Part shown: in pieces, positions 1-64,000 of the stretch | Layout of the letters: each line of letters opens with the position of its first letter | Numbering within the stretch: the stretch's first letter is position 1 | Made by a program: the position numbers and the translations under genes | Assembly: GCA_029204225.1 (NCBI GenBank) | Contig: CM055108.1 | Location: 2,298,668 to 2,362,667 of the forward strand | Direction of reading: 5' to 3' | Length of the DNA stretch: 64,000 nucleotides | From: Diphasiastrum complanatum | Lineage: Eukaryota > Streptophyta > Lycopodiopsida > Lycopodiales > Lycopodiaceae | Notes under the pieces: model-generated | Database searches by the model: none | What the model was told of the DNA's origin: nothing | Seen by the model: only the letters and a program-made list of their open reading frames with translations

Positions 1-72
1 AAGGTGGATGCCATGGAGGTGATTTTACAACAAATTCTCGACCAAAACTAAAGTCGGCTAAGTGGAACGGCT

Positions 73-540
73 ATGGTAGTCATTGAGCCTGTGACAGTTG
101 AGAAAGAAGCCGAACAACCATCAAAGATGCGGAAATTGCCCACGATTAAAGATTTGAAACCGCCAAAATACACAGGAGCAGTTGCAGTACGCAACACCGA
201 TGCAGTTGAGAATTGGATTCAGAAGTGGGAAAAGGCTTTTCAGATGTGCGGTATTGATGATGATGAACAGAAGATTGCAGAAGCCACATATCGCTTGCAA
301 GAGACGGCACAATGTTGGTGGCGTAAAATTGAGAAGGACAATTTGGTGCCTGCAACTTGGGATCAGTTCAAGCGGATGTTCGCTGAGAATTGGGTGCCAT
401 TAGATGAAAAGAATCAGGCGATGCAAGCCTGGTCAAGCCTCAAACAAGGCAATGTGTCCGTATAGGAATATGCAGACAAGTATAGAGAAGCACTGATATG
501 GACACCTGAGGAGGTGCCGATGTTTTTAAAAGTGTTTCAA
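73..540 (+). pseudogene. Ty3/gypsy gag fragment (element G1)
   Basis: The translation has a retrotransposon Gag (capsid-like) pattern: a proline-rich lead, PPKYTGA, then an ENWIQKWEKAFQ helix, a WWRKIE motif and a WDQFKRMF...NW motif. Gag forms the retrotransposon particle in the cytoplasm. An in-frame TAG stops it at about 465, but the reading continues (EYADKYREA, then FVEGLRE) to about 540. There it joins reverse transcriptase directly, so the zinc knuckle, protease and N-terminal RT are deleted. The ATG at 73 is only the first methionine in the open frame; the true start may lie outside the window. This is a decayed remnant. Confidence 0.75.
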
Positions 541-541
541 T

Positions 542-2799
542 TTGTGGAGGGCTTGCGTGAACCGGACTCGTTTTGGACACTATGAATTTTTAGTTATGCC
601 CTTTGGATTGACTAACGCCCCTGCAACATTTATGATGTTAATGAACGATGTGCTTAGACCGTTTATCGGCAAGTTTGTGGTTAATTTTGTTGATGACATA
701 CTTGTTTACAGTTGTGGTAATGCTATGCATGTTAATCACCTAAGAACTGTGTTATCAACTTTGAGGGAAAATACATTGTTCGCTAACGATAAAAAAAGTG
801 AATTGTTTAAAAAAGAAATAACATATTTGGGTTTTATAGTGTCAGCAGATGGAATAAAACCAGATCCACAGAAAGTTGTTGCTCTTCTTGCCTGGCCTGT
901 TCCTACAGACTTGACGGCACTAAGAAGCTTTCTAGGGTTGGCTGTGTTTAATCGTAAAGGTGTGAAGAATTATTCACACGTAGCTGCACCATTGATCGAT
1001 ATGTTACAGAAAAATAAATGGAAAGAGTGGACGGAAGTTCAACAACGAAGTTTCGATGCTTTGAAACAAGCTGTGGTTGACTTTGTCACTTTAAAAATTG
1101 TTGACCCTCAAAAACCATTTGTCGTAGAAACAAATGCAAGTGACATCGCCGTTGGGGCAGTTCTGATGCAAGAGAGCAAGAAGCTCAACCCTGCACAGAA
1201 GCATTATCCCATGAGAAAGAGTTTTTTGCCATTATCCACGCTTTGAAGCCATGGAGGCATTATTTGTATGGTGCGGAATTCTATGTGTACAAGAACCATA
1301 ACACTTTGAGATATTTCTGCAACCAGCCGGACCTAAGAGGGCGGCAAGCCAGGTGGGCTGAGTTGATGCAGGAATTTCACATGGAGATTCGGTACAAGAA
1401 GGGTGCCGAAAATCGTGTGGCTAATGCATTGTCTCGGATATTGTATCAGATGTCTTTTGTGGTCATAGAAAATGAGCTGATTGCTGAGATTAGACAGGCT
1501 CAACAAGAGGATCCTCATTGTCAAGGAATTGTGCGGGAGGCAAATCTTGCGCAAGTAGAATCTCAAGATGAGAGTTCTGGCCTCTTGACTCACACTTACC
1601 TTAAATATACCATAGAAGATGATATGATTAAGAGAAATGGCAAACTTCTCGTTCCAGCTTGTGAGGAGCTACGTAGGAAGATTGTCCATTTGTGTCATGA
1701 TAGCCCTAGTGCAGGTCATCCTAGTGTGGATAAGACCTATGAGTTGATCTTACGTAACTTCTGGTGGCCTAAGCTTAAAAAAGATGTTTACCATTATGTG
1801 ACGCACTGTTTGAAGTGCCAGGTCAATAAAGCTGAAAGGATTAAAACTCCTAGAGTTTTACACCCACTACCTCTACCAGGTGGAAGATGGGAGAGTATCT
1901 CCATGGATTTTGTCACCAACTTGCCTCGCACGCAGTTGTAGCATGATTCTATCTTGGTCATAGTTGACAGACTCACGAAAATGGCTCATTTTGATGCGGC
2001 TAGAGTAGCTAATTTGTTTATCGAGCATGTGTTCAGACTTCATGGGTTACCGTCATCCATAGTGTCTGACAGGGATACTCGATTCACTGGAAACTTTTGG
2101 ACTACAGTTATGGCCAAACTTGAGGTCCAATTGAGAATGAGCAGTACGGAGCATCCTGAAACAGATGGCCAAACTGAGAGAGTCAACCAGACCTTAGAGG
2201 ATATGCTTAGAGCATTTGTTGGGGATAAGCAAACTTAGTGGGAGAAGTACTTGCCACTGTTGGAGTTTGCTTTCAATGACAAGAAAAATGTGAGTACTAA
2301 GATGAGTCCTTTCGAGCTTAACTATGAATTTAGGCCAGCTAGCCCTGTTACGGTAGGAATTCCTCAGAGAGTGCCTAGTGCGGCTAATTTTCTAGCTCAG
2401 ATGAATGAAATGCTTGAGTTAGCGAAGGTTAATATCAGGCAAGCGATGGATCGAGCAAAGTCATATGTTGATCAGAATCGCACGCCTAGAGAGTTTGTGG
2501 TAGGAGACATGGTGTTTCTCCAAGTACCCAAGGACTCGAAGACCCTTAAGACGAGCAAATGTTACAAGTTGTCCCCATATTATTGTGGACCCTGGAAAAT
2601 TGTTAAAAGAATCAGTAGTGTTTCTTATAAGTTAGACTTTCCTAAAGCTTGTAAAGTGCATCCTGTATTTCATGTTTCTAGATTGAAACGGGTTTTACAT
2701 AACGGTGATAACTTGTTGTCTGATGGTTTATTTGCATTCCAGGAGCAGGGAGAAGTAACCCATGGGCTATTGGATAGGCGGGAGAGGCATTTACGCTGA
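542..2799 (+). pseudogene. Ty3/gypsy pol remnant: RT, RNase H, integrase (G1)
   Basis: The frame opens inside reverse transcriptase with GHYEFLVMPFGLTNAP, followed by the palm motif FVDDILVYS with both catalytic aspartates. RNase H follows (FVVETNAS around 1120; the usual DASD is changed) and ends with RYKKGAENRVANALSR. The integrase zinc finger (H-H-C-C, with HLCHD...HPS and CLKCQ) lies at about 1680-1830, and the integrase core has SIVSDRDTRFTGNFW and HPETDGQTERVNQ. The C-terminal part has GPWKIVKRI...HPVFHVSRLK. The product would copy and integrate the element. Frame changes near 1240 and stops near 1940 and 2236 break it into four open pieces, so it is not functional. Confidence 0.9.
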
Positions 2800-2913
2800 T
2801 CCGTGAGTACTTGGTCGCTTGGCATGGTAGGCCTCTTTCTGATGCTACTTGGGAGACCGCGCACAGTCTGCGTGTACAGTACCCTAGCTTTGCCATCGCG
2901 GATGATGTTACCT

Positions 2914-2927
2914 GAGGGGGGAAGGGA
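2914..2927 (+). other. Polypurine tract of G1
   Basis: A purine run (gaggggggaaggga) sits directly before TGTTACAG. This is where plus-strand priming would occur at the start of the 3' LTR. Confidence 0.75.
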
Positions 2928-3151
2928 TGTTACAGCTTTTACTCCCTGTCCCGGTTGTTTACTGTTTTTACTTATAGATGTACTTCTTGTAAATACAAAA
3001 ATGGCTAAGTCACCGGCCTGTGGTGACCTTTGTAACAGAAATGTAAATAAAGTTTAATGATGTTTCTGAGCCTCAGAGTTGCACGTTGCTTGGGTATAGG
3101 GTACTGGGTCATTAATTTGAAGTGGCTGGTCTGACCTCCTAAAAGGTAGGA

Positions 3152-3241
3152 GTTGACTAGTCAACGTGACACATGTCGTATGCTCACTGGGACACTTGGT
3201 CCAGTGAATGAGTGACACATGTCAGGTTTGACCGGTCAAAC
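3152..3241. promoter_or_regulatory. Two palindromic W-box pairs in the G1 LTR
   Basis: GTTGACTAGTCAAC (3152-3165) and GTTTGACCGGTCAAAC (3226-3241) are perfect palindromes. Each carries the WRKY-factor core TTGAC[C/T] on both strands. In an LTR these could act as defence- or stress-responsive enhancers. The sequence is seen; the regulatory role is inferred. Confidence 0.45.
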
Positions 3242-3300
3242 ATGACATGTGTCACATGCTCACTGGGACAGTTGGTCCAATGGATGAGTGACACATGTCA
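3161..3300 (+). repeat. Two imperfect tandem copies (period about 75 bp) in the G1 LTR
   Basis: The block with TGCTCACTGGGACA, TTGGTCCA and GAGTGACACATGTCA occurs at 3161-3224 and again at 3236-3300. Enhancer-type duplications are common in LTR U3 regions. Confidence 0.8.
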
Positions 3301-3577
3301 ACCTGCTCACTTGCCTATGTGTCAGGGTACTGCCAAGTGGCAAGTGTCGACAGTGCATGGAGTTGGCCATGTGTCCAGATTTAGGAAGGGTCAAGGTTAA
3401 GGGGTGCTTGAGTATTTTGGATAAGTGAGCCTAGAGAGAGGCATTCCTCATCATAATCTATGCAGCAAAGGCTGGGAGGAGACAAGGCAGCCAGCTCCAT
3501 CTTGTGTTAAAAGTAATTTGATGCTTGTATGTGCAGGAAATTAGCAAGGTTTGAAGAGAAGATCAGAGAGGGAGTCT

Positions 3578-3660
3578 GAGAGAGAGAGAGAGAGAGAGAG
3601 AGAAAGAAAGAAAGATCTTTATTAATGTCCTTGAAATACCCTAAGGTATATAAGACTAAT
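3578..3660 (-). repeat. GA/GAAA microsatellite joined to an antisense LINE-like 3' tail
   Basis: A GA run (3578-3602) and GAAA units (to 3613) are followed by gatctttattaatgtcc. On the minus strand this reads ...cattaataaag then a T/C-rich repeat. It is the same layout as the LINE end at 14810-14936 (...cgttaataaag then TC). Sequence further into the window (to about 3960) may be LINE 3' sequence, but I see no coding match. Confidence 0.4.
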
Positions 3661-4118
3661 AAAAGGTACATGTCAAGTATGCACAATAGGAGCGTAAAAG
3701 CTCAAACATCTACAGAAACAATAACTGCTAAAAAAAAAAAAGCCAAAAGATGGCCAGCAAAGTCACAGTCCATCATCATGATAAAGTAGATGTCCCTCCA
3801 CCAGTAAAATAATGGTGTATAGTATGCTGTGAAACTGTCACTGGACGGCGGGCTGCAGAGATCTGTCTCTGAGTGAACTGTCGGTGTCATCTCTGCTGCT
3901 GTGGAGCTGTGGGCTGTGGCCTATGGACTGGTCGTCTCTCTGGGTGTCTACACTGTCTATATGCAAATAAAGAGAGTGGAGATTCAGTATTTGTGGTTGT
4001 GTTATGTGAATGTTGATTCCAGTTTTGATTCTTACGTTGGTAATAATCAGATAAGCACACTCACTAATAAACCACAAGAAGCTTCATTTACTTTTGCATC
4101 CCCTAGTGCACATGCATT

Positions 4119-5250
4119 AAGACAGCCTTCCGAACCCGTTTCGGTCATTATGAATTTTTGGTTATGCCATTTGGGTTAACTAATGCCCCAGCCACGTTCA
4201 TGATGCTCATGAACGATGTCTTGCGAGACTATATGGTTAAGTTTGTCGTCAATTTTATTGACAATATATTGGTTTTTAGTAAAGCGGTCGAGGAGCATGG
4301 GTTTCATCTCAAGACCGTATTGGGCAAGTTACAAGCTTCTGTCTTGTGTGCCAATGCTCAGAAGACAGAGTTGTGTAAGACTCGTGTCGAGTATTTGGGT
4401 CACGTAGTGACAGTTGAGGGTATTTCCGTTGACCCAGCCAAGGTGGTTGTGGTTAAGAAGTGGCTGAGGCTTGCCGATATATGCCAATTACAATCTTTCT
4501 TAAGTTTTTGCCGCAAGTGGCTGAGTTGTTTATTCAGAATATTGTCAGGTTACATGGTCTTTTGAAGTCCATAGTTTCTGACAGGGATCCCAAGTTTACG
4601 GGAAATTTCTGGATTGAGGTGTTCGCCAAGCTGGGAACACAGTTGCGGATGAGTAGCTCTGAGCATCCTCAGACGGATGGTCAGACAGAGCGAGTGAATC
4701 AGATCTTGGAAGATATGCTTAGGGCATATGTGAGTAGTATGCAAACAGACTGGGTAAAGCATTTACCGCTATTGGAGTTCGCGTACAGTGATAAGAGACA
4801 TGCGTCCACTGGATTGAGTCCATTTGAGCTCAATTATGGTTTCAGGCCACTGAGTCTTGCATTGATAAGGATTCCGCATAGGGTACCTAGTGCTATAGGT
4901 TTTTGGCTCAGATGCAGCAGAAGCTAGAGTTGGCATGAGATAACTACGCACAGGAAAGTGCGCCAAGTTATCTCCTAGGTATTGTGGACCATGGTTGATT
5001 AGTAGGAAGGTGAGCCAAGTAGCTTATAAGCTACAGCTACCTGTGGGATGCAAGGTGCATCCAGTATTCCATGTTAGCAAACTGAAGAGATGTTTGCACG
5101 ATGGCGATAGCCTGGTGGAATCGTCTCCTTCAAGAGTATCTAGTAACCTGGAAAGGGCATCCGTTGTCAGATGCTACCTGGGAGATGCGACAGGCATTGC
5201 AGAAGTCTTACCCAAAGTTTGCCATCGAGGACCGATGACTTGCCAGAGGA
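4119..5250 (+). pseudogene. Second Ty3/gypsy pol remnant with an internal deletion (G2)
   Basis: It starts inside RT (KTAFRTRFGHYEF, then LVMPFGLTNAP). The palm motif reads FIDNILVFS, so the second catalytic aspartate is asparagine. At about 4460-4510 the sequence jumps from the end of RT to the integrase core (SIVSDRDPKFTGNFW, then HPQTDGQTERVNQ), so RNase H and the integrase zinc finger are gone. A further break near 4920-4990 precedes the C-terminal domain (SQVAYKLQLPVGCKVHP, VFHVSKLKR). It is related to G1 but a different copy, in the same orientation. Confidence 0.9.
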
Positions 5251-5668
5251 GGGTAGGATTGTTAGAGTCCAGTTACGACTCTATCACGACCTCGGCACGG
5301 ACGGTTACCAAAGGGCCCGAGGCCAAGTATTGGCAAGGGCCGGTGACCAAGGAGGACATCTGTCCCAAGTCGGGACCGGTGCATCACGAGCAGTGACCCG
5401 GTGTGGCCGCCTGACAAGTTGTCAGAGATGCGGTGTGTCTTGACCGTCGGGACCCTAGCCGTCAGTGACGAGATGCTAGCCGGCAAGTAGTCGGGATGAC
5501 CAAGAGGGTCACAGGTCTTTGGCGGGGCACGAGGGTGGTACCCTATGAGTCACTCAGTATTCACAAGTCACAAGGGTCATGTATGCCAAGTGGACTGATC
5601 ACCCACAGGTGGATGCCATGTGCCAGTTGACGGGAATAGCAGGTAGAAGGACTCAAGGAGGGGGTAGA
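5246..5668 (+). repeat. Polypurine tract and partial 3' LTR of G2
   Basis: After pol a purine-rich run (agaggagggtagga) leads into TGTTAGAGTCC at 5260-5261. The following GC-richer DNA (to about 5668) has no reading frame of note and is taken as LTR. It is cut off by the duplicated gypsy tail that begins at 5669. Confidence 0.55.
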
Positions 5669-5917
5669 GCTTCCCTAAGTTCCACTTCTAAGGACAAAAG
5701 CAATTCAAGGGAGAAAGAATGTTAGGTGTACTTTTGGAAATTGAGAAAGTTCTCAGAACCAGAGATAAACAATTGAGAAATCGTTCTATTTTTGAGTGCT
5801 TGATTAGGTGGAAGGGTCGGAATAAGGATGATGATTCATAGATGAGAGTTGAAAGTATAAAGAAGAACTTCCCTAAGTTCCACTTCTAAGGACAAAAGAA
5901 ATTCAGGGGGGAAAGAA
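5669..5917 (+). pseudogene. Chromodomain-type end of a third gypsy (G3), with a 198-bp duplication
   Basis: From 5732 the translation reads LEIEKVLRTRDKQLRN, then FECLIRWKGRNKDDDS, a stop, and MRVESIKKNFPKF. This is the pattern of the C-terminal chromodomain of chromovirus integrases, which is thought to guide insertion through histone marks. The last 54 bp (cttccctaagttcc... to ...gaatgtta) occur at 5669-5722 and again at 5867-5920, so the tail has been duplicated. A polypurine run (ggggggaaagaa) ends the segment. One stop lies inside the domain and another just before the polypurine tract. Confidence 0.7.
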
Positions 5918-6430
5918 TGTTATGTCCTGCATATAGGATTAGGCATAATCCTAGACTTGGATACACTGTACTCCAGTACACGAGCTTATTGGTTACGCCT
6001 CAGAACTAGGCTAGAATATAATTAATAATAATCTTGTGAGGGCCCAGCCACATATGTGGAGCTAGTGCATGGGTTAGGACGGTCGTTGGCATGTGTAGAG
6101 TATCAATAGTAATGAAAAGCGCTTCTAGGAATATTCTTGGCTTGCATGGGCCATGCACAGGAGAAGCTAAGGATATATGTCTAGGTAGGAACTTGCCCTA
6201 CAACCATTCCAGTTTGTGGTTTTCATTACCAATTTCCTCTATCTACATCCGCATCCTATCCTATGGCTCAGGGGTGTCTGTTAGGTTAGGTGGTTCTCCA
6301 CTGTTGTTCCTTTGTGTTTGTCTTGTAAGTGGAGGGTGCTTCAATCCTAGCATAACCCTAGTCAATTACAAAGGTAAAAATCTAGAGCAATGTCGATTTC
6401 TTGAAATGTTGTTGGGGTCTTGATCACTAG
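5918..6430 (+). repeat. LTR start of gypsy G3 (right end uncertain)
   Basis: TGTTATGTCCTGC follows the polypurine tract directly. The LTR should continue rightwards; no partner LTR is present, so its end is a guess. Confidence 0.5.
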
Positions 6431-8149
6431 GGCCATTGGGAACAACAAAACTCCATCCCAATGGAAAAATTTGGTACATATTCATTTACATCAGGAAAGT
6501 CTAAGCAACTATATATGTTTCTTGAAGTTTTTTAAATATCACATATTTGCTTGTTTACAATTCTAGCCTAAGTGACTGGTGAGCCTATCCATGTGGCAAA
6601 ATTGGGATGGTCTTAGTGATTTAAATCTAACGGTCAATTTTTTTCTTTAAACACGTGTGACTTTGCATGGAAGATACCTTTATCAAGTCTCTTTAAACAC
6701 ACGTGACAGATTGATTCCAATTCAAATGCATGAAGCTTGCCTAAGCAAGGAAATGGCATTCTGAATCCAACAAATCTCGGCGAAGCACGTCTTATGCCAA
6801 GCCATTGCAATTTCACATTCTGTGTTGTCTCAAATGGCAGGGACATACAAAGATTGAGAGGAGGCCTGTGAGGGTGGAGCAGAAAGCAGTCCAAACTAGT
6901 TGACAGTCTTTGTTTCATTTGCAGGCAAAAGACGGCTACTGGGAAGGATGTGGCTGCCCTATTGAATGCAAAAAAAAGGCAAATGGCATGTGGTAAGCCA
7001 CAATTGGCGAGGGGTAAGTGTGTCACCATTTTCACTGTTATGTCCTGAGCAGGAAATCTATGAGTTGCTAGAAATTGTCAACTTTTTTTATAGACCCTTT
7101 CTTCTCTGAACAAGATTTGATAGTTCAGATCTACAGCTTAGTCACAACAAAGCAGGCAATTCATGTTCTGTACATATCATACAATTTCATTTAGCACGAA
7201 GTTATGAATAGCATATGCATGATGTGGTATGAGTAAAATGAAAATTTTTGTTACTTTGATCTGCATGCTGGGAATCATCCTTTCAGGATTTATTGCAACT
7301 TTGATGTTTTAAAACTCCCCTCTAAATAATGTATAACCAGATATCTTTGGCAAGGCATGAAACAATAAGCTTGATTGCTCCTAGTTCCTTCTATACACAA
7401 GATGAGTAATAGAGAGCAAGAATTGCAGTTTTGTCAATGGTTTTCAGCTCTCAGTTCCTACATGCAGTAGTGCTCTTAGTACCTCGTCAATTTTTTAAGT
7501 TACCTACCCTCCACAGTTGAATTTGAGATGAGACAGTTTATTGAGGTAGATGACCATTGTTGATTGAGGATGACACGATTAGTATAATAGCTATGTGGTT
7601 TGTTGTTCACTCTTATGGCAGGCTAAAATGCAGTTCGTTATGTTTACCTGCTTTACAAATTCTAGCTTGCTACATATAGAAGTGAAACCAACTTTTTGAC
7701 ACAACACCTTATTTAATGTTCCAATACAACTTCCTTCCTTTGCTTTCAATTTCCAATTGAACATTCCTTGTTTCCTACTGCATTTAATGTTTTCCACACC
7801 TATTGCTTGATCAACTGGGTTGTAGTTTTTGAATCAAAATCCATTTCTGTCCATTTAATACATTCAGAAGCTTTGTGGGCACGGGCACGTCTATAGAGGT
7901 TGCACCCGATGTAGCACTTGCAGGAGCTTCACTCTTTACCATTTGTAATTTTACAAGTTGTGAATGTGCCTCCAATATTTCCTGTTTGCCATGTAATATT
8001 TGCACTCCTCTTTGTACATGGTGTCAGAAACCAATAAAATGATAGTCACTGATCAAGTGCCCATGGCTGGCTACACTAGAAATTAATTGCTGAAGAATGC
8101 ATCTCCCTCAAGCTATTGCTGAAGGATGCATCCACCTGCTCTGGAAACT
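6431..8149. other. Stretch with no recognised gene
   Basis: A 133-codon minus-strand frame (6634-7035) and shorter frames show no family motif. An exon-like piece bounded by tttcatttgcag (to 6924) and a possible gt donor near 7014 is open in one frame, but a stop lies before it and I recognise no family. Confidence 0.4.
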
Positions 8150-8253
8150 CATTGTTTCATAATCAAGTGTTCGTGGGCATTGAAGACGCAAAAACAAAAT
8201 TTCAAAAAAAAAAATAAAATACAGGCCCCTCCCCTCTCGCTCCCACCACATAT
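8150..8253 (-). repeat. Fragment similar, inverted, to the right subterminal region of the hAT element
   Basis: Positions 8190-8253 (aaaatttc, an A-rich run, then atacaggcccctcccc and tctcgctcccac) match the reverse complement of 13795-13862 with small gaps. It looks like a second, truncated copy of the hAT end, directly before the LINE. Confidence 0.5.
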
Positions 8254-9186
8254 GGGCAAGAAGGTATTTGCTTGTTTCGTTGATCTCTCTAAGGACTTTG
8301 ATACTGTTCCTCGTCATCTTTTGATCAGCAAACTACGTCAGCTTGGCTTTTCCGACTCTATTCTCGCGGCAATGGTTGCTCTGTATGAGAGATTTCTAGA
8401 ATGTACTGGGTACTGATTTGTCTTCTCCCATCCGTAGCACTGTTGGCGTCAAGCAAGGTTGTCCACTATCCCCTCCGTTGTTTGCACTTTATATTGATGA
8501 TCTTGAGCACCTCATTCGTGAAGAAGGTGGAGATGGTTGCCCGCTGGCTCATCTGCTCATCCCCATTCTGCTTTATGCTGATGACATTGTTCTGCTTTCT
8601 CCCTCACCAGAAGGGTTGCAGTGTCACTTACAGGTCTTACATCGGTTTTGTGTTTCTTGGGGTCTCTCTATTAACTTAAAAAAGACGAAGATCATGATTT
8701 TCAACACCAATCGACAAAGCCTTCACAATTATCAATTCTTCTATGACGGCCAAGAAGTTCACATTGTTGCCTCTTATACTTACTTGGGTAGATGCCAGTT
8801 GTTTCACACACGGGTGATTCCAGCAGTGATGTATGCCTCTGAGATCTAGTTGCCAGGACTTTCTCTCCGAGACTAGGCAGGCATTTCCCGCATTCAGGCC
8901 ACTATGTTGGGAAGCATGATACATGCCAAGACTACCACCCGTCATGATATCCTATGTGCTGAATTTGCTGCTCCTCTGATCATCCTTGAGGGCTTTTTCC
9001 GCCTTATTCTTTTTCTTCAACGGATTCAGGAGATTTGTGCATCTTGCCCGGATAGATACATAGTTGATGCGGTTACTTCTTCACGTGTCCTAGTTGATTC
9101 CCATGCCAAGCTATCCTGGTACCAGCAGGCGTCTGATCTCTTACGACATCTGGGCATATCTATCATGGATCTTCCTCGTGGTACGC
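8254..9186 (+). pseudogene. LINE reverse transcriptase, 5' part (split by a hAT)
   Basis: The translation shows non-LTR retrotransposon RT motifs in order: FVDLSKDFDTVPRHLL, VGVKQGCPLSP, the palm motif YADDIVLLS, then WGLSINLKKTKIM and SYTYLG. This enzyme would copy LINE RNA at a nicked target. A frame change near 8415, a deletion near 8790 and stops at 8849 and 8875 interrupt it. Later open stretches (AGISRIQATMLG, GISIMDLPRGTHS) continue to the hAT insertion. There is no 5' endonuclease domain. The 3' remainder is at 13931-14936. Confidence 0.85.
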
Positions 9187-9194
9187 ATTCATAT
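9187..9194 (+). repeat. Left copy of the hAT target duplication (ATTCATAT)
   Basis: An 8-bp match to 13923-13930, at the edges of the inserted DNA. Eight bases is the hAT duplication length. Confidence 0.5.
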
Positions 9195-9391
9195 TAGACA
9201 TGAGGGTCCGGGCCGGACGCGGGACGGATCCCTTTTCTTTATTCTTTTTTTATTATTTTTTAGCTGGACGCATCCAGCGTCCGGACGCAGATGCGTCCGG
9301 GGCCCATGATGCGTCCAGGACCCGAACACGTTTTTAAAAATAATTATAAAAAACAAAAAAAAAACAGAAGGCCCGTGCGCGGGCAACAGTA

Positions 9392-9393
<2 letters not shown>

Positions 9394-9448
<55 letters not shown>

Positions 9449-9554
9449 AAGAAGAGATATGGTGAGTGAGGGTTTAAGAGAGAGAGAGAGAGTGTGTGCA
9501 TGTGGGTGGGTGAGGGTGTTATGATATGTGTGAGTGTGTGTGTGTGTGTGATGA

Positions 9555-9600
<46 letters not shown>

Positions 9601-9622
9601 TGTGAGAGAGAGAGAGAGAGAG
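9394..9622. repeat. Compound microsatellite (TA, GA, GT, GA)
   Basis: TA at 9394-9430, GA at 9431-9448, GT-rich at 9531-9600 and GA at 9605-9622. It lies directly upstream of the hAT transposase start at 9623. Confidence 0.95.
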
Positions 9623-11600
9623 ATGGCGGCTCGTCCCATTTGGGATGAGGTGGTGTTGTTGCCCGACAAAAAGTAGAGTTGCCCTTTTTGTCGAAAGCAG
9701 TTCACAGGGAACGCCTCGGGTCCGAGCACATTTGGGGGGATTGCAAGTCCGACCCACAGGGGGACGCTACGGGATCGGCGTTTGTATGGTCATCCCCTCT
9801 GCGGAGAGGGCTCGCATTCTCGAGACATATGCTGAGCCAGGTACTGAGGCCGACGAGCCATCCACAGACTCCGCGGACTCCACTTCCACTGGTGCATCCA
9901 CTGCCACCGCCACTCCACCCCCTCCGCTAGTACTCCCCATGGATCTACAGCCTCCACTATTGCACTACGCCTATGCCACCACCTCCAGATCCGCACCGTC
10001 CGTCCGCATCCTCCGCTTCCACACCTACACCTATGCCACCACCTCCAGATCCGCATCGTCCATCCGCATCGTCCCAGCCATCCACATCCCGAGTCACCAG
10101 ACAGATGACCATGCCAAGATCTTTCAGAGAGGGGCAGCACAGAGAGGCCACCAGGACCATAGCACAGATGTTCTATGACCTGAACCTCCCCTTCATCATG
10201 GCCACATCCTGCATCTTTCGAGAGGCTATCTTGAAAGTTGCAGTCTGTGGGCCCACCTACATACCACCCACAGCCGACGCACTTCGCGGCCCTTTGCTCC
10301 AGGAGCGGGTTGCAGAGGTCAGAGAGAGACTAGCATCGTTGCACGAGGCCTAGGATAGATACGGATGCTCCATCATGGCTGGACTGATCGTCGTAAACAT
10401 CCACTCATCAACGTGATTGTTTCCAGCTGCTATGGTTCCATGTTCCTCCGCAGCGTCGACGCCTTTGAGGCAGGGAGAGTGCACACGGCCGAGTACATCT
10501 ACGGCATCATCCGCGCGACGATAGAGGAGATCGGGCCACAGCACATTGTCCAGGTACATTTTTTTCATTAGTTGCTTGATCATTTATTGCGCAATGTTGA
10601 TACAAAGGTTTCATTAGTTTTTGATTGATTGCAATGTGTTTTCAAGCTGTGCATTAATCGTATCAACTGTTCGTGATAGGTTGTGACGGACAATGCATCC
10701 AACTGCCGCGGTATAAGGGAGCTGCTTATGGCAGAGTACCCCTGCATTGTGTGGACTCCATGTGCCGCACACTCGCTTCACACTTGCTGGACCTCCTCTT
10801 GCATTCCATCGGGAGCCTGCCTTGAGTCAGTGAGATTCTCACAAGGGCACTTGCGGTTGTGGACTTCGTCACACACAAGCGCCACACCACCGCCCTTTTT
10901 CGCACATTCAGCAGGTAAGATGCTACTTATTTTTTGGCTCGTTTACAGTTCTGTTGCACACGCCAATATTTCCAAGGTTTAGGAATTAGGAATGCGTTGG
11001 TATTTTCGTGTGTGCCTCTTATTCCGTTTTTCAATGCAGGCTCGACTTGAAGAAGCCCGCTCGCACCCGCTTCGCCTACCAATTCATCATGCTCAAGCGG
11101 CTACACCGGCTCAAGGGTGATTTGTCGTGCATGGCTACTTCTGCAAAGTTCACGGCCATGGACCTGTCTCAGATCCCAGAGGGCTTGGCCTTCCATGAGA
11201 TCCTCTTCATGGAGCCCTTCTAGGTTGATATGCAACAGCTCATGGACATCATGCGCCCCATCTACTCTGTTCTGAGGCTCATTGATGGCGAGGGGTGCAC
11301 GATGGGCCTCATATACGAGTTCATGGACCGCATAGGCAAGTCTCTCTAGCATTCTGAATTGGACCCTGCCAAGTATAACATTTTTCGTCTCACGAACTTT
11401 CCTTCCATTCGCACTCTATTTCGTCTTGGTGCCGCAACGATCAATTACGTAATTGTTGCCTCCACATGGTATGTTCCACAGGTTGGAGCCTATTAGGCAA
11501 TTGTGGCGGCGGCAGCGATGGGATAAGTTTCACCGGCCCATTCACAGTGTAGCCCACATACTGCAGCATCCACTGTTTGAGAGCGAGAGTACGACAATAG
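9623..11600 (+). pseudogene. hAT transposase with introns (BED finger, DUF659), broken
   Basis: ATG at 9623 opens a BED-type zinc finger (MAARPIWDEV, a stop, then SCPFCRKQFTGN). A proline-rich stretch has a 60-bp tandem repeat (MPPPPDPHRPSASS twice, 9973-10070). The DUF659 core follows: MFYDLNLPFIMA, GWTDRRKHPLINVIV, VVTDNASNCRG and PCAAHSLH. Later motifs are ARTRFAYQFIMLKRL, YSVLRLIDGEG..MGLIYEFMDR and RRQRWDKFHRPIHS. Introns with GT-AG ends fit at 10554-10679 and 10915-11039. The enzyme would cut and paste the element. Several stops and frameshifts occur, and no C-terminal dimerisation domain is visible, so it is inactive. Confidence 0.85.
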
Positions 11601-11729
11601 AGAGTTGCGTGATATGCATATATTTTTTTACAATTTATTGTTGTCATGGCTAATTTATCATGGTTGGTTACAAATGGTTAGCTCCATGCAATTTGAATGG
11701 TTAGTTAGAAATGGTTTGCTCTGTGCAAG

Positions 11730-11731
11730 AT

Positions 11732-11763
<32 letters not shown>
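11730..11763. repeat. GA microsatellite
   Basis: A short GA run inside the hAT element, downstream of its transposase. Confidence 0.95.
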
Positions 11764-11764
<1 letters not shown>

Positions 11765-11867
11765 CGGACGTAGTATGGAAATTATACATGCTGCACCTAT
11801 TGTTTTACACCAGCACATCTTCATGTCTCTCATATCATCTGCATCATGTCCAATCATTGAACATAAC

Positions 11868-11942
11868 ACGCTAAACCCAAAACCCTAACAAATGGCACAA
11901 TTAACAAAACACCCTAATCCCTAAACCCTAACAAATCGCACG
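11868..11942 (+). repeat. Degenerate telomere-type repeats (CCCTAAA)
   Basis: gctaaacccaaaaccctaac and later accctaatccctaaaccctaac carry several near-consecutive copies of the plant telomere unit CCCTAAA or its telobox form. Confidence 0.6.
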
Positions 11943-12102
11943 GTTAACACAACATCATAAACCCACAACCCCACAGCCCTGACCATCAAAACAAAACAAA
12001 GATAGGCATCCTCACTGTGTGATAGGCATTGCACCATAGGTATGTGCAGATTCAATATCAAAACAGCACTTGTGTAGTGTACACTTAAACTTGTGTAGAA
12101 TG

Positions 12103-12815
12103 CATTTGGAATCAACTAAAATGGTCTAGGAATACAGTCCACAGGTTCGTGATCCCGATACGAACTTAAGGGATCGAGCCTGGCTCGATTCGGGTATCGT
12201 TCAGTCAAAATGGCCCTTCGACGGGAGAGAAACGCAATTAGGTCTAGCGAAATGGACTAGTTTTGCAGCTTTTTGTCTGACGGCCCCGTTCATCCAAACA
12301 GGGTCCGTTTTAGGTGCCATCTGTTTCGGCCAATGGACAACCTTGATAGGAACCTGTCGAAACAGACAAGATGAGGAACGGACCGACGGTCAGCCTAGAA
12401 CATCCGTCCGAAGTTTGACGTTGAACAAGGCTTCAGGGACACTTTGTGGGATGGGAACTGAAAACATTTGGAATCGACCAAAATGGTCCAAGAATACAGT
12501 CCATAGGTTCATGATCCCCATACAAACCAAAGGGATCGAGCCCAGCTCAATTCGGGTATCATTCGATCAAAATGGCCCTTCGACGGGAGAGAAACGCAAT
12601 TAGACCAAGCGTAATGGACTGATTTTGCAACTTTCCGTCTGACGGCCCCGTTTCTCCAAACGGGATCCGTTTCAAGTGCCGTCTATTTCAGCCAGTGAAC
12701 AACCTCGATAGAATCCTGTCGGAACAGACAAGACGAGGAACGGACCGACGGCCGGCCCAAAACGTCCGTCCGAAGTTTGACGTTAAACAGGGCTTTAGAG
12801 ACACTTCGTCCGTTC
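12103..12815 (+). repeat. Two tandem copies of a 362-bp unit
   Basis: catttggaatc opens both copies (12103 and 12465). Shared blocks include aatggcccttcgacgggaga, ggaacggaccgacgg and gtccgaagtttgacgtt. The copies differ mainly by transitions. There is no coding match. The unit lies inside the hAT element. Confidence 0.85.
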
Positions 12816-12902
12816 AGGACCAGAAAACTGGGAGACGTTTCGGAGCCCCCGTGTTGGTCTGCAAAATTTCGACAGTGTGTTGCAGCATGTTGAAGTTGTA
12901 CC

Positions 12903-13222
12903 ATAAGTAATTAGTAAGCTATTGAAGTTCATCCGGGGAGAAACCGATCTCATCAACCAAGACATAGTAGTGTGTAGGTCTTGTGGTTCCCTGTAGTGAA
13001 TGACACAGTTTTGCATAAGTAATTAGTAAGCTATTGAAGTTCATCCGGGGGGAAACCGATCTCATCATATAAGGTGCGTAGGTCTTGTGGTTCCCTGTCT
13101 TGAGAGCTTGTCACTCTTCTGGTGAGCATTCATTTCTCCCAGAAACTTGTGGTCCTGAGAGCTTGTCACTCTTCTGGTGAGCATTCACTTCTCCCAAATC
13201 CTCTGGTGAGCATTCACTTCCC
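12903..13222 (+). repeat. Short direct repeats (112-bp and 55-bp periods)
   Basis: ataagtaattagtaagctat begins units at 12903 and 13015. tgagagcttgtcactcttct begins units at 13101 and 13156, with a third partial copy at about 13200. This is non-coding DNA inside the hAT element. Confidence 0.8.
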
Positions 13223-13922
13223 ATTCTGAAACAAATTTTATAAATCGAAAAAGTAGATTTGGCTACACTTAAGATCCACACTGCTGAAACTGGTTACCAC
13301 ATCCACTCCCTTTGCGCCAGGGTTTAGGGTCACCAAATGGTCTGTGCAAGCTGAGCTTAGTTGTGTAAGTTGCGAGCAGCATTTTCGCTCTTCAAAATGT
13401 CTCTTCTTTGAGACAGTCACTGATGCACGCTCCAAGCTTTCGCTCTCATCCAAGCTAACCCTAAACCCAAAACCACTAATCTTTATGTCATGTAAACCAT
13501 CATCTTCACTCCAAACTTCTTTCAGATCAACACTTAACCGCTTTTTTCACTTTTTTCTAAGCTTAGTTTCCAAAGAAGGTTCATAATAATTTATGGACTG
13601 CTCATTAGTCATCGTTGTTTGGAAATATCTTAGTTATGGGAGGCATGGGCCCATTAGGTTTGCTGCAATTTTTTTTGCAAATCTTTTTTGGTACCTTTTT
13701 CGTTTTTTTCAGGAGGGGGCAAGTTTGTGCCAGAAACTCTCTGATAATTAATTCCCGAGGGGATTAGGGAGAGGAAATTCATTTTTATTTGTTTTGGGCA
13801 TGTGGGAGCGAGCGGGGAGGGACCTGTATATTTTTTTTTTTAATAAGAAATTTGAAAAATGGCGGACACGTCCACCCCTGGACACCCGGACGCGCGGCCG
13901 CATCCACCATCTGCTTCCTTAG

Positions 13923-13930
13923 ATTCATAT
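13923..13930 (+). repeat. Right copy of the hAT target duplication (ATTCATAT)
   Basis: Matches 9187-9194; LINE coding sequence resumes directly after it. Confidence 0.5.
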
Positions 13931-14584
13931 ATAACCGAGGCTATTTATTTCGTCGATATATGCAGCAAACTTGGACCTCCTTCCCACCTTCCCGCATTCG
14001 ACTGAGCTATTACCAGACACACTTCCTCTCTCTGGATCCTTCTGGTTTGCCATTGTTGTTGCTCTATCTCTCACAGCCCCTATCACACAGCCTGCGCTAT
14101 CGTCTTGGGCAGTTGCGCATTTCCTCTCATCAGCTTGCTATTGAGGCCGGTCGTGCATGGAATATCCCCCGGGAGCGTTGTCTATGTCGCTTGTGCTCGT
14201 TGCAGGAGGTGGAAGATGAAGCCCATTTCCTCCTCAGATGTCCGTTGTGAGATATGGGGGAGGTATTATTGTCTCTTTCGCGATGGCCCGCATACACTTT
14301 GCAGTTTTGTCTCCTATTCTGATGCTCGTTGCTTGGGACTTCTTGTTCGTGAGATGCTTACTCTCCGTCAGTTTCATCTACCTATACCAGATCACCTAGG
14401 GTTAGACTCCCAGCAGCTGCTTCTCACTGGTTTCTTTCGGACTCAAGCACATGCTAATGACTCCGATGACGAGATTCCTATCCCTGTGCCACCGCGGAAA
14501 AAGCCCAGATGTAGTCGCCACTTGCCTCCATTAGGGCCCACTGTACACTCCACTCAGCGGACACTTCACACTTACTTTCGTTGA
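13931..14584 (+). pseudogene. LINE C-terminal region, 3' part
   Basis: The open frame contains ERCLCRLCSLQEVEDEAHFL and LRCP, the cysteine/histidine pattern found after RT in plant LINEs (C-x2-C...E-x4-H...C). A frame change near 14240 leads to CEIWGRYYCLF, a charged, proline-rich stretch and a final stop at 14582-14584 (TLHTYFR). It continues the LINE begun at 8254, on the far side of the hAT. Frame errors make it non-functional. Confidence 0.8.
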
Positions 14585-14940
<356 letters not shown>

Positions 14941-14941
14941 A

Positions 14942-15046
14942 TCGTGATCCCAGTGAATCGTAATATCAGACACGAGGGTCCGGGCTAGACGCGGCCTTTT
15001 CGCGTCCGACCCTCGGATCGGGATTCACTGGGATCATGATTCGTGA
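14942..15046. repeat. Imperfect palindrome containing hAT-end sequence
   Basis: aatcgtgatcccagtgaatc pairs with gattcactgggatcatgatt (19 of 20). Inside, cgagggtccgggctagacgcg pairs with cgcgtccgaccctcg with a gap. The inner left arm nearly matches the hAT left end at 9197-9222. It looks like an almost completely deleted hAT copy or a foldback element. Confidence 0.65.
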
Positions 15047-16440
15047 ATTCCGATTCTACAAATCACAATTCTAATCGCGAATCATGAAAAAAAAAAAAAA
15101 TTCTTTTGGAAAAATAGCTTATGGCTGAAATTTTTTAGGGAAGCAATGGTCAAAACAACGTTTTGCCTTCCAAAAGTGCAATAGATAGGGCACAAACAGA
15201 TAAAAGTCAGTAGTTGTTTGGTTGTTATTTGCTCTGGTTCACAGTAATTGTTAATGGAAAATGCTACAGTTTGGGCTATTAACTCTATGGATGATGATCA
15301 CTTTTGCAATCAATTCACTGGAGTTGTGAGTGCAATGTGCATATAGTTGGGGGCATACAAATTGGGCCCTAATCAGCGTGCATTTGGACCGCATTTTTAT
15401 CTACGGGGGGGTGCAGGGGGGCAACGATTCCCCCCGCTACAGTCGCCCCCGAAGCAAAAAGCAAGGTACAATTGCTCTACAGTTCTCTGTCTCTATCCCA
15501 TTGGGACCATCTGTGATCATAACAAACAGGCTAGAGGTTGGTTTTGAATTTTTATCCTTGACAGAACCCAACATGGATTAATGCACATAAATTGGACCAT
15601 CCTGCACCCAAAAAATTCGGCAAACTACATAGTAATAATGCTCTTAATTAGAGCTTTCATTTGATACCCATATTGCCCAAAAAAAAATCAACAAAAAAAA
15701 ACAATTCTAAGAAAATTCCGCAATTTTGAACCGCGATTCGGATCCACGATTCTAAACCGTGATTCTGAATCGCAGTGCAACTATATTATTATATATCATA
15801 TATAATAATATATATAAAATATAAAACAAAAAAAATTATATATGGGTTCCGGAATGGGACCCCTCCAAAAAGCATTCCGGTACAATAAAGGCTCAAACAT
15901 ATATCCACATTGTACCTGCACCGAAATGTTATAAATGGTCTATCATTAGCCTTTTCGAATCATCATTAGCCTAGACCCACCAATATTTTTTAAAAAATAG
16001 ATGCATTAATGGTCGCCGTTATCCTTACCTCGGAATTCCCAACGTTCATGAGGGTAATAATTATGGATGCTCGCTCTATTTAAGCACAATGAAGACAATG
16101 AAAAAAATGCTCCTGTTGCAGCAAAGGTTCACTCAGAACATCTGTAGATTCTTCCGATATCTGTTCAACACGCGAGGATAATTGCACTGGGGGGCACTTC
16201 AACAAGGCGCGTGAATGGTCTTCTCCTTACCAAATTTCAAAGTTCAAATTGCATATTTCAAAATTGCAAGGAGACAAGCATAATCTCCTTCTTGAAAAAT
16301 TTGAAGAGGGAAATTGCCACCTCTTCATGGCAGATTGTCAACAAAACAATACTAACAGCTCTAACTTTATAATACTAACAATTTGGAAGAGATCGTCCCG
16401 CATCCAATTGACATTATTTCATCAATATATGTTTCAGCCT
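15047..16440. other. No gene recognised; repeated GATTC/GAATC words at 15047-15090 and 15720-15780
   Basis: The two clusters of short CGATTC-type words in opposite orientation could mark the ends of a foldback element of about 750 bp. The rest is AT-rich DNA, with an AT run at 15784-15838. Confidence 0.35.
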
Positions 16441-16445
16441 ATCTT

Positions 16446-16655
16446 TCACATTATAAAATGCACAAGGGATACAAATTGATGTATAGACAGATTGACTGCC
16501 AGTTGATTGCCGATTGGTATGAAAATTTCTAAAGTTTTGTTTGCAATACAATATTGTTTCTCCTCTGGCAAGGTCTGTAGTGTCCTCAAATTAGGCAAGT
16601 AACTATCTTCAAGCTTTATCAAAACATATATCACATCTACCATTTCCAAGAACAT
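16446..16655 (-). pseudogene. RelA/SpoT-homologue (RSH) exon fragment
   Basis: The 69-codon translation contains VLIKLEDSYLPNLRTLQTLP followed by EEKQYCIANKTLEIFIPIGN. This follows the RSH pattern after the HD hydrolase domain (VLIKLADRLHN-RTL...LP..K....A.ETLEIF.P.ANRLG) residue by residue. The family makes or degrades (p)ppGpp in chloroplasts. Key positions are changed (ADRLHN is EDSYLPN; ANRLG is GNQLA) and similarity ends at about residue 53, perhaps at an exon edge. No other RSH exon is seen nearby. It is probably a captured or decayed gene piece. The match is judged from family knowledge, not a search. Confidence 0.6.
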
Positions 16656-16720
16656 TGAGATTTACAAAGTGAAAATCTCACTGGAAGCTACAAAGTATAT
16701 ACGTGTTCACAATAGAAATT

Positions 16721-17075
16721 ATTACCCTTTGTGTTACTTCTCTTACTATCTCATTGCAATCAATTTTTGCATATGGTTCAACTGATCTAGAAAATTCAAG
16801 ATTTACTCAAGATGATCACATATATTCATAGGTCAATAATTAACCTCAAATCAAGGCTAGCATTGAGTTGCTAATTCATTGGTATCTCATTTGTGTATGT
16901 ACTTTCTGCAACACTAGGCTGTGTAAAGAAAACTGGCCCCACCTGTCACATCCACACACACATACTGGGGTCCCTACAGCAAGTCGCATAGCCACTTCCT
17001 ATCATCTGACACCAAAGCTACCAGGGGAGAGGATGTAGCGATACTTAAACTTTTTATGGAGGCAGTTTCATGTTC
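16721..17075 (+). repeat. Left arm of a 355-bp inverted repeat
   Basis: Nearly identical to the reverse complement of 26254-26608. The match runs from about accctttgtgttacttctc to ggaggcagtttcatgttc, with only a few differences. It lies just upstream (minus sense) of the RSH-like exon. There is no coding content or terminal inverted repeat of its own. Confidence 0.9.
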
Positions 17076-17609
17076 CGACTTGACTTACAAGAGGATGCCA
17101 GCAATTCACGTGGCTTCTCACTTGCCACCCTCTCGCAACTTTCTATGTGTGCAGGTTATTTCCCCAACATGCTATATTGTGCTTGGTGATGCAAGGTCTA
17201 TCCAGAATCCCCTTGAAACCTCCAAAAGCTTCAGAGAATGACATTTGTTGTGCACAAGAGGAGCAATTTTTGCAAGAAAGAAGAAATTGTTTTGAACCCT
17301 TCTATAAGAACAGACCATAGCCAGTAAATGCAAAAGCCTCAATGTAGGGGAAAAGGGTGCAAAATGCTAGTAATGAGACATCGAACCTGATTTCCTTACT
17401 AGCATTGCAAACAAAGGAAATAACCAGTTGCTGCTAAAGATCAGATGGCAGAGAACAAAATGGTTGAGCAAGAGAGTGACCTTGCGTTTGGGGCTTGAAG
17501 CAGACTTCGTAAGAACAACCGCAGCATTTGAGTACTTGAGCAACGACGGCCATGGCTCCAATCCGCCAGCCTTGCTTGTCATTGCCCCCTCTCTCCCACT
17601 CTCGCTCCC

Positions 17610-17640
<31 letters not shown>

Positions 17641-19880
17641 GCTCTCTCGCTCTCTCTCTCTCTCTCTCCCTCGGAGTGGTAGAGGAAACAGAAATACAAG
17701 AAAATGAATTGATCTCAAACTGCCCATTTCGTTTCATGTGAGGGGGATGGCATTTTCTGGGCTGGCCCCACAAACACACTCGCCAAGTGCAAAGGTGACC
17801 TGCCCACACCTAATAATTAGCTGCTCAATTTTGTCCCAATTTGAGTTGAATATGAATTTTAAGACAATCAAGAATGCATGCAATATTGAATTATAGATGA
17901 TGACTTCTCGAATTTCAAAGTATACTAGAGCGTAACTAATTAACTAATGATTGATAGAATATTGTCCTACATGAAGGGCACTACATGTACCGACTCAAAA
18001 TGGAGCAAATAGCCTTGTCGTTACTGAACGATCCCTAAACCATATTGTGTTTTGCGTTCATTGTAATATATACCCATGCTTTCGACGCAAAACCTTCACC
18101 TTGATCAAAAGTAGAGTTTCAAGTAAAACGTCCCACCTTTTCAATATAAGACTTGAGAAACAATCGATACCCAACATTTCTTGCAAATAGCTCGAGTTAT
18201 GTGGTTCACTAGATATAATATAATATCAACTCTTTTGTACTTCGTGTCATTGTGGTAAACACTAAATATGTGAAGGTGTTGGAAAGAATCGGAAGACTCG
18301 ATAAGTGAGCTCTTTGTTATTTCAAGTTGCTTTCTCTTTTCGCTTTCATGTCATGCCATGTATGGTAGTTAGCATGGAGCCAAGATTATTTTTCCTATGA
18401 ATGAGTTTGTGTAAAATAAAAGTTTTTGGCTACCAATTTTGGAATGTTGGTTTCCATTGTTGCTTCTCAAATATTCGTACATAGTTTCATTTGGTTCAAA
18501 CGTTTATATTCCAAAACAAGCAAGTAAATAAGTTTTGCTCTAAACTAGGATATTGCATGTTCAATGATATTTCTTAACAATTACAAAATGACTCTTTTGT
18601 AAGCGAACCACAAATCCAATGACAATTGGTATTACCAAAGAGTGAGGTGATGCAAGCAATGTTTCAAAAATAAATGATTGTTTACAAAAATTCTTCAAAT
18701 GCCTAAAACTATCCCAATCAAACACCATCTGTCTAAGCATATAGAAGCTCATGCTTTGGGAGACAATGATTTTTCTTTTGAATTGTTAAACAATGAATGA
18801 ATAAATCAAATTTTCATTTAATAATTTGTTCATGATTTCTTTTCCGATTGAAAAAATCTTTTCAATTTTTGTTTATCAAAACAAATCGATACAAAAGTTG
18901 AAAATAATGCAATCAAGTTATTAACGATGAGAACAAATCATTCACCATATAATGCAAATCCAAACATGCAAGAGACATCGACCTTGGCCACAACAGACTG
19001 TAATGTAACACCATGATCATCATATATTAATTGTTTGGTACAAGTGTATGAAAAATTCTAAAGAGCTCTAATCAGCAAGATACCTTGACTTGTACTCGAT
19101 TCATAAATATAAAGCATCTAGTTACAATTAGGAGGGTCAGTCAGTTTGTAAACAATAAAAAACAGAGAGTTATAAGACTGCTCTAGAAATGAAGTTGGGT
19201 TGAAGAAACTCTGTTGTTACTAAGCCATTTAGCAAGTGACTAAGTTAAGCACACATCTTGGTCATCATCGGCTAACAACATTCGCCATCTTGCAATCTTG
19301 ATCAAGCCTACAACATAGCATAGAACAACACTCAGATCGCTTCATTCGGATAACACAAATAGAGTAGGCACAACAATCACAATAGTCATAAGCAAGGAAA
19401 GCAAACATATAACAAACGAATTGTAGGCTTCTGAGTCCAATTATGAAAGAGAGAACCAAAAATTGAAGGAAAAAGAGCCCTACCATGTAGAAGTGTCATC
19501 TGGACAAACACATTTCAGTTGTTGCCTTTGACAAGCAAAACACTTGTCACGGTGGCAAGAGTTGCCCAACCGAAGCAATCATCCACGTTTGTTTCCCATC
19601 CACCTCAAAATTCAAAAAGAAGCAAGCAATTGACTGCTTTCTCTCTGCTCTAACTCTTAGTCTACCAATTTCATCTGAAAACTAAGGCCTAAGTAATACA
19701 CTTACAAGCCAAGCATCAACACATCGCATCATATTGCAAAATCCGATCCAAGAATAGAGTCAAAGCAGAGTTTTTAGCGATCACTAAAGCAAATTGAGTG
19801 GCCAAGGTAGAAAGAGGGAGCAATGGATGCGAGCAAAAAATTAATATGTGTATTGATAGCCATATCATTACTTATAAAAG
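17076..19880. other. Long AT-rich stretch with no recognised gene
   Basis: Contains a CT-rich microsatellite at 17618-17670. A minus-strand frame near 17440-17555 (MAVVAQVLKCCGC...) has no recognised family. Open frames elsewhere are short and carry no motifs. Confidence 0.5.

Positions 19881-19881
<1 letters not shown>

Positions 19882-19948
<67 letters not shown>
19882..19948. repeat. GT microsatellite
   Basis: An uninterrupted GT run of about 33 units. Confidence 0.98.
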
Positions 19949-19951
<3 letters not shown>

Positions 19952-20053
19952 AAATATATATGTGTATACATGCCTAGGCTCTTGGTGTCCAGTCTATTGT
20001 CATGCCTAGAGCCTAGGCAAGTATACCTTCAATTTATCTGCCACGTATGTTAA

Positions 20054-20173
<120 letters not shown>

Positions 20174-20294
20174 GTGCATGGTTTTCAACAGCTCTCTATT
20201 TTCTTGGTCTTGGTCTTGCTCTGTACTTCACGAGATGTGCATGAAGTCTCCATCATCATTACACAAAACCCTATCTTCTTTGCTTCTTTTCTAG

Positions 20295-21540
20295 GTCTGG
20301 AAGAGAGACCAGCAATAACAAGATCAAGTGAGGTATGATAAGAGGACCAAAAAGGCTCTACACATGATAAAGATGAATGTTACCAATGAGCTTCTCAAGG
20401 AAGCTGGTAAGAGTACTTCATCAATGGATGCTTGGGATTCATTGAAGAAGCTTTATGAATCCAAGTCTACTTCTAGAGTGTTGACTCTAAGAAGGCAAAT
20501 TTTTTCCTCTTTGCAAAATAACAAAGAAAGTCTAAATACTTTTGTTTTGAGAATGAAAGCATTGAATGATGAGTTGGCTTGCATTGATGAGAGCATCAAG
20601 GAAGGAGAGCTTGTTCAAGTTATTCTTAATGGATTGTTGAATGCTCATGCTAACATTGTTCAAAGTCTTGCTATTCAAAAGACTTTGCCAAGTTTGATTG
20701 ATCTTCAAGAGATTTTGATCAATGAAGAATACAATCTTCAAGCAAGAGGTGGATCTTTATCAACATCTCAAGTTGGAGAGGAGGCTATGTTCATCAAGCG
20801 CAAATTCAAGGGGAAAAGCAAAAGTAAGTGGTCTAAAGGCCAAGATCAAGGGGAGGCTTCTTCAAATGGCAAAAAGAAAGATAGATTAAAGCTCAAGTGC
20901 TTCTATTGTGGCATCAAAGAACACTTTGCAAGTGACTGCTACAATAAGAAGAGAGATCAAGGAGACAAGCAAGGTAATCTTACTCTTGATGAGGATGGTT
21001 TGGTTGTTCAAGATACAAATGATTATGCTTTTGTGATGCCGTCATGTATGCTTGTCAATGATGGAGATCTAGATCCATGGTGGATTGTTAGTGGAGCAAG
21101 TTCACAAATGACTTTTCACAAAGAGTACTTCACTTCTTTGTTGTCATATGGAGATGACAAGAGGGCGCCTACGACAAATGATGGTGAGTGTGCAATCAAA
21201 GGGATTGGCACAATTCCTATTTCTCTCTCTACAAATAGGAATGTTCATTTGGAGGATGTTTTGTTCATTCCATGTATTACCAAGAGTTTTCTTAGTGTGA
21301 GTCAGTTGCTAAGTAAAGGCCTCAAAGTTGAGTTTGATGGAGATGCTTGTATGATCAAAAGGAATGATATCTTCATTGCAAAAGGTAAAAGGCAAGGGAA
21401 ATTGTTCAAACTAGATGCTTGTGTTATTCCTAAACAAGTTGGATGTGTTGCAAGAGAGCAAATACCTATTCAAGAGGTTTGGCATTTTGTGAATCTTGTG
21501 CTTTGTGGAAGTCACATAGACTACCTTATACTAGATATTT
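20295..21540 (+). pseudogene. Ty1/copia gag and protease remnant
   Basis: Gag is copia type, with KKALHMIKMNVTNELLKEAG and ESKSTSRVLTLRRQIFSS, a basic stretch and the zinc knuckle CFYCGIKEHFASDC (C-x2-C-x4-H-x4-C). The protease region follows: WWIVSGASSQMTFHKEYF, where the catalytic aspartate of the usual DSGAS is valine, then DVLFIPCITKSFLSVSQLL. The 5' end of Gag is missing and out of frame before 20328. At about 21485 a deletion joins VWH to the end of the pre-integrase domain. It is closely related to the gag of element C1 at 46656. It is inactive because the protease active site and the rest of pol are lost. Confidence 0.88.
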
Positions 21541-21679
21541 TGAGGCATCAGTGTGAACATGAAATTCAATCGTCCAATCTGAAGCATGCAATATTTGTGC
21601 CGAAGCTAATGTTTTTTTTTAGTTTTTCAAAGGCTTTTAACTACCAATGTTCCAGGTAGAATGAGTGTTTTAGGGTCTG

Positions 21680-23101
21680 TTTTATATATTGTTTGTCCAA
21701 TCTATAGTAGTGTCTGCATTGTCATCATAAGTCAAGGTGTGACTCACATGAATGAGTTCATCTTCAATCGGATCTAGTATGAGTTTTGTTGATATCCAAA
21801 CTACATTTAGCACATTCAATGGAAAAATGATCGGTGTATCTAAAGTTTGATCCAGTAATGAAATCTCGCTCAAGTCGGATTGATTACCTTGTTGATACAT
21901 ATAATTAGTTGTACAATCAATTGTTGCAAGAGCTTGATTTCAGTTGACAGTATCAGTTTGAGAGTCATAATGAATTGCCCAATTTTTTACTAGTCGGTTA
22001 CAAATATGATCCGTTGTTGATGAATCATCATCCTCTTTTTGGACTACAGGTTTGATGGTCCAAGTTATAGGGTCAAATTTGACTGCACATTCACGATTTT
22101 TAAAAGTCATTTTTCTGGTATCCCAATTATGAATTACTTGTGCAACTGGTCACCATGGGCGTCCCAGTAGGACTCAGTAGACATTTGGTGCTTCAGATAA
22201 GTCCATTACTACAAAAATAATGACAAACTGTACTCTACAGGTATGTCGTTTGATTAGCCAACTTAGTGGCAAAAGCCCCAGGCTTAATCCTTGTAAGGCC
22301 CCACTTTGCACATAGCTTTGTTGAAATCAAGTTAATTCCTGAACCTCCATCTATCACGACTGCTTCTTTGGAAAATTGTTTATGTTGTATCAACAGAGTG
22401 ATATATTTCTGCTCACTTTTCTAGGCGGCTCCGACATAGAGTACTTCATTAGATTCTTCAGATCCAGCACAAAAAAGTGGTTCTTGATGGATTTCTGGTT
22501 CAGTTTGAGTTAACTTCTGCACTAATGCTTCTTTTGCATTTGACACCAACTTCAGGAACTCTCCCAATGTAATACTGATCTTACTAAACAAAATATTCAT
22601 AAGCAGTTTTGTTTGCGGCGCTTCCAGTTTAGTCATCTTGAAGGGTTCCTCATGATGATGTAATTGAGCATTCATATCTGTTCATGGATTATTCGGTGGT
22701 TGCACAGGCAAAAAATGGACTTCAGTTGCTACTCTAGCGGCTTCAAGCTCTTCTTTTTCTTGCAAATGTTTAATCCATTGTCTCATATCCTGGTATCTCC
22801 TCTTTTCAGCATGGAGATTTGGATAGACTCTAGATGTTGTTGGTATATCAGTAGATGGTATAGAATCAGCAGGTATTGGGGCTGCTACAGGTTCTTTCTA
22901 CTTCTGTGCTTTGGTAAGCACCATCAAGGGTACACTTGGTTCAAGTTGAACTGCTAGTCTTTGCTTAATTGTTATCAAATTTATAGGAGTTGTATCTGAT
23001 GGCGGCTTTGCTCTTGCTCGACACTCTTTGTGGCTAAAAGCATGGTTTGGTGGTACAACATGTACTTTCAAGGACACTAACTTTTTTTGGGTCTCATGCA
23101 A
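21680..23101 (-). pseudogene. Ty3/gypsy Gag-protease region fragment
   Basis: On the minus strand, short open pieces follow one another: a Gag-side part (SHKECRARAKPPSD, KRRYQDMRQWIKHLQEKEE), then KLEAPQTKLLMNILFSKIS. Next is an aspartic-protease pattern, AVVIDGGSGINLISTKLCAK and, after stops, GTPMV and VIHNWDTRKMTFKNRECAVK. The protease would process the polyprotein. DGGSG in place of the usual D-[ST]-G leaves the catalytic site doubtful. Several stops and frame changes are present, and no RT is attached. Confidence 0.6.
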
Positions 23102-24755
23102 CTACATTAAACTTCCAAAGTTGAGTTGACCAAATTTCTTGTGCCATAGAGAACTCTGATCAAGAAAACTTCATCATATTTAGAAATATAAAAAATGTCT
23201 ATTAGATTTGTCATAGAAACCATCTTAAATGAAGTCACATATCTATTAAGAATAGTTATTTTATTTTCCTCTCTATATGAGAGGGCATGATTTTCAAAAT
23301 CAGTATTCAAAGATTTCTTGAATATCATTCATAACAAAAATCCATTCTCTAAAAACTTGGTCAATAAAAAACGAAAATTGATAATCTTTTATTGTATTTC
23401 TAAATAGCACCTATAATCCATGCTCATTTGTAATTTCTCATTACTTATTACTCCTAGAATAATATTTGAGTAGCACTTAGTATTGTCTATTAGGAAAATC
23501 AAAACAAATCACTCAAGCCAAGCCCTAAACAATATGGTCTAATGTCAAAGAATGACATGTGAGTTTAATGCAAAAAGGAGATTTCCATAGTAATGCATGC
23601 AAGTACTTATATATACCCAAAAATATTAGACAACACTATCAAATGATGGCAGTGGCTTAATTTTTTTCTAGAAGATTGAGATGTTTGACTTGAAAAATTG
23701 CTACAAACATCTTAGTAAAAGGAAAAAACAAAATGTATAAATCTTATTATGAGCTTATATTTCTATGTGCAAGAGAACTTTCACTGGTTCAAAAAATATC
23801 ATCGAGCAAGCAAAATTACCTGCTACATTGTCTAAACGTATCCATTTTACTCTTTATTGCATAAATTGTATCAACTATTACTGATTGGCTAAACTCTTTT
23901 ATATTATATTTTACAATAGAATGCAATTTTATGGAGGTTCAAGTTCATATCACTAAAGAGAAAAAGATTTTTTTATTTCTCGAATACATTCTCTAACCCT
24001 CCAAGAACTAGGAATTATAGCAAATTAAGTGCTGCATAAACTTCATGCATTCTTCAATCGAATTTATTGATTTCATGCTAGATTGATCAATAATCAATGG
24101 CTCTTCCAGCTAAACTTGGTCTACTATACTACATCACATTCATTGATTTTTGAAATTACAATTTAAATCCAAAACGCTCAACCTATCAACTTAAAGTGCA
24201 GTTTAAAATTTCAAACATAAGAACTAAGAAATAGCAACTATATATGAAACTTTTATTATCGAAAATCACATAACATGGATTGCAAAAGAAAATGTGATGG
24301 ATCCATCTTATCTAGAAAATAGGAGCTCGATTCAGTCAATCAAGCACATTGCCTCAATGGGGCTTTGTCTTGCCGCCTCAATGGATGCTAGTGGTATCTC
24401 CTTGGATGAAATGTATCTTCATAAGAAAAGTACACAACAATGACATACGCGTTAGTAAGATCATTATCTTGAATCATCCCAAAAAAAATTTATGTGATTC
24501 ACATTCATCGTACCTCACCAAAACACTGATTTTGTAGATTGCACTCTTTTACTCATCTGTCAAAAATCCTCTCAACACCAACTACATGCACAAGAACAAT
24601 CTAGTCATTGAGATACGGTTATGTACAATGATAACATCATGAAATTACAATACATGCTATAAAATGTAATCCACAATGTTGAGGTGAAAGCAACATCAAA
24701 AAAACATGCCATGCCAACTTGTAAAAATTTAGGTCAGTTATGAGACTTTAGTCCA
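23102..24755. other. AT-rich stretch with no recognised gene
   Basis: Only short frames without motifs and no clear repeat structure. Confidence 0.5.
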
Positions 24756-25060
24756 CTTAGCTTGTTTTCCCTTGTGAAGGCACCCTTTAGGCATCCTTGC
24801 ATGTGTCCTGTCGGAGTTCGAAATGAGGCTATTGCATTCTTTACAATTGTCTATTCTCTCCTCAAGAATATCCTTGGAGCCTTTGGGAGGACAATTGAAT
24901 TCCCCACCATTTGTGGCTTTTCCACTTCTGTTAAGTCATCATGTGTGTCTTTTTTGTCTTTCGACCCAGTCAAGTGCTCTCAAATTGTGCTCCCAACATT
25001 CTCGAATATGTGCATCGGGTCCAAAAGATATTTTATCAACAATTCTCCTCAACATGGAAG
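24756..25060 (-). pseudogene. CACTA-type (En/Spm, tnp2-like) transposase fragment
   Basis: In one minus-strand frame, crossing two stops, the translation reads LDPMHIFENVGSTI, EHLTGSKDKKDTHDDL, VLPKAPRIFLRRE, ASFRTPTGHMQG and ENKLSGLKSHN. This order (HIEKNV-type motif, P-A-P region, P-G/T-G-y region, LKSHD-type end) is characteristic of plant CACTA transposases around the tnp2/DUF4218 boundary. The stops, and the loss of sequence after SHN, make it a remnant. The minus-strand frame just upstream (25156-25383) may belong to it, but I see no motif there. No CACTA terminal repeats were found. Confidence 0.65.
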
Positions 25061-25457
25061 TTCATGAAATATTGATAACCTCTTCATACCAGGAGGGAGT
25101 TGCCCTGGATCTCGATTGGATCTCCAAATTTGAAGCCAATCGCTTGCCTACCATATTAACAAACAAGCACATAGGAGTTCAAGGTGTTTATTATCAGTTC
25201 AGCTTGTTTCTTTTTTTGCTTTTGGATATTTGTACGTAGGCCTTTAATTACAATCAAAATGCCTTCACATCCAAACTTCTTAAAGATTCCGTCTACACTA
25301 AGGCCACATGTTATCATCTCATCATATGTCATTGGAAAAGTATGCCATGTTGTCTCGCAACAGGAGAATAGTGTTAAGCTCATATTGTCAAGGTGATCAT
25401 GATCAGTTTAGGGGTAAAAGGCTAGTGTGTACTAACGGTTTGATTTAGGAGTCTAAT

Positions 25458-25721
25458 TTGAAGACCCAAGCGATACTAGCATGGGCCTTTCTTCAAGGTA
25501 AGTTGAAGATACGTTGTCGAGACGGATTGGAAATTTTGACTGACAACACTTTACTGTATGCGGCTGAGTACATACATCAAACTGAAATTGCATTTTCTAC
25601 ACACAATGATATACACTATGCCATAGTACAGAGGCAAGGGAAGTTCAAACCTTGGTTGGCGGGAGACTGTACAGCCTTTCAGAAGGTGTATGAAGACGTG
25701 GCCCCTCACATAGATCTTTAG
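25458..25721 (+). CDS. Unrecognised 87-codon open frame
   Basis: The frame opens with MKTQAILAWAFLQGKLKIRC and ends VYEDVAPHIDL. Its composition is protein-like, with balanced charged residues and tryptophans. I recognise no family, and there is no visible splice context or neighbour gene. It lies between a CACTA fragment and the right arm of the 355-bp inverted repeat. It may be an exon of a decayed gene or chance. No function is proposed. Confidence 0.2.
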   Translation: MKTQAILAWAFLQGKLKIRCRDGLEILTDNTLLYAAEYIHQTEIAFSTHNDIHYAIVQRQGKFKPWLAGDCTAFQKVYEDVAPHIDL

Positions 25722-26253
25722 TATCCAAATCTATGGGAGCTGTATTGCTGCTGGGAGGAAAATTTTCAACAACGGTATAGGACACCGAGGCATGTATTAC
25801 TAAGCGGAAAGAGAACAAGAGAACCTGTTGGTATCAAACTTACGGACCAGTAGAGCTCTGTAATATCATTGCCTTAGCAATATAAACAGCGCGGGAGCTG
25901 TTTTAGAATCAACGCTATCCGGTGATCACTACGACATGGCTGCAAGAAGCATTCTCGACAAAAACGACTCCTCGACTGATGGCTAGTGTCATACATGTCT
26001 GTAATATGTTTGATAATCAGCAGCGACTGCTACTCCAGCCATTACGCTATGGTCCCACCTCAACTGCGGTGGGCATAGTAGGATTTTCTATTTCACCAAG
26101 CAGTTGCATCGGCATTCACAAACCAGGGCAGGGGCCAATTGGAAAGCGACTTTTCTGGTATGAACACATCTGATTACAGAGACAGTGAGACTGATACCAA
26201 ACACCTGAGAGAAAGGAAACAACAAAAAAGGGCAAGACAGTCGACTCGGTGAA

Positions 26254-26608
26254 GAACATGAAACTGCCTCCATAAAAAGTTTAAGTATCGCTACATCCTC
26301 TCCCCTGGTAGCTTTGGTGTCAGATGATAGGAAGTGGCTATGCGACTTGCTGTAGGGACCCCAGTATGTGTGTGTGCATGTGACAGGTGGGGCCAGTTTT
26401 CTTTACACAGCCTAGTGTTGCAGAAAGTACATACACAAATGAGATACCAATGAATTAGCAACTCAATTCTAGCCTTGCTGTGAGGTTAATAATTGACCTA
26501 TGAATATATGTGATCATCTTGAGTAAATCTTGAATTTTCTAGATCAGTTGAACCATATGCAAAAATTGATTGCAATGAGATAGTAAGAGAAGTAACACAA
26601 AGGATAAT
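26254..26608 (-). repeat. Right arm of the 355-bp inverted repeat
   Basis: Reverse complement of 16721-17075 with only a few differences. It abuts a copia gag fragment. Confidence 0.9.
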
Positions 26609-26613
26609 GACGA

Positions 26614-26800
26614 GCATCTCAAGGAGAATTGTGATGAGCAACAATCATCTTCATCAACAACCAAGACCAAGAAAGACAAATTCAAGATAAAGTGCTACTT
26701 TTGTGGCAATAAAGAGCACTTTTCTTATGAGTGCTACAAGAAGAAAAGAGCACAAGAAAAGCAAGCCAACATCACAAATGAAGGAGGAATCACTCTCACT
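26614..26800 (+). pseudogene. Ty1/copia Gag zinc-knuckle fragment
   Basis: The translation reads DEQQSSSSTTKTKKDKFKIK then CYFCGNKEHFSYECYKKKRA. This is a serine/lysine linker and one C-x2-C-x4-H-x4-C knuckle that binds the element's RNA. The N-terminal Gag is absent, cut by the inverted repeat. Downstream sequence shows no protease. Confidence 0.75.
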
Positions 26801-29500
26801 CTTCTCACCAATGTCAAATTGCTTAAAAAGTTGTCCTTGTTCAATTCACCAAGATTGAAGCAGTTAAGCTTGAGCTAACATATCCAAACACTACTTTTAG
26901 ACTCACTTAGGCCTAAATCAATCTCCACTTGATATTGGGTTGAGATCTAAAGAGATTTGAAGCTAAACAACTTCAAAGTCTTTCAATCCATTGACTAAAC
27001 TTAAGAATCAATGACATATTGGCTTTTTAGAAAGTCATTTGTACTTGGATTGATCTAAACTAGAATGAAATAGATTGAGTGCCCTAACAAGGTCTAAAAA
27101 TTAGATCAATACCATAAAATAATTTGCTAGAATTCTACACATCAAATCTAGCTATTTTGCACCTAGAATGGCATTGTTTGTTTTATCAGACTAGCATTTA
27201 TTGATTCTCACGGCCTCTCAAACGTATGGAAATACGGTGCTATTATTAAGTTCAGATGAATTTAATAGAGACAAAGAAATCATATATTCATCAAGCATGA
27301 ATCCTATTTGTAAGAGCAAAATTGCCAAAATCACCATCCAACTTTATTTCCAAAAAATGTACATACAATGAGCTCCAAATCCATATCAAGTGAGCTCAGA
27401 TATGAGATTAGATATCAGTGCATTTAGGTTAGACCCTAACCCTAGCAATTAATTAATGTCTTTGTTGGGCAGATTTTCCGTCGAGGGACTGGTCCCGTCG
27501 GAAGATCCCTAGCGGGGAAAGGGCCCACAATGCCCTTACGCGAGTGATCAGGGTAACACCGTTTCCAATATCGGAGGCCGTCCCGATCACCCAGTACTCC
27601 CGGGTCAATGAGAGTTTTCCAAGCTCTCAGAGGTATGATCGCTTGGGAGATGACATGGCTACTCAGTTCAGTGCTCGACTTGACTTCCCATATTCGTGGT
27701 CTATAACGCACTGCTAGATATTGTGTGCTTGGGTAGGATCTAATTAAACCTCGGGAGACTCTAGATAAGAAACAGTTTAGTCCTAATAGGATCCCACCCT
27801 TATGGGATGCAAGTAAGACTCGAACAGATTCTGCAAGAGAGTCATGGGAGGTCCACCGACCTATAGATTCAATCCACTATCAGTGACAAGGCCAACTGCT
27901 ATCTTCTGACATACTATGGGAGTTTGTCTCATGTGCCTATGTGTATCAGTACCAAACTGACCTCTTTATCATATGAAAACTTAGATTGGCACGATATACT
28001 CTATCCTCTGATTCTATAAGTGATTTTGGTGACTTTGGTATCGGATTTGGTGGATGGATCATATGGTGTTGTCAAAACTTCTTAAATATTCCTCTGCATT
28101 AAAGTCATTGTTAACATCTTCAAAGTGAACTTGAAAAATATTCTCATTATCACAGACAGGTCGAAGGGTTTCTGATCTCACATTAGATCTCCAAGAGTTT
28201 CTATCCAGTTTGTGCGTTGAGGTCTAATCATGGTACACACTAAATATCCTAATTCCCATGATGTCTTCCTTAGTGGAATTGGTGCAAGATAATGCCATCT
28301 CCTAGTCCAACCGGATTTTATGTGGCATGTCCCTTCCATAAAGTTCGAGAGGTCTTTTCAACTTCCAGGCGTGACAAATTTTGGGTCCATAACATATGTG
28401 ATTCACTTACTTGGAGAATTTTCTTCTAGACCCTATAGGTCTTTCTCAACTTTCGTTTCATTACCTTTGTGCAATCTAATTTCATTCGTGTAGTCCATTT
28501 GGTATAAGTCGATTGGTCTTGTATCCCTATGGTGGTCTTGACTTTATATTGATACTTTTGACTAAAGACTGCGCTTCAAAGGGCCAAGATTATCACTTGG
28601 GCTTCATTACGGGGTAATTTCATAAAACCATGGTCAGATATACTCTCCTACTAAGAGATGAGGCATGTGCTCCCTTATGTCAAAACGTCATGGTCTGGGC
28701 CCAACTTAATGCCTTTCAACCCTAATGTCAAGAGTAGATTCATAAAAGTGCCTGAGGTTTTCATCAACGAGTCACAAGCACAGTTGTTTCAATGGTTTGT
28801 AAGTGGTTTTCAACACTTAAGACTCTAATTCGCTTACTGTTGCATTGATAAGGTCTAACTCTCGATTCATTGTGGACCGATGCACCTTGGGTGTTAGGCG
28901 TCCGGGTGTTCGCCTCCCAAGATCTGTGTGTTTCAACAGATGGCCTTGCCGGGGTGCACTATATGAGGGACCATAGATACACTGTTGGTTCTTTCCTAGC
29001 CTGGAAGGGGTGTTTCACCCTCAACGAGCATTAAATGTCACCTCTCTATTTCAAGAGGGTCGACAGTATTTTAACAACAACATGAGATCAATTGCATACA
29101 CAATTTAAAAAGGCATACAAGCACTATTAAGTAATTTGGACTACACGTTTGTCAAATATCAAGCAATAAGTGAATCCTTGAGTGCACACACTGTTATGAG
29201 CTATCGAGCCAAAAGAAGTAGTACCATGGAGTTTTCAAATCAACAAGCAACACTACTAGTCAACTGACCGTCAACTCATTTAGAGAATATGAAGGGTACA
29301 CATTCATGTAGCCAAAACTGATATGTGCCAAACTATGATTACTGAGTTACACAATTTCCTCAAAAAGTACCAAGATCGTTACACTTCTCAATAAGCCTCA
29401 AGCAAGTATGCAAACATCGTTAACAGTCGTAGTAGGCACGTTCATCATTCCACACACCATTTACTCCAAATAAAAGACGATTCAATAAGTAGTAAAGAAA
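26801..29500. other. No recognised feature
   Basis: Frames are short on both strands. A minus-strand 89-codon frame (27442-27711) and GC-richer blocks near 27480 and 28880 could be old LTR sequence, but I found no partner copy or motif in the window. Confidence 0.4.
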
Positions 29501-30040
29501 CACATACCTCAGTGATTTTCGTGGATGGTCGAGTCCGGTCACGAGAATGCTCTAGTCTTCACCTTCTCCAATAAGAGGATCGTGGGTAAATTGGAAAATT
29601 GCTCTTTGGAAACTTCCTCTTTAAAACCAAAAAGGGAAACCCCCCCCCAAAAAAAAAGAGAGGACCCCTTCTTCTCTTCTCAATGTGCTTCTCCCTAGTC
29701 ACGATTTGCTCCTTCACTGGTCGTGATGGTTTGCTGGTCGTGCTCCTTCACATCTAGTTACTTCTCACGATTTCTAGCCCGATTCTCCTCCTCCTGCTCA
29801 CCTCGCCATATGCTCTGGTTGCTCACTGCCTGACTGTTGGTTTGATGGTCCTCTGCTCTTCTAGAAGACATGTTGACCCATTCTTTTTTGGTCACGATGG
29901 TTGTTGCCTTTATGCCCCTAGATCGAGCTTTTCCTTGCTCGCTGATCCTTTTGTGGTCTGCCTCGTCTCTATCCTATTTGCCCAATCTTTGCTATTCTAC
30001 TTTGGCTTCTCATTCTTCTACTAGATGCACACCACTGACC
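29501..30040. other. No recognised feature; C/A homopolymer tract
   Basis: Contains a run of C then A (about 29641-29660) and CT-rich DNA. A 60-codon frame (29842-30024) has no motif. Confidence 0.4.
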
Positions 30041-30044
30041 TCAT

Positions 30045-30595
30045 ACTAGATGCACACTACTGATGCTACATCTGTTGTTGATAAACCAATTTCATTGGAT
30101 AACTATTTTTGTAATAGTTTGAATAGAGTCTTAGAAGATGAAACATCATTTGTAGTGAAAATCTTTGGATCCACATGCTTTGTGCATGATCATTCCAATG
30201 TAAAGACCAAATATCTTATTTCAATGATAGGAACAATGGTAGTGTTTTGCTCTTCAAGTGAAGATTGTAGAATCTACTTGTTTTCCACCAAAGAAGTTGT
30301 CAATGGTGGAAATGTGATCTTTCAAGAGTGGAATATTTGTAAACTTGAAGAAGCACCTTTGAATCAACACTTTGATTCAGTTCATTGATGGTTTGGAGTC
30401 AAGTCAAGTGGAAGAGCAAGCTCAAGACCCGAGGACTCCAAGAAGAATCTTGAGTATCAAGATGGAGCTCAATCATATGGATCAAACAAGGCAAATTGTC
30501 TTTGGCAACATTGTGTATGCACTTAATAGTTTAATTGATGTATCTTCAAGTGCACAAAATGCCTTGGAATCCATGGCTTGGCATGACGTATAGTT
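30045..30595 (+). pseudogene. Ty1/copia integrase end and RT start
   Basis: The translation has VKIFGSTCFVHDHSN, then YRIY-type IYLFSTKEVVNGGNVIFQEW, the conserved end of copia integrase. In the next frame a proline-rich linker (DPRTPRRILSIKM) leads to ALESMAWHDV, the start of RT, where it stops. Nearly all of RT and RNase H is deleted: only about 200 bp separate it from the polypurine tract near 30795. It cannot be functional. Confidence 0.75.
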
Positions 30596-30795
30596 TTTGA
30601 AGTGTGCTACATGTATATAGACATGTTTGTGGAACATCTTGTAAGGGGTCCTTTAAGAGGTGGCGAAAGATCCTTCATGGACATCATTCTCTATTGGAGT
30701 CTCAAAAGTTCCTTGTTTGTAGCTGGATTTTTTAGACACTTCTAAAAGCATTCGTTCATCTAGCAAGAGAGCTGTAAATAGATCAAGCTAAATTT

Positions 30796-31400
30796 GAGGA
30801 GGAGTGTGAAGAATTGCCAAAAATTGGCTAATCTAGCTTGATCAAAAACCATGAAGAATAGTGTAAATTTTGTACATAATTGGGTTCCACACATGTATGG
30901 CCAAAATGTCACATGGAAACCCACTCCTAATGTAGGTTAGTTCAAGTCAAGAGAGTTGGTCATGTCTATTTGGTGGTCATCCCTACTTTATAGGACCTAC
31001 ACTTAAGTTTAAGGTGAAAATTTGACCAACTAGCTACCTACCAAGCATAACTCTAGGATCTAGGCTAGGGTTTCATTTTAGGACAAGAAGAGTGAGTTAA
31101 TTTCCTTATTACATGCTAGATATCCACCTAACTTCAAAAAGGAAGTCGAATTTGCTATGTATTCCAAGCTCCCATAGTGAGAAGATAGAATATTTTTGGA
31201 GCTCATTGGCAATCTCAAGCCACTATGTACATTGAGTTTTTGTGATCCAAATGCAATCAAATCAATTTCTACTAGTTTCTCAGGTTGAAGGTCATACTAT
31301 AGCCTGTAGTACACACGTGTGGGCTCATATTTTAATGTTGATCAATGCTTTTGATTTTTAATGCTTGTTGTTTGTCAATTTGCCAATCTAGATCAATTTT
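30796..31400 (+). repeat. Polypurine tract and probable copia LTR (right end uncertain)
   Basis: gaggaggag is followed at 30805 by TGTGAAGAATTGCC, the same TGTGAA start as the LTRs at 48171 and 53098. A CACACGTGTG palindrome at 31312-31321 matches the one in those LTRs. I could not see the LTR end. Confidence 0.45.
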
Positions 31401-31787
31401 TTTGTGTCTAGTTTTTTGATAGATTGTTAAGCAAACATCCAATCACTCTTGTGGATATTTTGTAGATCTATTTATGGTCCTAAAGTATAGTACTTTCACA
31501 CATTATGGTTTTTCTAAAGAAATCTCCAGACGCATAGCTTCGTACCAGATCTAGCACTCACATAGTAGGGAGGAAAGTCCTTAGTTTCTGATATTAACCA
31601 TGCAGGTCACAAAGCACACAACATCACCTCTCAATTTTTTTTTCTCACAAATGTTGGCATCCTAAAAGTTCTCGCTCAAAGGATGATATCCCACTGATAT
31701 TATTCTCACTCAATGCAAAGGGCTCAACTAGCCAAAACCCTCCCATTTCCAAAACAGATTTCATAGCACTTTGTCAATGACCAAAGG

Positions 31788-31951
<164 letters not shown>

Positions 31952-32393
31952 AAAAGTCTCTCACAACAGATTTCTCCATGGATTGCACTCCTCTCACACC
32001 ATTTTTCACAAAGAGGCAGAGTGTTGCTAGAGAGCCATGATTTTTGTCATATGAATCACCCCCTTTTCTAAGTGTAGGCAACAATTTGCCCTTCAAATTG
32101 CCAATTCTTCACCCTTCAACCTTTTCTCTTCTTTTCAACATGTGGAAAATGTGGTGGAGCCTATCACATCAGCCACTTGCAAGAAACTTTTCTAGAACTT
32201 TCCAAAGTGATGTAGACATTATGACGTCACCCAGTGTGATGTCACTAAAAAAAACTTTTTAACACCTTAAGTCTTAACCTTCACTTTTGCGAGGTCCATT
32301 ATCTCTTCATTAAGTTGCTTAGTCCCGTTGGCCTCCCTAGTACTTGCCTTGTCGATTTTTCTCTACAACTGCAGTTTTGATACCATAAATTGT

Positions 32394-32769
32394 CACTAAC
32401 CTTGTCTTGTACTTGTTGATAGATCCATCTTGGATTGTCTTTACCTTGAAGATCCATTTGCATCCAATAGCTTTTTTGTCCTTAGGTTACTCCACCAATC
32501 TCCATGTTCCATTCTTCATAAGAGCTTGATACTCAAGATCCATTGCTTGGATCATTCTTCTTCTTTCCTTGCTTCATCTACATTTGTAGGTTCATCAAAA
32601 GAGGTTAGGAAAGCAACTTTGACTTGATGATGGTCCTTCATCATCACCATCTAAAGTAGGATCCTTTACATCAATATCAAGAATGTTAGATCCATCCACA
32701 ACACCATTAATAGTACTTGAAGACACTTTTCGAATGTTTTCCTCATCAACAATTACATCTCTACCAACA
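32394..32769 (-). pseudogene. Copia integrase/RT fragment (element H, target of E2)
   Basis: Minus-strand reading gives VIVGRDVIVDEENIRKV (integrase end), an acidic linker (LDIDVKDPTLDGDDEGPSSS), then NGTWRLVE, a stop, and PKDKKAIGCKWIFKVKTIQD then GSINKYKTRL. The last pieces are the N-terminal fingers of copia RT. The frame starts exactly at the end of the E2 LTR, so E2 was inserted into this older copia. The part of H upstream of the insertion is not seen in the window. Confidence 0.8.
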
Positions 32770-32774
32770 ATCAC

Positions 32775-33429
32775 TGTGAAAAAAGTGGATCTTGAATGGA
32801 TCCAAACTCCCAAAATACTTGGCTAAGATCTTTGCACAACAAGCTACAAAAGCTAGAAATGGCAAAGCATCATAATGCTACCTTTGATACACATGAACTT
32901 GACAAAGCATTCAAGAGACAAAAGAGACTAATAAAAGGTACTAATGGTAGCCAAAAATAGCAGAAAATAGGGCTCTCAATAACAGCCTACCACTTTTGGA
33001 AACCTCTTAAGATCATACACAAAAGCTTGAAGACAATACACAAAGCAATGCTCTCAATGGAGGAAGAAACTGTGACAATGATCTATTGATCTCTCTCAAC
33101 AATACAATAAGGTTCTCCAACCTGTTCTCTATGAATTTCAGCCTAATATAGGTGAGAGAGATGACTCTCTCTCCTCTCTCTAGAACTTAGGACCCAATTT
33201 TAGGACACCAGTAGCCTAAAATAGCCAATTTTGGCCTATATGTCCAAATAACATGATTTTGGTGTCATTTCAAAGGTCCTGAAGTTTGAGACTTCTTCAA
33301 TATGAAATATATACTAAAATAGAAGTATCTAGGCCTCTTGCACACGTGTGAAAGGCTATATCCAAAACTATGTACAAAAATTGCCAATTTAGGCCTCAAA
33401 CTAGCTAGGAAATGTCGACAATTTTCACA
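32775..33429 (-). repeat. 3' LTR of gag-ORFX element E2
   Basis: In minus sense it starts TGTGAAAATTGTCGAC directly after the polypurine tract gaagagggag and ends TTTTTTCACA. It aligns end to end with the E1 LTRs (647 bp), with many differences, including the shared CACACGTGTG palindrome (33341-33350) and the ctctctc/gagagag-rich block before the TATA region. It is much older than E1. Confidence 0.85.
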
Positions 33430-33442
33430 CTCCCTCTTCAAC

Positions 33443-34477
33443 TTAACTTGCTAGTTTTATAACACTACTTTGCTCCAATCTAAGAATGATCTCCATCATG
33501 ATAATATATCTCTTCTCAAGTGTTCTTATATGTACAATATGAAGTACAACATAATTGTTATAGTCCATATAAGATGCTTCACTATTTTTTACATCAATTT
33601 TACATAGAATGGTGAACAAGATAAATGTAAAAGAACATAGAATCATAATGAAAGGATTCCTCCATGTATCCACCTTTGAATTCTCTGTAAAACAGCAACA
33701 AACAAGTTGTAAGTGAAAGTAACCAACAAGTGTTTGCATGCCTCCTCCACATTCCACTATGCCCATAATGCATGTACCATGTATCTCCATGAATGAACCT
33801 CCATCACCACCTTGCCTTTGTAGATCTCCAATCCATGAAAGCTCTTGAGTGAATGAATGCCAAAATGATGTGTTATCTATTTCATTTGAATGAGCAAAAC
33901 CTAAACTTGAAATACTTGAAGTATCTCCACAAAATTTGCATACAACCCTTGATCCTACATTGTCAACAATTTGCCAATTTGCCACCATTAGGATGCTAGA
34001 TCTTGAACTTTGCTCAAAAGCAAACATGTTGACCACTTCAGTATCTTTCAAGATCTGAATGAAGGCATGTAGTTGATCATAAAAACCAACAATGATAACT
34101 ATTCCATCTCCAAGATCCAAAGGATGCAAAACTATGGAACTAGTTCCATTGAATTTTGACAGTTCCAACACATTGACATGACAATGTTCATACATGAGAC
34201 TAAACAAGTAAGGTAGAGTAAAAGGACACTTCCTTGCTGCTCCAAGAACCTTATTTGAACCTTCAAGAACCTGTAAAAACAGATCCAAAATTCTTTGCCC
34301 ATGTGGCTCCCCTTTGATGCTTTTGACTAGCTTCCAATTGCTACTTGCCTCTTGGTATTGATGAAGCAATTCAAGATCAAAATCTTGATCCTCCAACAAA
34401 ACATCAAGGACTTTGCATTTATAAGCATCTTCAGATCTGAACCTTTGAAGATACTCCCTTTCAAACACATGATTAAC
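33443..34477 (-). pseudogene. ORFX of E2, C-terminal part (displaced by inversion)
   Basis: An open frame of 341 codons runs from FEREYLQRFRSED to SSVIKLAS, then the polypurine tract and LTR. It aligns almost without gaps to the last third of the E1 protein, with roughly three quarters of residues identical by eye. Most differences are substitutions rather than stops. The protein has no domain I recognise. Hydrophobic stretches near the C-terminus (ILCSFTFILFTILCKI) are shared with E1. It resumes directly after the GTTAA target duplication of element Q; the missing N-terminal part is at 38466-41440 on the plus strand. Confidence 0.85.
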
Positions 34478-34752
34478 AACTTAGAATTTGCTTTGCACAG
34501 GAACACAGATCATGCTACACAGAAACACAGACAGAAAATCACTCTCCTCAGCAAGCTCACATAGCAACTGTATTTCTCAAAATGAAATTACACTATACAT
34601 ATAGTTGTTCACTCAGGAAACCCATGCATGACCCAGGTTGCCATTGGCGGGACGCATGTCCCGTCGCCTTGCCTCATGGCGAGGCCAACTGATCCTTATC
34701 CACTGACAGGACCCACTTACAGTCACACAGTGATTCTAACTTTAGTTCTAAC
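34478..34752 (-). repeat. 3' LTR of copia element Q
   Basis: About 275 bp. On the minus strand it starts gttagaactaaag after the purine tract tttaagggagaga and ends aattctaagtt, followed by GTTAA (34473-34477). It matches the LTR at 41441-41714 with about 14 differences, so roughly 95% identity. The ends are not TG...CA. Confidence 0.8.
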
Positions 34753-35040
34753 TCTCTCCCTTAAAGTAGAGTCACTTTTGATACAGTCATATACATAGCT
34801 TTAAAGTCAACAAACTTTAAATACAGAAAGTTTTGATCTAAACTTATCAGACTTTTCTCCAGTAAGTGGCTTAGTGAAAATATCAGCTAGTTGTTCTTCT
34901 GTGCTACAATGAACAACATGAATTTCACGACTTAGCAGTCTTTCACGTATGAAGTGATATTGAATCTCAATGTGTTTAGTTCTTTGCTAGCTGAATGCCA
35001 CTTTGACTGTCGCTATGTAAAGTTGTGGAATTTTTCTGCT

Positions 35041-38000
35041 TCATGCCAATCTTTCCAAGATTTGTCTCAACCATATAGCTTCTTGTGCAGCACTACACAT
35101 TGCCTTAGACTCTGCTTCTGTGGTGGAAAGAGCAATTGTACTTTGCTTCTTACTAGACCAGGAAATTACCACAAAACTGGAATATATATCCTGTGGTGGA
35201 TCTACGATCATCATAGTCACCTCCCCAGTCCGCATTTACATAGCCACACAACTCAGGTAAACCATCATGCTTCCTGTAAATCAAGCCATACTCTGATGTG
35301 CCTTTCACATAACGCAAAATGCGTTTAGCTGCTTTCCAATGCGTTTTCGTAGGTGCTGCCATAAACTGACTTACAATGCCAACAACATAGCATATATTTG
35401 GTCTAGTTGTGGTAAGGTAAATCAAGCTCCCTACCAACTGTCTATATAGCGTAGCATCAAATTACTGTGATTCATCAAGCTTAGAAAGCTTTTTACCTGG
35501 TTCAATAGGAGTGTTTACTGGTTTGCAATCTTGCAACCTAAACATGTGTAGTAACTCTTTGACATATTTCACCTGTGTTAAACCCACTTCATGTCCTTTT
35601 TGCCACACTTCTACTCCAAGGCAGTAATGCATCAGGCTGAGATCCGTCATCTCAAATTGTTTCATGAGGTCTTTCTTGATTATGTCTATCATCTCTTGAT
35701 TATTTCCCGTAATAATCAAGTCATCAACATAAAGAGCAATCAAAGCAACCATACCATCAAAGCATAAGACATATAGATTTGGATCAGAATGTGTTCTCAC
35801 CATCCCCTTTGAACGAAAGTAGGCATCAATCCTGCTATACCACGCACGTGGTGCTTGTTTAAGACCATAAAGCGCATTCTTCAAGCGACATACTTTATTT
35901 TCCTGTCCTTTCGTTACAAAGCCTTCAGGTTGATCCATGAACACTTCTTCTTCTAACTCACCATTTAGAAAAGCAGATTTCACATCCATCTGATGCAAAG
36001 GCCAACCAAAATGTGAAGCTAAAGCAATAAGTAGATGTAGAGTATTCCACTTACACACTGACGCAAAGGTCTCTACATAGTCAATGCCTTTATTTTGTGT
36101 GTACCCTTTGATTACCAATCTTGCTTTGTGCTTTGCTATGCTTCCATCTGCATGGTACTTAGTTCTATATACCCATTTGCAACCAATGGGTTTCTTGCCA
36201 ATTGGTGGTTCTACTAAGTCCCATGTGCTATGCTTAGCAATTGACTCCATCTCCTCTCCCATGGCTTTGATCCAAATGTCATCATCCTTCGCTTCACCAT
36301 AAGTCGAAGGTTCTTTGCTTTGAATAATGCTGGATAACAGAGCATAATTTGCTTCATACCTTTCAAGTAGTATCTTCTCTCTTGTTGATTTTCGTAGCTC
36401 TCCCTGGTTAGATGATCCTGGAAAGTCATCTATATCGCGGCTCTCCATCAATCTCTCAAACCACTTAGGGAGCTTTCTGTCAGGTGATCGGCTTCCTAGT
36501 GAAAATGTATCCCATGGTACATCTTTCTCCTTGCGTTTGTCACTTGCAATTTCAATCCTTCTTGCACCAAAAGGTTTGTCCCTACCTCTCCAACCTGTTT
36601 CTTGAGGTTGAGTAGTAGTATCTTGAGATGTATCCTCATGTTCATCACTCGGAAGGTCAATGAATGGATCATTGTCAGGTGGTATCCTCACTATGCCATT
36701 TTCCCTACTGGATGTGTCTATCTTCTTAGCATCTTCGTCTTTATACATCTTGGATTCATCAAAGATAACATCTCGGCTTATATGGATTTTGTTTTCGACT
36801 GGATCAAAACATCTATAGCCCTTCACGCAATCATCATATCCTAGGAATATGCACTTGATAGCTTGTACATCAAGTTTACGTCTTTCTTCCTTAGGAATAT
36901 GTACAAAGGCCTTACTTCCAAAGATTCGCAAGTGGTTCACCTTTGGCTTCTTCTTTGTGAATGCTTCCTCAGGTGTAATTTTTGGTATGGCAATGGTAGG
37001 ACTTCTATTTTGAAGATAAACTGCCGTGCTACATGCTTCTGACCAAAAATCTTTTGGTAATTTCATCTCAGCTACCATAGATCTGGCACTTTCCACAATC
37101 GTATGATTTTTGCGCTCAGCTACACCATTGAGAGCAGGAGTATGAGCTTGCGTAAATTGTCTTTTAATCCCACATTGATCACAAAGATCATTGAAGTCAT
37201 TAGACTTATACTCACCTCCACTATCTGATCTTAGGACTTTGATCTTCTTACCTGTCTGATTTTTGACCAAGTTTTTGAAGTTCTTGAAGTTATCAAAAGC
37301 ATCTGATTCCTTCCTCAAGAAGTAGATCCACGTCTTACGTGATATATCATCAATAAAGGTCATGAAATAGAAGGCTTTTCCTAAGGACATGGTCCTCATG
37401 GGCCCGCATAAATCTGTGTGGATTAAATCCAGGATGTTCTTTGCTCTTGCAACACCCCCTTTATTGAACTTCTCTCGATGCTGCTTCCCATATATACAAA
37501 ATTCGCACATCAATTTCAAGTGATCTTCTATTGTAGGCTGTCCTGTTACCATCTCCAATTTTCTCAGCAAACTGAGGCTTCCCAAGTTCTAGTGACCAAG
37601 CCTCTTGTGCCACAACTCAGTTTGCGAAGGAACGGATGATACAAGTCCATGTTGCCCCTTGATTGTGGCATTCAACCTGTACAATTTTGTATTGGGCTCT
37701 CTTACTCCGTTCGCAATAACTTTGAACTTTTGGTTCGCATCCTTCACAAAGCAACGATCATGGGCGAATTCTACTTTTAACTTTTGATCAGTAATGACTC
37801 CAACAGAAAGTAGATTTTTCTTCAAACTTGGTACGTAAAGTACCTCCCTGATCATCCTGCTTTTGCCGTCAAGCAGTTGGATTGAAACTGTGCCTATCCC
37901 CTTGATCATGCACACCTCACCATTTGCTTGTGAAACAAATGTTTTATTATCCAATGCCTTCAAACTACTGAACCAGTTCTTGTTACCTATCATGTGTCTT

Positions 38001-38196
38001 GTGGCTCCTGAGTCAATATACCACGCTTGATCATCTTGATTAGATGACAATGCAGATATGAAGATGCTAGAGTCTTCAATCTCACCTTCATTGACAAGGT
38101 TGCCTGCTTGTTTCGGTTTCCCTTGCCTTGTTCCGCCAGGAATTTGCAACATTCACTCTTCCAATGGCCCTTTTTACCACAATGGAAGCACTTGTC
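35041..38196 (-). pseudogene. Ty1/copia pol of element Q (knuckle, protease, integrase, RT, RNase H)
   Basis: Minus-strand order: the Gag zinc knuckle CFHCGKKGHWKSEC (38150-38196), protease WYIDSGATRHM, pre-integrase ELWHKRLGH, a TAG stop (37586-37588), then a 707-codon frame. This frame has the integrase core (TDLCGP, FIDDISRKTW, LRSDSGGEYKS, HTPALNGVAERKNH), RT (GCKWVYRTKYHADGS, MDVKSAFLNG, YGLKQAPRAWY, YVDDLIITGN) and a stop near 35460. RNase H continues (YVNADWGGDYDDRRSTTGY, SWSSKKQSTIALSTTEAES) with a frame change. A frame change also lies between knuckle and protease. RT and integrase catalytic residues look intact. This could once have supplied enzymes to other elements. Confidence 0.92.
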
Positions 38197-38203
38197 TATC
38201 TAA

Positions 38204-38466
38204 GATTACACAAAAGAAAGAGATCTAGTACTGATGTATAAAACCAAGCTGATCAAAGAAAAATTGAAGTTTACCGATGAAGGACCGTATAAAGTTAAAG
38301 AAATACTGAACTATGGCACAATTATTTTGGAACATTTGGATGGAAAATGTTTTGATACTCCATTGAATGACAGCCGACTACATAAGTTTTGTCAGCCCGT
38401 AAATTTGAAAGCCAAATCGGCGTCGCCTTCCGAAATGCACTCAGTCGTCAATTTCCAACAACGTGC
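38204..38466 (+). pseudogene. Ty3/gypsy integrase C-terminal domain (displaced half)
   Basis: The translation DYTKERDLVLMYKTKLIKEK followed by FTDEGPYKVKEILNYGTIIL and LNDSRLHKF is the C-terminal integrase domain of gypsy elements (D-L-V-L-m-y...GPY.V..i...G...L). It ends at a TGA in a spot where E2 leader sequence begins (gatttgacaag). Its upstream part is at 43606-43860 on the minus strand. Confidence 0.8.
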
Positions 38467-38980
38467 GATTTGACAAGCTAGTGAAGCTAGTCTTGTGATT
38501 CACTAAGTGTGCTCTTTCATTTACCTCTAAAGCTTGTATTTATCATTTGCTGGAGTTTATAAACTTTTAGAAGTGTGGTTTTACAAGTTGAATCAATATC
38601 TTAGTGTGTTGATCATATGTTGATCAAGTTTGTTGAATTCTAGGTATTTTTGGCAGCCTAGTCTTGTGTATTTTCCAAGAATACAAGTAACTCTTTACAT
38701 CATAACTTGATTTGGTCACTTGCTAGAAAGTTTGAGAGATTAAGCAAGAGTGCGTTCAGGTTGGTTTGAGTTTGTAATCCATTTTTAGTGTGTGTAAAGT
38801 GTTGCATGTGTTTCAATCTTCCTTTCTATGCTTGGAAACCAGCCAGGTTCAAGATAAAAGTGTTTTAGGGTCCTAGATCTTCTGAGATCTCCTTATCCAT
38901 CATTTGTTGAGAGAAAAGTGGATGCTAGATGCATTAAGATAGAGCCTAAAAGTTGAAGAATCATTATATTCAAGGCTTCC
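38466..38980 (+). other. 5' leader of E2 (truncated, no 5' LTR)
   Basis: It aligns along its length to the E1 leader at 49485-49980 (for example gatcatatgttgatcaagtt). The E2 5' LTR and primer site are missing. The join to gypsy DNA has the microhomology gatttgacaag. Confidence 0.75.
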
Positions 38981-40464
38981 AATGGTGGGATCATGCTAGA
39001 AACTAATAATAGGTTGAGTTCATCAAACTACTCTACCTGGAAAGTAAGGATGGAGTCTTTACTTGAGTTGAATGAACTCATGGACATAGTTGCAGGAACT
39101 GAAGAGAGACCACCCACATTTCAAGAGCAACAAAGTTTTGATAAGAAGGCCAAAAGGGCTCTTTATATCATTAACATGAATATTACCAATGAACTTCTCA
39201 AGGAAGTTGGTAAGTGTCAAAGTGCAAGTGAGGCATGGAATGCCTTGAAAAAACTCTTTGAATCAAAGTCCACACCTAGGTTATTGATCTTGAGGAGGCA
39301 AACATTTTCTAGTAGACAAAGAGAGGGAGAAAGTGCTCATGCATTTGTCTTGAGGGTTAAGTCCTTAAGTGATGATCTAGCATGCATTGATGAAAGCATA
39401 AAAGTTGGTGAAATAGTCCAGTTTATGTTGAATGGTTTGCTAGATGAGCTTGTTAACCTTGTGCAAAGTTTTGCCATTCAAAGAGCCTTGCCAAGTGTGG
39501 TTGATTTGCAAGAAATCTTATTGGCTGAAGAACATAGGTTGCAATCAAAGCTTGATGGTGCATCCTTGCAAGGTGGAGGTGAAGAGGCTTTTTTCATAAA
39601 AGAAAAACTCATAGGCAAAGGTAAAGGCAAAGGGAAATGGTCCAAAGGTGGTAACTCGGATCATGATGATCACTCTTCCTCCTCCTCTTCTACTTCTTTT
39701 AAAAAGAAAGATAAGTCAAAGTTCAAGTGCTTTTATTGTGGGATAAAAGGTCATTTTGCAAATGAATGTCATAAGAAGCAAAGTAATGAAGGTAGCAAGC
39801 AAAATAACTTTTGTACTTCTAATGAGGATCTAGATTCTTATGATTCTCTCATGATGTGTTCTTCAAGTCTAATGTCAAGTGGAAGTGACAAGGATTCATG
39901 GTGGATAGATAGTGGATCTAGTTAACACATGACTAGTCACAAGGAGTTCTTTACTTCTTTGATCTCTTATGTTGGAACCAAGAAAGTGGTTCACATGCCA
40001 AATGGTGGTGAGTGTATGATCAAAGGTATTGGCTCAATTCCTATTTGTCTTTCTACTAATAGGAATGCAAGGCTTGATGGTGTTCTTTACAGTCCTTCAC
40101 TTTCAAGGAATTTGCTAAGTGTTGGTCAAATGTTAAAGAAAGGGTACAAGACAAAGTTTGTTGGGGAGGTTTGCTTCATTACTAAGGGAGATGTCTTGAT
40201 TGCTAGGGGCAATAGACAAGGTAGACTTTACAAGCTTGATGCATTTGTTATGTCTAACAAGAGGAATGAAATGGATGTTGGTGGTTCTCTCAACTTTCAA
40301 AAGCCAATTCCTAGCATCAATAAGATTGGTAGATCTTATGCAAAGTCTAAAGAGCTTCCTTATGCTAGATCTAGGTTGAGATCTAATGAGATTCTTGGAG
40401 ATAGTTATTGTTGTGCTAACTTGGCAACTTTTGGTAAATCTATGATCAATGTCATGTGGTGCTA
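38981..40464 (+). pseudogene. gag and protease of E2
   Basis: Copia Gag: SNYSTWKVRMESLLELNELM, ALYIINMNITNELLKEVGKC, zinc knuckle CFYCGIKGHFANEC at about 39728-39769. A protease region follows: WWIDSGSS, a TAA stop (39923-39925), then HMTSHKEFFTSLI, GECMIKGIGSIPICLS and NLLSVGQMLKKG. It runs on through a pre-integrase-like end (KSKELPYARSRLRSN) to NCC/YCCANLATFGKSM. The start codon used in E1 is lost (atg reads aag), so the first ATG is at 38993. E1 lacks the protease block between the knuckle and ARSRLRSN, so E2 shows the longer ancestral layout. A small deletion near 40452 shifts the frame into ORFX. Confidence 0.85.
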
Positions 40465-41435
40465 AATTAGTATCATGTTTGAACTCTTCTACTCATAGAT
40501 TTCCACGTCTTGGTGGCTCTTCAATGGAACTACATGGCAAGTGCAAAAATGGAAAAGGTAAGAAGAGATATAACTTCATCAATGGAGGTGATGAGAACTC
40601 CTCTTTGAAAATGGTTGTTGCTAATGACTTAGCTACTCATTTGGAAAAAGATGGTGCTTTGAGCATGTTTGAAGAAAAAGTTTCTTTTGCATCTTTATGT
40701 GATGAGTCCAAGAAATTCATTTGTGCAACAAGTGGTGTCACATGTATTCATAAAGAAAGTAGATCAAAAGGTTCTATCATGAGACTTGGTGAAGATCTCA
40801 AGTCAAAAGGGAGAGATGAATGTGAAGTGTTCAAAGTAGGATGTACTTTGAATGATGCTTTTGTGAATGATAGTGAGGGTTCATTATCATTACCTATATC
40901 ATTGATTAGAAGTCTAGGTTTGACAAGAAAATGTACTTCAATCATTCTTATGCTGAAGGTACTATGTATTCTTTTCATGGCTTCTAATGTTCGAGATTCT
41001 TCCATTTCTTATGATGCAACTATCAAGTGGAAGGTTGCTGACTTTTGTGGTGTTATCATTAAGAGGGAGTCTTGTGAAGGAAAGAGCAAAGGAAGAGTGA
41101 CTCTTCAAGGCATGGATCTTATATCTCTTCATCAACTCAAAGGATGCTATGATTGTGGTGGAGTGTTCATGCATGATCAAGATGACAAAAGGTTGGATGA
41201 AGAAGACTGCATGGAGCAACTCAAGTGGCAATTTCTTCAAGGCAAGGAAGATCTCATTGAGGTTTGGTTTGAGCTCAAATGGTCTGGTTTGATCAGGTTT
41301 GATACTCAACTTCATCTACTCTACTTCATGTTGGATAGAATTGTAAAAATCTATCTTTTGGTTTATGATGGTGACATTGTTTTCACTAACTATAGTGAAA
41401 GGTTGAAATCAAGCAATGATGAGATCTTGTGGGAT
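40455..41435 (+). pseudogene. ORFX of E2, N-terminal part
   Basis: A long open frame matches E1 ORFX: SCGAKLVSCLNSSTHRFPRL, FKVGCTLNDAFVNDSEGSLS, GMDLISLHQLKGCYDCGGVF, EEDCMEQLKWQFLQGK and IRFDTQLHLLYFML. The palm-like motif reads IYLLVYDGDIVFTNYS (catalytic YVDD in active copia RT; here YDGD, 41364-41375). It stops at the Q insertion, ...WDVK. A block present in E1 (HSLQEDGCSSNSF...) is missing. This copy is old, yet almost free of stops. Confidence 0.8.
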
Positions 41436-41440
41436 GTTAA
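41436..41440 (+). repeat. Target duplication of Q (GTTAA)
   Basis: The same five bases, reverse-complemented, lie at 34473-34477 at the other end of Q. E2 ORFX breaks at this point in both places. Confidence 0.7.
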
Positions 41441-41714
41441 GTTAAAATTAAAGTTAGAATCACTGTGTGACTGTAAGTGGGTCTTGTCAGTGGATAAGGA
41501 TCAGTTGGCCTCGCCACGAGGCAAGTCGACAGGACACGCGTCCCGCCAACGGCAACCTGGGTCATGCACGGGTTGCCTGAGTGAACAACTATATGTACAG
41601 TGTAATTTCATTTTGAGAAATACAGTTGCTATGTGAGCTTGCTGAGGAGAGTAATTTTCTGTCTGTGTTATTGTGTAGCATGATCTGTGTTCCTGTGCAA
41701 AGCAAATTCTAAGT
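41441..41714 (+). repeat. 5' LTR of copia element Q
   Basis: It matches the 34478-34752 LTR at about 95%. It starts gttaaaattaaag and ends attctaagt just before a primer binding site. It contains an imperfect hairpin near ggcctcgccacgaggc. Confidence 0.8.
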
Positions 41715-41727
41715 TGGTATCAGAGCC
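41715..41727 (+). other. Primer binding site of Q (initiator tRNA-Met)
   Basis: tggtatcagagcc is complementary to the 3' end of plant initiator tRNA-Met and directly follows the LTR. Confidence 0.85.
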
Positions 41728-42961
41728 ATACAGGGAGTGTACACAGTACAGTGTTGCCGTTGAAGAGAGCTTCGGGAGAACTGTCTTCTGAGAGTTCGGG
41801 GTTTTACGGTGGGTTGAAGACGGAAAGAGAAGCACTAGTGCACGGTTTCTAGTTTATAGAGGCTTGCTAAGCTCAGCAGAGGGATTATCAGCCTGTGTAT
41901 AGCATCAGACAGGGAAAAATTTGGTGAAAAATTGACAATTTCAAAGCCAGCTGAAAATTGAAACCGGACTTGGGGTTACGGTTTTTATACATAACTGGTG
42001 ATTTCTTCGCTGTTTGTGCACCGTTTTGGATGCTGTAAGGACAGGAAGGAAACTAATCACACTGTCAATCAGCCATGGAGAGATTCTGAGGTTTATGTTT
42101 GAGATTTGTCTCCAGACAGTTAACCTAGCAGATTTGCGGTAAAAAGATGAAAAAGCCACTTTGTCAAGTTGAGCTAAAATCACCGTTTCTCCACGGAATT
42201 TCCTGACTGAACATTCTATAGTCATGGATTCAGTAGGGCGACCCTGCTCCAGGCCTCAGATCGTGCTCAAAACGATCCACAAGAGAGCTTGATCCGATCT
42301 TTTTGAGGGAGGGGAGGCGCGGCCGCAGGCAGGGAAGTCGCGGGCAGTTCGCGCGTCCAACGCGATGAAGAACTTAGTGTTTCGAAGTTCTTAGCGTATG
42401 CATGAGTTTGGTTCGATGCCCAGATGTCCTTTGAACATGTAGATGAGGTGTCAAGTGAATCAGCGGTCCAAAATCTGTGATGGGAGAGAAATTTGAGTCA
42501 CAAGATTTGGTTCAGCCATTGGATGAGCTTTAAACAGGGTCCAGAAGAATTGAAGTGCATTCTGGCCTTCAACTTCATTAAAAATTTTCATACGAAAAGT
42601 TGAGTTGGGTCCCTTCACAAGTGAAGAGTGAGGTTTCTTCAAAGTGAAGAAACAGTTCAAAAGCTAGAAAAGTCCCTATTTTTGGATCATTTGCCCGTTT
42701 TGACCCAAATGAAAGGCTATAACCTCCAAACGAAGGGCACCCGGACTGTACCTGCAAGTATGGTACAGCAAAACAGAGCGGTTGCAGTGGAGAAAGTGTT
42801 CGGAGTACGCCAGAAGTAGTTTCACCATTCCACTGGGGTGGAAAGGCGGCAAGTGGCCTGGTAAGAAAAAAAGTGCAGGTCATTATTTTCAACTTCTGAC
42901 ATCACTGTTGGCCTCGACATACTGTTCTTAGCCTAAGGCAGAAGTTTTAAGCAGTTTTGCG
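41728..42961 (+). other. Untranslated leader of Q
   Basis: 1.2 kb between the primer site and gag. Only short frames on both strands. Confidence 0.6.
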
Positions 42962-43605
42962 ATGGCAAACATGGGAGAGTCCATTTTGAGTGAAAGTAAC
43001 AAATTGGATGGGATTTCCAACTATGCAATGTGGAAATTCAAAATGAAAAACATACTGATGGAGAAAGATGTGTGGGAAGTCGTCACAGGTGATGAGAGAA
43101 GGCCGCCAAATGAAGCAGACATCAAAGTGTTCGACAAAAAGATGAGGAAAGTTTTGACCTTCATTAACTTGTCAGTGAAGGATCACATCATTACCCACAT
43201 TTGTGATGCTATTACACCCAGACAGGCATGGGATGTGCTAAAGGAGCAGTTCGAGACGTCAAATCCGTCAAGAATCATGTTTTTGAAGTCAAAGTTGAAT
43301 AGTGCCTGCATGGAACAAGGAGAGCACATTCAGACGTACATGACCAGAATCAAGACAATGAGAGATGAACTGCATTCTATTGGAGAACGCATACGTGATG
43401 TGGAACTGGTGCATAATGCATTATGCGGCATTGCAGGACCCTATCAAATGTTTGTGAGCGGAATAGCATCAAGAGAAAGATTGCCAACCTTTGACGAGCT
43501 CACAGGAATCTTGATGCAGGAAGAGCAACGACGAGAAATGGTGAAAGCTAGACGTCAAAATACTGATGATCAGGCACTTGCGACACGCCAAAAACAAGGC
43601 AAGGG
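42962..43605 (+). pseudogene. gag of copia element Q, truncated by the inversion
   Basis: ATG at 42962 opens MANMGESILSESNKLDGISN, then YAMWKFKMKNILMEKDVWEV, RQAWDVLKEQFETSNPSRIM, TYMTRIKTMRDELHSIGERI and GILMQEEQRREMVKARRQ. This is the copia Gag (UBN2-type) pattern of the Tnt1-like group. The frame is open up to the breakpoint (QALATRQKQGKG), after which gypsy antisense sequence supplies a false end and stop at 43639. The zinc knuckle that should follow is at 38196 on the other strand. Confidence 0.88.
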
Positions 43606-43860
43606 GCCATGCCTTGCGGCGGGATTTCTGTGTTGCTAACACATGAACTGCCATTAATCTAGTTTCACATAATTTGTGCAAAGCTTCATGAAGTGGTTGT
43701 AAGGATTTGTCATCATCTAATTGCTCTGTTGCTGCTATGCGTAAAGATGGCACTAAAAATTCAATCAGCATGACAACATCTTGACCATAAGCAGTTTTGA
43801 ATGTCCAAAATCTTGCATGCAATTTATTTTCCAGTCAGACCGACTTGCTTCAACTGTTTT
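43606..43860 (-). pseudogene. Ty3/gypsy integrase end, upstream half
   Basis: Minus-strand translation: FWTFKTAYGQDVVMLIEFLV, PSLRIAATEQLDDD, LHKLCETRLMAVHVLATQ and KSRRKAW. This is the region after the integrase core in plant gypsy elements, ending where the inversion cuts. The downstream half is at 38204 on the plus strand. Further left along the element (43870-44300) the translation becomes unrecognisable. Confidence 0.75.
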
Positions 43861-44522
43861 TGGCATAATAGTGTATTTTAATTTTTGAAATTTTTTGTAA
43901 AGGAACAAATTCGCAGAGGGTATGTCAAAGTTTCAGACTCTGGGCAATTTCATGAGATGGCGGATGAATTCTAAAACTGTAGTTTTGCTGGCGGACAAGT
44001 TCAATAGTGGAAAAAATGCTTGTTGACAAAAAACATACAATCTTTGAGACAAAATTCGCGGAGCTGCCAAAGGACTGATCTTTCACAGATCTAGCCTCAA
44101 TAGAACTAGCAAATTCTAAGACAAAGATTTGGTGGGAAAAGGGATTTGACAATAATACAAGTTGATTTCTAGAAATCTGAGTAGGGTCAGAATTCGTAGA
44201 GGTGATAGGCTGAAAGATAATGTTTTGTTATGGCTGCAGACAACCCGACAAACTCTGATATACCTGTTTGATGACAAAATAATGTCGCTTGGATCATTCT
44301 TTTAGAAAAAATGCCCAAGTTGACGCCTTTGTTTATTCCCCCCGGCTTGATAGGTTGCTCAACAACTATTGTAGGACCTGGAGAGAAGACTTAATGTGTT
44401 GTATTGTAAAGAGGAATATCAGGCAAGCACATAGCAATAGCAAAGAAAGAACAAAGTAACCTTATGTAAAAATCTTAAAAAGAGGCAATGGTGCCAATGT
44501 TGGAAGTAAATTTATTCTTGCA
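43861..44522. other. No clear feature
   Basis: Short minus-strand frames only. tggcaccattgcc (44478-44490 as read on the minus strand) resembles a tRNA-Asp-type gypsy primer site. It lies about 25 bp beyond the end of the inverted LTR piece at 44523. Confidence 0.35.
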
Positions 44523-44638
44523 ATGGCTAGGTCTAACTACGGTTCGGGTTATAGTGTAGTGTAGATCGGTTGTCTGGTTGTAGTGTAGCATAGACCGATC
44601 GTCCAGTTCCTAAAATCTACATAAAAGCTTACAAATGA
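44523..44638 (-). repeat. Inverted end of an X-family LTR
   Basis: The reverse complement matches the last 110 bp of the LTR at 58451-59206 (aagcttgtag... actacaacccgaacc... gacctagcca). It abuts, head to head, a plus-strand LTR of the same family. Confidence 0.6.
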
Positions 44639-44642
44639 AAGG

Positions 44643-45230
44643 TGTTAGCAACACAATGAAAAATAAAAAGAAATAAAACTCCATTACATGTGTATTATAA
44701 GTCCACATATGATTAAACGTTAATAAACTTCTACTATGGCATGTGTTTTGTAAGTCCATGGGTAGGAGCTTAAATAAATAGAAATTTAAATTTAGACTTA
44801 GAGAAACTTAAGAAACTTAAGCTTAGAAATATAAGATTCTAAGTTATCCTAAGTTCTAAAGTTAGAGATTCTAAAGTTCTAAGTTAGAAGTTGAGAAGCC
44901 TTAGAATGGCAAGTTTAAAAACTAATCCCATAAGTTAGTGGAATCTTATGGAAGGCCCTCCTTGCTATAAGAAGAGAGGCATTTTCCTTATAAATAGCAC
45001 TTTGTGTTTATGACAAATTGCTCTTGTTATTATCTTGTGATTTCATTGTGTTCTCTTTGGGAAGGTGCTCAGGCCTCATCTTGCTTGCTTTTCGTCGGTA
45101 CTAATTGTGGCATGCTTATTATTGCTTTATTGCTTAGTTTAGCCACAATCTATATTTTATCTCCCTTTGGGTGTTAGGTAGGATTTAGATTAGGCACCTT
45201 TGCTAGTTGGGTAAGCCTTAGCAAGAACTT
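44643..45230 (+). repeat. X-family LTR, 3' truncated
   Basis: It starts TGTTAGCAACACAATG and aligns with 58451-59060 with substitutions and small gaps (cttctactatggcatgt, actaatcccataagttagtg, atctccctttgggtgttagg). Its 3' end is lost. Confidence 0.85.
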
Positions 45231-45405
45231 GGCAGAAAGCTCAACAAACGCACATGGAAAAACTTACTGCTGATTTCTAGACTGCAATGAAAAATATTGT
45301 TGACAAATCATTTTTAGCAAGAGAAAATACCTGGTGTTCTATGTATTCGTAGAATCACACTGCCAATGAGTCTCCCCAACTAAAACATCATTATCCGATA
45401 ACATC

Positions 45406-46055
45406 TGTGAAAGATTCAACTAGTTTCATCACATTTTGCTATACTTCCATATTTGGCATATTGAGGCCAAAACTTGTTTTAGACTTAGAGGTTGACTGTT
45501 CAAAGTTCATTAGCATAAATTTCATTTGAATAAACACTTTTTGAAAGTCTGAGAAAGCTAGAATGCGAGTTTGAGTAGATTCAAATTTGAATAATTGGCT
45601 ACATTGAATCTAGACCCAAAATTAGTAGGGTTAGCATTTTGGTGGGAAAGCCAAGTGGCCAAATAGGGTTTGGACCTGTTATAAAAGGATGTAACTCGTG
45701 GAGAGAGCAATCTTCTCTCTTCTCTATCTCATTTCATGCTTATACATGGTTCTCTTGGGTTCTACTATCCATTGGTGCACTATGCTTGTGATTGCATGCA
45801 ATTCTATGTGTAGAATGATCTATATTTGTTATTTTTGGATCCACACATGTGAAATACAATAACTTGCTGGTTTTGTATGGACAGCAATAGTACTTTATCA
45901 TTTCATTCAAGTTTGATCAAGTTCTATTAGTGTTTGCATCTCATTTTGTGTGTAGATGCTGATTTTTCTACATTGGTGAGATTGGTAGTGTATTTCTCTT
46001 TCTAACCAAAGATCATTCAAATAGATTGCATCATAAAGATCTGAAATCTTACACA
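45406..46055 (+). repeat. 5' LTR of copia element C1
   Basis: About 650 bp, starting TGTGAAAGA and ending TCTTACACA, which are near-perfect inverted termini. It is followed at once by a primer-site-like sequence (tggtatcagatct). Positions from about 45432 match 54097-54274, the truncated 3' LTR. Confidence 0.75.
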
Positions 46056-46068
46056 TGGTATCAGATCT
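46056..46068 (+). other. Primer binding site of C1
   Basis: tggtatcagatct follows the LTR and matches the initiator tRNA-Met site except near its end. Confidence 0.7.
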
Positions 46069-46655
46069 TGTGTTTCAGGTTATGAAGGAGGAAATCAGAT
46101 CTATCAATGATTTGGTGAAGATATCAAGTCTAGAGCATGCTAGAGAGGATTCTACACTAAAATCAAGTTTTTTGCTTTTGTAGATTGGATCTTTTGTAGA
46201 TCAAAACACTATATACGTCAATATACTTGATTGATTCCCATTTTTGAATTCACATACTGGATTTGGCTGATTTTTTGATCATTGGATCAGCCTAAGTGGT
46301 GGCTTATAGATTGCATATCAAATTTTCAGCATTTGCATGTAGATTTGGAATAGTCAATTTTTTGTGATTTTGTCAAAACCCTAATTTTGATTGGATCTCT
46401 AGATAGTGAGGTTGCTGGACTTCATTTGAGTATGTTTCAATCTTAGGAAGTGACAAAAGTCATTATATTGAGAATAGATCATAGGTTGATCAAGATTCCA
46501 TGATTCTATGTGTTGATTTGCTTGGATAAGTGCTAGAAGAGAATTTGTGAGATACTTTCAAATCTTGGTGATTTTTTTTGAAAGCATTTGTTGTTGTTCA
46601 AAGGAGTGCTTTGTGCATTGAAATAGGTTGAAAGAAAATATCAAGTCAGTACTAC

Positions 46656-48165
46656 ATGGCAACCTCAATTGGAGTCATGTTGGAAGCCAATGATAGGCTT
46701 ACCTCAAGTAACTATTCATTGTGGAAAGTGAGGATGGAGTCACTTCTTGAGATGAATGATGTTTTGGATATTGTTGTAGGTTTGGAGGAGAGACCAACAA
46801 CACAACAAGATCAAATGAGGTATGACAAGAGGGCCAAGAAGGCTTTACACATGATAAAGATGAATGTTACCAATGAACTTCTCAAGGAAGTTGGTAAGTG
46901 CACATCATCTTTGGAAGCTTGGAATTTAATGAAGAAGCTTTATGAATCCAAGTCTAATTCTAGAGTGTTGACTCTAAGAAGGAAAATATTTTCTTGTTTG
47001 CAAAAGAATGAAGAAATTCCAAGTATGTTTGTTTTGAGAATGAAAGCATTGAATGATGAGTTGGCTTGCATTGATGAAAGCATTAAGGAAGGAGAGCTTA
47101 TTCAAGTAATTCTTAATGGCATGTTGGATGCTCATGCTAACATTGTTCAAAGTATTACTATTCAAAAGACTTTGCGAAGCTTGATGGATCTTCAAGAGAT
47201 CTTGATCAATGAGGAATATAGGCCTCAAGCAAGAGGTGGATCTACATCGACACTTCAAGAGGATGCTATGTTCACAAAGGGCAAATTCAAGGGCAAAACC
47301 AAAAGTAAGTGGTCTAACGGGCAAGATCAAGTGGATGCTTCTTCAAGTAGCAAAAAGAAGGATAGATTAAAGCTCAAGTGCTTCTATTGTGGCATCAAAG
47401 GACACTTTGGAAGTGAGTGCTACAAGAAGAAGAGAGATCAAGGAGACAAGCAAGGTAATCTTACTCTTGATGAGGATGGTTTGGATGTTCAAGATGCAAA
47501 TGATGATGCTTTTGTGATGTCTTCATGTATGCTTGCTAATGATGGAGATATAGATCCTTAGTGGATTGATAGTGGAGCAAGTTCACACATGACCTTTCAA
47601 AAGAGTACTTCACTTCTTTGTTGGCATATGGAGATGACAAGAGGGTGATCTACACGGCCAATGATGGTGAGTGTGCAATCAAAGGGATTGGCACAATTCC
47701 TATTGCTCTCTCTACAAATAGGAATGTTCATTTGGAGGATGTCTTGTCTATTCCATCTATTACCAAGAATTTGCTTAGTGTGAGCCAAATGTTAAGTAAA
47801 GGCCTCAAGATGGAGTTTGATGGAGATGCTTGTTTGCTCAAAAGGAAGTATGTCTTGATTGGAAAAGGTAAAAGGCAAGGGAAGTTATTCAAACTAGATC
47901 CATGTGTTATTGCTAACCAAGTTGGATGTGTTGCAAGGGAGCAAATTTCTATTCAAGTGGTTTAGCACAAAAGGATGGGACACCTCAGCTTCAAGTCATT
48001 GGAGGTAATGGCAAGGAAGAAGGTTGTGATTGGTCTTCCAAGTTTGTTAAGTGATGTCAAGCATGTTTGTGAGTCTTGTGCTTTGTCAAATTCACATAGA
48101 CTACCTTATACTAGATCTATATCTAGATCTACAAAGCCTTTTCAACTTGTACATTTGGATATTTG
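46656..48165 (+). pseudogene. gag, protease and pre-integrase of copia C1
   Basis: ATG at 46656 opens Gag (MATSIGVMLEANDRLTSSNY), with MNVTNELLKEVGKCTSSLEA and zinc knuckle CFYCGIKGHFGSEC. A TAG replaces the first tryptophan of WWIDSGASSHM (about 47560). After it the protease continues with a frame change (FQKSTSLL..., then GECAIKGIGTIPIALS, NLLSVSQMLSKG). A further stop (near 47964) precedes the pre-integrase part (RMGHLSFKSLEVMARK, CESCALSNSHRLPYTRS, STKPFQLVHLDI). Here E1 has inserted; the integrase resumes at 53750. C1 is related to the copia at 20295. Confidence 0.9.
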
Positions 48166-48170
48166 ATGGA
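48166..48170 (+). repeat. Left target duplication of E1 (ATGGA)
   Basis: Identical to 53745-53749 directly beyond the 3' LTR. Confidence 0.9.
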
Positions 48171-48817
48171 TGTGAAAATTGTCAACATTTCCTTGTCTAG
48201 TTTTAGGCCAAAATTGCTAAAAATGGCACATAGTTTAGGATCTGACTTTTCACACGTGTGAAAAAGGTCTAGATATTTTTAGTAAGTGTATTTTTTCAGT
48301 ATGAAGAAGTGTCAAACTTCAAGACCTTCGAAATGAGTCCATTTTCATGTATTTTGGACATATATGCCAATTTTACCTATATAGGGCATATTTTAGGTAA
48401 GGAGGGTCTAGAGAGAGGAGAGAGAGTCATCTCTCTCAGCTATATATAGCAGGTAGGCCGTGGAGAAACAGGTTGGAGCAGATCCATTGTATTCATTTGC
48501 TTAATGAGAGATTTTTCTATTGGGTTCTCCTTCCATTGTTGGCATTGTGTAGTGATTGAGTTCAAGCTTTGTGTGTATGATCTTAGGTGCTTTCCAAAAG
48601 TGATAGGCTGATGTATTATGGACTGTATAATGCTATTTTGGGGCGCACTTGATGTTTATGGAAGTTTCCATTTGTGATAAATGCTTTTTGATCAAGTTCT
48701 TTGCATTCTAGGTAGCATAGAATGTGTTGCCAATTCCTAGCTTATGTAGTTTGGAGTGCAAGCATTCAAGCCAATGATCTTGGAGTTTAGATCCACTTAG
48801 GATCTGTATTTTTCACA
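48171..48817 (+). repeat. 5' LTR of E1
   Basis: Contains the 18-bp perfect palindrome TTTTCACACGTGTGAAAA (48247-48264, G-box core) and a TATA-like ctatatatagc (48440-48450) after a CT/GA-rich block. Transcription would start shortly after it (inference). Confidence 0.92.
48247..48264. promoter_or_regulatory. 18-bp palindrome with G-box (CACGTG) in the E1 LTR
   Basis: A perfect palindrome, repeated in the 3' LTR (53174-53191). The central CACACGTGTG is also kept in the diverged E2 LTR and the LTR at 30805. G-boxes bind bZIP and bHLH factors; a role here is inferred. Confidence 0.55.
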
Positions 48818-48830
48818 TGGTATCAGAGCT
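48818..48830 (+). other. Primer binding site of E1 (initiator tRNA-Met)
   Basis: tggtatcagagct directly follows the LTR end CA. Confidence 0.85.
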
Positions 48831-49991
48831 GGTTGGCTTCTATTCATAGTAAGTATTCCATTTTTGGTGATATTTGGATGTTTGATCAAGTTCTAGCATG
48901 ATTTTGCATTGCTTTGTTGATCAAATCTTACTAACCTTTGTTTTGTGAGTTGAACTTGTGGATCAAAAGCATATTTCAGGTCTATTGAAGATCAGAGGCT
49001 GAAAAGAAACTATTTTGGATCAGATCATAACACCTAATCATTTGTTGATTGTGAGGCTTGTGCATATTCAATACTAACAATGTTCTTTTCAATCCTATTG
49101 TTGACAATCTCCATTCTTGGATGAACACTCTCCTTAAGTGGATGAAACTTCTCCTTAAGTGGATGACAAATGCTCTTTTGAGTGAGTTGTAATTCTCCTA
49201 AAGGCTGAGCAAAGCTCCCATTTGGATGAAAGATCCCCTTTTTTGGGTGAACATATTGTAAGCTCCATTGTGAAGAGCATATTGTAAAGATTGTCATCAA
49301 TTTTGGCATAAATTTTGGTGTACTTTGTTGAGCATGTAAGTAACTCTCCTTATGTAATTTGATTGGAGCATTTGCTGGAAGGTGTTAACCATTATGCAAG
49401 TGTGTTTTCAGGTTCTTAACAGGTTGAGGAACATTCTCATGTGAAGTGATCTTAGATCTACATCTAAACACCAAGATTTGACAAGATAGTGAAGCTAGTC
49501 TTGTGATTCACTAAGTGTGCTCATTCATTCACCTCTAAATCTTGTATTTATCACTTGCTGGAGTTTATAAACTTTTAGAAGTGTGGTTTACATGTGGTTT
49601 TACAGGTTGAATCAATATCTTAGTGTGTTGATCATATGTTGATCAAGTTTGTTCATTACTAGGTAATCTTGGCATCCTAGTTTTGGGTATTTTCTAAGAA
49701 TGCAAGTAACTCTTCACACCATAACTTGATTTGGTCACTTGCTGGAAAGTTTGAGAGCTTAAGCAAGAGTGTGTTCAGGTTGGTTTGAGTTTGTAATCCA
49801 TTCTTAGTGTGTGCAAAGTGTTGCATGTGTTTCAATCTTCCTTTCTATGCTTGAAAGCCAAATAGTTTCAAGATAGAGGTCATTTAGGGTTCTAAATCTT
49901 TTAAGATATTCTCCTTCTTCATTTATTGAGAGAAAGGAGAGTGCTAGGTGCATTAGAACAGAGCCTAAGGACACAAGAAGATTTTAGCATC
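48831..49991 (+). other. Untranslated leader of E1
   Basis: No substantial plus-strand frame. From 49485 it aligns with the E2 leader (38466). Short repeats of ctccttaagtggatga occur near 49130-49170. Confidence 0.7.
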
Positions 49992-52900
49992 ATGACATCC
50001 AATGGTGGAATCATGTTGGAAGCTAAAGAGAGGTTAAACTCTACAAACTATTCAACTTGGAAAGTGAGGATGGAGTCTTTACTAGAGTTGAATGAGCTAA
50101 TGGATATAGTTGCAGAAATTGAAGAGAGACCTCTCACACTTCAAGAGCAACAAAGGTTTGATAAGAAGGCCAAAAGGGCTCTTCATATCATTAAAATGAA
50201 TGTTACAAATGAACTTCTCAAGGAAGTTGGAAAGTGTCAAAGTGCAAGTGAGGCATGGAATGCCTTAAAGAAGCTCTTTGAATCAAAGTCCACATCTAGG
50301 GTATTGACCCTAAGGAGACAAATATTTTCTAGTAGGCAAAGAGAGGGTGAAAGTGCTCATGCATTTATCTTGAGAGTTAAGTCCCTAAGTGATGATTTAG
50401 CATGCATTGATGAGAACATAAAAGATGGTGAAATAGTCCAAGTTATGTTGAATGGTTTGCTAAATGAACATGCTAACCTTGTGCAAAGTTTTGCCATTCA
50501 AAGAGTCTTGCCAAGTGTGGTTGACTTGCAAGAAATCTTATTGGCTGAAGAACATAGGTTGCAATCAAAGCTTGATGGTGCATCCTTGCAAGGTGGAGGT
50601 GAAGAGGCTTTCTTCACAAAAGGCAAATTCAAGGGCAAAGGTAAAGGCAAAGGGAAATGGTCCAAAGGTGGTAACTTTGATCATGATGATCACTCTTCCT
50701 CTTCCTCTTCTACTAAGAACAATAAGTCAAAGTTCAAGTGCTTTTATTGTGGGATAAAAGGACATTTTGCAAATGAATGCCATAAGAAACAAAATGCTAG
50801 ATCTAGGTTGAGATCTAATGTACTTTTTGGAGATGATAATTGTTGTGCTAACTTGGCAAGCTTTGGTGAATCTATGGTCAATTTTTTGGATCCATTGGAT
50901 CTTGAAGATGCACTAGTGTTACCTACTAGTCATATGGAGTCATGTGGAGCTAAATTAGCATCATGTTTGTACTCTTCTACTCATGGACTTCCAAGGCTTG
51001 TTGGTTCTTCAATGGTGCTAGATGGCAAGTGCAAAAATGGAAAAGGTAAGGAAGGAGCTAACTTCATCAATGGAGTTGATGAAGATTCTTCTTTGGAAGT
51101 GATTGTTGCTAATGACTTGTTTGTTCATATGGAAAAAGATGGAGATGCTAAGTGTCATTCTTTGCAAGAAGATGGTTGTTCTTCTAATTCTTTTCATATT
51201 GATGTATGTAATCATGTGGGAAAAGATGATGGTGCTTTGAGCATGCTTGAAGGAAATGGTTCTTTTACATCTTTTTGTGATAAAGTCATTTGTGCAACAA
51301 GTGGTGTCACATTTCTTCATAAAAAGAGTAGATCAAAGGTTTCTATCATGAGACTTGGTGAGGGAGATCACAAGTCAAAAGGAAGAGAAGTATGTGAAGT
51401 GTTCAAAGTAGGATGTACTTTGAATGATGTTTTTATGAACGATAGTGAGGAAGAATCATTATCATATGACTCATTACCTAAATCATTGAGTAGAAGTTCA
51501 TGTTTGAAAAGAGAGAGTACTTCAATCACTCTTATGTTGAAGGTACTAAGGATTCTTTTCTTGGCTTCTAATATTCAAGAGTCTTCTACTTCTTATGGTG
51601 CAACTATCAAGAGGGAGGTTTCTAACTTTTGTGGTGCTAGCATTAAGAGGGAGTCTTGTGAAGGAAAGGGCAATGGAAGAGTGGTTCTTGGGAAGATTCA
51701 AAGCATGGATCTAACATCTCTTCATCAACTCAAAGCATTCTATGATTGTGGTGGATTGTTCATTCATGGTCAAGATGGCAAAAGGTTGGTTGAAGAAGAC
51801 TACATGGAGCAACTCAAGTGGCAACTTCTTCAAGGCAAGGGAGATATCATTGGTGAGCTTATTGAGGTTTGTTATGAACTCAAGAGGGCTGTTTTGATTA
51901 GGTTTGATACTCATCTTCACCTACTCTACTTCATGTTAAATGGAAATGTTGGAATCTATCTTTTGGTTTATGATGGTGGCATTGTTTTCACTAACTATAG
52001 TGAAGGGTCAAATTTGAGCATTGATGAGATCTTGTGGGATCTTAATCATGTGTTTGAGAGGGAGTATCTTCAGAGTTTCAGATCTGAAGATGTTCACATA
52101 TGCAAGATCTTTGATGTCTTATTGGAAGATCAAGAGGTTGATCTTGGATTGCTTCATCAACACCAAGAGACAAGTGGCAATTCGAAGCTAGTGAAAAGCA
52201 TCAAAGAAGAGACAAATGGTCAAGGCATTTTGGATCTGTTTTTACAGGTTCTTGAAGGTTCAAGTAAGGTCTTTGGAGCTGCAAGGAAGTGTCTTCTTAC
52301 TCTACCTCACTTGCCTAATCTCATGTATGAACATTGTTATGTCAATGTGTTGAAATTGTCAAATTTCAATAAAACTAGTTCCATAGTTTTGCATCCTTTG
52401 GATCTTGGAGATGGAATAGTTATCATTGCTGGTTTGTATGATCAAGTACATGAATTCATTCAGATCTTGAAAGGTATTGAAGTGGTCAATATGTTTTCTT
52501 TTGAACAAAGTTCAAGATCTAGTATTCTAGTGTTGGCAAATTGGCAACTTGTTGACATTGTAGGATCAAGCGTTGTGTGCAAATCTTGTGGAGGTACTTC
52601 AAGTATTTCAAGTTCAGGTTTTGGTCATTCAAATGGAGTAGGGAACACATCTTTTTGGCATTCATTCACTCAAAGGCTTTCATGGATTGAAGATCTACAA
52701 AGGCAAGGTGGTGATGGAAGTTCATTCATGGAGATACATGTTGCATTCACTATATGTATAGTGAAATGTGGAGGAGGCATGCAAACACTTGTTGATCACT
52801 TTCATTTACAACTTGTTTGCTGCTATTTTACAGAGAAACCAGAGATGGATACATGGAGGAATTCATTAATTGAGATTCTATGTTCTTTTACATGTACCAT

Positions 52901-53084
52901 TTTTATGATTCTATGTAAAATTGATGTAAGAAATAGTGAAGCATCCTATATGGACACTATTATCTATATCAATTATGTTGTGTCCTATTTTGTACATATT
53001 AGGATCCTTGAGAAGAGATCTATTCTGATTATGGAGATCATTCTTAAGTTGGAACAAAGTAGTGTTGTAAAACTAGCAAGTTAA
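49992..53084 (+). CDS. Gag-ORFX fusion protein of E1 (1,030 codons)
   Basis: The ATG at 49992 (MTSNGGIMLEAKERLNSTNY) is preferred over an in-frame ATG at 49926 because it matches the Gag start of C1. Residues 1-230 are copia Gag; the zinc knuckle CFYCGIKGHFANEC is at 250-263. The frame then runs, without protease or integrase, into about 760 residues (ORFX). Around residues 560-680 these follow copia RT order: MDLTSLHQLK, FIHGQDGK, EEDYMEQ (601-607), EVCYELKRA, RFDTHLHLLYFML and IYLLVYDGGIVFTNYS. The catalytic YVDD is YDGG (660-663), and LYGLKQAPR is absent, so polymerase activity is ruled out. The last 300 residues are unrecognised, with hydrophobic segments near 957-977 and a stop 13 bp before the 3' LTR. 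Gag should form the particle; the role of ORFX is unknown. Confidence 0.88.
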   Translation: MTSNGGIMLEAKERLNSTNYSTWKVRMESLLELNELMDIVAEIEERPLTLQEQQRFDKKAKRALHIIKMNVTNELLKEVGKCQSASEAWNALKKLFESKSTSRVLTLRRQIFSSRQREGESAHAFILRVKSLSDDLACIDENIKDGEIVQVMLNGLLNEHANLVQSFAIQRVLPSVVDLQEILLAEEHRLQSKLDGASLQGGGEEAFFTKGKFKGKGKGKGKWSKGGNFDHDDHSSSSSSTKNNKSKFKCFYCGIKGHFANECHKKQNARSRLRSNVLFGDDNCCANLASFGESMVNFLDPLDLEDALVLPTSHMESCGAKLASCLYSSTHGLPRLVGSSMVLDGKCKNGKGKEGANFINGVDEDSSLEVIVANDLFVHMEKDGDAKCHSLQEDGCSSNSFHIDVCNHVGKDDGALSMLEGNGSFTSFCDKVICATSGVTFLHKKSRSKVSIMRLGEGDHKSKGREVCEVFKVGCTLNDVFMNDSEEESLSYDSLPKSLSRSSCLKRESTSITLMLKVLRILFLASNIQESSTSYGATIKREVSNFCGASIKRESCEGKGNGRVVLGKIQSMDLTSLHQLKAFYDCGGLFIHGQDGKRLVEEDYMEQLKWQLLQGKGDIIGELIEVCYELKRAVLIRFDTHLHLLYFMLNGNVGIYLLVYDGGIVFTNYSEGSNLSIDEILWDLNHVFEREYLQSFRSEDVHICKIFDVLLEDQEVDLGLLHQHQETSGNSKLVKSIKEETNGQGILDLFLQVLEGSSKVFGAARKCLLTLPHLPNLMYEHCYVNVLKLSNFNKTSSIVLHPLDLGDGIVIIAGLYDQVHEFIQILKGIEVVNMFSFEQSSRSSILVLANWQLVDIVGSSVVCKSCGGTSSISSSGFGHSNGVGNTSFWHSFTQRLSWIEDLQRQGGDGSSFMEIHVAFTICIVKCGGGMQTLVDHFHLQLVCCYFTEKPEMDTWRNSLIEILCSFTCTIFMILCKIDVRNSEASYMDTIIYINYVVSYFVHIRILEKRSILIMEIILKLEQSSVVKLAS

Positions 53085-53097
53085 GTTGAAGAGGGAG
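53085..53097 (+). other. Polypurine tract of E1
   Basis: gttgaagagggag lies between the stop codon and the 3' LTR. E2 has the same tract on the minus strand at 33430-33442. Confidence 0.8.
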
Positions 53098-53744
53098 TGT
53101 GAAAATTGTCAACATTTCCTTGTCTAGTTTTAGGCCAAAATTGCTAAAAATGGCACATAGTTTAGGATCTGACTTTTCACACGTGTGAAAAAGGTCTAGA
53201 TATTTTTAGTAAGTGTATTTTTTCAGTATGAAGAAGTGTCAAACTTCAAGACCTTCGAAATGAGTCCATTTTCATGTATTTTGGACATATATGCCAATTT
53301 TACCTATATAGGGCATATTTTAGGTAAGGAGGGTCTAGAGAGAGGAGAGAGAGTCATCTCTCTCAGCTATATATAGCAGGTAGGCCGTGGAGAAACAGGT
53401 TGGAGCAGATCCATTGTATTCATTTGCTTAATGAGAGATTTTTCTATTGGGTTCTCCTTCCATTGTTGGCATTGTGTAGTGATTGAGTTCAAGCTTTGTG
53501 TGTATGATCTTAGGTGCTTTCCAAAAGTGATAGGCTGATGTATTATGGACTGTATAATGCTATTTTGGGCCGCACTTGATGTTTATGGAAGTTTCCATTT
53601 GTGATAAATGCTTTTTGATCAAGTTCTTTGCATTCTAGGTAGCATAGAATGTGTTGCCAATTCCTAGCTTATGTAGTTTGGAGTGCAAGCATTCAAGCCA
53701 ATGATCTTGGAGTTTAGATCCACTTAGGATCTGTATTTTTCACA
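53098..53744 (+). repeat. 3' LTR of E1
   Basis: 647 bp, identical by eye to the 5' LTR except one G/C difference (gggccgcactt here, ggggcgcactt at 48649-48660). Confidence 0.92.
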
Positions 53745-53749
53745 ATGGA
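53745..53749 (+). repeat. Right target duplication of E1 (ATGGA)
   Basis: Matches 48166-48170; C1 integrase sequence continues from here. Confidence 0.9.
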
Positions 53750-54096
53750 TTTACTACAATTGGCAATAGTGGAGCTAAGATGTATGTAGCATTCATTGAT
53801 GATTTTAGTAGATTTTGTTGGGTCTATCTACTAAAGAGCAAGGATGAAGTGTATCATGTCTTTATCAAGTTCAAGAATGCAATGGAGAACCAATTTCCCA
53901 CAAAGATCAAGTGCTTCAGAGATGACAATGGTGGTGAGTACATATCTAACAAGTTCAAGGCCTTTTGTGATGAGCAGGGGATCAAGAGGGAGTATACAAC
54001 ATCAAGGACCCCACAACAAAATGGAGTGGTTGAAAGGAAGAATAGGACTTTATGTGAAAGTGTTAAAGCTATGAGGTTAAGTGCTAATCTTGACAG
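53750..54096 (+). pseudogene. Integrase core of copia C1
   Basis: The translation reads TTIGNSGAKMYVAFIDDFSR, then FCWVYLLKSKDEVYHVF, CFRDDNGGEYISNKFKAFCD and REYTTSRTPQQNGVVERKNR. This is the D-D-E catalytic core of a copia integrase, with the first two aspartates and the glutamate present. It continues C1 after the E1 insertion. At about 54096 it is cut and joined to the C1 3' LTR, so the integrase end, RT and RNase H are deleted. Confidence 0.9.
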
Positions 54097-54274
54097 ATTT
54101 TGCTATATTTCCATATTTGGCATATTGGGACCAAAACTTGTTTTAGACTTAGAGGTTGACTTTTCAAAGTTCATTAGTATAAAATTCATTTGAATAAACA
54201 CTTTTTCAAAGTGTGGGAAAGTTAGAATGCGAGTTTGAGTAGATTCAAATTTGAATAATTGGGTACATTGAATC
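54097..54274 (+). repeat. Truncated 3' LTR of C1
   Basis: It matches 45432-45613 (ttttgctatacttccatattt region onward) with a few differences. Both ends are missing. Confidence 0.8.
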
Positions 54275-54279
54275 ATTAA

Positions 54280-54681
54280 TCAGCTCAGGTTCGCACTCAG
54301 ATCTGAGACATTTTACCCGTTCAATGTAATCTCGGACCATTTTCCGCTTTCCCATTTTAATTTTACTTAAAAGTAGAAAAGGGTCTTCCATAAACTTTTG
54401 AGATTTGAACCATGTAATAAGGGCTCGTTTAACAGTCTCCTAATCTGTATGCTCAGTTTCATGTTGATTATAGTACCAATTTTGCACTGCACTTGTTAAG
54501 GCCATAGGAAAAGCTTAAGTTTATCTTGGAAATTTTTTTTGCCATAGACTTCACAAGATTCAAAAGAGATATGAAGAAATCTAGCTAGATCTAATCCATT
54601 GTATTTGGGTAGATCCAAGCGAGGTGCTCTTCTAACAATGATTGCATTGACTTCATGAGGAGCACCTCCAGGGGCAGCCAT
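54280..54681 (-). pseudogene. Ty3/gypsy gag fragment
   Basis: Minus-strand reading: MAAPGGAPHEVNAIIVRRAP, then LDLPKYNGLDLARFLHISF, SAVQNWYYNQHETEHTD, a stop, ETVKRALITWFKSQKF and KRKMVRDYIERVKCLRSECE. This is the retrotransposon Gag capsid pattern, with W-Y near the middle and DYI.RF/V-type helices. Stops and one frame change disable it. The element continues upstream (higher coordinates) as a leader, primer site and LTR. Confidence 0.75.
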
Positions 54682-55873
54682 CTTTACAAATTAAATCAAG
54701 CAGACAATGAGATTCTAGATTTTCAATCAAAACTATCTTAGATCAGATCTGTTAGATCTCTTCCACTTGACAAAAATCAGATTCCTATATCGTGAAAAAG
54801 ATTTTGAAATTCAACCAATCAAAACTTCTCAAAAATGAAAAATTTCTCAGAATCAAAATTAGACTGTATCAAATTTGACCCAATTTTTGACAGGGACTTG
54901 ATTAGGAAAATCAGAACCTAAAAATAGAACTGGCAAAAGTTCCCTAGGTGATGATTCACTCGGCGAGAGTTCAGTAGTGCTATTTTTGAAAAAAACTTTC
55001 TAATCAGACTTTTCTGACAAATTCTATGAAAATAACCTTCGCCGAACTCTCAGACTCAGAATCTGACACAGATAAAGCTAGAGTAAAACCGGCGAAGGTT
55101 TCTGCCACACAAAAACACAGTTTCTATAGTTTGAAGAGGGTAAAAATCAAGATCTTATATGATCTGGATAAGATGAATGTTTGCCAAACTCAAAAAAAGT
55201 AATTTACTATAAATAGAATGATCTGAAAACTCAACGAAGGTTTTGGCGAAGAATGAAGAGTAATACTAGTATTTTTGCAAAAAAGAGACTTTTTTGGCAA
55301 AAATATGACAATATGACAACTGATCCTCTGAGAAACCTTCTATTTCTGATATTATTCTTCGTCGACCTGGCAGTAGATAAATCTGAATCACACCTTATGC
55401 ACAGTGAATCGGACGAAGGTTCCTTTTCTATATTTTTAGGGTTTTAGTAATTTTTTGGTGTTTTTTGATGGTTTTTCTGATGTTTCTAGAAATCTGCTGG
55501 GAAGGATTGTTCGCCCTTCAAAATGAAGGTTTTGTGATCAAAACCAAAGGTCCCTGCAACTCGGCGAATGTTTCTTGTCAGCTTTGATGACGATTTTTGC
55601 CTCCTTTTGACCAAAATCTGGCAGATTTGATCGGTTTTTGTTGTTTTTTCTGATATCTCAGATCCAAATGGATCTTAAGATTGGTGATCTGAATAGATTT
55701 TCATGTTCTACAATCAGATTAGATTTTAAACAAGCAAATCCACTCAAATCAAGCAAAATCTCTCCCAAACTAACCCTAAATGCAGATTTAACACTATTCA
55801 TGCAACGACAAGATGCCTAATGCAAGCTAACCATCCAACAAACATGTTGCAAGCTGAAAAATTGGCGTAGCTC
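54682..55873 (-). other. Leader of the minus-strand gypsy; no gene
   Basis: Non-coding DNA between gag and the primer site. It contains repeated ggcgaa/ttcgcc words (cggcgaaggtt and variants). Confidence 0.5.
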
Positions 55874-55891
55874 CCCGACAACGGCACCAGA
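55874..55891 (-). other. Primer binding site, tRNA-Asp type (gypsy)
   Basis: Minus strand tctggtgccgttgtcgggga resembles the tggcgccgttgccgggga primer site common in plant gypsy elements, with two changes in the core. Confidence 0.6.
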
Positions 55892-55893
55892 AT

Positions 55894-56250
55894 TGTAGTG
55901 AGATTTCTTTCCTTGCCTATCTTCGACCCAAGATCTAATCAATCTAGCATCGAGCCATTTCACAAGAGAACCAATCTGCTTTATTGAAATGAGATATGTA
56001 CATGTGTAGAAACTCGAGTTGGTCTCTTTTTATAGTAGAGAGGAGGACCCTGGTCTCTGAATCCTATTGGTCCATTTCTGCCTCCCTAATTATTCAAATT
56101 TAAAAAAAAGTGAAAACCATTCAAATTGGAGAGAAACCCAACTTTATTCACTAACTTGACATTTAGGCCTTGCGACATTAAAAGTCCTGCAAAAAGGCCT
56201 AAAGTCCTTTTATTGACTTGCAACTAATCAAATAACTATGTGATCATCGG
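55894..56250 (-). repeat. 5' LTR of the minus-strand gypsy (outer end uncertain)
   Basis: Minus sense ends ...ctcactaca just before the primer site. A TATA-like tttttatagt lies at 56026-56035 on the plus strand. No partner LTR is present. Confidence 0.45.
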
Positions 56251-56271
56251 AAATGGACTTACATACGCAGG

Positions 56272-57452
56272 GTGCCAAATCTCTCTCACTTCTTAACTAG
56301 GGTTAGGGTTGCCTTGGGATCTGCCATTACTAACAAATCTACCATTCCACCATTACCTCCACCACCTACTGCCATCTCCACGTCTTCAATTACACTTAAC
56401 ATGGGCCTTGATACCATTCCAAAAGAACAATCTCCCGTACATATTTTCCCTCTACTTGACTCTTCGATAAACGTAGACAATTTTGCCTTACACTTACTAA
56501 CGCAAACCCAATCCACCATTGTAACAACCATTCTCGTCCATTCTTCTCCTTCACAAGCTAATTCACCTCCAAAACACCAATCACCTCTACAATCAACTCC
56601 TCCAAAATCTCAACCCCCTCCACCTACTCAAAATACATCTTCTCCATCAATTCTAGATCTCCTTCCATATGACCCTATGCCTTACTCCCACTATGGATGC
56701 CCCTTCCCTGACCTTGGACCTTGGGAGCAATCACCACTACAGGCCCAAAAAGTGATATGCTTGGTGAACGAGCTGCAATACAGCATTCTCGACACATTGT
56801 TAGGCCAGCACGCACTAAGGCAAGTAGACGATGGAGCCATTGCACATCTTCAGCAAGAGAAAGTTGGTGGCTGATTCCAATCAACAACAATAGCAAATCA
56901 AGAATCTAAATGCATACATCCAACAGCAGCAACAGATGCTCAACCACCTTCACAACCAAATCCAGTTGAAAGATCAACAAATATCTCAACTGCAAAATCT
57001 CACGGTAGCTCTTACTACGGAAAAGGATGATGCCTTAGTAGTTGCAATAGCAGCACGTTCTACTATAAAGGATCAGCTGGAAGAGGTCAACTTCACCAAC
57101 TTCGCATCTTCACCTATTCTTGAGGAAACTCAGATTCTAGTGGAGGCATATCAAAAGTTGGCACAAAGGCCACGATGGAGCAACATAGTCAAATGCAAAA
57201 ATCATATACTACTTCTATCAAGGCCCTAAACCAACATATTGCCACCCTGGAAGAAAATTTAAAGGTGGCCACCCAATCGACACCTTTTGTCCATGCAGAA
57301 CATGCCCAGTTTCACCAATCACGGCATTATTATGATGGATCAGATGGTGGTGATTGGGCAGATTTTCAAGGGCCTCTAGCAACAAATCAGGGGTCGACAT
57401 TTCAAGGCCCATCTCAAGTGTCGGCAGCTCCTCCACCAGCCACCAACTCGTA
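56272..57452 (+). pseudogene. Element X: proline-rich and coiled-coil Gag-like region
   Basis: ATG at 56272 opens 200 codons: a proline/serine-rich middle (PPLPPPPTAISTSS, SPPKHQSPLQSTPPKSQPPP) and YGCPFPDLGPWEQSP. After a stop, other frames give coiled-coil-like heptads (LNHLHNQIQLKDQQISQLQN; SIKALNQHIATLEENLKVA) and a glutamine-rich linker. I recognise no family. The position before a polypurine tract and LTR suggests a Gag-like protein of a non-autonomous element. Frame changes at about 56872 and 57175 break it. Confidence 0.45.
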
Positions 57453-57599
57453 GGACACTGGTGGTCTTTCCTCCCCACATCTTTTCCACGCTTCCACCTC
57501 TAACCCCATTGACACAACTAACTTTCTTTCATCCAACTCCAATTTTCTCCTGAATCCTAATGCATTGCTGAATCCAATCTGTCACTACCTCTCTCCTCT

Positions 57600-58440
57600 C
57601 AACCCGATCCACAAGAGGAACATGCCTTGGTAGCTGAAGCACCCTCAATAAGGCAGTGGATCACTCCAAATATGCGTAGCAAGGAATTGTTGATATCTCA
57701 AGAGTTCGCCAAGAAGTTTCAAACCAAGGAGTGGGGCGGCTAAATTCTTCCGAACCTCGATCAATGCAAAACTCATAAAAAAGCGGTCAAACTCCTTGAT
57801 CCACAATTAACTTAGCGCCATCAACTCTTTTTGCAAAGCAAGGCTTCCATGGCACAGTATCTCGGCACACTAGCTTATGCGCACCAATCCATATTACTAT
57901 CCGGTCGTTCGTCAAGAACCATTTTCTGACACAAAGGTGAAAAATAAGACTTATTGGCCCAAGCTGACAGGTGTGAATATCGGCAACCTTGCTCATGACA
58001 TGATCACAAATTGTTGTGTCTTCTACCAACAACATCATGGCAACCTCGACCGTGATGTGTATAATATTTTGCAGACAATTGCGGCCTGGTGGCATCTTTA
58101 GCAGAATTACAAGATTATTGGGATTGGGGACTCCCATCAATCGCCATCAATATCAATCGGCCATTACAGACTGAAGCTGACTACATCAATGTAGCACGAT
58201 TCTATTACAGGACAGCTCTCACTTTGGCACTCCATGTTGATATGGTCGCCCATGACTTTCTGCGGGTATGCTCCATTATTATTCTTCGAGGCCCTTCCTT
58301 AACAAATTGCACTGGCAAATGATGGAAGGAATCAGCAAGAAGATCTATCAAAACCGCCAACAACAATCTCGCCTCCAAGAAGCCCAACAAATCCGGGATG
58401 AAAAAGCTTGGATTGGTGTGGGACCACCAATCCAATAAGG
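57600..58440 (+). pseudogene. Element X: unrecognised second protein, broken
   Basis: Open pieces in several frames: RTNPYYYPVVRQEPFSDTKV, then YWPKLTGVNIGNLAHDMITN and CCVFYQQHHGNLDRDVYNIL; then LAELQDYWDWGLPSIAININ and RPLQTEADYINVARFYYRTA. The composition is protein-like, and the pieces follow one another, so one ancestral protein is likely. No retroelement domain is recognisable. It ends at a GA-rich polypurine tract (58436-58450). Confidence 0.45.
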
Positions 58441-58450
58441 AGGAGGAGGA

Positions 58451-59206
58451 TGTTAGCAACACAATGAAAAATAAAAAGTAATAAAACTCCGTGGCATGTG
58501 TATTGTAAGTCCACGTACGAGTAAATGTTAATAAACTTCTACTATGGCATGTATTTTATAAGTTCATGGGTAGAAGATTAAATAATCAGAAACTTAATCT
58601 TAGACTTAGAACTTAAACTTAAGAAACTTAAGCTTAGAAGTAAAAGATTCTAAGTTAGCTTAAGTTTTAAAGTTAGAGATTCTAAAGTTCTAAATTAGAA
58701 GTTGAGAAGCCTTAAAATGGTATGTTTAGAAACTAATCCCATAAGTTAGTGGAAGCTTACAGAAGGCCCTTCTTACTATAGGAAGAGAGGCATTTCCCGT
58801 GTAAATAACACTTTATGATTATGACAAATTGCTCTTATTATTGTCTTGTGATTTCATTGTGTTCCCTTTGGGAAGGTGCTCGGGCCTCCTCTTGCCTCCT
58901 TTTCATCATTTTTTAATGTGGCATGCTTTTTACTTAGTTTAGCCACAATATATTTTATCTCCCTTTGGGTGTTAGGTAGAATTTAGATTAGGCACCCAAT
59001 GCTAGTAGGGTAAGCCTTTTATGTTCTTTAGTAGATATTGGCTAGTTGGCAAAGCCTTAGTCAAACCTTATCCAAGCACCAGTTTGGAAGCCTTGGTGTT
59101 CTCCTTTTGTATGTTCTTTATTTGCATTTGTAAGCTTGTAGAACTCAGAAGATGGATGACCAGTCTACCACTATACTACAACCCGAACCTTCATTAGACC
59201 TAGCCA
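58451..59206 (+). repeat. 3' LTR of element X
   Basis: It starts TGTTAGCAACAC after aaggaggaggagga and ends gacctagcca. The end is set by the inverted copy at 44523-44638. About 756 bp. Confidence 0.75.
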
Positions 59207-59421
59207 TCGTAATGGAGTAGAAAGACTTTTAACAAAAGGGAAGAGAGAGCATCAGGCTTCCCAACTGATGCTTGGAAAACTAATTTTACGACTTAACTAG
59301 ACTTAATCTAAGGCTTGGATAAGGCTTTCCCAACTAACCAAGAACCGCTAACTAAATCCTTTTGTGGTAGTGATCGCAGGAAGAAGATTGTTGATTCGAG
59401 AGGAGAGAGAAAGAGCACGTT

Positions 59422-59571
<150 letters not shown>

Positions 59572-59780
59572 CGCGTTGAGAGAGAGAATATAAAAATCTG
59601 ACGAAAGTCAATTACGCTAGGTAATGGTCATTGGTCGGGCCATTACCATGAAGAATCCGATCCCCTAGCATCTCGTGGCCTCCGCCACTCGCTATTGGGT
59701 CTCGGATTATTCATGGTAATCAAGTTCACTGGAGCAGCAACCGGAGGTGGTTTGGGTCTTGCAGGACAATCTTTATAACA

Positions 59781-60680
59781 GTGTCCATAATTCTGGAGTT
59801 AGTGCATTCTGACATCTGTGGGCCTTTCAATGTGATCTTAGTAGGAGGCTCAAAATATTACATAACCTTCATTGATGATTATAGTAAATTTGCCAAAGTG
59901 TACTTTATTCATAATAAATCTAAAGCACTTGATAAACTCACAGAATATGTGAATTGGACAGAGAGATGCACAAGCAACAAAGTGAAAGAAATCAGGACAG
60001 ATTGAGGTGGCAAATACATCTCGAATCACTTCAGTGACTTCTGCAATGATCGTGGCATCATTCACAAAATGATGACAGCCTACACACCACACAACGGTAT
60101 AGGACCCTGATGGAATCTGTCAGATGCATGATGGCCTACTCGAAGGCTCCAAGGGTATTGTGGGCTAAAGCAGTAGCTACAGCTGCATACATTCGGAACA
60201 GAACAAGGAAGTCTGGTGTCCCTCACACGACACCACACGAATTATGGTGGGGTAGAAAGCCCAACCTGTCTCACATCAGAATCATTGGTTGTACAGCTTA
60301 TGCACATATTCCTGATAAGCTTCGAAAGAAGCTTGATGAGAAAGCTGAACAGGGATTTCTGGTGGTTATGACAACAATTCATCATACCACAGAGTCTACA
60401 TGCCAGACACGAACACTGTGGAAACAGTGAGAGATGTCAGATTTGATGAGAGCAGGATAATGGCCAATGATAATCCTGTCATCTATGAGGTTCTGGAAAG
60501 ATAGTACTATGATTTTCCACCAGTGACAGAGGGAGCAAAAGACGAACACAAAAACAAAGATTTTCGAGTCGCTTCACATTCGAGTGACGAATCAAAAGAC
60601 GAAAGATTCAAGAGGCAGCCTATTGCTACAGTACTTGTAAACCAAGTTGGTTCCGGACCTAGCAGAGCAGACAAAGGCAA
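59781..60680 (+). pseudogene. Ty1/copia integrase fragment
   Basis: The translation reads LELVHSDICGPFNVILVGGS, then KYYITFIDDYSKFAKVYF, a stop before GGKYISNHFSDFCND, then TPHNG. After a frame change it reads VRCMMAYSKAPRVLWAKAVA, AAYIRNRTRKSGVPHTTPHE and GCTAYAHIPDKLRKKLDEKA. This is the integrase catalytic core and C-terminal region. From about 60430 a linker (VTEGAKDEHKNKDF) continues to about 60680. There sequence from a different, oppositely oriented copia begins. The stops and missing RT make it inactive. Confidence 0.85.
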
Positions 60681-60684
60681 AGGC

Positions 60685-61940
60685 TTTGTTGTAGTGGTGA
60701 GAGCTTTATACTTGGCCTCGGTTGAAGAAAGTGAGATGGTTTCTTGTTTCTTTGACGACCAAGAAACTAATCCTCCACCAATGAATGTTGCATAGGCACT
60801 TGTGGACGTCCTATCCCTTTTTTCACCTACAAAGTCCGAGTCACTAAAGGCATGCAAATCAATGGCATCTCCTCTATAGAGAATTCCATGATCTAGAGTA
60901 TCCGAGATGTATCTCAAGATCCTATCACTAATGGATCTTGCTTATATTGACTTAGCATACACACACTAAAGCATATATCAAGCCTATTTATGGTGATCCA
61001 CATTAACGAGCCTATAAGTTGCCTATAAAGAGTGATGTCTATAAAGGATGCTTCATCACTTTTATTGAGCACTTTTACATCTTGCTCCATTAGTGTTTCT
61101 ACATGCTTGAAGTCTTGCATCTTGAATCTATTGAGCAAACTTCATAAATACTTAGATTGACTAATGAAGATGAAATCTGAACCTCTAAGTACTTCTATGC
61201 CCAATATAAAGTGAATTTGACCAAGATCTACCATCTTAAATTCTAGTAATAGATTTTTCTTGGTTTTCTCAATACCATCAGAGTTATCACCACTAAGGAT
61301 GATGTCATCTACATAAATCAATAAAAGTACAATGCCATTGGCTTCATACATTAAAACTTGAAATGAGTGCAAAAGATGAAGATGGATTACCCTCGGCTTG
61401 TTTCCCTTTGTCATGGTATGTGAGCCTCAATGGCTCCATTCTTACCCTTGATGATCTTCTTGGAGTAATTGGTTCACTTGTCTCTAGCTCCTCCTCAAGA
61501 TCTATGACATCTTGATCCTCGGCCACCTCCCTCTTGATAGGTGATTTGACTGAGCCATCAACAAGTTTATGCATATTATCCTCATCAAAAATGATATCTC
61601 TAGAAACAATAATTTTTTTTGAGAATGTATACCTTATATCTCTTGCTTGCTGTGCCATACCCGAGCATAATACCTTTGATTGATGATGGATCTTCCTTGG
61701 TCATTTTCTCCAAAGGTGTATGCACATATCAAATGCATCCAAACACCTTTAAGTCTTTGAGATTTGGCTTCCTGCCACACAAGACTTCAAAGGGTGTTTT
61801 GCCTTCAATAGAGCTACATGGAACTCTATTCATCAAAAGGTTAGCATAAGTAAGAGCTTCTCCCCAAAAAGATTTTGGTAAACATGCATTAATCCTTAAG
61901 GCTTTAGTTCATTCACACAATGTCCTATTCCTCCTCTTGG
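60685..61940 (-). pseudogene. Ty1/copia integrase end, partial RT and RNase H
   Basis: Minus-strand order: integrase end (FWGEALTYANLLMNRVPCSS, RKPNLKDLKVFGC), then SKKIIVSRDIIFDEDNMHKL and a linker (PITPRRSSRVRMEPLRL). Most of RT is deleted; the palm survives (GIVLLLIYVDDIILSGDN, GQIHFILGIEVLRGSDF). Then come TLYRQLIGSLMWI and RNase H (DLHAFSDSDFVGEKRDRTST, LVSWSSKKQETISLSSTEAK). Stops and frame changes separate the pieces. At about 60690 it is cut by the plus-strand copia. Confidence 0.88.
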
Positions 61941-62885
61941 CTAACTCATTCTAAACATCTTTGTAACTATGGCCTGTCATCACGAGTGACTCCGATAAGT
62001 TCTACCTGCTTGACATTCATCAATGTATTACTACAATTACAAATAGCAGATCTGTAGTTTCATTACTATAATCTTAAATGTATACAACAGATAAACTCCA
62101 ATTCTCATTTGCAACACTCCTTGATTATTCTGGAAACTTCACAAACACTCATCACAAATATGAACAACAAATGGTGCACAGATCTGATAAGAAGTATTCC
62201 AAAGGTTCTCATAGCAATGACAATAATTCTTACGATTCTATGCAACAATACACATCACATTATCAACTCTACTCAACATTAGTTTGATCATCAATGCAAC
62301 CTATTGGTTATCCTTATTTGAATTTCTCGATATGTATCTTGACAAATCTCTAGCTCTATGCTTGCTCAATCCTCCATGACCACTCTCCTGTCTTCAACTA
62401 TCAACAACAAAGGCGCTCCTCTCTTCATCAGTTTCTCTTTTCTACCTTATCTCATACTGGCTTTTTATTTGCCTGCCATTCAGTTTCTTGGATATCGCTT
62501 TCTACAACCGAGCAACTTATGGTCTTACACAACAAGATGCCATGGTTGGAAGTCTAGTTACTTTTAAGAACGACAAAAAAACTTAGATCAATCGGTAGTA
62601 AGTTAACCCTGATATGGTAGTTGTATTCACTTATGATGTGGAGAATTTATCTTTGTTGATTCTAAAAAATCTTGAGTTTCTATGTATAGAATGTTGATTT
62701 TCTTGCTGATCTACCTTTCACACATGTATTGTATTGTATTACTGTTATATGGACAGGGACAATACTAAGTTAGATCTAAGTGGTTATGATCAGATCTTGA
62801 TGCATTTCTTAATTCTAGCATGTATAAAGTAGTGATTTCTATGTTGTTGATGATTCTAGATGTGTGATCAAACATTTCTATCAAT
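61941..62885. other. No recognised feature
   Basis: Short frames only. A 69-codon plus-strand frame at 62358 is hydrophobic but has no motif. Confidence 0.4.
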
Positions 62886-62889
62886 GACT

Positions 62890-63118
62890 TAAACATTTTG
62901 TGGTTCGGAAAATGCTTGACCAAGCAAACTTGTGGATGCTCCATCTAGCTTGAAGCTTTTTCCATCATTAAAGATTACATATCTACTAATTACAATCTTT
63001 TCAGTAGAGATTACGTAGATCCTATAAGCTTTGCTTGAAGAGCAATAACCAACACATATTACCTTCATTGAATTAGGATCCTATTTTGTTCTTACATTAA
63101 GAGATACATGCACAAAGC
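62890..63118 (-). pseudogene. Ty1/copia integrase C-terminal fragment
   Basis: Minus-strand translation KICFVHVSLNVRTK, a stop, DPNSMKVICVGYCSSSKAYR, then IYVISTEKIVISRYVIFNDG. This matches the conserved copia C-FVH...K.DP.s.KcifvGY...KgYr.y...t.k...sRdV.F stretch. Neighbouring sequence on both sides does not continue the element. Confidence 0.75.
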
Positions 63119-63124
63119 ATATTT

Positions 63125-64000
63125 TTGTCGGATGTTTCCTCTTATGAGAACAAATATGAAAAAAACATTATCCAACAGAACTCACTTGTGAAGAATGCAA
63201 GAATTTTTTCGAATGTATTTGAGGACTTGACGGCTTTCATTTCAACATGCTCCAATTTCGGTGTTTCCGACAAAAATCTTCTTCTAATAATCTTCTCCCA
63301 ATTTTGGATGACTCGTCTTCGCTATAAATGAAGCTTTAAGTGCATTTGAGTCTCTCACTTTCTTGGAAATAAGGTCAAAGTCTTTGCCTTTCAATGAGTC
63401 TATTGGGTAGCCATCTTTGTTGGATGAGATCAAACCCACCAACAAATAATCAAGACTAGTTTAAGTGATGTCAGATGACCGGTGGTTCAAGTATGTATAT
63501 GTACCCAAATGACTGTCATCTACCGATATTTCTTAAAGCGCTTGCGAGCATGTAGAAAGTGCTTGGAATGTATGGACAAATCATACCACTGCATAGTTCT
63601 CTGGATGGGTTGCATTAGAAATTGCTTTTAAGAATTTACAAAAGCATTCCTTTGGTCACTCCAATTCACTATCATGAGATGCGTCTAGCACAACCAAACT
63701 TATCTTTTTCTTTACATCTGCAATCTGACCCTCTTGAGAAGAATTCAAAGCCTTTCCTGCATATAAAATGATCCAAGGCTCAAGACTTTAGCTCACAACA
63801 TTATGCTCTACGAAATCATATTTACACTTTCCACTAGAAAGGACAATAGTAGGAAGAGCCTATGTCTTGACAAATCTTTTTGCTGCAGCCTCACACCAAG
63901 AGAAGCATCTGCGACACATATCATCAATAAAAACAATGTCTATTTGATATCTTGAGAATGCATCAACTTGTGACAGGTTGACAACATAGTCTTCACGCAA
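63125..64000 (-). pseudogene. Unrecognised decayed coding stretch
   Basis: In one minus-strand frame long open pieces alternate with single stops: VVNLSQVDAFSRYQIDIVFI then DDMCRRCFSWCEAAAKRFVK; KKKISLVVLDASHDSELE; LDYLLVGLISSNKDGYPIDS; KGKDFDLISKKVRDSNALKA. Regular amino-acid use over about 280 codons with few frame changes suggests a former gene, continuing beyond the window. I cannot assign a family. A copia relation near VFIDDM is possible but not convincing. Confidence 0.35.

Follow-up and report, generated by a model that had tools for sequence, protein, structure and literature searches.

The element described here, a complete LTR retroelement at positions 48171-53744 of a 64,000-nucleotide stretch of the genome of Diphasiastrum complanatum (this whole stretch is what we call the window), is best explained as a non-autonomous element of the Ty1/copia type, with its own Gag, LTRs, primer site and purine tract. 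Behind Gag, and in the same frame, it carries about 760 further codons (hereafter ORFX) that it shares with an older subfamily, and over this length the frame has stayed open while the amino acids have drifted; the family has also been mobile recently. We suggest a fuller account, namely that the enzymes are supplied in trans and that ORFX is kept translatable because it shields the RNA, and we regard this account as a whole as somewhat less than evenly probable.

Element A, as we call it, is real, and all its oriented parts lie on the forward strand. Its two LTRs of 647 bp (TGTGAA...TTCACA; 48171..48817 and 53098..53744) differ only once, at LTR position 473, and are flanked by the target-site duplication ATGGA (48166..48170 and 53745..53749). 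A TATA-like stretch that can be seen in the LTR, TATATATAG at 48441..48449, is probably the promoter, in which case R would start shortly downstream. The untranslated leader (48818..49991, 1,174 bp) begins with the primer binding site TGGTATCAGAGCTGGTT (48818..48834; short form TGGTATCAGAGC), which we take to fit the initiator tRNA-Met; its first 14 bases are identical in 18 of the 19 two-LTR copies that were fetched (see below), with a single change in the remaining one. The only open frame, of 1,030 codons (49992-53084), closes with a TAA (53082..53084), and 13 bases, GTTGAAGAGGGAG, which contain the polypurine tract (53085-53097), separate it from the 3' LTR. A first-pass annotation, made from the letters of the window, had claimed just such a complete element, with LTRs, target duplications, primer site, purine tract and an uninterrupted frame that stops 13 bp short of the 3' LTR, and these claims are confirmed. 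Element A is nested inside another copia, the host copia, of which we found a Gag frame (46656-47561) and an integrase core in the frame 53705-54193. No RNA family passed the Rfam thresholds within the window.

Residues 1-270 (49992..50801) contain DUF4219, Retrotran_gag_2 and a CCHC zinc knuckle, and on these matches are an ordinary copia Gag: PF14223 is found at E 1.1e-22, above the curated cut-off, and PF13961 at E 2.1e-6, with the zinc knuckle PF00098 at E 0.0035, below the Pfam curated cut-off. Pfam finds no pol domain in the 1,030-codon frame, which agrees with the initial description of a copia-type element with Gag, without pol and with about 760 extra residues fused to Gag. Since no pol domain was found, the order of protease, integrase, RT and RNase H cannot be read in element A, and we file it as a copia derivative on the strength of its Gag (the PF14223 match), of its LTRs, which have TG...CA ends and a 5-bp duplication, and of the relative that is described below.

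Element A belongs to a family of at least 45 copies. We searched its own genome (1,744,706,496 bases in 5,176 contigs) and scored the best 45 of 124,282 first-look candidates. Residues 1-1030 are covered without a stop in all 45, element A itself being one of them, and the protein is about 99% identical among these copies; as they are the best-scoring ones, 45 is a lower bound on the number and the view of openness that they give is biased. Among the best 30 of the 45 copies there are 25 distinct frames. Twenty of the 45 were fetched with their flanks. Nineteen have two LTR matches that are essentially full length, and the twentieth has a cut LTR. The 19 LTR pairs (about 647 bp each) show between 0 and 5 mismatches, 32 in total (0.26%), with gaps of 1, 18 and 6 bases in three pairs, and exact 5-bp target duplications surround 14 of the 19. 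The family is thus young and recently mobile. The words "very young", applied at first to a single element, hold for these 19 copies, and the openness of the frame, which might have been a peculiarity of this one copy, extends to all 45 of the best-scoring.

Element A departs from its family in one place. When 29 other copies are compared with it, each differs at 22-23 places within the opening 120 nt of the frame and at 3-7 places within the remaining 2,970 nt. Measured against one copy, L005, the differences cluster in a patch at 49854..50105 (forward strand), which covers the end of the leader and the first 38 codons; there are 3 in the rest of the frame and a few scattered ones in the leader upstream of 49854. 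Recombination with another subfamily probably brought in this patch; such recombinants usually arise when two RNAs are packaged together and the template is switched between them.

ORFX itself (residues 271-1030, 50802..53081) is an in-frame fusion to Gag in which no domain was found: it has no significant match to Pfam, to the NCBIfam models, which cover bacteria and archaea, or to PDB chains, and its sole Pfam match, PF25017 at E 0.5, lies below the cut-off and at chance level. We therefore reject an ordinary host gene or a known pol domain as the identity of ORFX; a match of either kind, which the first-pass annotation had named as fatal to its proposal, is absent from these three collections. 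Of 5,693 protein candidates compared with residues 285-1030, none matched at E 0.01, which is weak evidence of absence, as the collection may hold few eukaryotes. An origin from the element's own leader or LTR was rejected as well (there are only short matches, the best at E 0.042). A chance open frame is excluded too: when the 760-codon non-Gag part was used to generate 500 order-2 Markov sequences, the longest open run over all six frames had a mean of 101 codons and a maximum of 230.

The history of ORFX can be followed further with the help of relative B, an older and broken relative that lies in the same window. Its first half (38467..41440, forward strand) contains the end of the leader, Gag, a Pol_BBD stretch and the start of ORFX, and its second half (32775..34476, reverse strand) contains the remaining ORFX, the purine tract and the 3' LTR. 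Relative B is split by another copia, whose LTR copies at 41440-41719 and 34753-34474 are in opposite orientation. The sequence GTTAA occurs at both junctions of the B halves and fits a target duplication, so that the halves were probably one element before the copia inserted and an inversion followed. The Pol_BBD region of B contains one stop, and near 40446 an indel of 56 bp breaks its frame; we take both to be damage that followed insertion. Identity between A and B is 71% in the LTRs and 83-87% in the aligned ORFX pieces; in both elements, a stop stands directly ahead of the purine-tract stretch, the TAA of A being at the same place in B, and the 13 bases are identical.

The order in relative B is Gag, Pol_BBD (PF22936, E 3.6e-15), ORFX, purine tract and LTR. 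Pol_BBD directly follows Gag, and neither integrase nor RT lies between Gag and ORFX. Directly before ORFX, B reads LPYARSRLRSN, which resembles LPYTRSISRST in the host copia near 48100 and which I take, from this likeness, to be the end of a pre-integrase region; Pfam finds no pre-integrase domain in B's frame. At the joint in element A, the bases match the tail of B's gag on one side and B's pre-ORFX stretch on the other, and the two meet at an ATG, which fits a deletion relative to the B form. Since B retains Pol_BBD between Gag and ORFX, the protease region is seemingly missing only in the lineage of A, and A probably descends from a B-like form by the loss of the protease stretch. To judge from this comparison, ORFX would occupy the place of integrase, RT and RNase H. 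In the ancestor, ORFX would have been placed behind the protease and pre-integrase region, instead of integrase-RT-RNase H, and a later in-frame deletion at the ATG microhomology would have removed the protease region. The initial idea that pol was replaced by a fused frame is right in that no pol domain was found; the replacement, however, was probably not made in one step, as B suggests by its Pol_BBD.

How ORFX evolves can be read from the comparison of A with B, and our selection tests rest on this one pair of lineages. Over 2,010 aligned nt there are 251 differences. The tests of stops, replacements and conservativeness did not use codons 300-316, which are mostly absent in B, or the 31 codons that precede the frame break. 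With the observed substitution spectrum, 10.8 in-frame stops should have been gained in ORFX; none was, and zero was reached in 0 of 1,000 simulations. In the forward frames +1 and +2, 11 stops were gained against 13.3 expected and 14 against 15.9, close to the neutral rate, which indicates that the control is calibrated in the forward frames. The reverse frames give 6 against 7.6, 1 against 7.3 (P 0.004) and 13 against 10.4, and the shortage of stops in one of them counts against the reading of ORFX as a filler that is set out below. The indels point in the same direction as the in-frame stops: apart from two compensating pairs (1/1 and 2/2), which cancel, eight of nine are multiples of 3, the ninth being the one of 56 bases. 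A frame that is open merely because the copies are young is rejected by this comparison.

The amino acids behave otherwise. ORFX shows 171 amino-acid changes, where a rule that forbids nothing but stops predicts 170.4 (sd 11.4), and its replacements are no more conservative than chance. By the identical procedure Gag is found to be constrained, with 32 changes where 48.5 (sd 6.3) are expected; a second Gag comparison gives 108 where 159.3 (sd 8.1) are expected. Omega between A and B is 0.21 for Gag and 0.96 for the 31-codon piece of ORFX; for the two long ORFX pieces, whose differences are evenly spread across codon positions, it is 0.86 and 0.66. Read most simply, these numbers mean that selection acts on the frame and hardly, or not at all, on its product. 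The first-pass annotation had the extra residues "kept"; this is true of the open frame, but the residues themselves drift.

We have to consider, however, that values of omega below 1 in both long pieces are compatible with weak constraint, and that purifying and diversifying selection, where they occur together, can look like neutrality. The main rival is that ORFX is a functional, fast-evolving accessory protein (a silencing antagonist or a membrane-active protein, for example), partly diversifying, whose constrained and diversifying sites cancel so that the average looks neutral. The absence of gained stops is what such a protein would give as well. Omega per 60-codon block runs from 0.31 to 3.67 (one block, without synonymous changes, is undefined), and two residues of the 20, the only ones at P < 0.05, are retained above expectation, namely Asp (30 of 33 kept against 23.2 expected, P 0.0055) and Gln (22 of 23 kept, P 0.035), both P values being uncorrected for the 20 residues; A and B also have in common a hydrophobic stretch at residues 959-977. 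Against this stand the total of changes and their conservativeness, which match the stop-only rule, the lack of any domain in Pfam, NCBIfam or PDB, and a structure model that gives the idea no help: the prediction that had been proposed as a check on the extra residues could be made but, with three sequences, is uninformative (mean pLDDT 27.7, pTM 0.19). We consider such a protein unlikely, though it deserves to be taken seriously.

The maize LTR element Bs1 lacks RT; its frame joins Gag to other coding sequence, and it carries recognisable host exons. By analogy, it may serve as a precedent for extra sequence fused to Gag, and ORFX could be a captured host or foreign coding sequence that is now decaying and still open because the family is young. 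Bs1 is cited as a case of transduction of host gene sequences in the part of PMC7264820 that we consulted. The GC content of ORFX by codon position (0.45/0.35/0.29) is coding-like, and its codon preferences are near those of Gag (correlation 0.83), a likeness that is weak given that out-of-frame controls reach 0.64 and 0.77. Unselected decay, however, predicts about 11 stops between A and B, and none was gained; nor was a homologue found, in collections that may hold few eukaryotes. Unlike Bs1, ORFX matches no source and sits in a family of at least 45 copies with about 99% protein identity. We find a capture of this kind improbable.

It is more doubtful still that an autonomous partner has ORFX downstream of pol, that element A is an internal deletion of it and that selection is exerted in the partner. 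The site just before the purine tract would suit this, additional ORFs of plant LTR elements lying between pol and the 3' LTR according to the same portion of PMC7264820. But B is already without integrase or RT between Gag and ORFX, and deleted copies by themselves would show no selection, except if each of the two lineages had its own descent from autonomous elements; we give the idea very little credence. Least credible, and largely refuted, is a mere packaging-length spacer of LARD-like kind whose openness has no meaning: the free drift of the amino acids agrees with it, but the frame of Gag avoids both stops and frame-breaking indels, and the two remaining forward frames show no such avoidance of stops.

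We come back to the reading in which the frame is selected and its product drifts. Protease, integrase and RT would be borrowed in trans from an autonomous relative, and selection on ORFX would favour translation that can run to its end, whatever the protein. As the stop immediately adjoins the purine-tract stretch, the 3' UTR is limited to 13 bases and the LTR segment that precedes the poly(A) site. Were translation to end with Gag, the 3' UTR would be longer by about 2.3 kb and prone to plant nonsense-mediated decay (NMD), and ORFX would thereby shield an RNA that serves both as messenger for Gag and as genome. In plants, long 3' UTRs are a trigger of NMD, which also restricts viruses (PMC12389679, in the passages seen, citing Kertesz 2006 and Garcia 2014). 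ORFX is thus possibly a shield against NMD. That it is a 760-codon stop-free filler, in which selection acts on translation itself, leaves the amino acids free and guards the RNA against NMD or similar surveillance, is a proposal that we make tentatively and with less confidence than we have in its being mistaken. Translation of the RNA may also matter in another way, as the Arabidopsis copia EVADE is silenced through translation of its gag message (PMC8892269, in the part consulted). It counts against the shield that TR-GAG elements exist without such an extension.

TR-GAG elements are nevertheless the right neighbours, as was proposed at the outset. LARD elements, by definition, have no coding capacity inside and no long frame, and the 1,030-codon frame with its avoidance of stops sets element A apart from them. 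Like BARE2 and the LARDs, element A is non-autonomous and would be moved in trans; BARE2, unlike element A, keeps a broken gag together with pol. BARE1 and BARE2 are mentioned in PMC8704663. In the sections seen of this article and of PMC9784723, TR-GAG elements consist of LTRs and a single Gag frame and are able to transpose. Element A likewise has two LTRs around a single frame, no pol and a record of mobility, as has, from the same sections, AT5TE33540 of ATCOPIA63 in Arabidopsis, and like them it probably uses the enzymes of a relative. It differs in that residues 1-270 of the frame are Gag and 271-1030 unrecognisable, so that about three quarters of the frame, reaching to the purine tract, cannot be recognised as Gag. 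Grande, RIRE2, Retand and env-like elements resemble it in their many copies and in having, close to the 3' LTR, a frame whose origin is unknown, but they have pol and a separate, often antisense frame, whereas that of element A is sense and fused to Gag (PMC7264820, in the part consulted). Bdelloid elements with captured frames keep pol, to go by the extract of PMC5408684. The consulted part of PMC7264820 describes no pol-less element with a long Gag-fused frame, and among the titles and opening lines of the literature searched, which lies outside subscription papers, we found no gag-only copia with a long fused frame.

On the plain reading alone, element A adds to the known elements a gag-only layout of the copia type, lengthened by a long frame fused to Gag. 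If the fuller account were true, and true in more lineages, it would supply a naturally occurring example, present in multiple copies, of a frame whose openness is conserved though its protein sequence is not. An open frame in all copies would then be no proof of a functional protein, RNA surveillance would be seen to shape the anatomy of an element, and a possible explanation would be at hand for those frames of plant retroelements whose function is unknown.

The window holds several other repeats and frames beside the young gag-only copia-type element (48171-53744). Two related copia Gag frames of another lineage, at 46656-47561 and 20319-21659, are both about 59% identical to that element's Gag, and their DNA is 89% identical to one another across 1.2 kb. 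A domain scan identified a frame with an RVT_1-type reverse transcriptase and RNase H at 530-1246, and the frame at 4107-4565 resembles it by look; these are probably two gypsy-like remains. There is also an inverted pair of 355 bp (16721-17075 and 26254-26608; 98% identical, about 9 kb between them) and a direct repeat of 345 bp with adjacent units (12103-12447 and 12465-12809; 85% identical).

In the stretch 34474-41719, element B, an older broken relative, is split by a copia insertion, with GTTAA present at either junction. The parts at present lie in opposite orientations, and it is therefore probable that the insertion came first and an inversion afterwards.

Among the further genome copies, a second match to part of the untranslated leader (73% identical) lies within the leaders of two copies, one represented by L008 1175-1291 and L037 1638-1754, the other, at another genome place, by L016 4800-4916 and L040 4157-4273. 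This match is an internal leader repeat in both. L042 5801-5899 and L018 3-131 likewise represent one genome place. In L042 the end of a second frame of ORFX (the extension fused to Gag) directly adjoins the fetched copy, and the flanking duplications are mismatched; possibly these are two copies with one common LTR. L018 also carries a Gag-start piece, 60% identical.

Finally, the window copy contains a patch, 49854-50105, comprising the end of the leader and the first 38 codons. This patch is probably recombinant, derived from another subfamily, and as such hints that two RNAs were co-packaged.
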